The position numbers and the translations under genes were made by a program. A DNA stretch of 37,051 bases from Paludibacter sp. (GTDB taxonomy: Bacteria > Bacteroidota > Bacteroidia > Bacteroidales > Paludibacteraceae), in the NCBI GenBank assembly GCA_020049335.1, contig JAIFKX010000296.1:1-37051 (forward strand), written 5' to 3'. Positions 1 through 37,051 of this stretch are shown in pieces (the stretch's first letter is position 1; each line of letters starts with the position of its first letter). The notes below the pieces were generated by a model. It saw only the letters and a list, made by a program, of their open reading frames with translations, was not told the DNA's origin and searched no databases.

Positions 1-781
1 TAAATGTAGCGTCAGTACTTCCACCCGTATTAGTTGCTGTAATAGTGAAATTAGTTTGTGCCAATAATCCACTTGGCGTTCCGCTAATAACACCTGTATT
101 GGCATTCAGAATAACACCTGCGGGTAAAGCTGGTGAAATGCTGTACGAAACTACTGCACCGTCCGAAATAGCTGGCGTTGAATTGATCACCGTTACGCCT
201 TTGGTTGCAACTACAGGATTAGGTGAAAAAGTCATTGCGCTTGGAGCAATATCATTTACAGTCAAAGTATAATTAGCAGTTGCATTGCCACCCGTATTGG
301 TAGCAGTAACAGTGTAAACAGTGCTTGCTGAAATTACAGTTGCAGTTCCGCTTATCACACCAGTAGTTCCATTTAAAGACATACCAGCAGGTAATGCAGG
401 ACTAATGCCATAACTAATTATTGCACCACCTCCCCCAATAGATGGCGTTGCACTCGTAAAGGCAGAGCCTTTTGTTGCAGTACCAATAGCTGGTGAGTAT
501 GACAAAGTAGTTGGTGCCGCATCTTTAACTGTCAAAGTAAATGTTCCAGTAGTATTTCCACAAGAATTTGAAGCTGTTATTTCAAAGTCAGTTTGTCCCA
601 ATAATACAGACGGCGTTCCACTGATTTCACCAGTAATTGGATTCAAACTTACACCCATAGGTAAAGCAGGACTGATAGTGTATGAAACCACTGCTCCACC
701 ATCTGAATTTGGTGTAGAACCTATCATCGCAACATTTTTTGTTGCAATGCCAATAGCTGGCGAATAAGTCAAATTGGTTGG
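1..781 (-). repeat. Tandem He_PIG (putative Ig) domain repeats, three units visible
   Basis: Three successive units of about 88-89 codons lie at roughly 781-516, 515-247 and 246-1. Each encodes a start like 'LSYSPAIGTATKG', then 'GGAVVSYxISPALPAG', then 'LNxxTGVISGTP' and 'TATNTGGNxT'. This is the He_PIG family pattern, seen directly in translation. The third unit is cut by the window edge, so more copies may follow. Confidence 0.85.
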
Positions 782-3700
782 TGCAGGTTCATTTGTCACA
801 AATGCTCCAGAAATAGCACTAATAACATCTGTGCCACAATCGGAATGTACTACACAGTAATAATATAATGTTCCTACGGAACTTGATTGTGGAATATAAG
901 TATTGGTTTGTGCACCATTTGCGATACCAAGATTTGTTCCTCCTGTTGTATTTGATGTGGTGTTACTGTACCATTGATAAGTCAATGTTCCTGTGCCACT
1001 TGCTGTAACCGAGATTGAAGTAAATAATGAGCCTTTGCATTGAGTTTGTGACATAGTGGCTTGTGATGTGATACTGGTTGAAGGATTAATAGTAACCACC
1101 ACAGGTTTGACAATTGACAATCCTGAAGTGGATGAAATTCCTTTAATATAATAAGTATTATCCACTGAAATTGAGGCTGCAGCTAATGCTGTGATTTGTG
1201 AAGTTGTAGCTGCATCGTTCCAATATGTCAAAGCTAAATCATCGTCTGAGCCAGCTGTTACTCCTGCATCGGTTAAATCTACAGTATTACCTGTACATTC
1301 TGCTGCTGGGTTAGTTATAAAAAGTTTTGGTGCATCATGTACTATAACTACTATCGGACGTATATCATCGCAGGTACCATTTCCTCCTTTTACGTATACT
1401 GTATCGGAAACTGCCACTGCATTAGGATTAGTAAATGGAAGAGTACATGCGGCATCCTCCCAATATGTGAGAGGTGTAGTAACCCCAACAGTACTAGATA
1501 CTGCTGCGGTAGCATTCACAGTAGTTGGCTCGGTAACAGCAGTGGGATTAGAAACTAGAATGACCGGATCAACAACCGCCGTAACAGTTACTTTTTTAAC
1601 AGCACTCAGACACTTACCATTCTCCGCCCTTGCATAATAGTCCTTAGAGCTACCAGCACTAATGATGCCCGTTTCTAGAGTCGAGCCTGTGTATATCAAA
1701 CTTGTGCACGCATTTTCTGAGTACCATTTAATAACCGCACCAGCTGTGGCACAACTTGCAGTTAAGGTAGTATTTACATTACCACATAATGTAACATTGG
1801 GAGTAACAACAGGGTCATCTGGTGTTATGGCATTATAGGCATAAACGGGTGTTCGTACAGGGGTAGAACAGCCAGTCCCAGCTACATAAGCTTCCACCCA
1901 CAAAGTATCTCTGGTTCCCAAATGAGGTGTTATATTATATGTCGATTTACTTGTGTTAAGAGTAGTAACAGCACTGCTAAACACAGGAGCACCTCCAGTG
2001 GGTGAATTATACCAACGCATAGTTACAGGGCCGACTTTAGTTTCCACTGCTCCGCCAATCGTTTCGCTACTATTTATATTATTTACTGCCCAAGCCTTCA
2101 ACGAATTCGGAACATTATTACAGCTACTGTCAGATGTAACTCTCACATCTGGCACCGTAGTTATTGAATACTGTTGAATATTACTTCTACATCCACCATT
2201 ATCTGCTGCAAAATAATAAGTGGTTGGTGACGATGTTTGATAAAATTTGACAGTATCACCAATTAAATATGGTTGTGATAAATCTGAGTTTTTTGACCAT
2301 ACTATAACCCCTACATCTGCTTTTGCTCCATACAAAATTATTTGCCCATTTTTGTCCAATGATTGGCAAGCAGGTGGCATATTACCAAGAACAAACTGAG
2401 GAGTTTTATATCTTCGGATATTCAGGGACACGCGTCGCGACATAACACTATCGCCAGGATACCATTGTGAGCTATAATAAGTTGTGTCTTGTACATCCAT
2501 ACCCAAAGGCATATCGTGTGGGGTGAAAAGATCCATTCCCATGTTTGTGAGCTCTTCCGAATAATGCTCTGTAGGTTGCAAATAATAATGCACTTTTGTA
2601 GCTGGCGAAACAGTGGACTTGGTTACTCTTCCATCTAAATCTGCCAAAGTGGCATGATCACAGAATTTGATAGGATTTGATGCTCCAACAGGCATCCATG
2701 ATGATTCAGGATCCCAACGATAAGTCTTAAGATTATCAAACTTAGCAGTTATTGGGTCATATCTCAACATTGTAAAACCATAAAATTCATGATTGGTTCC
2801 CCCACCAGTAAAGTTTTTTTCATTTATCCATTTGTCATCATATTTAGTTTCACCGACAGTTTGATTTACAAACATAACAGTTGCTTTATTAGATTTATCA
2901 ATGAATATTCCTCTTACGTCTGGTTTTGTACCATCATAATCATTTGAAGTTATACATGTAGTGGTTCCATCAGGCAACGTTTTGAAAAAATGCAACATAG
3001 TTGTTTTAGTTCCTGTAGGATACAAAGTCCCTGTATGTGTTCCATCATCATTTAACAAAATGCGAGCCGATCGACCAGTACTAGAGCCAGATCCTACAAT
3101 TGAGAATGCAGTATAAAGGTTCCCGTCATTATCAGATTCCGATGACATAGAGTATTTATCTAGACTAATATTTGTTTGGTCATCAAAAGTAACAACCTTT
3201 AAAACCTCAAATTTATGTGTTGTAGTATTCTCTGTAAGTATTGCTATAAATGGAATAGGTGTAGACTTATTAGTTTTATTTCTTTTTGTGAAAGTAGTAG
3301 TGGCGGTAGAGGCTCCACTTGGGGCAGTAATAGATGCTGTTCCACCCTGATCGATTCCGGCCATGGCAAATCCAGACAGGTAAAAACCTCCTCCGGCACG
3401 CGGTCTCAAGTTCAGCCCCCTAAGTGTTTTGGACTCACTAAATGAAAATGTTCGATCAATTGAAGATTCGATATTCGTTAAATTGAGTGCCGTATAATTG
3501 GGTTTGTATTTGCCGTCATTACCTATTTCTATAATAAAATGGTGACCCCCTGAAAAGGTAATATTCTCTAACTTCACATTGTTATTATAATGGTACCTTA
3601 ATTCAAACTTTCTATTGTCAATAAAACAAAACTTCCCAGCATCGCCAAGCCAACTAGTATTTAGAGAGCCTGAACCAGATTTTATAGCCTTAGGGAAGTG

Positions 3701-6508
3701 AACTGTACCATCGGGCTTGTAACACGCTATACCAATAGTCTTGTTTGCAGGATTTACTCCTTCATGTAAACTCCATGTTACAAAAATAGAATCATTAGCC
3801 GCTGTCGTTCCATTCTTAACCACCATATCCAATCCATCCGAATTATATCCATCAAAATTCCTTCCCCACATATATTTTCCATCACGATTATACTTAATCA
3901 GAAATGCAGAACCTTTTTTTTCTGTTGGATTCAAATATGGCATAGAAGGACGCCATAGCGAATCTAAAGAACCAGAGAGGGTTTTGGGATACCAAAATCG
4001 CATAAGTGGAGTAGATTGAGCTGAAAGCGTTGTGTCTACACCTGCTGCTTTAGAATTACCAATGATGTAAATATCATTATTACTATCTGTAAGTATTTTT
4101 TCGAATGTATAATCAATGCCAGAAAATGGGCGGTCGATAATAGGATAATGGCGATCGTGCCCTGAGGGTGCATCGTATCCATATTCCATGTCAACAAACC
4201 AAGATAAACCACCCACAGAATTATATTTTACCAATGCGCTACTCCCATGAAGCCCAACAATATTTTGGGATACTCCAGCATTATTTTTACCATATAAATC
4301 TTTTCCAAGATAGACTTTCCATAAACGCTCTTGAGACGGTGTATTGGCGCGTGGCCCTTGAAAAACACCTATGGTATTGAACGAGTTATCGAAAGTGATG
4401 GACCCACCCCTACAACTTCCGGATGATGGTTTAACAATAGCTGGTAATTGTGACTCGGTTGGAACTGGTGGCTCTACAAAAGCCTGATCACCTACCAACT
4501 TGGCTATAAAAGGCGTAGGTCCATTAGCCCAATCAATACCATACGACATTGGAATATTGCGAAAATTGATAGTGAATTTATTAGTAGGGTCAGCCGTGTT
4601 AAACCCAACAGTCATAAGTCCACTATGTGAGTTGAAAATTGGAATAATATTTTGCAGTGAAACATCGCTACCAGAATAAGATGGTGCACCAAAAGTAAAA
4701 GAGGAGTGAACGATTGAACTATAAATTACAGTTGTTAAGTCAGGCTTATAGATTCGAACAAAATCTGTCCATGGGGCAGTGTTGTCATAAACAGAGTCTT
4801 GTTGCAAGAAAGCATTGGAAGTGGTAACTAACCTTTTAGCAGTACCACATATAAATATCTCCCCGAATTTGTTTACCTTAACAGAATTCGCGCGAATTAG
4901 TGTAGTTGTCAGATTATTAAGTCCATTTATTCCACCAGCATTGTGGCTCACCCAGCCACGCAGTAAAGGGTATGTGGTTGGATTATACTTTACGCCTGTA
5001 GGTGCTTGCCAGTTGTAACCCGCCACATAAGTACCATATCTAAAAGTAGGTCCCTGCGTATAAGCCGCTTGGCTTGGGTCTATATCCGCAGTATTAGTTC
5101 CATTGTTATATAAATCGAATTTACCCAACCAACTAATATGCATATTGCCCTCAGTTCCCGTAAAAGGTTGAAAAGCTCCAGGGCTTATCCAGAAATTACT
5201 TGCATCATTTCCGTGACATCGAGCATGTACCACAAGCTGATTGTTAGTATAGTCAATTACCAATCCATCTAAATATTGATCGGGCAGAGAATTTTTCTTT
5301 GTTGCCATTGATAATGTCATATCTGTGGACTCGGTATAAAGGCGTGTCCACCAATTAAGCAAACCCGAACTATCCATTTTCATAACAGCAGGTTCGAAAT
5401 CAGGTTCACCAGTTGGTAATCTAGACTGAATACTAAATCCAAAATACATCGCATCGTTCCGTCTATCAACACAAATAGTTCTTAACCCACAAGAAGGATT
5501 AGCACCAGGCTTATAACCAGTATATCCCCCTTGCCCTGTAACATCCCAAACTCCGTTAATATCTCCCTTGAAAAAAATATCAATTGGATAAGTGCCTTTT
5601 TTAAAACCACCCTTTCCATCACTTGTCCACCTATTATAATCAGTCAAATTCATTGACTGAATAGTGCCACTTCCACCTCTTCTAAATGAAGTTAAACTAT
5701 GGCTAATTGTTGATTGTACAGCTGGCGACAGAGAAGAAAATTTTCCATATACTTTGACATTCATATTGTCTACATGCCTTAGCCAGTTCTTAACTATATC
5801 CAGCGTTCCATCAGGCTTCAATCTTTTAGCAAGTGCATCAGAACCAGAAAACCCTTTCCCTGTAGCAAAAACAACTTTTCCTGTACCACCAACGTCCCAT
5901 GGATGAGCTACACCCAAGGCATTATCCAAAGGAGCCCAAACATTATAGACCCAAATAAATCCTGTAGGGTCACCGTTGACGAAATTATTGTTTAATTTAG
6001 CAATGAAATAGCCCGGATTAATAGAGCTCGCTCTATCTCCACTCAAAAATACATCTCCAATTTGAATATTCCCCGAAACATCAAGTGGTTGCTTAGTGTG
6101 CTTAATAAATTTGAAATTTTCGACCGTGCCAGCAGGAAGATAGAAAATTTTTTCAATAGATGATGAATTGTCCATCGTGGTGTCCATCACCATTATAAAT
6201 GCAATCTTATTATGACCCGCTGTTGTGCTATTTTCACTTTGGAAGCCTTGTGTAGGTACTGTTAGCTGTATCTTTGAGCCAGCATACCACGACAAGGTGG
6301 TGTCCGAACCTAAAACTAAGTATTTACCTCCTGGTATTTCAATAATGTCATAGAATTTACCTACACGCTTCAAGTTTTTGTCACCAAACGGTCCTGCACC
6401 TACCTGTGTTACTACATCACGAGCAGCTATAATGTCCTGAAAAGGACACAATGTTGCAAGAAAAATAATACTAAGAGTTGTCCAAAGTAATTTAATATTG
6501 TAGTTCAT
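1..6508 (-). CDS. Giant secreted multi-domain Ig-repeat protein, C-terminus beyond the window
   Basis: Read leftwards from an ATG at 6508, this frame stays open to base 1. I translated it and found no stop, giving 2169 codons without a terminus. The N-terminus (MNYNIKLLWTTLSIIFLATL) is a signal peptide. Residues about 30-1230 contain recurring 'GDVF..G' and 'FIAKLNNNF'-like segments, as in Bacteroidota beta-propeller (SBBP or delta-60-like) surface proteins. About 1550-1850 contains several CHU-type Ig-like domains (pattern 'LTYWxDAACT...VYVKG'). From about 1910 come near-tandem He_PIG domains, each with an 'LPAGVxLNxxTGVISGTP' core. Such proteins normally end in a T9SS sorting or gliding-associated domain, which would lie outside the window. 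It is probably a cell-surface or adhesin-like protein; no enzymatic motif is seen. It is transcribed divergently from the PUL, so a link to sugar use is uncertain. Confidence 0.9.
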   Translation of the reverse strand, partial: MNYNIKLLWTTLSIIFLATLCPFQDIIAARDVVTQVGAGPFGDKNLKRVGKFYDIIEIPGGKYLVLGSDTTLSWYAGSKIQLTVPTQGFQSENSTTAGHNKIAFIMVMDTTMDNSSSIEKIFYLPAGTVENFKFIKHTKQPLDVSGNIQIGDVFLSGDRASSINPGYFIAKLNNNFVNGDPTGFIWVYNVWAPLDNALGVAHPWDVGGTGKVVFATGKGFSGSDALAKRLKPDGTLDIVKNWLRHVDNMNVKVYGKFSSLSPAVQSTISHSLTSFRRGGSGTIQSMNLTDYNRWTSDGKGGFKKGTYPIDIFFKGDINGVWDVTGQGGYTGYKPGANPSCGLRTICVDRRNDAMYFGFSIQSRLPTGEPDFEPAVMKMDSSGLLNWWTRLYTESTDMTLSMATKKNSLPDQYLDGLVIDYTNNQLVVHARCHGNDASNFWISPGAFQPFTGTEGNMHISWLGKFDLYNNGTNTADIDPSQAAYTQGPTFRYGTYVAGYNWQAPTGVKYNPTTYPLLRGWVSHNAGGINGLNNLTTTLIRANSVKVNKFGEIFICGTAKRLVTTSNAFLQQDSVYDNTAPWTDFVRIYKPDLTTVIYSSIVHSSFTFGAPSYSGSDVSLQNIIPIFNSHSGLMTVGFNTADPTNKFTINFRNIPMSYGIDWANGPTPFIAKLVGDQAFVEPPVPTESQLPAIVKPSSGSCRGGSITFDNSFNTIGVFQGPRANTPSQERLWKVYLGKDLYGKNNAGVSQNIVGLHGSSALVKYNSVGGLSWFVDMEYGYDAPSGHDRHYPIIDRPFSGIDYTFEKILTDSNNDIYIIGNSKAAGVDTTLSAQSTPLMRFWYPKTLSGSLDSLWRPSMPYLNPTEKKGSAFLIKYNRDGKYMWGRNFDGYNSDGLDMVVKNGTTAANDSIFVTWSLHEGVNPANKTIGIACYKPDGTVHFPKAIKSGSGSLNTSWLGDAGKFCFIDNRKFELRYHYNNNVKLENITFSGGHHFIIEIGNDGKYKPNYTALNLTNIESSIDRTFSFSESKTLRGLNLRPRAGGGFYLSGFAMAGIDQGGTASITAPSGASTATTTFTKRNKTNKSTPIPFIAILTENTTTHKFEVLKVVTFDDQTNISLDKYSMSSESDNDGNLYTAFSIVGSGSSTGRSARILLNDDGTHTGTLYPTGTKTTMLHFFKTLPDGTTTCITSNDYDGTKPDVRGIFIDKSNKATVMFVNQTVGETKYDDKWINEKNFTGGGTNHEFYGFTMLRYDPITAKFDNLKTYRWDPESSWMPVGASNPIKFCDHATLADLDGRVTKSTVSPATKVHYYLQPTEHYSEELTNMGMDLFTPHDMPLGMDVQDTTYYSSQWYPGDSVMSRRVSLNIRRYKTPQFVLGNMPPACQSLDKNGQIILYGAKADVGVIVWSKNSDLSQPYLIGDTVKFYQTSSPTTYYFAADNGGCRSNIQQYSITTVPDVRVTSDSSCNNVPNSLKAWAVNNINSSETIGGAVETKVGPVTMRWYNSPTGGAPVFSSAVTTLNTSKSTYNITPHLGTRDTLWVEAYVAGTGCSTPVRTPVYAYNAITPDDPVVTPNVTLCGNVNTTLTASCATAGAVIKWYSENACTSLIYTGSTLETGIISAGSSKDYYARAENGKCLSAVKKVTVTAVVDPVILVSNPTAVTEPTTVNATAAVSSTVGVTTPLTYWEDAACTLPFTNPNAVAVSDTVYVKGGNGTCDDIRPIVVIVHDAPKLFITNPAAECTGNTVDLTDAGVTAGSDDDLALTYWNDAATTSQITALAAASISVDNTYYIKGISSTSGLSIVKPVVVTINPSTSITSQATMSQTQCKGSLFTSISVTASGTGTLTYQWYSNTTSNTTGGTNLGIANGAQTNTYIPQSSSVGTLYYYCVVHSDCGTDVISAISGAFVTNEPAPTNLTYSPAIGIATKNVAMIGSTPNSDGGAVVSYTISPALPMGVSLNPITGEISGTPSVLLGQTDFEITASNSCGNTTGTFTLTVKDAAPTTLSYSPAIGTATKGSAFTSATPSIGGGGAIISYGISPALPAGMSLNGTTGVISGTATVISASTVYTVTATNTGGNATANYTLTVNDIAPSAMTFSPNPVVATKGVTVINSTPAISDGAVVSYSISPALPAGVILNANTGVISGTPSGLLAQTNFTITATNTGGSTDATF

Positions 6509-6958
6509 ATTAGATTTATTTTTTCGAATAATATTGCTTATAGCTTTTATTCAGTGTGATTTTCAAAATTATGTAGCCCTCATGTTCGTTTTAGGTCTAA
6601 GTCGCCAAGTTTGTAAAAAGACCGCTTTTCTGCTTAAAAAAAGATTTTGGAAGTGAAGATTGGTGACTGCAAAAAAAATATCAGCAATAGAAAGCTGATT
6701 TGATAATCTTTAGTTTTTTTCATTTCATATTGATTTGAGTATTTTTATTTTTTATGACGTATTCTATCATGAAACGCCTTATAAAAATGTTTTAATTTTT
6801 TTTGAAATGTTGTTTTTTTTGTTTAGCAGATTTAATAACTAACTAATTCAACGCTAATTATAATAATTTCAAAATAAACTTTTTCATTTAAATGAATTTT
6901 ATTTGAGGTTTTGTGCATCTTTTTTCGTCTAAAATTGGTAATCATAATACTATATTCA
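6509..6958. promoter_or_regulatory. Divergent intergenic region between the giant surface protein and the PUL
   Basis: This 450-base, very AT-rich stretch has no convincing gene and must hold the promoters of both divergent genes. On the minus strand, TAATTTTG (complement of 6564-6571) matches the Bacteroidota -7 consensus TAnnTTTG about 56 bases before the ATG at 6508, but I see no clear -33 element. A short hairpin (ATCAGC/GCTGAT) lies at 6680-6699. Near the plus-strand gene is a perfect 14-base palindrome, listed separately. Promoter assignments here are tentative. Confidence 0.4.
6883..6896. promoter_or_regulatory. Perfect 14-base palindrome, possible operator
   Basis: TTCATTTAAATGAA reads the same on both strands and lies about 63 bases before the first enzyme gene of the cluster. 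That is a plausible position for a dimeric regulator site, but AT-rich sequence produces such palindromes by chance. No regulator is assigned. Confidence 0.2.
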
Positions 6959-9154
6959 ATGAAAACTACTAAGCAGATTGTTTTATTTATACTTTCAAGT
7001 GCTTTCTGTATTCTATCTGCCCAAAATCCAATTGCAACTTACTATGGCAATGGCAATTATCCTACTTGGACTGATAACTTGAAATGGGAAAATCGCATCA
7101 ATATGAAAACTTTCAGTTTTGCTGGAAATGGTTGTGCCGATTGTGCTTCGGAATTTTCGAAGTTCGAATTTGCTCGCGACCTACTTTACGCTCAAGGTGG
7201 CGGTGTACTTTATTATTCGGCAGGTACTTACGATTTTAGCGAAATTTCCAATGAAGTATCCGATTCCATTTCGGGACGAGGACTTATGCTGCGCTCCGGT
7301 GTGGTTATTTTGGGCGAAACACCCACTACCAATAATAATGCGCTGGCTGGAACTATGGCTTTGCCTACCAAATTTATTTTTAAACATAAAACTATAAAAG
7401 ACATATCAAGTATTGATAAACCGATTCCAACCAACTGGTCAATATTGGGCTGTATGGCTTCAGGTAGCGAAACGCTGAAAGATGTAAAGAACATTGGAAT
7501 TGCTTGGGTAGAAATGGACGGTGGCGCTATTTATTTTGGAGGTGAATATACTTGGGGCAATACTTGGGCAACATCCGGTGGGTGGTATAGCTCCAAAGCG
7601 GCCAAAGGAGTTTGGAAAAACCGTGTGGCTGATGGTACGCATCCTATCGACCCTTTCGCTGGTGCTGTGGGCAATTATGTCGGTGCAGGTTCGGGTCGAT
7701 TGGTTTTTGGCTGTGTAGTAAAAAATTCGGTGATAGGCAATCATAACCTCATTCAGTATGCCCGCGAAAAGTACGACACCATTAAAGTGAGTACTTATCC
7801 TTATAAATTTGGAGCTAGAGTGGGTGTTTATGGCTCCAATGTTTTTGTGAGCAATAATTATATGCCAAAACCCGATAAATGTTTTAAATATACCCAAACT
7901 ACTGCCATCAGCCAGCAGGACAAATGTAATCAGGCATTTGGTAACCACCGAACTACATTGATTTATGATTATGGTAAAAGTTTTGGTATTGATGTAAACA
8001 AAGGTTTTCTAAATCCATTTTCGAACACCATGATAGGTTATCTGTCAGAAAATGTGGTTGTTAGTAATAATTGGGTGTATAATCATGGGGCTAAGGGTTT
8101 CGAAATCTCAGGAAATTATTTTTTGGTACAAAATAATAAAAATGAACGACATGTGTTGATTGAAAATGATGACGTTTATGGGCTGGGCGTGAATTGGGAA
8201 CTGACTTTGGATGGTTTTTATGAAAGTCAGCCTGGTGGCAATGGCTGCCTCTCCGACAATCTTTCACGTGCTTTTGATATGGCCGGAAAAAATGGATGGA
8301 TTGATTATAATATCTATTCCAACACAGGTTCAAGTCCAGGCAACGATGGAGAAGGAATACTTTGGCAAGCACATGGCGGTATGAATAGCATTTTGTCATT
8401 TGCCATTACCAATAATACTGGTGGCGGCTACATGGCAGGTTACGATGTAAGTCAGAATGGTGCTTTGTGGGCTTGGAATAGCACATCTCAAATCGGAAAT
8501 AAGAAGGCTGGAGTTATGACTGATGTAGCTATTGTATCCAATGTGGGTACCATTAGTACTACTGGAACTGATTTTATTAGCACTTGTCCCGCTGGGACGC
8601 CAACTCCACCAGCAGATATAAATGTGGGTTTAGCGTCGGACAATGCATACGCCACTATTTCGTGGACTGATGCAGCTTCCAATGAGATTGGTTTTAGGGT
8701 TGAAAGAAAAATTGGCAACGGAGCTTGGCAAACTTTAGTTATTCGCCCGCGTAAAAGTATTGGAATAGCTGACAATGAGCAAGTTTGGCGCGATTATAAC
8801 CTTCCATTAAATGAATCTTTTGTTTACAGAGTTGTTGCTATAAATTGCGACAATAACGAAGTGGGTGCAAGCGCCGTTTCAGAACAACTACTAATTACAA
8901 AATCTATTACATCCACCAAGCAGATAAATGCAACTAATGTAATATCAATTTCTCCAAATCCAGTTGTTAATTCTTTCTTCATCAAAGGATTGGATAAAAA
9001 TTACACTATTGACATTTACAATACATTGGGGCGCAAAGTAAAAACAACAATTAGCGCCTGTGAGGTTGAAATAAGCAATCTGCCTAAGGGAGCATATTAC
9101 ATTACAATCAACAAAAATGTAATTTCAAAGTCATTCAAAATTATTAAACAGTAG
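6959..9154 (+). CDS. T9SS-secreted right-handed beta-helix (pectate-lyase-like) protein, copy 1
   Basis: 731 residues. I chose the ATG at 6959 because it begins a clean signal peptide (MKTTKQIVLFILSS...LSAQ); the frame extends upstream without a plausible start. Residues about 35-545 look like a parallel beta-helix of the pectate lyase superfamily: an entry block 'GGGVLYYSAGTYDF' followed by many Asn-rich rungs ('VVVSNNWVYNHG'). DGEGILWQ at 463-470 is shared with two paralogues at 14151 and 20510. A fibronectin-III-like domain lies at about 549-645 ('ATISWTDAASNEIGFRVER'). A T9SS sorting domain from about 662 begins ISPNPVVNSF. It is probably a surface or extracellular polysaccharide lyase or hydrolase acting on an acidic glycan; its exact family is not recognised. 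It is the first gene of a four-gene run, with 11 bases to the next gene. Confidence 0.85.
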   Translation: MKTTKQIVLFILSSAFCILSAQNPIATYYGNGNYPTWTDNLKWENRINMKTFSFAGNGCADCASEFSKFEFARDLLYAQGGGVLYYSAGTYDFSEISNEVSDSISGRGLMLRSGVVILGETPTTNNNALAGTMALPTKFIFKHKTIKDISSIDKPIPTNWSILGCMASGSETLKDVKNIGIAWVEMDGGAIYFGGEYTWGNTWATSGGWYSSKAAKGVWKNRVADGTHPIDPFAGAVGNYVGAGSGRLVFGCVVKNSVIGNHNLIQYAREKYDTIKVSTYPYKFGARVGVYGSNVFVSNNYMPKPDKCFKYTQTTAISQQDKCNQAFGNHRTTLIYDYGKSFGIDVNKGFLNPFSNTMIGYLSENVVVSNNWVYNHGAKGFEISGNYFLVQNNKNERHVLIENDDVYGLGVNWELTLDGFYESQPGGNGCLSDNLSRAFDMAGKNGWIDYNIYSNTGSSPGNDGEGILWQAHGGMNSILSFAITNNTGGGYMAGYDVSQNGALWAWNSTSQIGNKKAGVMTDVAIVSNVGTISTTGTDFISTCPAGTPTPPADINVGLASDNAYATISWTDAASNEIGFRVERKIGNGAWQTLVIRPRKSIGIADNEQVWRDYNLPLNESFVYRVVAINCDNNEVGASAVSEQLLITKSITSTKQINATNVISISPNPVVNSFFIKGLDKNYTIDIYNTLGRKVKTTISACEVEISNLPKGAYYITINKNVISKSFKIIKQ

Positions 9155-9165
9155 GTTTTATCTCA

Positions 9166-11649
9166 ATGAAAATAAACCGTATTTTGTTAACCAGCTTTGT
9201 TTTGGCAATATATTTATTATCAGTAAACTCACTGTTAGCTGCCATACATCCTCGTTTGTTTTTTGAAACAACCGATTTGCCTACATTGCGCAATCGTGTA
9301 TCCGATCCGGTGGGTGCGGAAATGCTCAATTTACTTAAAACGCAATACGAAACTGAATGCCTGTCGCTGGACACAACTACCACCGGAAATAAATCGCGCC
9401 TTGCTGCCATTGCGGGTTTTCTGTATTTGATGACTGAAAATGAAGACTATGCCATAAAATCGTATGAATACACCTATAAAACCATTATCGATAAAGAAGA
9501 AGTATGGGCGGCTACTTCACTCAAGGGACTAACTTCTTATTGGTCGGCTTATTGTGTTTCGTTTGCTTACGACTGGTGTTACAATTCGCCTAACTGGTCG
9601 AATGCCAATAAACTTTTTGTTTCTACAAAGTTGAAAGTAATGGCAGATATGATTACTACCAATGGAGGCGCCGAGCAAAATACCAATGCAGCCAGCAATT
9701 GGCAAGGCATTCGAGGTGCATCGGCTCTACTTGCTTATCTCACTACCGATGATGCTTATTCCGCAACCAATTACAACACAATGAAAGCCAAGTTGACCAA
9801 ATTTGTGATTCAAAACTACGGCGATTCGGTGCAAAGTAGTGGCTGGAATATCGAAGGGCTTGGTTATCAGTATTATCCAGTAGGAAACTTTATTGGTCCA
9901 GTAGGCATAGCTATGGAGCGCGTGAACCGTGAAGATGGATTGAAAAAATATGCTTCTTTTGTTAATAGTTATTGGACAATCTATTCCTCGCTTTCAATAG
10001 GAATGGATTTGTTGGGTTTTGGTGGTATTCACCCCGATTTTGGCGACGACAATCCACATGTAACGGGTGAAGGCGTTTTTGGGCAATCGTTTTATTATTT
10101 GCCACCAGCCATGCAGCCGGCAGCAAAGTTTTGGTACGATAAAGCAGTAGGAACGGGTCGGGCTACCCAGAAATACGATGGCTACCGACTTGGTCTTATC
10201 TGGTCGTATCTCTATTATCCGTTCGATATGGTAGCCGAAAATCCCGCCGATGCCGATAGTTGGAAAACCTTAATGCAAGACAATTCGGGTGGAAATGGAT
10301 ATTATACCTATCGCAATCAGTTTAAAGATGGTTCTGACGAAATAGCTCAGCTATATGTTAAACTCCGTGGCGATAAAGGTCATGCGGGTCCTGATGCGCT
10401 TTCGTTCCGAATTCTGGGTACGAATGCTGCTTGGGCTATTGGTGGCGGACGATATGGACTGAAAGTGGCAGCTCCTGTAAACCAAGATGTTTATTGGCAC
10501 TTGATGAACACGGTTTATCCTATTGAACCATTGGTAAACAAAATTGGATCTACCGGCTGTACCACTTGTAAAACCAATGGTAATTCAGGAACAATAGTTG
10601 GTGTGCCTTATCAAAACGAAGATGGCTCGGGACATATTATTTCCGAAATGGCTACCAATAATGTGTGGACAACGGGACACAAACGTTGGTTTGTTGCCGA
10701 TTACGATTCGCTGAATACAGGCTGCCGAGCTTTTTATCTTATTGCCGATTCTACTGTGAATGGTAAATATTGGCACATGGTTACGGCTGTTGAAAATACA
10801 ATTACTACCGATGCCAATTCGTTTACCATTACAGCGCCCAATGGCAGCAGCATGAAAGGAACAATTTTTATGGCAGGCACAACTTCTATCAAAACCGGAA
10901 CATCAGTCAGAGGTTCAACTTTTGGCTCGGCTACCGAATCGAAATACATAACCATTCAGGGAACAACAAATATGTTTTTAATTACACTTTCTGTAGTTGC
11001 AAGCAGTGGAATACATCCAGTGCCAACACTTACTGCTGCAGCCACCATAAGCCAATCAAAAATTAATGTGGAAACTAAATCGTATACGTTTAAAAACGAT
11101 AATGTACTGTATAATAATAGCTTGGCTTTTTTTCGCCCACAAGCACGTTGGACAATTGACAAAGTTTCAGGAAAAGCTCCATTATCAGTCACTTTCAATG
11201 CCAGTAATTCATTTTCTCCTTCGAATAAAAACATAGATGTGGAAATAAATTCCGGCAATAACGAATCGATAGTAAGTAATAACCTAACCCACATTTACAC
11301 CGAGCCGGGCACTTACTTGGCTTCAGTAAAAGTAAAAGATTCCGAAAATAAAGTGGCTACACGTTTTGCCTACATTTTGGTGTGTGGAACTACTTCTACT
11401 CAAATAAATGATATTCAGCAAGAAATTTCATTCAAATGGAGCTATAACCAAGGTATTTTACAAATCGGATTTAATGAAAATTCATTGGCGAACCTAATCA
11501 GCTGCTACGATATTTCTGGCCAGTTGTTAGTTGTTAAAAAAGTGGGCTGTTTGAATGAAAGTATTGATTTAAGCAGTTATCCAACAGGTATAAAAATTAT
11601 CAAAGTGTCGGGTAAAAATGGCTGTAAAACATTTAAAATTGTAAACTAA
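9166..11649 (+). CDS. Heparinase II/III-like (alpha/alpha)-toroid polysaccharide lyase candidate with PKD and T9SS tail
   Basis: 827 residues with a signal peptide at 1-26 (ending NSLLAA). The mature start 'IHPRLFFETTDLPTLRNRV' is the opening typical of heparinase/alginate-lyase-like toroid proteins. Helical repeats run to about 350, including 'NAASNWQGIRGASALLAYL' and 'GWNIEGLGYQYYP' (about 225). 'GHAGPDALSFRILG' near 405 resembles the start of the beta-sandwich half of heparinase II/III enzymes. A PKD-like domain lies at about 659-740 ('GKAPLSVTFNASNSFSP', 'YTEPGTYLASVKVKD'). A degenerate T9SS sorting domain fills about 752-827, with 'CYDISGQLL' and 'LSSYPTGIKIIKVSG'. It would cleave uronic-acid glycans outside the cell; substrate unknown. 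It sits 11 bases after the beta-helix gene and 8 before the next, so it is surely co-transcribed. Confidence 0.75.
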   Translation: MKINRILLTSFVLAIYLLSVNSLLAAIHPRLFFETTDLPTLRNRVSDPVGAEMLNLLKTQYETECLSLDTTTTGNKSRLAAIAGFLYLMTENEDYAIKSYEYTYKTIIDKEEVWAATSLKGLTSYWSAYCVSFAYDWCYNSPNWSNANKLFVSTKLKVMADMITTNGGAEQNTNAASNWQGIRGASALLAYLTTDDAYSATNYNTMKAKLTKFVIQNYGDSVQSSGWNIEGLGYQYYPVGNFIGPVGIAMERVNREDGLKKYASFVNSYWTIYSSLSIGMDLLGFGGIHPDFGDDNPHVTGEGVFGQSFYYLPPAMQPAAKFWYDKAVGTGRATQKYDGYRLGLIWSYLYYPFDMVAENPADADSWKTLMQDNSGGNGYYTYRNQFKDGSDEIAQLYVKLRGDKGHAGPDALSFRILGTNAAWAIGGGRYGLKVAAPVNQDVYWHLMNTVYPIEPLVNKIGSTGCTTCKTNGNSGTIVGVPYQNEDGSGHIISEMATNNVWTTGHKRWFVADYDSLNTGCRAFYLIADSTVNGKYWHMVTAVENTITTDANSFTITAPNGSSMKGTIFMAGTTSIKTGTSVRGSTFGSATESKYITIQGTTNMFLITLSVVASSGIHPVPTLTAAATISQSKINVETKSYTFKNDNVLYNNSLAFFRPQARWTIDKVSGKAPLSVTFNASNSFSPSNKNIDVEINSGNNESIVSNNLTHIYTEPGTYLASVKVKDSENKVATRFAYILVCGTTSTQINDIQQEISFKWSYNQGILQIGFNENSLANLISCYDISGQLLVVKKVGCLNESIDLSSYPTGIKIIKVSGKNGCKTFKIVN

Positions 11650-11657
11650 TAATTCTA

Positions 11658-14123
11658 ATGAAAAAGTTCATTCTCTCAATATCGATTATTTTTAGTGCTA
11701 TGCAGTATTCTGTTGGTCAGATTGATAGCATTGTAAACGCACTTCCCCGCCCACAAGCCTCATGGGAAGTAGGTTTCAATAAGCGTATTTCCGAGATGTG
11801 GAGTATACGTATCCCATCCTACGTGCCTAATCCTAATGGAAGTATGGATGCTGGTAAATACGAATGGCCAAAATTACTATCCAAGATGGCATGGCCTGCA
11901 ACAAATTATAATTCCACCACCATGGCTGCTTTGATAGCAACAGGACGTGAAATGGTTAATGGGGGTTACGTAGGTAGTTTTTATTCTCCTTTTAGCTGTG
12001 CTGGATACGCCATGTATTATTTTCATTGGAAGGATAGTATTGCCAAATATGATCCAAGTCAAATTACTCTTATCCATGAAAATGTTAATTCTATGTGGTA
12101 TCAGCTCATGAAAGCCGATCATGTGTATGACCCTTGTTGTGGCTATAATCTTAGTGGAGGCAAAGAGTTTAATTCTGAAAACTTTCATTGGATGATGCGC
12201 TGTACAGGATACCTATTTGCACACGAATTGCATAACAAAACTATTAATAGTAAAGTAAACAATTTGAACAGTTTTAATATGAGCAATCAAGGGGTCTTGC
12301 TTCACACACGTTTAGCCTCGCCACTTACAAAAACCATTTATCCTACAAGTGTAAATGTAATAGATTATTTCGACGGCTTTGTGAAAAATCTTACCCGTGC
12401 ACTTTACAATGCTGGTCGTGTGGAATGGAATTCAATCAACTATACTGGACATACGCTCAATCCATTGTTGACATTATACGAAGGTGCAGATAAATGTAAT
12501 GACCCCAATGGTGCTGCTAATAAAAAGCGGGCACAGGCTTGTATAGATTGGATGATGGTAGAAATAGCGCTGCATTACCAAGATGGCTTCCAAGCGGCGG
12601 CGGATGCCCGTGCCAAAAGCGGCAGTTTTAAGCCTTACAAGGGATCCATTTATCAATATGCCATTCCCTATTTTGCCGATGATGCCCATTACCCTACTTT
12701 CCCCACTACAAAATGGCTAACCCAGAATCCTGACATGATGGAAATTGGTTCGCTTTTGAGCAGCAGTTATCGCCCCCCGCAAATAGTAATAGACATTGCT
12801 CAACGAAATTTTCCACTTCCAGTAGAAATACAAAGTGCGAAACCATTTTATCACATCGACCACGGTACTTATTTCAACAATGATGGGTCAGTAAAAGGTG
12901 AATGCCCTTACAATGCATGGAACGGAACGGGTAAAGGCCGACGATTTGAATTCGAAACTATTTGGTTAGACAAAAATCTAACGATGGCAAGTGCTGCAGT
13001 AGGTCGTCCAGATGGAAATCAAGGAACTTTTTCGGAGCAATGCATGTGGCGCTTGGCAGTGAAAGGTCAGAAAAATGGTGCGCGTATGCTAAGTGGCAAT
13101 GCAGGCATCATGCCGTCCACTGCCGCCAGATTACCAGAGCACGAAATTGGTCAATTTAGAAATGTGATGATGCAAATGGTAAAGCATGAATATGATTTTA
13201 AAAATGTAATTTGGTTCGCTATCCCCGATTCATTGAATGAATTGCCACTTGAAGGCGAAGGAGATTTTTGGGATGTACAACAATATAAATGGGTGAACAA
13301 AGATTTATACCTTAATGTTGGCAGTGGCGTTTTTATTGCAATCAAAGCTTTTCCTACTCCACTTACAGTAACTGTAAATACGGGTTACTCTGAAAGTTCA
13401 GACCACTCTTCATTGGCTTATGGTTGGGATGAAAACGTGTTAGGAACAGTGGTGACAGAGGTTGCAACTACAAACGATTATGCCGATTTTGCCAGTTTTG
13501 TAAACGCATTACAGTCAAAATCAATAACTTCAATCAATGCCTCTACCTATCAATATACAAGTGGAAGTGGTAATACAATCAAGATGGAATATGTCCCTAC
13601 TGGATCTTTCACGATGACCCCATATACTAATGACACTCCTTATACTAATCCTTTTTCTCCCGCTGGAAGTTATCCCAAGGTATGGGGAAATGGTACTTAT
13701 ATAGATTACACTACCTGGGATAGTTACAAAACCACTTATGGTTATGATTTAGTAAATCAAGGCTGGGGAAGTGGTGTGATGACCCTAAAAACTGCCAATG
13801 CATCGTCGCGCACAACCATTGACCCAGTTACAGCAGAGGTTAAGTTTGAAGTGAATAAAGTTGGTTCAAATTCGACTTCGATACGTAATCTGACAGTGCA
13901 AAAATCCACCATTCATATTTATCCCAATCCAGTAAAAAACGAATTGTATATTCAATCTGATCATCCGATTCGGGCATTGACAATTTACAACGCTATGGGG
14001 AAATTAATCAGCAGCCACGAAAATACAACCGTAATTTCTACGGCAAATTTAAAACAAGGCATGTATTTTTTAAAAATTGATAGTAACTATGCATACGAAG
14101 TTAAAAAATTTTTCAAGGATTAA
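11658..14123 (+). CDS. T9SS-secreted (alpha/alpha)-toroid-like protein of unrecognised family
   Basis: 821 residues with a signal peptide at 1-20 (MKKFILSISIIFSAMQYSVG). Residues about 30-500 are Trp/Tyr/His-rich and helical, in the style of alginate-lyase or heparinase toroids, but I do not recognise a named family. Features shared with the partial gene at 35869 are 'GKYxW', 'EN.....R...YL' (E174, N175, R181; H177 nearby), 'EWNSxxY' (about 256), 'LYEGA' (about 275), 'E.ALHY..G' (about 303) and 'SSYRPP' (about 369). About 510-720 is probably beta-rich, and 751-821 is a T9SS sorting domain ('IHIYPNPVKNELYIQ', 'LKQGMYFLKID'). It is most likely a surface polysaccharide lyase candidate, because it is flanked by two other secreted polysaccharide-active genes. 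Spacing is 8 bases from the previous gene and 27 to the next. Confidence 0.7.
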   Translation: MKKFILSISIIFSAMQYSVGQIDSIVNALPRPQASWEVGFNKRISEMWSIRIPSYVPNPNGSMDAGKYEWPKLLSKMAWPATNYNSTTMAALIATGREMVNGGYVGSFYSPFSCAGYAMYYFHWKDSIAKYDPSQITLIHENVNSMWYQLMKADHVYDPCCGYNLSGGKEFNSENFHWMMRCTGYLFAHELHNKTINSKVNNLNSFNMSNQGVLLHTRLASPLTKTIYPTSVNVIDYFDGFVKNLTRALYNAGRVEWNSINYTGHTLNPLLTLYEGADKCNDPNGAANKKRAQACIDWMMVEIALHYQDGFQAAADARAKSGSFKPYKGSIYQYAIPYFADDAHYPTFPTTKWLTQNPDMMEIGSLLSSSYRPPQIVIDIAQRNFPLPVEIQSAKPFYHIDHGTYFNNDGSVKGECPYNAWNGTGKGRRFEFETIWLDKNLTMASAAVGRPDGNQGTFSEQCMWRLAVKGQKNGARMLSGNAGIMPSTAARLPEHEIGQFRNVMMQMVKHEYDFKNVIWFAIPDSLNELPLEGEGDFWDVQQYKWVNKDLYLNVGSGVFIAIKAFPTPLTVTVNTGYSESSDHSSLAYGWDENVLGTVVTEVATTNDYADFASFVNALQSKSITSINASTYQYTSGSGNTIKMEYVPTGSFTMTPYTNDTPYTNPFSPAGSYPKVWGNGTYIDYTTWDSYKTTYGYDLVNQGWGSGVMTLKTANASSRTTIDPVTAEVKFEVNKVGSNSTSIRNLTVQKSTIHIYPNPVKNELYIQSDHPIRALTIYNAMGKLISSHENTTVISTANLKQGMYFLKIDSNYAYEVKKFFKD

Positions 14124-14150
14124 AATTTCAACAGTCAATACACAAGCACA

Positions 14151-16652
14151 ATGAAAAGGCACATTTTACTACTTTCAACAATTCTTTTGTCAATAGTTGC
14201 CTATGCGCAACCTCTCGACAATCCGTATAAAACAAAATATGGAACTGCACCAATATGGACTAACGATATTCGTTGGGACAAAACGGTCAATATTCTTGAT
14301 TTTGAAGTCTCCGGTCAGTCGTTTTGGGATGCTGCACTTACAGCTGCCATGACAGCAGTAAGCACTTCGGGCGGAGGAGTGGTCTATTTTCCTGCGGGAA
14401 CCTATGCTTTTGCCGACAATGTAACTTTGCCCACAGCAGTAGTGTTAAGAGGAGAAATGCCTGCGTTTAACAATGCCAAAGTCGATTCGTTTGCTCCACC
14501 GGCAAGGCTTGTTTTCCCTAAATACGAACCTACTTTTGTGGGCGACGGAACTCCAAATTCAACTGCTTTTAAATCCATTTCAGGAAGTGGAATTAAAAAT
14601 GCAGGATTGGTACATTTAGATATTAATCGTGGTCGGGTTTATTTGGGTGGTTCGTCACGCAATATATTGGTTTTTGGGATCCGCCTCAACAATATAGCGC
14701 AGCCACATACTGATATACCCTCTAACTTCAGTTATATGGCTGGATGGCAGCGTTTTTCGTACCGCCATTGTAGCACAATTACTATTTATGTATCCGAAAA
14801 TGGTGCCATTGTTAATAGTCGATTCCACGATTTGATGAATAATTTGTACCATCCTATTACTGACGACAGCTACCCACAACCGCAATACGTGGTAACTGGT
14901 CGTTACAAAACGTCTCGTATTACTCCCACTGGTGTACTCGCTTCAGAAGTAATTGGGGGTGTTACGGTTGACACTACACACATTGAACATGGCGAGCGAG
15001 CTAAATTCGATTATTTGGCACATTATGGTATCTCAATTAGCGGTGCTTTTATTGACCCAGCCACGCTTCCAAAACGTATTAATCAGCAAATAGAAGTCGT
15101 TGATAATTGGATTTATAACACCATGCGTGTAGCCATTTTTGCACAAGGTATTGGCGTGAAAATTAATGGAAATATTACGCGTGATTTACAAGACAAACGT
15201 ATTTTTATCGACCCAACTGGAGTGAAATTGGTCTCAAACAACTCTGCCACTTATGAGAACCGAAGCTTAAATTTTGCTGGCGACAATATTACAATAGAAA
15301 GAAATGACCTCAGGGTATACAGACACAAAATTCTTTACACCAACTATTCCAGCGTAGATGGAGAAGGTATTCTGATGCAGACGCAGGATAAGTGGGGAGC
15401 ATGGATGGATGGAATTAATGTTTTGAATAATAAGCTGAATTCGTATATTGGTTTTTATGATTTGAATTTTGACCAGCGGAATCTCAATATTTCCGGAAAT
15501 AATTTAATGAATTTAGGCAATATATTTATTTTCAAAAAAAATATTGCTTTCAGGTTAGATAATGTATTTGTTGAGAATAATGATAGCGTAAATAGTATTC
15601 TGGTTGGCAATAAAGCAACTGCTGATTCTTATCAGACAATTGGAAACAATCTTTTTATTCGCAACAATAAAGGAATTGGGTCATTAAAATACCCTTGCCA
15701 GTCGGTGGTTTCGGGAAATACAGGATTTACTAATACGGTGAACACTTGCCCCGATGATTTTAATGTTTTGCTGGCTGTTACACCCAGTTTTGGTCAACAG
15801 GCGGTTTCCAAAAATGCCGAAATTTCTGTTACCTATCCACATCTCTTAAGTGCTATTGATTTATCTGGAATAACTCTTGTAGGCGAAACAGCAGGAAATT
15901 TAGCTATTACAGCCACAATTCAAGGACAGAAACTAGTCATTACACATAGTGGAAATATACTACCAAACCAAAAATACACCGTTACTATTCCTGCTGGTTC
16001 TGTGAAAAGTGCCTCCAATTCGGTTGCAAATACTGAGCTTAGTTGGTGGTATATTACACAAGCTCGTCCTTATTATCAAACCATTACTCCAGGCAAAGCA
16101 GCAACTGGAATAAGCAATTTCACACCCATACAAATTCAGTGGGCTAATCCTATAACCATTAGCGATGCATCTAAAATTAAAATACTTGATGCAAGTAATG
16201 AACTTGTAACAGGGCTAACGCTTCTTTTGGATGCCAACACTAATATTCTTACGATTTTACATGATCCATTCGTTCCAAACTCAATTTACAAAGTAATAAT
16301 TGATGCCGATGCTGTAGCCAACGCTGATTTATTTGGAAATGAGCTAACAGAATGGTCTTTTACTACCGGCTCAGCTGCAATTACATCGGTCGAAAAAATT
16401 GGCACTGATAATTTTAAGCTTGCAATTTTCCCCAATCCGGCAAGTAGTTATATTTCAATACAATTGCCCAATAAATCAAGTGTATCGGCACTTAAAGTAT
16501 TTAATTCTACAGGCGCATTTATTCACTCTGTGGATGTATTACCCTCTCAATCAATCATCAATATGAATGTAAGTAATTATCAGAAAGGGATGTATTTTAT
16601 AGTTCCTTTTGGTAACTCCAATCAACAAGCAGCTAAGTTTTTTAAAAAATAA
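14151..16652 (+). CDS. T9SS-secreted right-handed beta-helix (pectate-lyase-like) protein, copy 2
   Basis: 833 residues with a signal peptide at 1-19 (ending VAYAQ). It opens 'NPYKTKYG...IWTNDIRW', nearly the same as the gene at 20510 and related to the one at 6959. The beta-helix covers about 22-538, with 'GGGVVYFPAGTYAF', 'VVLRGEMP', 'FAPPARLVFP' and DGEGILMQ at 403-410. Two Big_5-like Ig domains follow at about 541-640 and 642-735 ('ILPNQKYTVTIPAGSV', 'PNSIYKVIIDADAVAN'). The T9SS sorting domain begins near 760 ('LAIFPNPASSYISIQL'). It is likely a surface enzyme on the same glycan as copies 1 and 3. It is the last gene of the tight four-gene run; 144 bases separate it from the next start. 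Confidence 0.85.
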   Translation: MKRHILLLSTILLSIVAYAQPLDNPYKTKYGTAPIWTNDIRWDKTVNILDFEVSGQSFWDAALTAAMTAVSTSGGGVVYFPAGTYAFADNVTLPTAVVLRGEMPAFNNAKVDSFAPPARLVFPKYEPTFVGDGTPNSTAFKSISGSGIKNAGLVHLDINRGRVYLGGSSRNILVFGIRLNNIAQPHTDIPSNFSYMAGWQRFSYRHCSTITIYVSENGAIVNSRFHDLMNNLYHPITDDSYPQPQYVVTGRYKTSRITPTGVLASEVIGGVTVDTTHIEHGERAKFDYLAHYGISISGAFIDPATLPKRINQQIEVVDNWIYNTMRVAIFAQGIGVKINGNITRDLQDKRIFIDPTGVKLVSNNSATYENRSLNFAGDNITIERNDLRVYRHKILYTNYSSVDGEGILMQTQDKWGAWMDGINVLNNKLNSYIGFYDLNFDQRNLNISGNNLMNLGNIFIFKKNIAFRLDNVFVENNDSVNSILVGNKATADSYQTIGNNLFIRNNKGIGSLKYPCQSVVSGNTGFTNTVNTCPDDFNVLLAVTPSFGQQAVSKNAEISVTYPHLLSAIDLSGITLVGETAGNLAITATIQGQKLVITHSGNILPNQKYTVTIPAGSVKSASNSVANTELSWWYITQARPYYQTITPGKAATGISNFTPIQIQWANPITISDASKIKILDASNELVTGLTLLLDANTNILTILHDPFVPNSIYKVIIDADAVANADLFGNELTEWSFTTGSAAITSVEKIGTDNFKLAIFPNPASSYISIQLPNKSSVSALKVFNSTGAFIHSVDVLPSQSIINMNVSNYQKGMYFIVPFGNSNQQAAKFFKK

Positions 16653-16796
16653 TATATAGCCTATATACATCTCGTAGAATTTCTTGGGAAGTATGGATTT
16701 ATATCCATTATTTGCAAGCCATACAGAAGCTTTGTGAAAGTTAAGAACAAGAAAAATAATGGATTAAAATTTTTAATGATGGATAGACAGATTTCT

Positions 16797-18709
16797 ATGA
16801 AGCGTTTTCTAATTATTTTCACCATTCTCACTCATTTCGGAACTTTGTCATTTGCACAAATTGATACTGTGTTTTTAACAGCTATGGATTTGTCAAAAGT
16901 GCAACAGGGATGGAGCACGGTTCATATCAATACCAATTTGCTCGACGAGCCATTGTCTATAAACAAGCAGCGTTTTGAGAACGGTATTTGCACTCATGCA
17001 TACTCCGAAATAGAGATTCAATTACACCGGAATGCTAATCGTTTTACGTCACTTGTAGGTATTGATGACCATGTAGCTAAAGGGAAGCATTCCAGTATCT
17101 ACTTTATGGTGTTGGGTGATAAGGATACCCTTTTTTGCAGTAAAAAAATGCATGCCAATGAACCTCCAGTAAGTATAGACATATCAATAGTGGGGTATAA
17201 GAAATTAACCCTAATAACACATGATGCCTACGATGGATCAAATCAGGATCATGGTGACTGGGTGAATGCCATTATCACTTATTCTGGAAATCAAAAACCC
17301 GATGTGTTTTATCATACACCTGAGCCATTTTATTTACAAACCCCTTCATTGTCAGAAGTTCCTCAGATAAATGGAGCCATGGTGTCGGCTGCTCGTGCAG
17401 GTTCTCCTTATCTTTTTAGAATCCCAATTACAGGAATTCAACCTATAAAAGTAACAGTTAGTAGGTTGCCATACGGATTGCATTTTGACTCAAAAACGAA
17501 TATTATCAGTGGTACAGTTGCTAAAATTGGAACTTACAAAGTTTCTATCAAAGCTGCCAACTCCAAGGGCAAAACATCTGCCAATCATCGTATTGTTATT
17601 GGCAATAAATTAGCTCTTTCACCACCCATGGGATGGAATAGTTGGAATGCATGGGGAATGCGGATATCCGAAGAAAAAGTACGGCAGACCATTGACGCAT
17701 TCGAAAAGTTCGGACTTGCCAATCATGGTTGGACTTATATTAATATTGACGACGGCTGGCAAGCTGAAACACGCAATGCAGATAGTACTTTGAAATGGAA
17801 TTCTAAATTCACTGACATTAAACTTTTGGCAGATTATGCTCATGCTAAAGGTTTAAAACTAGGGATTTATTCCTCGCCAGGCGAGTATACATGTGGTAAA
17901 GAAATCGGAAGTTTGAATTACGAAAAAGTTGATTCCAAAACATGGGCTAACTGGGGAGTAGATTATTTGAAATATGATTGGTGTTCGTACGAAAAAGTTA
18001 TTTCGGGGAATTCTCGTGCTGAATACATGAAGCCTTATTTGAAGATGAGTAATGAGCTGAAATCGTTAAACAGAGATGTTGTTTTCGGTATTTGTCAATA
18101 TGGAATGGATAATGTGTGGGAATGGGGTCCGCAAGCTGGTGGAAGCACTTGGCGCACTACCAATGATATTATTGACACCTGGTTCAGTATGAAAACAATA
18201 GGATTTGAACGCCACAACATCACTCATCCTTATGCTGGGCCAGGTGCGTGGAACGATCCTGATATGCTCTTGGCTGGGGAGCAAACCTACACCCTTCTCG
18301 TTTAACTTGTAACGAGCAATATACTCATTTTACACAATGGGCTATGCTTTCGGCACCCTTGATGTTGGGTTGTGATTTGGCACAATTAGATAGTTTCACA
18401 CTTAACCTGATTACCAATGACGAAGTGATTGCTATCAATCAGGATGTATTGGGAAAACAAGCGCAATTAATGTATACGGAAGGTGACGTACAAGTTTGGA
18501 AAAAAGAACTGAGCGGAAAAAGAATAGCTTTAGCCATCTATAACCTCGGACGTGATGATACGAGTTTTGAAATATGTTTCTCCAAAGCAGGGCTTAAATC
18601 AAAACAATTTCTACGCGATGTGTGGACACAAACCGATGTAGGATATAGAAAAAACAGCTATACATTTGATATTCCAAGGCATGGCTGTAAATTGTTTGTA
18701 GCAAAATAA
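16797..18709 (+). pseudogene. GH27 alpha-galactosidase with NPCBM domain, broken by a frame change near 18270
   Basis: The ATG at 16797 starts a good signal peptide (MKRFLIIFTILTHFGTLSFA); the same frame is open from a GTG at 16734, which is less likely. Domains in order are an NPCBM-like domain (about 25-165, 'ICTHAYSEIEIQL', 'HGDWVNAIITY'), a He_PIG-like domain (about 190-270) and a GH27 barrel from about 275 ('LSPPMGWNSWNAWG'). The nucleophile D394 is in KYDWC and the acid/base D457 is in WRTTNDIID. After 'GAWNDPDMLLAG' the frame runs into TAA at 18303-18305. The family sequence resumes in another frame ('GWGANLHPSRLTCNEQYTHF') and continues to a normal end at 18709. One base, or more probably 13, is missing. 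As read, the product lacks the end of the barrel and the C-terminal beta domain and should be inactive. There is no T9SS tail, so the intact form would be periplasmic. Confidence 0.85.
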
Positions 18710-18830
18710 ATTTAAAATAACGATATACACTTAAAAATAAAATCCTTTCTCGTTTGCAGGTATTCCTAGGGTTTATTCGTCATAGAATACTTTCGAAAGG
18801 AATAAAAACAATCAAAATAATATTAGAACA

Positions 18831-20375
18831 ATGAAAAGAAATCAATTAAGTCTGCTTTTTTGTGTGTTATCCGTATTTAGTTTAGTTGCGTCCGATTTCA
18901 CCATTACCAATTTTGGTGCAAAGCCAGATGGCAAAACCCTTAACACGGTGGCTATACAAAAAGCTATTGACGCGGCAGCAAAAGTAGGTGGCACTGTCAT
19001 AGTTCCTGCGGGAACTTTTGTGTCGGGAACTATTTTTTTAAAAAGCAACATTGTTTTTCATTTATCTCCCAAAGCAAGACTTGTAGGGTCGCCTTACATA
19101 AAGGATTATAAAACAATGACATGGGGGCATCACGAAGACCGGACTCCATGGCACTTTATAGTAGCCAAAAATCAGGAAAATATTGTAATAAATGGCTCAG
19201 GGACTATAGATGGAAATGACATTGCGTACCGTGAGCCTAATCGCAAAAACGAATACTCTTTTTATCACGAAATTGAATTTCGACCAAGTCCACTTATTGA
19301 AATACAGGAATGTAAAAATGTAATTGTAGAAAATATATCCATAGTCAATTCGCCAGGTTGGACACTGCATTTATTTGATTGTGACGTGGCTAAAGTGGAC
19401 AAGGTATCTATCACCAACAGTCTTTTTGGCCCTAATAGCGATGGGATTGATATTACAGGAAGTCATGATGTGTCGGTAAGTAATTGCTATATTTCTGTAG
19501 GCGACGATTGCATTGCTCTTAAAACCACCGAGGATTCAAGAACTTGCGAACGCATTGCTGTTACCAATTGTATTTTTGAAACCAACTGTGTGGCATTCAG
19601 GGTGGGCTTCGAGAGCCGAAAAGATTTTAGAGATATTACATTGAGTAACTGCGTGGTGAAGAATGGCTCTCGAGCTATTGATCTTCGCACAGTGGAAGGT
19701 GGTAATATCGAAAATGTAATTATTAGTGGTATGACAGGGCAAGTAAATTCTGGTTGGGCTTTCGATAGAGTAATTGAAATTCAGGCTAATAGAATTAATA
19801 ACACCTATGATATTGCTATCAAGGAACATCCTAATTATCGTAAAGATAAACCTGTAGCAAAAGCAGGATTCATTCGTAATGTGCTCATAGAAAACATGAT
19901 GATCAGAACTTCGGGACGCATTTTGCTGGGAGCACTACCCGAAACATCTATCACAAATGTGACATTTAGAGATATTACCTTGGATTATTTTTTACTAGAA
20001 GACCCTTATGAAACAGGATTGAAAGCTGCCAAATCACCGGGATTTGCAGTGGGAATGCCCTTTGTGCGGTCGCAACGCGCTGCTATAGTAGCCGAAGGAG
20101 TCACCGGCTTTACGATTTCTAATTTCAAAGCGATATGGCCAACCTATCCCGTATCGGAATCTTGTTTTCTGTTGACAAGCCCCAATAGACTTTTTAATCC
20201 TTCATTTTTCAAAGGAAATGAACGTGAAATAAAATCTGGTGAATACAAAGTTGAATTCAAACCATTCGCTTTTAAAAATGTAAAAGGTGCAGTGATAGAA
20301 AACTCAACAAAATTCAGCTCCGAAGGAAGTGCCGATTTTATGGTGAAAGAGGCTTCGGAAGTGACGATGAAATAA
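18831..20375 (+). CDS. GH28 family glycoside hydrolase (polygalacturonase-like), atypical active site
   Basis: 514 residues with a signal peptide at 1-21 (ending LVAS). The mature start 'FTITNFGAKPDGKTLNT..IQKAID' is standard for GH28. The beta-helix carries the two family acid motifs: NSDGID at 202-207 (family NTD) and GDDC at 224-227. Where polygalacturonases have the 'GHG' histidine, this protein reads NCVAFRVGFES at about 252-262, without histidine, and 'RAIDLR' stands in for the RIK region. This suggests a GH28 subgroup with another specificity (a rhamnogalacturonan- or exo-type enzyme is possible) or weak activity. No T9SS tail and no lipobox are present, so it probably works in the periplasm on imported oligosaccharides. 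Gaps of 121 bases before and 134 after allow its own promoter. Confidence 0.85.
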   Translation: MKRNQLSLLFCVLSVFSLVASDFTITNFGAKPDGKTLNTVAIQKAIDAAAKVGGTVIVPAGTFVSGTIFLKSNIVFHLSPKARLVGSPYIKDYKTMTWGHHEDRTPWHFIVAKNQENIVINGSGTIDGNDIAYREPNRKNEYSFYHEIEFRPSPLIEIQECKNVIVENISIVNSPGWTLHLFDCDVAKVDKVSITNSLFGPNSDGIDITGSHDVSVSNCYISVGDDCIALKTTEDSRTCERIAVTNCIFETNCVAFRVGFESRKDFRDITLSNCVVKNGSRAIDLRTVEGGNIENVIISGMTGQVNSGWAFDRVIEIQANRINNTYDIAIKEHPNYRKDKPVAKAGFIRNVLIENMMIRTSGRILLGALPETSITNVTFRDITLDYFLLEDPYETGLKAAKSPGFAVGMPFVRSQRAAIVAEGVTGFTISNFKAIWPTYPVSESCFLLTSPNRLFNPSFFKGNEREIKSGEYKVEFKPFAFKNVKGAVIENSTKFSSEGSADFMVKEASEVTMK

Positions 20376-20482
20376 TTCAAGTAGTTACAATGAATTAGTT
20401 GCAAGCTAAAAGTCTTATTCACAGAAGGTTCAGATTTATAGTTAACGCAATAACCCATTCGATAAACTAAAAAAAATGATGT

Positions 20483-20490
20483 TAAATTTG
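20483..20490 (+). promoter_or_regulatory. Possible Bacteroidota -7 promoter element
   Basis: TAAATTTG matches the TAnnTTTG consensus and ends 19 bases before the ATG at 20510. A weak TTCG about 21 bases upstream (20458-20461) could serve as the -33 element. It is a candidate only. Confidence 0.25.
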
Positions 20491-20509
20491 TAAATAATTA
20501 CAGTTGGCA

Positions 20510-22831
20510 ATGAAAAACTTAATTTTACTCTGTTTTATTTTTCCACTTTTGGTTTTTTCACAACCAACTGACAATCCTTACACTACCAAGTATGGATCTA
20601 ATAACTCCCATTGGACCAATGCCATTCAATGGAGTAAGGTATATAATATTAATGTATATTCTGGTGCCAACTGGGATGCAAAATTGGCAAATGCACAAAC
20701 TGATGTGGTAGCAAAAGGAGGTGGAGTTATCTATTTCCCAGCAGGACAATATGATTTCAACAATGATATTATTCTGAAATCAAAAGTTGTATTGCGTGGC
20801 GAAACACCTACATTCACTACTGCTGTTGACAATCATTTTGCTCCACCTACTCGTTTTGTGTTTCCACAACATATTCCTATTTTTACAGGAAACGGAACCG
20901 ACCGCAGCTCTTCGTATCGCCGTATTAGAAGCCAGTTTACCGATTATGGTGCACGCACCACCATCCCCAAAGACACTGTTCAGAATACAGGACTGGTGTA
21001 TATTGATATCAACAGAGCCAATATCATCTTGCATCCGTCGTACGTAGATTACTTACCAACAGGATCTGGATCTACTAATTACATTCCATGTGAAATGCGA
21101 AATGTCATTGTTTTTGGCCTCAGAAATAACAATGTTATGTTTCCATTGCCTAGTTTTCCATATCTTACAGATACAAATCGAAATCAATGGCAAAGATGGC
21201 CTTGGCGCTATATGTCCAATGTGGATGCTTTAGCACAGGAAAATCTCGTTATTTGCAACAATCGGTTCAATGACAATACAAACAATCTCACTTATCCCAT
21301 CCCTGACGAAAGCTTTGATCAGCCAGGTTATGTTGTTTTCAATGAGACTGCTAGCGCCTATGAAACAATAAACGATGGCTCGAAAGCCAAATACGAATAT
21401 AACAATCATTATGGTATAGTAGTGAATAGATTCTATAACTTTTACACCATTGCTAACGGAAATTTTGCATCTGGTGATTTGATTATTGCTTCTGATTATG
21501 CTGCCGAATCAGGAAAAGGGAGATAACCTTCGTTGTTTAATAAAGGAGTACAGATAGAGGATAACTACATGTACAATACCCAGCAAGTAGCCTTTTTTGT
21601 AGCAGGACAAGGAATGGTCATTCGTAATAATGTATTGCGAAATAAATCCAACAAAGTGCAATGGGTGAGCAGGTCAGGATACAATAAAGTAACCTACGAT
21701 TCATATATGGAAAATAGAGGTATTGATTTCTCGGGATCTGATATAATTATAGAAAATAATGATGTTGAGGTATATAACACTCGTTTCGAAACTTCAAATT
21801 ATTGGTCGAATGACGGCGAAGGTATCATGGTACAGGAATGTTGCGGTGGTGCAAAACCTCTCAATTTAAAAATAAATAACAATAAACTCACTGGTGTCAA
21901 TGCCTATATTGGGTTGTATAAAACACAAGATATTTCCAAAGTAAATATCGAGGGTAACCAAATGACCAATCAGCAAATATATGTCAATGCCAATACTAAT
22001 AGTAATAGTTTCACCTGCAATGATATTCTTATACAAAACAATACAGGAGTAAAAGGGATTACACTTCGTGGCGATAAATATGGAGTAAATTGTGCCGTAA
22101 AAAACAATAGTGGGACAGGTAGTATAGATGCAAATTGCTTTGTAGAAGTGCTAAACAACAGTGGTTTTACTCTTAAAACTTGTACGCCAATAAAAGATTA
22201 TGCTACAGAACCAGATAGTATCTGTTATGGAACTTTTTGTTTCCCAAATACAAACAAGCTTGAAGCAGAATGTCTTATTGCCAATGGTTTGCCTGTTGTG
22301 AATTTTACCAGTGCACCTGAAATAGTGCTTTCCAACGAAAGTTCGGTAAGGCTAAATATGGAAAAAGTATCTGGCTTAGTAGATTCGATAGTGGTTTACA
22401 ACAACAACAAAGTTATATCTCGTAGCATAAATATTCCAGCATATATCGATGTGCCAATTTCTGATTATAATCAACATTATTTTAGGATACAAGCTTTTGG
22501 GTGTTCGCAGCTTTATCCTAAACACACTAATTCCAATTCTATTTTAGTATATAAAATACATAACTTCCTTTCAACTTCAATAATTGAAGTACCGGAAACT
22601 GATTTTGAACTCAAACCATTCCCTAATCCAGCTCAAAATCAAATTTTTATAAACGCTGAAGTGGGTTCCGATATTTCAATTTTTACGCTTTCTGGCAGGT
22701 TTATTCAATCGTTTAAATCTACATCATACCAACAGAGAATCGATATTTCTAATTATCAAACATCCATCTACGTCATCAATGTTTTATCACCTAAGGGATT
22801 ACTCAGTGTCGATAAATTTATTAAAATTTAA
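20510..22831 (+). pseudogene. T9SS-secreted beta-helix protein, copy 3, interrupted by an in-frame TAA
   Basis: The ATG at 20510 opens a signal peptide (MKNLILLCFIFPLLVFSQ). The protein then reads 'NPYTTKYG...HWTNAIQW', 'GGGVIYFPAGQYDF' and 'VVLRGETPTF', closely matching the gene at 14151. Codon 339 (21524-21526) is TAA. The same frame continues directly after it with 'PSLFNKGVQIEDNYMYNTQQ', which aligns with the intact paralogue ('QIEVVDNWIYNTMR'), through DGEGIMVQ (435-442 in read-through numbering) to a T9SS tail ('LKPFPNPAQNQIFIN') ending at 22831. No frame change is needed, so a single base substitution explains the break. The first part (338 residues) would be secreted but lacks half the helix and the sorting tail; the second part lacks a start and a signal. 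It is called a recent pseudogene, unless the base is a sequencing error. Confidence 0.85.
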
Positions 22832-22878
22832 GTTGAGTAATTTATACAATGGGTCGTTAGTTAAGAAAAACTTACGGT

Positions 22879-22897
22879 TTCCCGATAGGTATCGGAA
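22879..22897. repeat. Short palindromic intergenic element (CCGATA-GG-TATCGG)
   Basis: TTCCCGATAGGTATCGGAA has 6-base perfect arms extended by TT/AA with one unpaired C. From memory, elements with a CCCGATA/TATCGGG core are common dispersed palindromes in Bacteroidota genomes. It sits in the 163-base gap before the GH3 gene and could form a hairpin in the transcript. Confidence 0.45.
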
Positions 22898-22994
22898 TAG
22901 CGCCTTAACATCATAGCGTAGAAAAAATCTGATTTTATAACCAATTATTGAAACTAAGTAATTTCTAAATATAAAAATTTTATTATAACAAAGA

Positions 22995-25262
22995 ATGAAA
23001 AACACACTCAAAAAAAAGAAGTATTACCTTGCAATTCTATGTGTAGTTTTAGTTGCTTCATTGCCTGCTTATGGAGCTATGACAAAAAAAAGTAAAACGA
23101 AATCCATAGAGCAACGAGTCGATTCTGTACTTAGGTTAATGACACTCGAAGAGAAAATTGGTCAAATGACACAGCTTTCAAATCCAAATATACCTACTGG
23201 TCCTACTTATATATCCGTAGAGAAAGCAAGTAATGTGGCTCTGATAAGAGAAGGCAAGTTGGGAAGTATTCTGAATATTACTGGTGCTGACTTAACCCGT
23301 AGGATGCAAGAAGTAGCAGTGAACGAATCACGCATCAAAATTCCTCTGCTATTTGGTTTCGATGTAATTCATGGTTTCAAAACCGTATTCCCTATTCCAT
23401 TGGCATCTGCTTGCAGCTGGGATATGGCAGCCATAGCAAGTGCTGAACGGGTAGCTGCATTAGAATCCTCTGCTGCGGGCTTGCACTGGACATTTGCACC
23501 CATGGTGGATATTGCCCGCGACCCTCGCTGGGGAAGAATTGCTGAAGGAGCTGGTGAAGACCCTTTTCTAGGTTCGGCCATAGCAAAAGCCCGTGTACAG
23601 GGATTTCAAGGGAAAAATTTGAGGGATGATGCCTCTATTTTAGCTTGTGTGAAACACTTTGCAGCTTATGGTAACGCCGAAGCTGGCAGAGATTATAACA
23701 CTACTGACATGTCTGAACGTTTGCTGCGTGAGATTTATTTACCGCCTTACAAAGCCGCAATAGATGCTGGAGTAGCTACTGTGATGAGTAGTTTCAATGA
23801 ATTTAATGGGACACCTGCTTCAGGCAGTAAATTTTTGCTTACAGATATTCTTCGCAATGAATATGGGTTCAAAGGATTTGTGGTGTCGGACTGGAATTCT
23901 ATATCTGAAATCATTACCCATGGTGCAGCAAAAGACAAAAACGAAGCTACTATTTTTGCAATGAATGCCAACATTGATATGGATATGCAAAATAATTGCT
24001 ACCCGAAGAAATTAAAACAATTGGTAGAAGAAGGCAAAGTTACAGTTGAACAAGTTAATAAGGCAGTACGCCGTATTCTTCGTGCTAAGTTTGAATTGGG
24101 ATTGTTCGATAATCCGTATAAATATTGCGATAGCAAAAAAGAGAAATCCGTATTATTAAATAAGGAAAATCTGGCCAAAGCACTAGATGTGGCTAAACGC
24201 TCCATCGTCTTATTGAAAAATGACAATCTACTACCACTTAGTAAAACAGCGAAAGTGGCTATCATTGGCCCTTTAGCTGATGCCCCAAAAGAAATGAATG
24301 GCTGTTGGGCTTGGTATGGTGAGCAATCGCCAGTTACTTTTCTATCAGGAGTAAGGAATAAAATTGGTTCTTCTCATCTTATTTATGCCAAAGGCTGTAA
24401 TATTAATGACGCCACTACTGATAGCATCGCGTATGCAGTGTCAGTGGCTAAGGATGCTGATGTGGTAGTTCTTTGTGTAGGAGAGTCTGGCGACATGAGT
24501 GGAGAGTCGAATTCTCGTACTTCGTTGGATTTGCCTGGTGTACAGTCATTGTTGGTGAAGGAAATTCTGAAAACGGGTAAACCTGTTGTATTGGTGATGA
24601 CCAACGGACGACCAATTACACTAGGAAGTCTTAATGATTCAGTACCAGCCATACTCGAAACATGGCAGTTGGGTACTAGGGCAGGTGATGCACTGGCGGA
24701 AGTGCTTTTCGGAGATTATAATCCATCCGGAAAACTAACCACCACTTTCCCAATAACTATTGGACAGGTTCCTATTTATTACAATCATAAAAACACAGGA
24801 AGACCTAATATTGATGGCAAAAGACAAGGGTACAATTCAAGATATATAGATTGTGGAAATTTCCCCCAATACCCTTTTGGTTTCGGTCTGTCGTATACAA
24901 AGTTTGAGTATTCTGATTTTAAAATTGACAAAAGTTCAATGGCGAAAACTGATAAGGCTACGGTTTCAGTAGTGGTTAAGAACACAGGAAGTTACGATGG
25001 AGAGGAAATTGTACAGCTTTATATTCGCGATTTGGTTGCTTATGGTGTTTCTCGGCCTGTGAAAGAATTGAAAGGTTTTGATAAAATCACTTTAACAAAA
25101 GGGGAACAAAAAACTGTAAGGTTTCAAATTACACCTGAAATGTTAGCGTACTATGATTTGAACCTGAAAAAAATAGTTGAACCAGGTGATTTTTCAATTA
25201 TGGTAGGATGTTCATCGGCTGATAAAGATTTATTGAAGTTGAATTTAACAGTCATTGAATAA
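22995..25262 (+). CDS. GH3 family beta-glycosidase (BglX-like)
   Basis: 755 residues, full length for BglX-type GH3 enzymes, with a signal peptide at about 1-28 (ending LPAYGA). The N-terminal barrel (about 40-360) carries 'PLLFGFDVIHGFKTVFPIPL', 'DPRWGRIAEGAGEDPFLG', 'KHFAAYG' and the nucleophile D299 in VVSDWNS. The second domain (about 400-610) holds 'GESGDMSGE', the region of the acid/base glutamate, and 'FGDYNPSGKLTTTFP'. A fibronectin-III-like domain closes the protein (about 665-735, 'YDGEEIVQLYIRD'). It removes terminal beta-linked sugars such as glucose or xylose from oligosaccharides; the exact sugar cannot be read from sequence. It lacks a T9SS tail and lipobox, so it is likely periplasmic. 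It is intact, unlike the gene just upstream. Confidence 0.93.
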   Translation: MKNTLKKKKYYLAILCVVLVASLPAYGAMTKKSKTKSIEQRVDSVLRLMTLEEKIGQMTQLSNPNIPTGPTYISVEKASNVALIREGKLGSILNITGADLTRRMQEVAVNESRIKIPLLFGFDVIHGFKTVFPIPLASACSWDMAAIASAERVAALESSAAGLHWTFAPMVDIARDPRWGRIAEGAGEDPFLGSAIAKARVQGFQGKNLRDDASILACVKHFAAYGNAEAGRDYNTTDMSERLLREIYLPPYKAAIDAGVATVMSSFNEFNGTPASGSKFLLTDILRNEYGFKGFVVSDWNSISEIITHGAAKDKNEATIFAMNANIDMDMQNNCYPKKLKQLVEEGKVTVEQVNKAVRRILRAKFELGLFDNPYKYCDSKKEKSVLLNKENLAKALDVAKRSIVLLKNDNLLPLSKTAKVAIIGPLADAPKEMNGCWAWYGEQSPVTFLSGVRNKIGSSHLIYAKGCNINDATTDSIAYAVSVAKDADVVVLCVGESGDMSGESNSRTSLDLPGVQSLLVKEILKTGKPVVLVMTNGRPITLGSLNDSVPAILETWQLGTRAGDALAEVLFGDYNPSGKLTTTFPITIGQVPIYYNHKNTGRPNIDGKRQGYNSRYIDCGNFPQYPFGFGLSYTKFEYSDFKIDKSSMAKTDKATVSVVVKNTGSYDGEEIVQLYIRDLVAYGVSRPVKELKGFDKITLTKGEQKTVRFQITPEMLAYYDLNLKKIVEPGDFSIMVGCSSADKDLLKLNLTVIE

Positions 25263-25376
25263 AGAAAATTGAATAGGTTAAGAATTGCATTTTTACGATG
25301 AAAAGTTCCAGAAAATTTCTCTTTTGTTCGAGTTTTGTTAAAATATAAAATCTTGTTTTCACTTTTAAATCAATGA

Positions 25377-25475
25377 ATGAAAATACAAATACCAATAATC
25401 ACGCTTTTGTTTTTATTGGTCTTTTGGCTTTTTCCCAGTTGCCATTGGTATCTGTATCAATACACTGGGTATTAA
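25377..25475 (+). CDS. Possible 32-residue lipoprotein-like peptide or relic
   Basis: ATG at 25377 to TAA at 25475 gives MKIQIPIITLLFLLVFWLF followed by PSCHWYLYQYTGY. This is a positively charged start, a hydrophobic core and a lipobox-like LFPSC, then only nine residues. It could be the stump of a lost lipoprotein gene, a tiny membrane peptide, or chance in AT-rich leader DNA. The DNA also holds the inverted repeat ACCAATAA (25391-25398) / TTATTGGT (25413-25420), with a competing ATTGGTAT at 25444-25451. It ends 32 bases before the sigma factor gene. Confidence 0.2.
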   Translation: MKIQIPIITLLFLLVFWLFPSCHWYLYQYTGY

Positions 25476-25507
25476 ATAAAAGAAATAGTTTGTATTAGAA
25501 AAAAAAT

Positions 25508-26035
25508 ATGCAAGTAGACAATACTAGCTTTCGCTCAATTTACGAAACTTATTACAATTCCATCTATAAGTTTTTGGGCTTATATACGCGTGATACAACA
25601 CAGATTGAGGATGTAATTCAAGATGTGTTTGTAAAACTTTGGGAAGATAGAGACAAGCTCGAAATTAGTTTTTTAAAAACTTACTTATTTCATTCCGCAA
25701 AAAACAGAATGCTCAACTGCCTGCGTAACGAACATCAACGAATCAATTTATTAGAAGCATGGTTCGATGAACAAACTTTTCATGCCTCCGATAAAGATTG
25801 CTTCGATATTGATGATTTTTATAAAAAAGCCCAACAAGCAATTGATGCTTTGCCACCTAAATGCAAAGAATTGTTTTTACTTAGTCGTAATAAAAAAATG
25901 ACTTACAAGCAAATTGCTGATTTCAAATCTATTTCAGTAAATACGGTCGAAAATCAAATGGGAATTGCTCTCAAAAAAATCAGAGAATTTGTGTCAAAAC
26001 ATCCTTTTATCCTTTTCCTGTATTTTTTTCAATAA
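25508..26035 (+). CDS. ECF RNA polymerase sigma factor, FecI-like
   Basis: 175 residues. Region 2 spans about 7-70 ('SIYETYYNSIYKFLG', 'IEDVIQDVFVKLWEDRD'). Region 4 spans about 112-165 ('IDALPPKCKELFLLSR', 'MTYKQIADFKSISVNTVENQ'), the helix-turn-helix that reads the -35 element. This is the Bacteroidota PUL type of ECF sigma, normally held by the membrane FecR protein encoded next to it, here 83 bases downstream. It is presumed to activate the SusC/SusD genes and perhaps the enzyme genes upstream. The sequence before it is A-rich; TAGTTTG at about 25487-25493 is one base short of the -7 consensus. Confidence 0.92.
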   Translation: MQVDNTSFRSIYETYYNSIYKFLGLYTRDTTQIEDVIQDVFVKLWEDRDKLEISFLKTYLFHSAKNRMLNCLRNEHQRINLLEAWFDEQTFHASDKDCFDIDDFYKKAQQAIDALPPKCKELFLLSRNKKMTYKQIADFKSISVNTVENQMGIALKKIREFVSKHPFILFLYFFQ

Positions 26036-26118
26036 AAAACACACTCTTTTTTTGGTGGTATATACTAAGTCAGGTGTCTATTACTAAGAGATAGATAAAT
26101 TATTATCCTCAAATATTT

Positions 26119-27114
26119 ATGAAAACACCATTCGCATTACTCGCAAAACACTACAATTCAGAAACAAACTCTTCTGAAAATCAACTAGTAAGCAATTGGC
26201 GGTTTGCATCAAAAGAAAATGAGCTTGAATTTGAACGATTAAAAGATATTTGGAAATTAACCCAACAAATCGATTTGGACATTGAAGCCCAGCACAGCGA
26301 AAAAGTTTGGAACAAAATTAACCACAACATTAGCGCTAAACATAAAATTGTACAAACCTATTCCCGTTCAGTATACATCAAAACAATAAGCATTGCCGCC
26401 AGTGTTGCTCTGATACTTGGTTTTGGATTGTCCTATTTACTTAGCTCTTCAAACACCAATAGTTATACCACTGTAATAACTCCTCGAGGCCAAAAAGCTC
26501 AAATAGAATTGCCCGACGGCACTCAAGTTTGGCTCAATTCGGATACGAAAATCACCTATCCTACCAATTTTAATGCTAACAATAGAAGTGTAACATTATC
26601 GGGTGAAGCTTTTTTTGATGTAAAAAAACAGAATCATAAACTGTTTAAAGTGTTGTTAAATAAAATTAGTGTAAATGTATTTGGCACCGCCTTTAATGTC
26701 AATGCATATCCCGAAAATAAAAGTATTCAGGTAGCCCTTCTACGTGGAAAAGTTACTGTAAACCACTTACATGATGGCAAACTATTGACTTCACTATTAC
26801 CAAATCAAAAAGCAGAAGTTTTCAACAATCAAAAAACAACTTATAAGTTAAGCAATTGCAATGCCGAAAACGATGGCTTATGGCGATTTGGGAAACTGAA
26901 AATTGAAAATATATCGATGGAGCAAGTGGCTTACAAAATGGAACATTGGTATGGCGTAAACATACAGGTCGAAAATTTGAAAAAATTTGATAATAAACGC
27001 TATTGGATGACTATTAAAACAGAATCATTAACTGAAATGCTACAAGTTATCAATAAAATAACACCCATAAGTTACACAATAAAAGGAGAGGAGGTAAACA
27101 TAATGTATAAATAA
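26119..27114 (+). CDS. FecR-family anti-sigma factor
   Basis: 331 residues. The cytoplasmic N-terminal part (1-85), which would bind the sigma factor, has the usual 'LVSNWRFASKENELEFERLK' helix. One membrane span lies at about 87-108 ('ISIAASVALILGFGLSYLL'). The periplasmic FecR domain covers about 116-215 ('TPRGQKAQIELPDGTQVWLN', 'VTLSGEAFFDVKK', 'VFGTAFNVNAYP'). A DUF4974-like secretin/TonB-short-N domain forms the C-terminus (about 260-331). It would receive a signal from the STN domain of the SusC protein encoded 90 bases downstream and free the sigma factor. Order and spacing are typical of trans-envelope PUL control. Confidence 0.93.
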   Translation: MKTPFALLAKHYNSETNSSENQLVSNWRFASKENELEFERLKDIWKLTQQIDLDIEAQHSEKVWNKINHNISAKHKIVQTYSRSVYIKTISIAASVALILGFGLSYLLSSSNTNSYTTVITPRGQKAQIELPDGTQVWLNSDTKITYPTNFNANNRSVTLSGEAFFDVKKQNHKLFKVLLNKISVNVFGTAFNVNAYPENKSIQVALLRGKVTVNHLHDGKLLTSLLPNQKAEVFNNQKTTYKLSNCNAENDGLWRFGKLKIENISMEQVAYKMEHWYGVNIQVENLKKFDNKRYWMTIKTESLTEMLQVINKITPISYTIKGEEVNIMYK

Positions 27115-27204
27115 AAAGACGAATATTGGCCAACAGTTTTTCAGTTTGAAAGTATTGAAAAACGAATATCACAATTTTTTTTACTAATCTTAAATCAAAT
27201 TAAA

Positions 27205-30200
27205 ATGTTAAACAAACAAAAACATCTCATAGGATGGTTATGCCTGCTTTTTATGTTCTTTATTCAGAATACAACAGCGCAGAGTGCATCCCAAATAAGT
27301 ATCTCAATCACCAACTCCACTCTTAATGAGCTTATTAAATCTGTCGAAAAACAAACAAAATATACGTTTGTTTTTGATAATTCGATAGAGTTAAGTCAAA
27401 AACTCACCTTAAATGTTACAAATGCATCTCTTGAGGATGTGCTAAAAAAAGCATTTGCAGGTAAATCCATTCAATACGAAATTTCTGGACAACAAATTAT
27501 TTTAAAACAAATTGAGAATTCCAAATCTGGTAAGCGAAAAATTAGCGGAAAGGTTTTAGATGCCCAAAACGTTCCCATGATAGGAGTAAATATTGTAGAA
27601 GTAAGTTCGTCTATGGGAACTATTAGTGATGTTAACGGAAATTTCACACTCCAACTCGAAACAAAAAATCCAATTTTAGATATATCTTCTATTGGTTATG
27701 TTGCTCAAAAAGTAATTGTTGGCAATAAATCCGATTTTCAAATAATACTTCAGGAAGACCAAAAACTTCTCGACGAAGTAGTAGTAGTAGGGTACGGAAC
27801 ACAAAAAAAACGTGATGTTATTGGTTCGGTAGCAAAAGTTTCAAGCAACCAGATTACTGCATTATCAGCAGGTTCGTTGGATGGAGCACTTCAGGGTTCA
27901 GCCTCTGGATTACAAGTATCAAGTGCCTCAGGTAGCCCAGGTGCTATTTCACGTGTTATGATTCGTGGTACACATTCATTATCATCTGCCACAGAACCTT
28001 TGTGGGTTATCGATGGTATAATTGTAGGTAGTAATCTCGATAATAGCAGTACCAATGGTCAGACAAATGGTAACAGTGTTGGTATTTTATCTACTATCAA
28101 CCCTAATGATATAGAATCTCTTGAAGTACTGAAAGATGCTGCGGCAACTGCCATTTATGGTCAACGTGGTTCTAACGGTGTTATTATTGTTACCACCAAA
28201 AGCGGAAAATCGGGAGTTGCTGAGTCTAACTTTAGTTATTCGCAAGGTTTTTCCGATTTAACAAAACGCCCCGAAGATTTTGGATTAGCTTCAACAACTA
28301 AGTGGTTCGATATTATGGAAACTGCCCGTGGAAATTCAAACTTGACCCCCGTTCAGTACGACCCTATTGTACACGGACGTGTAAATAGTATTGATAATAC
28401 GGCTACTTTAACACGCGATCAAGCCTTGGCAACTCAAACCGATTGGGCAAAACAAATTTTGAGAACAGGCGGTTATAAAGAGCTTAATTTTTCAACATCA
28501 AATGGCACCGCTAAAGGATCATATTTCTTATCAGGCAATTATCGACGCGACGAAAGTGTGATAAATAACGAATCGTTAAGTCGTTTTTCACTTCGTTCGA
28601 ATATGGATTTTAATCTTACCAATAATTTAAAAATTGAGGCTAGAATAAACTTATCCTATTTAAATAATATTACACCACCTAATGGTGGAGCGCCAGGTGG
28701 AAATAACAATACAGCAATGGGAGGATTTGATCAGTCGCTTACAGGAAATACTCCGTGGATGCCTGTATATCAACCTAATGACCCTGCTAAACTTTGGAAT
28801 ACACTTTCTGGATATAACCTTGTGGCATCTAACGACCCTGCCAATATCCGTTCCGAAGCTATGAAATACCGTGTGCTTACAGGTGCGGCATTAACGTATA
28901 CTGTACCTTTTGTAAAAGGACTTTCGTTGAGAGGTGAAGCGTCCATGGATTTATCACACGATCACAACATTTTATGGTCCAACACAGTTGTTAGGCGCGA
29001 AAGTGCGTATGGCTTTGATGATAAATCTCAGTATCGTCATTTGTCGTACAATGCTTACGGTACGTACAATCGCACTTTTAACGACCACAGTGTAAACTTA
29101 GTAGCTGGATTCGAGTCGGAACTTACTACCACCGAACGTTCCTATATCGAAGGCGATAAACTTTCGGGCACTTTACAGCAGGTTGGTTCACCGGGCAATC
29201 CTATTCGCTTAGGTAGTGCTTATGGTGGCGAACGCTATTTAAGAGGCTTTTTCGGACGTGCTAATTACAAAATGAAAGACAAATATCTGTTGGGAGTAAG
29301 TTTTCGACGAGATGGCACTTCCGAATTTATTGACGATAACCGTTGGGCAAATTTCTTGGCCTATTCTGCTGGTTGGATTCTTTCCGACGAAGCATTTATG
29401 AAAGATGTGAAATTTGTCGATTTACTTAAAGTTAGAGGTAGTTTTGGACAAACTGGAAATGCAAATATACCAGCTGGTATCGATGCTCCGGGATACTTAG
29501 ATTGGCTTCGCTACGGTCAAAAAGATTTAGGAATTACAAAAGGTACTACCTTGTCTTCGATAGCTGTAAAAACAGTTTCGTGGGAAACAACCAATTCTAC
29601 CGACTATGGTATTGATTATGGATTTTTTGGAAACAGAATTACTGGCTCGATAGCTTACTACAACCAAAAAGTTACTGATATGCTCTTAGCAACACCAATT
29701 CCTATTTCATCCGGAATTTTCTCATGGGGTATAGATGGTTCTATTTGGAACAATATTGGTGATATGAGAAATCAAGGTATTGAATTTAATATCAATACTG
29801 TAAACATTAATAAAAAGGATTTCAAATGGACTTCATCGTTCAATATAACTACCAATAGTAGTGAAGTTTTAAAGCTAAACTCGGCGCTCGATGGTGTAGG
29901 GGCTGGTATAATTACAGGCAATACACTCACTCGTACTGGAGGCGGTTTGGGTACCTGGTACTTGAATGAATTTGCGGGAATAGATGCCAAGTATGGTTAT
30001 CCGCTTATTTACAAAGCCGATAACAACCAATTTATTAAGGATGATGCTGGTGTAAATACAACTGAACTTAATCCCAATTATTTAGGACGTTACATTGACC
30101 CCGCAACGGGCGAAAGTGTTCTGTTGCCTGCTACAAATGCAAACACTGGCTCGAACAGAATATTGAAAGAAGGAAAATCGGGCTTACCAACTTATTTTGG

Positions 30201-30750
30201 AGGTTTAAGCAATTCGTTTTCGTACAAAAACTTCGAATTGTCATTTACATTCACCTTCTCGGGTGGTAACTATGTATACGATCAGGTTTCGAGTTTGTTA
30301 AATAATGTAGGATTGCATCAAATGTCAGATGGATTGAAAGAAAACTCTTGGTCGGCAACCAACACGACTGCTACATTGCCCAAACTTACAGCTAATGGCA
30401 ACTACGACGAATACAATGCAGCGGGCACTTTGGTAAAAGCCAATCAGAATTTTAATCCAAAATACCTGACAGACCAATACCTCGTTAAGGGCGATTATAT
30501 TCGATTAAGAACGCTTCGTTTGAATTATAATTTTGATAAATCTATTGCTGATAAACTAAAATTAAAAGGTTTAAATGCTTACGTATCGGCCAATAATATA
30601 CTTACATGGGCCTTTGCATTTAAGGGCTACGATCCCGAAGGTGTAAATCTTAGCACTAATGCCCAAAACCGCAATTTAACTCAAGGCGTGATGGGATATG
30701 GATTACCAACCCTAAAATCAATTAATTTTGGTATTAATCTTAAATTCTAA
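27205..30750 (+). CDS. SusC/RagA-family TonB-dependent outer-membrane transporter with STN signalling domain
   Basis: 1181 residues with a signal peptide at 1-26 (ending NTTAQ). An STN (secretin/TonB short N-terminal) domain lies at about 29-103 ('ITNSTLNELIKSVEKQTKYT'). A carboxypeptidase-regulatory-like beta-sandwich lies at about 110-188 ('ISGKVLDAQNVPMIGVNIVE', 'GTISDVNGNFTLQL'). The SusC plug motif 'DEVVVVGYGTQKKRDVIGSV' and plug follow ('LWVIDGI', 'LKDAAATAIYGQRGSNGVII'), then a 22-strand-type barrel ending 'SINFGINLKF'. It imports oligosaccharides with the SusD lipoprotein encoded 6 bases downstream. The STN domain marks it as a sensor that touches FecR, in agreement with the sigma/anti-sigma genes just upstream. 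Confidence 0.96.
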   Translation: MLNKQKHLIGWLCLLFMFFIQNTTAQSASQISISITNSTLNELIKSVEKQTKYTFVFDNSIELSQKLTLNVTNASLEDVLKKAFAGKSIQYEISGQQIILKQIENSKSGKRKISGKVLDAQNVPMIGVNIVEVSSSMGTISDVNGNFTLQLETKNPILDISSIGYVAQKVIVGNKSDFQIILQEDQKLLDEVVVVGYGTQKKRDVIGSVAKVSSNQITALSAGSLDGALQGSASGLQVSSASGSPGAISRVMIRGTHSLSSATEPLWVIDGIIVGSNLDNSSTNGQTNGNSVGILSTINPNDIESLEVLKDAAATAIYGQRGSNGVIIVTTKSGKSGVAESNFSYSQGFSDLTKRPEDFGLASTTKWFDIMETARGNSNLTPVQYDPIVHGRVNSIDNTATLTRDQALATQTDWAKQILRTGGYKELNFSTSNGTAKGSYFLSGNYRRDESVINNESLSRFSLRSNMDFNLTNNLKIEARINLSYLNNITPPNGGAPGGNNNTAMGGFDQSLTGNTPWMPVYQPNDPAKLWNTLSGYNLVASNDPANIRSEAMKYRVLTGAALTYTVPFVKGLSLRGEASMDLSHDHNILWSNTVVRRESAYGFDDKSQYRHLSYNAYGTYNRTFNDHSVNLVAGFESELTTTERSYIEGDKLSGTLQQVGSPGNPIRLGSAYGGERYLRGFFGRANYKMKDKYLLGVSFRRDGTSEFIDDNRWANFLAYSAGWILSDEAFMKDVKFVDLLKVRGSFGQTGNANIPAGIDAPGYLDWLRYGQKDLGITKGTTLSSIAVKTVSWETTNSTDYGIDYGFFGNRITGSIAYYNQKVTDMLLATPIPISSGIFSWGIDGSIWNNIGDMRNQGIEFNINTVNINKKDFKWTSSFNITTNSSEVLKLNSALDGVGAGIITGNTLTRTGGGLGTWYLNEFAGIDAKYGYPLIYKADNNQFIKDDAGVNTTELNPNYLGRYIDPATGESVLLPATNANTGSNRILKEGKSGLPTYFGGLSNSFSYKNFELSFTFTFSGGNYVYDQVSSLLNNVGLHQMSDGLKENSWSATNTTATLPKLTANGNYDEYNAAGTLVKANQNFNPKYLTDQYLVKGDYIRLRTLRLNYNFDKSIADKLKLKGLNAYVSANNILTWAFAFKGYDPEGVNLSTNAQNRNLTQGVMGYGLPTLKSINFGINLKF

Positions 30751-30756
30751 AAAAAA

Positions 30757-32364
30757 ATGAAACAAATAACAATAATTTCAACAAAAATACTGACTCTAAT
30801 TGTGCTTTTCAGCACCTTAGTTTCATGTGAAAAAGATAAGGACTTGAGCTTTTTCGAAAAACAATACCCACTTCAATCGCCATGGCAAAGTGTCAATGAT
30901 TTCGAAAATGCTGTGATTGGTTCATATTGGCTACTAAGTGGTAACGATGCAGCAAAAAATCCATTCGTAAACCAACGTTTGGCATTAGATGCTTCTTCGG
31001 ATGGATTTTACTGGAATGCTAATTTTCAAGGAGATGGTCAATGTGCCGAAATTTATAACCGAAATAATGAAGTTAATATTTCATATATTGATAATGCTTT
31101 TGCCAATAATTATATGATACTCGGCACAACTACCGATGCCATTAACTTTTTGGAAACTGGCGAAAACAACAATCCTTATCCTTTTGATATCAACAAGTCG
31201 CAAGTGCCAAGGTTGGAGGGTGAATTACGTTTTGTAAGGGCATATACTTGGTGGATGCTTTCTACCTTGTATTTACCACCTTACTTGAAAGGCGGAGAGA
31301 ATTCGGACAAAGTAATTCCGTGGCTCGAAAAAATTCCAAGTGGTTTCGAAGAAGCTATCAAAGGACAATTGGCTACTACTCAGCAAATATACGATGTGAT
31401 GGTGAGTGATTTGGAAAAAGCGATAACAATACTTCCAGAGAAATTCGATGCCACAAAACACCATGCTTCCTACAAATATGGAAGAGCTAATAAATATGCT
31501 GCAATGGCATTATTAAGTAGGGTTTACCTGCAAATGAACGAATTCGACAAAGCAAAAAAACTCTGCGATGACATTATCAGCTATGCCGAATCATCGAGCT
31601 ATTATACATTATCTGGCGACCCAATTAATGCGTTTAATACCAATACAGGCGTTGAAGGTGCTGGTATTGAGGTGATATGGTTTTACCTCCAGTACGATGG
31701 CGACGGTGTGGGAAGTTGGAAAAACCAATGGGTAGCAGAGCGTTTTTCGCGAAGCAGAAGAACCGGTGATAACCATTCTGGTAGAGCATTGAGCTGTAGT
31801 GACTCGTTTTTGGAAACCGTTGGTTGGCAAGACCCTACAACCAAAGAGCCAACAGTCGATGCCTTAGCCGATAAAAGATATAATCAATTATATCACAGGT
31901 ATTTGCCAAGTACCAGCAAGCCTGCAGGCTATGCTACACCCGATGATGGAATTTACGAAACTCAGTTTACAACTAATCGTGCCTATGTTTGGGGCGACAA
32001 ATATTACAGAGCCAAAAGCAATCGCTTAAAAACGAACATACCAATGATTCGATTAGCTGAAATATATTTAACGCGTGCTATCCTTCGTATGAAAGCTGCC
32101 GATACAGCTGGTGCAACTGCCGATATAAATAAGGTGAGAACAAGAGCCGGTTTAACAGCATTGGCTGCGGTTACCGAAAATAATATTCACAATGAACGCT
32201 GGAAAGAATTAAACTTCGAAGGCGACCGTGTATATTATCTTCGTGCTTTACATATCGATATCCCTAATGGTGACCGTGGCGCTGGTGTAGAAGCTTGGGA
32301 TTCGCCTAAATGGCAATGGAAAGTTCTTGCTCGCGAAACAGAATTGAACGAAGCGTATAGATAA
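30757..32364 (+). CDS. SusD/RagB-family surface glycan-binding lipoprotein
   Basis: 535 residues. The lipoprotein signal ends LFSTLVSC with C24 as the lipid-bearing residue, followed by EKDKD, an acidic stretch that fits export of lipoproteins to the cell surface in this phylum. The helical SusD core contains 'LEGELRFVRAYTWWMLSTLY' and 'YDVMVSDLEKAI', then 'GRANKYAAMALLSRVYLQM' (TPR-like), and the closing motif 'IRLAEIYLTRAILRMKA...INKVRTRAGL'. It caps the SusC transporter and binds the oligosaccharide. It is the last gene of the plus-strand cluster and is followed by a strong terminator. Confidence 0.95.
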   Translation: MKQITIISTKILTLIVLFSTLVSCEKDKDLSFFEKQYPLQSPWQSVNDFENAVIGSYWLLSGNDAAKNPFVNQRLALDASSDGFYWNANFQGDGQCAEIYNRNNEVNISYIDNAFANNYMILGTTTDAINFLETGENNNPYPFDINKSQVPRLEGELRFVRAYTWWMLSTLYLPPYLKGGENSDKVIPWLEKIPSGFEEAIKGQLATTQQIYDVMVSDLEKAITILPEKFDATKHHASYKYGRANKYAAMALLSRVYLQMNEFDKAKKLCDDIISYAESSSYYTLSGDPINAFNTNTGVEGAGIEVIWFYLQYDGDGVGSWKNQWVAERFSRSRRTGDNHSGRALSCSDSFLETVGWQDPTTKEPTVDALADKRYNQLYHRYLPSTSKPAGYATPDDGIYETQFTTNRAYVWGDKYYRAKSNRLKTNIPMIRLAEIYLTRAILRMKAADTAGATADINKVRTRAGLTALAAVTENNIHNERWKELNFEGDRVYYLRALHIDIPNGDRGAGVEAWDSPKWQWKVLARETELNEAYR

Positions 32365-32452
32365 ATTGACCGAATATATAGCTTTATTTTTTAACTGATA
32401 ATTTATGCCGGAATGCTAATTCAAATATGTTATTATGTTGCAGTCGGCAAAG

Positions 32453-32473
32453 TCCCTCTCTAAAGGAGAGGGA
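32453..32473. repeat. Dispersed-type inverted repeat (TCCCTCTC...GAGAGGGA)
   Basis: TCCCTCTC (32453-32460), a five-base loop and GAGAGGGA (32466-32473) are followed by 'TTTAAGGTGAGG'. From memory this resembles a small intergenic repeat found in many copies in Bacteroidota genomes; copy number in this genome cannot be checked here. It lies between the SusD gene and the terminator. Confidence 0.5.
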
Positions 32474-32496
32474 TTTAAGGTGAGGTAGACTAACAA

Positions 32497-32528
32497 AAAA
32501 GGGTGGGAAAAAATTTTCCCACCCTTTT
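32497..32528. terminator. Bidirectional intrinsic terminator between converging genes
   Basis: AAAAGGGTGGGAAAA (32497-32511) and TTTTCCCACCCTTTT (32514-32528) form a perfect 15-base inverted repeat with a two-base centre. A GC core of seven pairs is flanked by A and T runs on both sides, so it can stop transcription from SusD rightwards and from the BNR gene leftwards. It lies 132 bases after the SusD stop and 23 bases after the BNR stop. Confidence 0.9.
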
Positions 32529-32551
32529 CAATTCTATAATCAATCTATCAC

Positions 32552-35197
32552 TTATCTAATAGTGATTTTCTCGATTCTTTTGTTGATACCGTTATTTGTC
32601 TCAACCAAATAGACTCCAGCTTGTAAATTGCTAATATCAATTTTTAGTGTTTCGCCAGCTTTTCCTTGGGTTGCAATTAATTGCGCACCCAGTAAATTAG
32701 TGATACTTACACGTGCATCAACAGCCATTGTTACATTAAGTAAACCTTTAGCAGGTATAGGATAAATAGTAGTAACCATTTTTGGGTTGTCTAATGCTGT
32801 CGAAATAGTTGAGAAACTAACCGCTTGCAAGCCAGTAGTTTTAATCACTTCGCTTTGAACTACCGAATAAACCTTATATGCCGTGTTTGCAGCTAATCCG
32901 GTAATTGGAAGTGTTGCCTCCACCTCTTTGGATACTACCAAATTGCCTTTAATTGCGGCTACTCCATCGGCTGCGTCAGTTCCTGCTATTACTTGCGCTT
33001 CGGTTGGAGCAGCATCGGCTTCGGGTAAAACCACATAATATGCTTTGCCGGCACGAGTGTTTTTTACCAATAAATCAGCTGTAACAGAAGTAATCGTTCC
33101 TGTTTTTGGATAAGTGGCTGTCCACACTGGAGCAGTTGCCAAATCGTAAACCTGTATTTTTTGATTATTTCCTCTAAAGAACATTAATCCATTCAATGTG
33201 TACGTAAATGAACCTCTTCCGATACCTTCGACTAATCCTCCGGTTGTTAGTGTTATACCTGTACTGAAAGGAGTCCAAACAACACCATTGTCTTCAGATT
33301 TATAAATAGAATTCTTTTGGTTCAAAAACAGTAAGTCTTCACCATACTCATTCATGCTGGCGCCTTCGCTTTGTCCGTCTTTGTTAAACCCCGTACTTGC
33401 AAAAGTTGTTACTACATTGTCATCAATAACTCCACCAACGCATTCACGGGCTGATGAGTTGTCATTTTGTCCGCCAACAAATGCATACGATGCTCCCTTA
33501 TAATCTCTCATAAATGAGTACTTAATATAAACAACATTGGCAGGTTCGCGGGTGTACCAAGTTAAACCATTGTCTTTAGAAAACATAAAACCAGCACGTG
33601 TAGGACAAATTAAGGTATTTGTAGTTGCATTGTATCTGAAAATACCCGAAACTATATACCTACCATCCGTACCATTGTAAAATCCTGCCGATCTTGCTGT
33701 TGGCGAATCTACTGTTCCCGTTAAAGTAAAATTTTCAGCCCAGGTAGCACCACCATCAGCCGAACGGAAAATTCCTACCGGCACTTCTGCCCACGCACCG
33801 CCTGCATAAAAATAATCAACCCCACCTGCTGTGTAGGCAAGTATTTGTGGTAAAATAGTATAGTTCTTCAAGGCAGCCACTGGTTCCCAAACATCAACTA
33901 TCAATTTATGAACCACCTGATTGATGGATGCATAAATGTTTGCACCAGAGAAAGTGATTGCAGTAACCGCTTTTGCCACATCATTGGTAGCCAATCTTGT
34001 CCAGCTTCCTTTACCTGTTGTCGATGTAAATACACCATTACTTGTAGCGGCATAATACAAACCATTATTGAACTTAATATCATTAATATTTACCGCAGCA
34101 TTTGTTGGTAATCCAACCGATTTGGATACCATATTTGTTCCGTCGTATTTGTAAACACCAACGTTTGAGCAGATATAGGCATTAGCACCATCTGGTAACA
34201 CGATACTGCTTTTGGCAACATCAATTATGCTTTCGCTCCAACCGGTTCCGTTATTCATAGATAAACCGGAATAATTTGTGGCAGCAACAATATTAGGTCC
34301 AACCTTAGCAAATGATAATACCGCAGTTGCTTCATGATTTGCCAATCCAGTACTGTTTGCAACCCAATTGTAAGTACCACTGGTACAGCTGTATATGCCT
34401 TTGTGATTAAAGTCTTTAAAGTTACGTTTTGTGGCAGCATAAATGGTTGTTCCATCTTTGTAGAAATAACGAATACGAGAATAATATTTCGAGTTGTCAT
34501 TACGTAATGCAATGCTATTTTGAATATTTCCTGTTACTTTCAAGCCAGTACTTACATCCGACCAAGTTTTTGATGCTGGATCGTAAAGGCGTGCACCTGT
34601 TTTGTCGTTATCAAAACCAACAAGCAATTTATCATTGTCATTAATAAGTGCTAATGCGTTTTTTGAATCAGCTGGAGTAGGTAGTAATGAGTCCTTTGGG
34701 TGCGGAATTAAAGCCCAAGTGCCTGCCATATCTTCATTTTTTACAATTCCACCTCCATTGGTACCCACATAAAGGTCAGTGCCAATAAACGCCATTTGTG
34801 TGAGATTGTTGTTGGGAATTGATAATTTATTCTTTTCTCCAATTTTTGTCCATACTAACGGACTAGCTGTTCCATCCGCTTTCCAAACAAAAGTAGTTGT
34901 AGTAAAATAAATGTTGGTGCCATTGGTAATCATGTGAACTGCAGTTTCTGTCACTTGTCCTGATGTCTGCACTTTTAATCCTCCATTATCAGCAGCCCAG
35001 TTTTCGCCAGCGTCCGTTGATGTGTAAATACCTGAACCATTAATGGCTACAACCAATTTAGAACCCACTTTAACCATCGATAAAGCTTCCTTAGGAGGAG
35101 GAGTTCCAAAACCTGTAATGTCCGTTGTTTCCCATTGGGCAAATCCAATCAATGGAAACAATAATAAAATTGCTAGAAATAAGTTGTTTTTTTTCAT
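32552..35197 (-). CDS. Secreted BNR/Asp-box beta-propeller protein with T9SS tail
   Basis: 881 residues. I chose the ATG at 35197 because it opens a signal peptide (MKKNNLFLAILLLFPLIGFA); the frame extends a further 30 codons upstream without support. Repeated Asp-box motifs (S-x-D-x-G-x-x-W) are visible: 'TSTDAGENWAADNG', 'FRSADGGATWAENF', 'FSKDNGLTWYT', 'YKSEDNGVVWTPF'. They mark a sialidase- or sortilin-like propeller of ten or so blades. No sialidase catalytic Arg triad or Tyr-Glu pair could be identified. The C-terminus (about 805-881) is a T9SS sorting domain ('TIYPIPAKGLLNVTM', 'LQAGVYLVETNNG'). It is an extracellular or surface protein, possibly glycan- or protein-binding. It converges on the PUL and has no clear functional tie to it. 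Confidence 0.85.
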   Translation of the reverse strand: MKKNNLFLAILLLFPLIGFAQWETTDITGFGTPPPKEALSMVKVGSKLVVAINGSGIYTSTDAGENWAADNGGLKVQTSGQVTETAVHMITNGTNIYFTTTTFVWKADGTASPLVWTKIGEKNKLSIPNNNLTQMAFIGTDLYVGTNGGGIVKNEDMAGTWALIPHPKDSLLPTPADSKNALALINDNDKLLVGFDNDKTGARLYDPASKTWSDVSTGLKVTGNIQNSIALRNDNSKYYSRIRYFYKDGTTIYAATKRNFKDFNHKGIYSCTSGTYNWVANSTGLANHEATAVLSFAKVGPNIVAATNYSGLSMNNGTGWSESIIDVAKSSIVLPDGANAYICSNVGVYKYDGTNMVSKSVGLPTNAAVNINDIKFNNGLYYAATSNGVFTSTTGKGSWTRLATNDVAKAVTAITFSGANIYASINQVVHKLIVDVWEPVAALKNYTILPQILAYTAGGVDYFYAGGAWAEVPVGIFRSADGGATWAENFTLTGTVDSPTARSAGFYNGTDGRYIVSGIFRYNATTNTLICPTRAGFMFSKDNGLTWYTREPANVVYIKYSFMRDYKGASYAFVGGQNDNSSARECVGGVIDDNVVTTFASTGFNKDGQSEGASMNEYGEDLLFLNQKNSIYKSEDNGVVWTPFSTGITLTTGGLVEGIGRGSFTYTLNGLMFFRGNNQKIQVYDLATAPVWTATYPKTGTITSVTADLLVKNTRAGKAYYVVLPEADAAPTEAQVIAGTDAADGVAAIKGNLVVSKEVEATLPITGLAANTAYKVYSVVQSEVIKTTGLQAVSFSTISTALDNPKMVTTIYPIPAKGLLNVTMAVDARVSITNLLGAQLIATQGKAGETLKIDISNLQAGVYLVETNNGINKRIEKITIR

Positions 35198-35374
35198 TTG
35201 TAAATAATTAATAAGTGTTAATAATATGATATCATAACTATGACGAAATAAAATTGAGATTGCACTAAAGATTTTGCAAAAAAACACCGAATTTTAAAAT
35301 TAAACTTATAGTAGTCGATTATTCCGAGACACTAAAACGTTTATAGATGCACCAAAATGCTTCTAACTACTTAT

Positions 35375-35569
35375 TTATTCCTTAATTATTTTGTAGTTTT
35401 CATTATCTATTCGTAGCATATATACACCTTTCGAAAGTGCCGATAAGTCGATATTATCTGTATTGCAGTTTTCTTTAAGTGTTCTACCTTGCAGGTTAAA
35501 AACCGAAATTTGTTTTGCACGCTTGAAATAAACGAGCCCTTTTATAGGGTTTGGATAGAAGAAAAAAAA
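35375..35569 (-). pseudogene. Orphan T9SS C-terminal sorting domain, relic of a lost secreted protein
   Basis: Read leftwards from about 35569 to the TAA at 35375-35377, the frame gives 'FFFFYPNPIKGLVYFKRAKQ', then 'ISVFNLQGRTLKE', 'NIDLSALSKGVYMLRIDNE' and 'YKIIKE'. This is a complete sorting-domain core, matching the tails of the intact genes (YPNP, '(N)LxGR', 'LxKGVYxLRI'). It has no start codon, signal peptide or passenger domain, and a stop lies in frame about 15 codons upstream of the YPNP motif. The rest of the gene has been lost. Confidence 0.75.
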
Positions 35570-35589
35570 TGTGTATTGTCTTAATGTGA

Positions 35590-35772
35590 AATACAGTTTT
35601 ATTTAAAACCGACGGATTGATAATTATTAAAAAACTTGGGAATACGCTGATAGTCGATATTAGTCGGGAAAATACGATTCGTAATTACAGAATGGATTTG
35701 TCGTCAAAATTTGCTTTTGAAAATGACATTTTCAGAATAGAAAAAAGAATCAATTTAGTGGCAGAAAAGTAG
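35590..35772 (+). other. Short open tail without a start, unrecognised
   Basis: After an in-frame TGA at 35587-35589, 60 sense codons run to TAG at 35770-35772. They read 'KTDGLIIIKKLGNTLIVDIS' then 'RENTIRNYRMDLSSKFAFEN' and 'DIFRIEKRINLVAEK'. The composition is protein-like, but there is no good start, the only ATG being at 35691. It may be the 3' end of a deleted gene. I do not recognise a family. Confidence 0.25.
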
Positions 35773-35868
35773 TTGTTTTGATTTTTTTTTATTCCCATTT
35801 AAGGAAAAAGCGGTTTCTTCACGTCATGATAAAATAATTAAAATACTCATTTTAGAATGCTAATACTT

Positions 35869-37051
35869 ATGAATGCCTTCAAAAAGTTATTGTTTTTTCT
35901 TTTAATTAATGGTGGTTTCAGCCTAAAAGCCCAAACTTACGAATCTGAATTTCTGACCCGTTCACAAAAGTTGGTCAATTACGTTGCCGACGATTACAAA
36001 GCCGATGCTTCGGGCTGGTATAATTGTAGCCCTTCCGATTATGGTAAATACAACTGGCAAATTGTAGTGGCTTCATTTCATAAATATGGTGTAAACAATG
36101 CTAAAGGAAACGAATATCTACCTCATTTTAATACATCTACTTGCATTTCGGCACGTTTCCATTTTAATTTAGCTGGCGAAACATTTATTTTTTCAAAATA
36201 TTGGGATGCACCTTCCGTCAAATCAACTATAAAAAACTACCTCACTGCTGCATGGGATAGGGATGACAGTTATAATTTATTCACTTCCGAAGGTACCGAA
36301 AATCACTTAGCTATGACTCGTCCTGCAGCTTATTTATATGCTCAAATTGCCCGCGACAGCTTTCCTACAGCATTTCCAGATGCACAACAAAAATTAGAGT
36401 TGGCTAAATCATGGATTGTCGATTGGGCAAAAACACTTTACTCAATTGGCTCAGGTGAATGGAATTCAAGCACTTACAGCCCTTACGGCATTATTGGTTG
36501 GTTAGCGCTATACGAAGGTGCTAAAGATTCTGACGTACGTAAAATTGCTCAAGCAGTACTCGATTATTATGCCTGCGAAATGGCATTGCACTATACGCAA
36601 GGTATAGTGGGCGGTTACGAATCGCGAAATGGAAATGGTTACGAAAGTGTGGTAACTGGTAGCGATTATTTTTCCTGGTTATGGTTTGGCGAGAGTCCAC
36701 GAAAAATTTCGTGGTCGGTTGGTTCTCAAAATATAGAAGCTTCTACTGCCATCTATGCTGCTGTTTCAAGTTATCGACCACCGCTGGCTGCCGTGAAATT
36801 AGCCAAAAAACAATTGGCAAAAAACGGGATGTATTACAATTCCAAGGGAGAATACCTAATGAATAACCCTGGAGCGGTAAAGCAAACCTTTTATATTGGC
36901 GATACCTATACCTTGGGCGCTGCTTATCTGCCTTATGGCGGTTTTACGGGTGGCGATGCACAATTTCAAGCATGGAAATTTGTGGGGAAAGTAAAACCTG
37001 ACGAAACAGTTGCTGCCAAAACTGCCAATGTAATAGTAGGATATGGCTCTA
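35869..37051 (+). CDS. Secreted (alpha/alpha)-toroid-like protein, paralogue of the 11658 gene; C-terminus beyond the window
   Basis: The ATG at 35869 begins MNAFKKLLFFLLINGGFSLKAQ, a signal peptide; an ATG four codons earlier (35857) is possible. I translated it to the window edge without a stop (394 codons). It shares with the gene at 11658 the elements 'GKYNW', 'EN.....R...YL' (E144, N145, R151), 'GEWNSSTY' (about 197), 'LALYEGA' (about 214), 'EMALHY' (about 240) and 'SSYRPP' (about 300). These two are clearly one family, which I cannot name. Helical toroid architecture and PUL context suggest a polysaccharide lyase or hydrolase. The part beyond the edge should hold a beta-domain and perhaps a T9SS tail. 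Confidence 0.75.
   Translation, partial: MNAFKKLLFFLLINGGFSLKAQTYESEFLTRSQKLVNYVADDYKADASGWYNCSPSDYGKYNWQIVVASFHKYGVNNAKGNEYLPHFNTSTCISARFHFNLAGETFIFSKYWDAPSVKSTIKNYLTAAWDRDDSYNLFTSEGTENHLAMTRPAAYLYAQIARDSFPTAFPDAQQKLELAKSWIVDWAKTLYSIGSGEWNSSTYSPYGIIGWLALYEGAKDSDVRKIAQAVLDYYACEMALHYTQGIVGGYESRNGNGYESVVTGSDYFSWLWFGESPRKISWSVGSQNIEASTAIYAAVSSYRPPLAAVKLAKKQLAKNGMYYNSKGEYLMNNPGAVKQTFYIGDTYTLGAAYLPYGGFTGGDAQFQAWKFVGKVKPDETVAAKTANVIVGYGS

Follow-up and report, generated by a model that had tools for sequence, protein, structure and literature searches.

Cyanobacterial sheath and slime form a large carbon pool, and the enzymes that degrade them are poorly known. A study of one mat community reported about 10% unidentified glycoside hydrolases (GH) and polysaccharide lyases (PL), with Bacteroidetes, Planctomycetes and Verrucomicrobia held to cycle the acidic mat exopolysaccharide (EPS) (PMC12555021). 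Described systems close to the proteins studied here include the Pect-lyase_RHGA_epim superfamily (PF12708), which has in common with them an N-terminal cap with a GGGVxYFPAG entry and a right-handed beta-helix, and RbmB, a Vibrio beta-helix lyase acting on a bacterial matrix polysaccharide (9ozl, 9ozd). GH28 polygalacturonases carry their catalytic series on successive rungs as NTDGxD, GDD, GHG and RIK. The catalytic residues of PL6 are Lys and Arg (PMC12028748), and PL35 catalysis employs Asn, Tyr and His (PMC12088678).

Here, we analysed a 37,051-nucleotide stretch of Paludibacter sp. DNA (the window), in which a polysaccharide utilization locus (PUL) holds three genes of one beta-helix family (Table 1). 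Genes are named by their start positions.

Table 1. Features of the window discussed in the text
Coordinates	Strand	Feature	Basis or remark
6959..9154	+	Family member 1, subgroup B: beta-helix domain, weak FnIII-like stretch, T9SS tail	
8267..8287	+	Member 1 rung with near-invariant Arg (R437, RAFDMAG), precedes motif rung	Model strand 437-449
8345..8368	+	Member 1 DGEGILWQ, candidate active site	Model strand starts at E465
9166..11649	+	PL35/heparinase-II-like polysaccharide lyase, PKD domain, T9SS tail	Profile of 5 vs PDB
11658..14123	+	Gene of a second unnamed family (cl2), T9SS tail	
14151..16652	+	Family member 2, subgroup A: beta-helix domain, two Big_5, T9SS tail	
15261..15281	+	Member 2 rung with near-invariant Arg (R371, RSLNFAG), precedes motif rung	Model strand 371-378
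15357..15380	+	Member 2 DGEGILMQ, candidate active site	Model strand 405-409
16734..18709	+	GH27-type alpha-galactosidase with NPCBM, split over two frames	Pfam scan
18831..20375	+	GH28-type enzyme, outside the DGEGIxxQ family	PF00295 79 bits vs 22.9
20510..22831	+	Family member 3, subgroup A: beta-helix domain and T9SS tail, interrupted by TAA 21524-21526	
21812..21835	+	Member 3 DGEGIMVQ, downstream of TAA	
22995..25262	+	GH3 beta-glucosidase (BglX-like)	NF011678 above cutoff
25508..32364	+	PUL genes: ECF sigma, FecR-like, SusC-like, SusD-like	Translations, by eye
35857..37050	+	Second cl2 gene, truncated by contig end	

Results

Three genes of the locus share the DGEGIxxQ motif

A preliminary description of the locus had proposed three paralogous T9SS proteins united by DGEGIxxQ. 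The exact strings DGEGILWQ, DGEGILMQ and DGEGIMVQ were found as claimed at residues 463-470, 403-410 and 435-442 of the 6959, 14151 and 20510 products, respectively, and six-frame translation of the whole window revealed no further DGEGI string. Both N-terminal signatures are present in a looser form than proposed: the WTNxIxW block reads WTDNLKW, WTNDIRW and WTNAIQW, and the GGGV entry of the first protein (6959) reads GGGVLYYSAGTYDF. 6959, 14151 and the 3' piece of 20510 each carry a type A sorting domain (PF18962) that scored above the Pfam cutoff, confirming the T9SS tails, and a Pfam scan located the two expected Big_5 stretches on 14151. The FnIII assignment of 6959 is weak, with a phmmer match to FN3con (E 0.014) and no Pfam fn3 match at E<=1. 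The third gene had been taken for a single protein, overlooking an in-frame TAA that splits it into 20510-21523 and 21527-22831. A fourth paralogue sits on a different contig of the same genome.

The PUL setting was corroborated by a SusC-type gene at 27205 and a SusD-type gene at 30757, both assigned by eye from translations. A profile of five 9166-type sequences matched PL35 in the PDB (9o3q, E 2.6e-7, positions 21-251), and N178, Y234, Y237 and H406, invariant in all five, are candidate catalytic residues. Some relatives of the beta-helix family likewise have a PL35-like lyase nearby. A GH88-like gene was absent among the scanned PUL genes of the window and lies near family relatives in two other loci, L053 (above the Pfam cutoff) and L055 (below it).

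The active region matches no named family in the databases searched

The suspicion that the set belongs to no named family was supported: the active region is covered by none in Pfam, NCBIfam, PHROGs or PDB sequences. Among 66 A3 members, Pfam matches at E<=0.001 were restricted to PF12708 (43), Beta_helix (4) and NosD (1). Against the PF12708 gathering score of 27 bits, 14151 reached 28.9 and 20510 reached 24.1, with 6959 lacking a match. NCBIfam returned only tails and sub-cutoff cap matches for the family, and PDB sequences gave nothing convincing across its active region; by sequence, the N-terminal cap alone resembles the pectate-lyase superfamily. We also tested a phage origin: 25 loci emerged from a scan of viral contigs, none aligned past query residue 182, and PHROGs yielded no match at E<=0.01 for five proteins. 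A viral Foldseek library returned mostly tailspike and pectate-lyase-like phage proteins (TM 0.15-0.42).

Conservation centres on an Arg rung and the motif rung

To quantify conservation, we aligned 81 domains of the family, which span five named phyla and were drawn from 91 ORFs with a profile match after exclusion of those whose match spanned <=380 profile positions; residue numbers below refer to the 14151 product (R371, N374, D403, E405, Q410). The motif Asp, D403, is kept in 78 of 79 sequences and the motif Glu, E405, in 70 of 79, and one rung ahead of DGEG lies a near-invariant Arg, R371 (79/80). Both the Arg strand and the Glu strand lead into a segment that closes with a near-invariant Asn. 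Position 374, Asn in 14151, is neither Asp nor Glu in 10 of 81 rows (N in 3, Q in 4, and T, R and L in one each). No Lys is conserved across both subgroups of the alignment, nor is any His or Tyr conserved beside DGEGIxxQ, unlike in many lyases. Among 67 aligned domains with the GGGVxYxxA pattern, 55 carry DGEG, 6 DGGG and 6 another or no residue there; since these domains are detectable without needing DGEGI, DGEG is more frequent than chance.

The motif had been called invariant, which proved too strong, as one cyanobacterial clade carries DGGG and a few further sequences vary. In the DGGG clade, E405 changes along with Q410 and residue 374, while R371 and D403 are retained. The six DGGG sequences form one clade and thus count as a single event.

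AF2 models of 6959 and 14151 (mean pLDDT 84.4 and 87.6) both showed strands starting at the near-invariant Arg and, one rung later, at the motif Glu (DSSP), which is how an active-site candidate might behave in these models. Foldseek neighbours included the AlgE4 and AlgE6 epimerases, the PL6 lyases 5z9t and 6a40, the RbmB lyase, the HK620 tailspike and GH28. TM-scores were low (0.16-0.48) and the best PDB match of the 14151 model was PfbA, a surface adhesin, so that fold neighbours tell little about chemistry.

The family is rare and, in one cyanobacterial clade, fused to a polymerase

From 134 stretches confirmed in the scan, 80 were kept, representing 79 family loci, 38 of them cyanobacterial. 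The family was found in one of 395 Bacteroidota genomes, with <=3 candidates scored per genome, and in 7 of 244 drawn cyanobacterial genomes, with <=6. Owing to the three-candidate setting, 14151 itself is missing from the Bacteroidota output; at 18 candidates, its own genome yielded all four members plus a cap-only match on C273. The paralogues had been thought to have diversified in place, a view contradicted by the tree, where they fall into separate lineages that branch deep, and orthologues of two of them occur elsewhere. Those of 6959 share 82, 77 and 66% identity with it in three other Bacteroidota (L053, L091 and L022, respectively).

Within one cyanobacterial clade (support 100/98), an O-antigen-ligase-type polymerase domain (Wzy_C) is fused to the family domain in six cases and adjacent in one. 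The motif Glu is lost in six of these seven, with a concurrent Gln-to-His change. In the literature searched, as far as its text was available, we found no description of the DGEGIxxQ motif, of polymerase-lyase fusions or of cyanobacterial EPS lyases; a word search of the main text of a cyanobacterial EPS-gene survey (PMC4594306) returned no 'pectate lyase', 'beta-helix' or 'fusion'. Cyanobacterial family genes mostly stand alone, the largest conserved-neighbour cluster comprising nine loci, and the substrate inference therefore rests on distribution and fusion.

A second unnamed family accompanies the beta-helix genes

The two cl2 genes of the window belong to a family that, in several phyla, lies beside the beta-helix family or is fused to it; in L065, L090, L099 and L135, cl2 and the beta-helix domain occupy a single reading frame. 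The main domain of cl2 is without a match in Pfam or NCBIfam; for its distant relatives (L115-L121), Pfam returned nothing at E<=1 and NCBIfam gave only sub-cutoff matches. We searched the 31 genomes that contain 36 of the 79 family loci, scoring up to 35 candidates in each, and found cl2 at E<=1e-40 in 21, versus the window's own genome only among the 395 Bacteroidota. The cl2 profile drew sequences from 8 of the 31 genomes; of eight Bacteroidota genomes outside the profile, six had cl2 at E<=1e-40, one with internal stops. A first 395-genome background (two candidates scored per genome) gave 49 'hits', most of which were T9SS tails because the profile included one, and was therefore redone tail-free (A9, <=3 candidates per genome). 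Here, the own genome matched down to 1e-269, nine others had best E-values of 1e-26 to 3e-12, and 385 had none. Only one of the 38 cyanobacterial family loci has cl2.

Discussion

From the family, its distribution, conservation, gene associations and fusions, all read at the level of sequence, we infer cleavage, its chemistry and substrate, and a catalytic role for the motif. The odds seem about even that these proteins form an undescribed family of secreted beta-helix depolymerases, lyases more likely than hydrolases, acting on an acidic cyanobacterial-type exopolysaccharide. The three window proteins and the fourth paralogue would then be right-handed beta-helix polysaccharide depolymerases exported via their T9SS tails, with a putative active site on the groove-side sheet PB1, where the Arg rung would adjoin the D-x-E of DGEGIxxQ on the next rung, D and E presumably pointing into the groove. 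The likeliest chemistry would be beta-elimination acting on a chain that contains uronic acids; the acidic pair would bind metal or substrate, and the Arg would serve as base or neutraliser. Hydrolysis with inversion, carried out by the carboxylates, would be the main alternative. Presence in filamentous cyanobacteria, with some copies polymerase-fused, makes action on cyanobacterial-type slime polymers probable, and the likely substrate would be an acidic bacterial exopolysaccharide as made by these organisms. In the PUL, the family enzyme may open the chain for the PL35-like lyase and the cl2, GH28, GH27 and GH3 enzymes.

Inverting glycoside hydrolases of the GH28 or tailspike type, using D403 and E405, perhaps with residue 374, as acid and base to cut the same polymer at a non-uronic linkage, are a possible though distinctly weaker candidate. 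By hand alignment, E405 would occupy the strand position of a GH28 catalytic Asp, the Foldseek neighbours include tailspikes such as HK620, and the neighbouring GH27, GH28 and GH3 enzymes are hydrolases; however, GH28 profile matches stop short of the motif, residue 374 varies as described above, being Asn in 14151 itself, and the near-invariant Arg and lyase partners suit elimination better. That the proteins modify (as C5-epimerases do) or bind the polysaccharide rather than cut it, in cyanobacteria tailoring or guiding the polymer of the Wzy-type domain, strikes us as improbable. Mannuronan C5-epimerases are indeed the best PDB profile matches and rank high in Foldseek, the 14151 model is matched best by an adhesin, and the polymerase-fused clade largely lacks the Glu. 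Yet significant sequence similarity to the epimerases lies in the N-terminal cap, later segments being weak, and the Bacteroidota genes accompany lyases and hydrolases. We would give equally little credence to DGEGI as a structural turn, in which D and E would act as a strand cap and stabilise the loop before it, the active site lying elsewhere in the groove. Gly-rich corners ahead of strands are common in beta-helices and the DGGG clade retains the remaining domain without the Glu, but E405 is otherwise widely kept, and in that clade it changes jointly with Q410 and residue 374 on a background of retained R371 and D403, a pattern more suggestive of a lost site than of a lost turn. This last reading overlaps with the others, and the probabilities need not total one.

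Within the depolymerase reading, a further and tentative proposal, to which we attach a rather low probability, is that cl2 and the beta-helix family, both undescribed, work as a two-enzyme module dedicated to one filamentous-cyanobacterial exopolymer. Cyanobacteria would use the beta-helix enzyme on their own polymer and would have fused it to the polymerase, where Glu loss would turn the depolymerase into a chain-holding domain; the same module would eat the polymer in Bacteroidota, Verrucomicrobiota, Planctomycetota and Calditrichota. A family common to polymer producers, with polymerase fusions there, and to presumed degrader phyla would offer a specific, testable tool, and the polymerase-fused clade is a natural variant series for the motif Glu.

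Comparison with known systems

Matches to PF12708 are mostly cap-restricted (residues 46-103 of 14151), and the catalytic block is not in common. Likewise, AlgE-type mannuronan C5-epimerases (2pyg, 5lw3) are alike in cap sequence (E to 3.2e-11), whereas the alignment is weak past the cap and the family genes sit instead in a degradative PUL; the motif presumably aligns with no AlgE catalytic residue. RbmB shares the beta-helix at TM 0.18-0.39, with no sequence match in the PDB searches.

PL6, including chondroitinase B (PF14592), is also a beta-helix with an acidic pair followed by a polar residue at equal spacing. Most sampled PL6 sequences carry NGExEIISxK and two carry variants of NGExExxSxK; the Lys of this motif is replaced by Gln in the DGEGIxxQ family, and no profile matched across the motif. 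PL6 membership was rejected, as NGExExxSxK is absent, PF14592 gave no match in the 66 members (E<=0.001), the window genes (E<=1) or the own genome, and profile-profile comparison was negative (probability 3.9 and 0.6). GH28 membership was rejected as well: PF00295 gave no match for 6959, for 14151 or for either piece of 20510 (E<=1), nor for the 66 A3 members (E<=0.001), and GH28 profile alignments covered only the cap (A3) or the N-terminal part (A4), short of the motif region. GH28 polygalacturonases are alike in cap and fold class and, by hand alignment, in an acidic residue starting a strand; the DGEGIxxQ family carries Arg and then DGEG on successive rungs.

Distribution and conservation of the family

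The preliminary description had located the motif DGEGIxxQ in three beta-helix proteins, here named by their gene start coordinates, and its positions proved correct: DGEGILWQ at residues 463-470 (6959), DGEGILMQ at 403-410 (14151) and DGEGIMVQ at 435-442 (20510), with no further DGEGI string in any of the six frames of the window. It had not mentioned an in-frame TAA in 20510, which lies upstream of the motif in a frame that is otherwise open to the gene's end. The PUL's second broken gene, a GH27-type alpha-galactosidase, is split into two frames near 18300. ECCGG directly follows the motif of 20510, resembling QECCGGT in the cyanobacteria-dominated consensus of 66 family members; 14151 lacks ECCGG. 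The window is an entire contig of a 4.3 Mb draft genome (332 contigs, 83.3% complete), and a profile search of that genome, with 18 candidates scored, recovered four family members and a match on contig C273 to the cap only, the N-terminal part resembling the PF12708 superfamily. The fourth paralogue, on contig C51, carries NDGEGILAQ, adjoins a GH3-like gene (named by eye) and a pair of related T9SS-like proteins (cluster 39), and has an orthologue at 17397 in locus L022.

Coordinates of family members, neighboring genes and fusions
Feature	Position	Strand	Remark
Giant protein with Ig-like domains	2-6508	minus	truncated by contig start
cl2 genes, main domain without Pfam/NCBIfam name	11658-14123 and 35857-37050
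GH27-type alpha-galactosidase	16734-18709
Third family gene	20510-22831		TAA at 21524-21526
Large T9SS protein with BNR/Asp-box repeats	32552-35287		PUL edge; L053 relative at 14063-16705
Fourth family gene	C51:1505-3955
Tandem family proteins	L055:9905-13255 and L094:9710-14515
Wzy_C fusion example	L050:8540-11518		filamentous cyanobacteria

A profile built from the four paralogues, run against 395 Bacteroidota genomes with at most three candidates scored per genome, found the family in its own genome only. Scanning genome contigs, in turn, yielded 79 kept loci (80 of 134 confirmed stretches), assigned to Cyanobacteriota (38), Bacteroidota (22), Verrucomicrobiota (9), Planctomycetota (7), Calditrichota (1) and Sumerlaeota (1), with one unassigned. 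Among drawn cyanobacterial genomes, 7 of 244 had the family, with a single match in each; all five loci fetched from them carried DGEGILIQ and the Arg rung, the search profile itself containing the motif. We aligned 81 domains (37 cyanobacterial, 21 from other Bacteroidota, 9 verrucomicrobial, 7 planctomycetal, 2 from Calditrichota, 1 unassigned and 4 own). In 14151 numbering, R371 was kept in 79/80, D403 in 78/79 and E405 in 70/79. Since the scan had used a DGEGI pattern, the 67 domains carrying the other scan pattern were tallied separately: 55 had DGEG, 6 had DGGG and 6 were different or missing. Two proteins contain tandem family domains, and the second domain of the L055 protein has DGDG instead of DGEG. 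Near-identical 815-aa family genes occur in MAGs labelled Paludibacter and Saccharicrinis, which also share three further neighbor clusters, pointing to transfer or misbinning.

Polymerase fusions and the candidate site

In six cyanobacterial loci (L049, L050, L052, L056, L058 and L063), an O-antigen ligase-type Wzy_C region precedes the family domain within one frame; in L061, the two occupy adjacent frames. These seven sequences form a single clade (100/98 support). Its earliest branch, L049, retains DGEG, and the six other members have DGGG, His in place of Gln410 and Glu at position 374, with R371 and D403 unchanged. The joint change of Glu, Gln410 and residue 374 fits a shared site, but represents a single event in the tree.

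AF2 domain models (mean pLDDT 84.4 for 6959 and 87.6 for 14151) placed R437 and E465 of 6959, and R371 and E405 of 14151, at strand starts. Each such strand is followed by a stretch closing with a near-invariant Asn (N319 80/81, N341 81/81, N385 79/80, N427 76/77, N450 75/76 and N477 72/75 in the 81-domain alignment). Beta-helices usually run from PB1 to PB2 and carry an Asn ladder. From the strand starts, the trailing Asn residues and this order, we assigned the motif to the predicted T3-PB1 corner of the sheet facing the groove. A manual alignment would put catalytic Asp residues of GH28 at this position.

Old paralogy and conserved gene neighbors

The preliminary description had proposed that the window paralogues diversified in place. 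The family tree contradicts this, placing them in lineages that are deep and separate. It splits at 100/100 support into subgroup A, with 14151 and 20510, and subgroup B, where 6959 and the C51 gene occupy separate clades. 6959 and 14151, each in its own subgroup, cluster with genes of L053 and L022 (6959 also with L091), and the C51 gene clusters with one from L022. The branch of 20510 is long, of the kind flagged by the tree program, and was left unplaced. Judged by these sequence relationships, the window set reflects old paralogy.

The window order of subgroup B member, PL35-like lyase, cl2 (a second unnamed family) and subgroup A member is preserved in Paludibacter jiangxiensis (L053), where a GH88-like gene comes next (28.9 bits in Pfam, against a cutoff of 26.6). 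The Caldithrix locus (L055) contains a below-cutoff GH88-like relative, the tandem family protein, another gene, a PL35-like gene and cl2, and a Cytophagales locus (L062) has a PL35-like gene, cl2, another gene and a family gene. The PL35-like profile matched PDB entry 9o3q at E 2.6e-7, and Asn, Tyr and His were kept at the candidate triad positions in 5/5 sequences, Asn/Tyr/His being the PL35 catalytic triplet according to PMC12088678.

For cl2, no catalytic-domain match was found in Pfam, NCBIfam or PDB sequences. A third own-genome copy lies on contig C295, and cl2 occurs in 11/79 loci (10/41 non-cyanobacterial, 1/38 cyanobacterial), sharing one open frame with the family domain in L065, L090, L099 and the later-fetched L135. 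Genome-wide, 21 of 31 family-carrying genomes reached E≤1e-40 with a profile built partly from neighbors of family genes. Among the 395 Bacteroidota, a tail-free profile reached this level in the own genome alone, in agreement with an earlier background search; in nine other genomes, which have weaker relatives, the best E ranged from 1e-26 to 3e-12. Bacteroidota carriers outside the cl2 profile had cl2 at this level in 6/8 cases versus 0/394 of the other Bacteroidota (Fisher p ~5e-12), a guide rather than a test, as the samples were drawn differently and carriers had more candidates scored.

Function and relation to known families

At the level of sequence, the family, its conservation, its gene association and its fusion are established. 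We infer that its proteins cut polysaccharide, acting as lyases rather than as hydrolases or modifiers, and that the substrate would be an acidic exopolysaccharide of cyanobacterial type. According to PMC12555021, Bacteroidetes, Planctomycetes and Verrucomicrobia carry out the cycling of acidic exopolysaccharide in cyanobacterial mats. The same phyla account for 38 of the 41 loci outside the cyanobacteria; this overlap is consistent with such a substrate, without proving it.

Pfam named only tails, Big_5 and a weak PF12708 cap in the window members, and single-protein PDB searches gave no match below E 0.01. Searching PDB sequences by profile matched the AlgE cap, beyond which there were weak second segments, and profile comparisons with PL6 and GH28 did not align the family motif to their active-site motifs. 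Foldseek returned generic beta-helix matches only (TM 0.16-0.48), including AlgE epimerases, HK620 tailspike, PL6, GH28, GH87, GH110 and RbmB; the PfbA adhesin ranked first for the 14151 model, and phage tailspikes were matched in the viral library. We regard the proteins as a new family that uses a known fold for a task of a known type, although a CAZy number may already exist for it.
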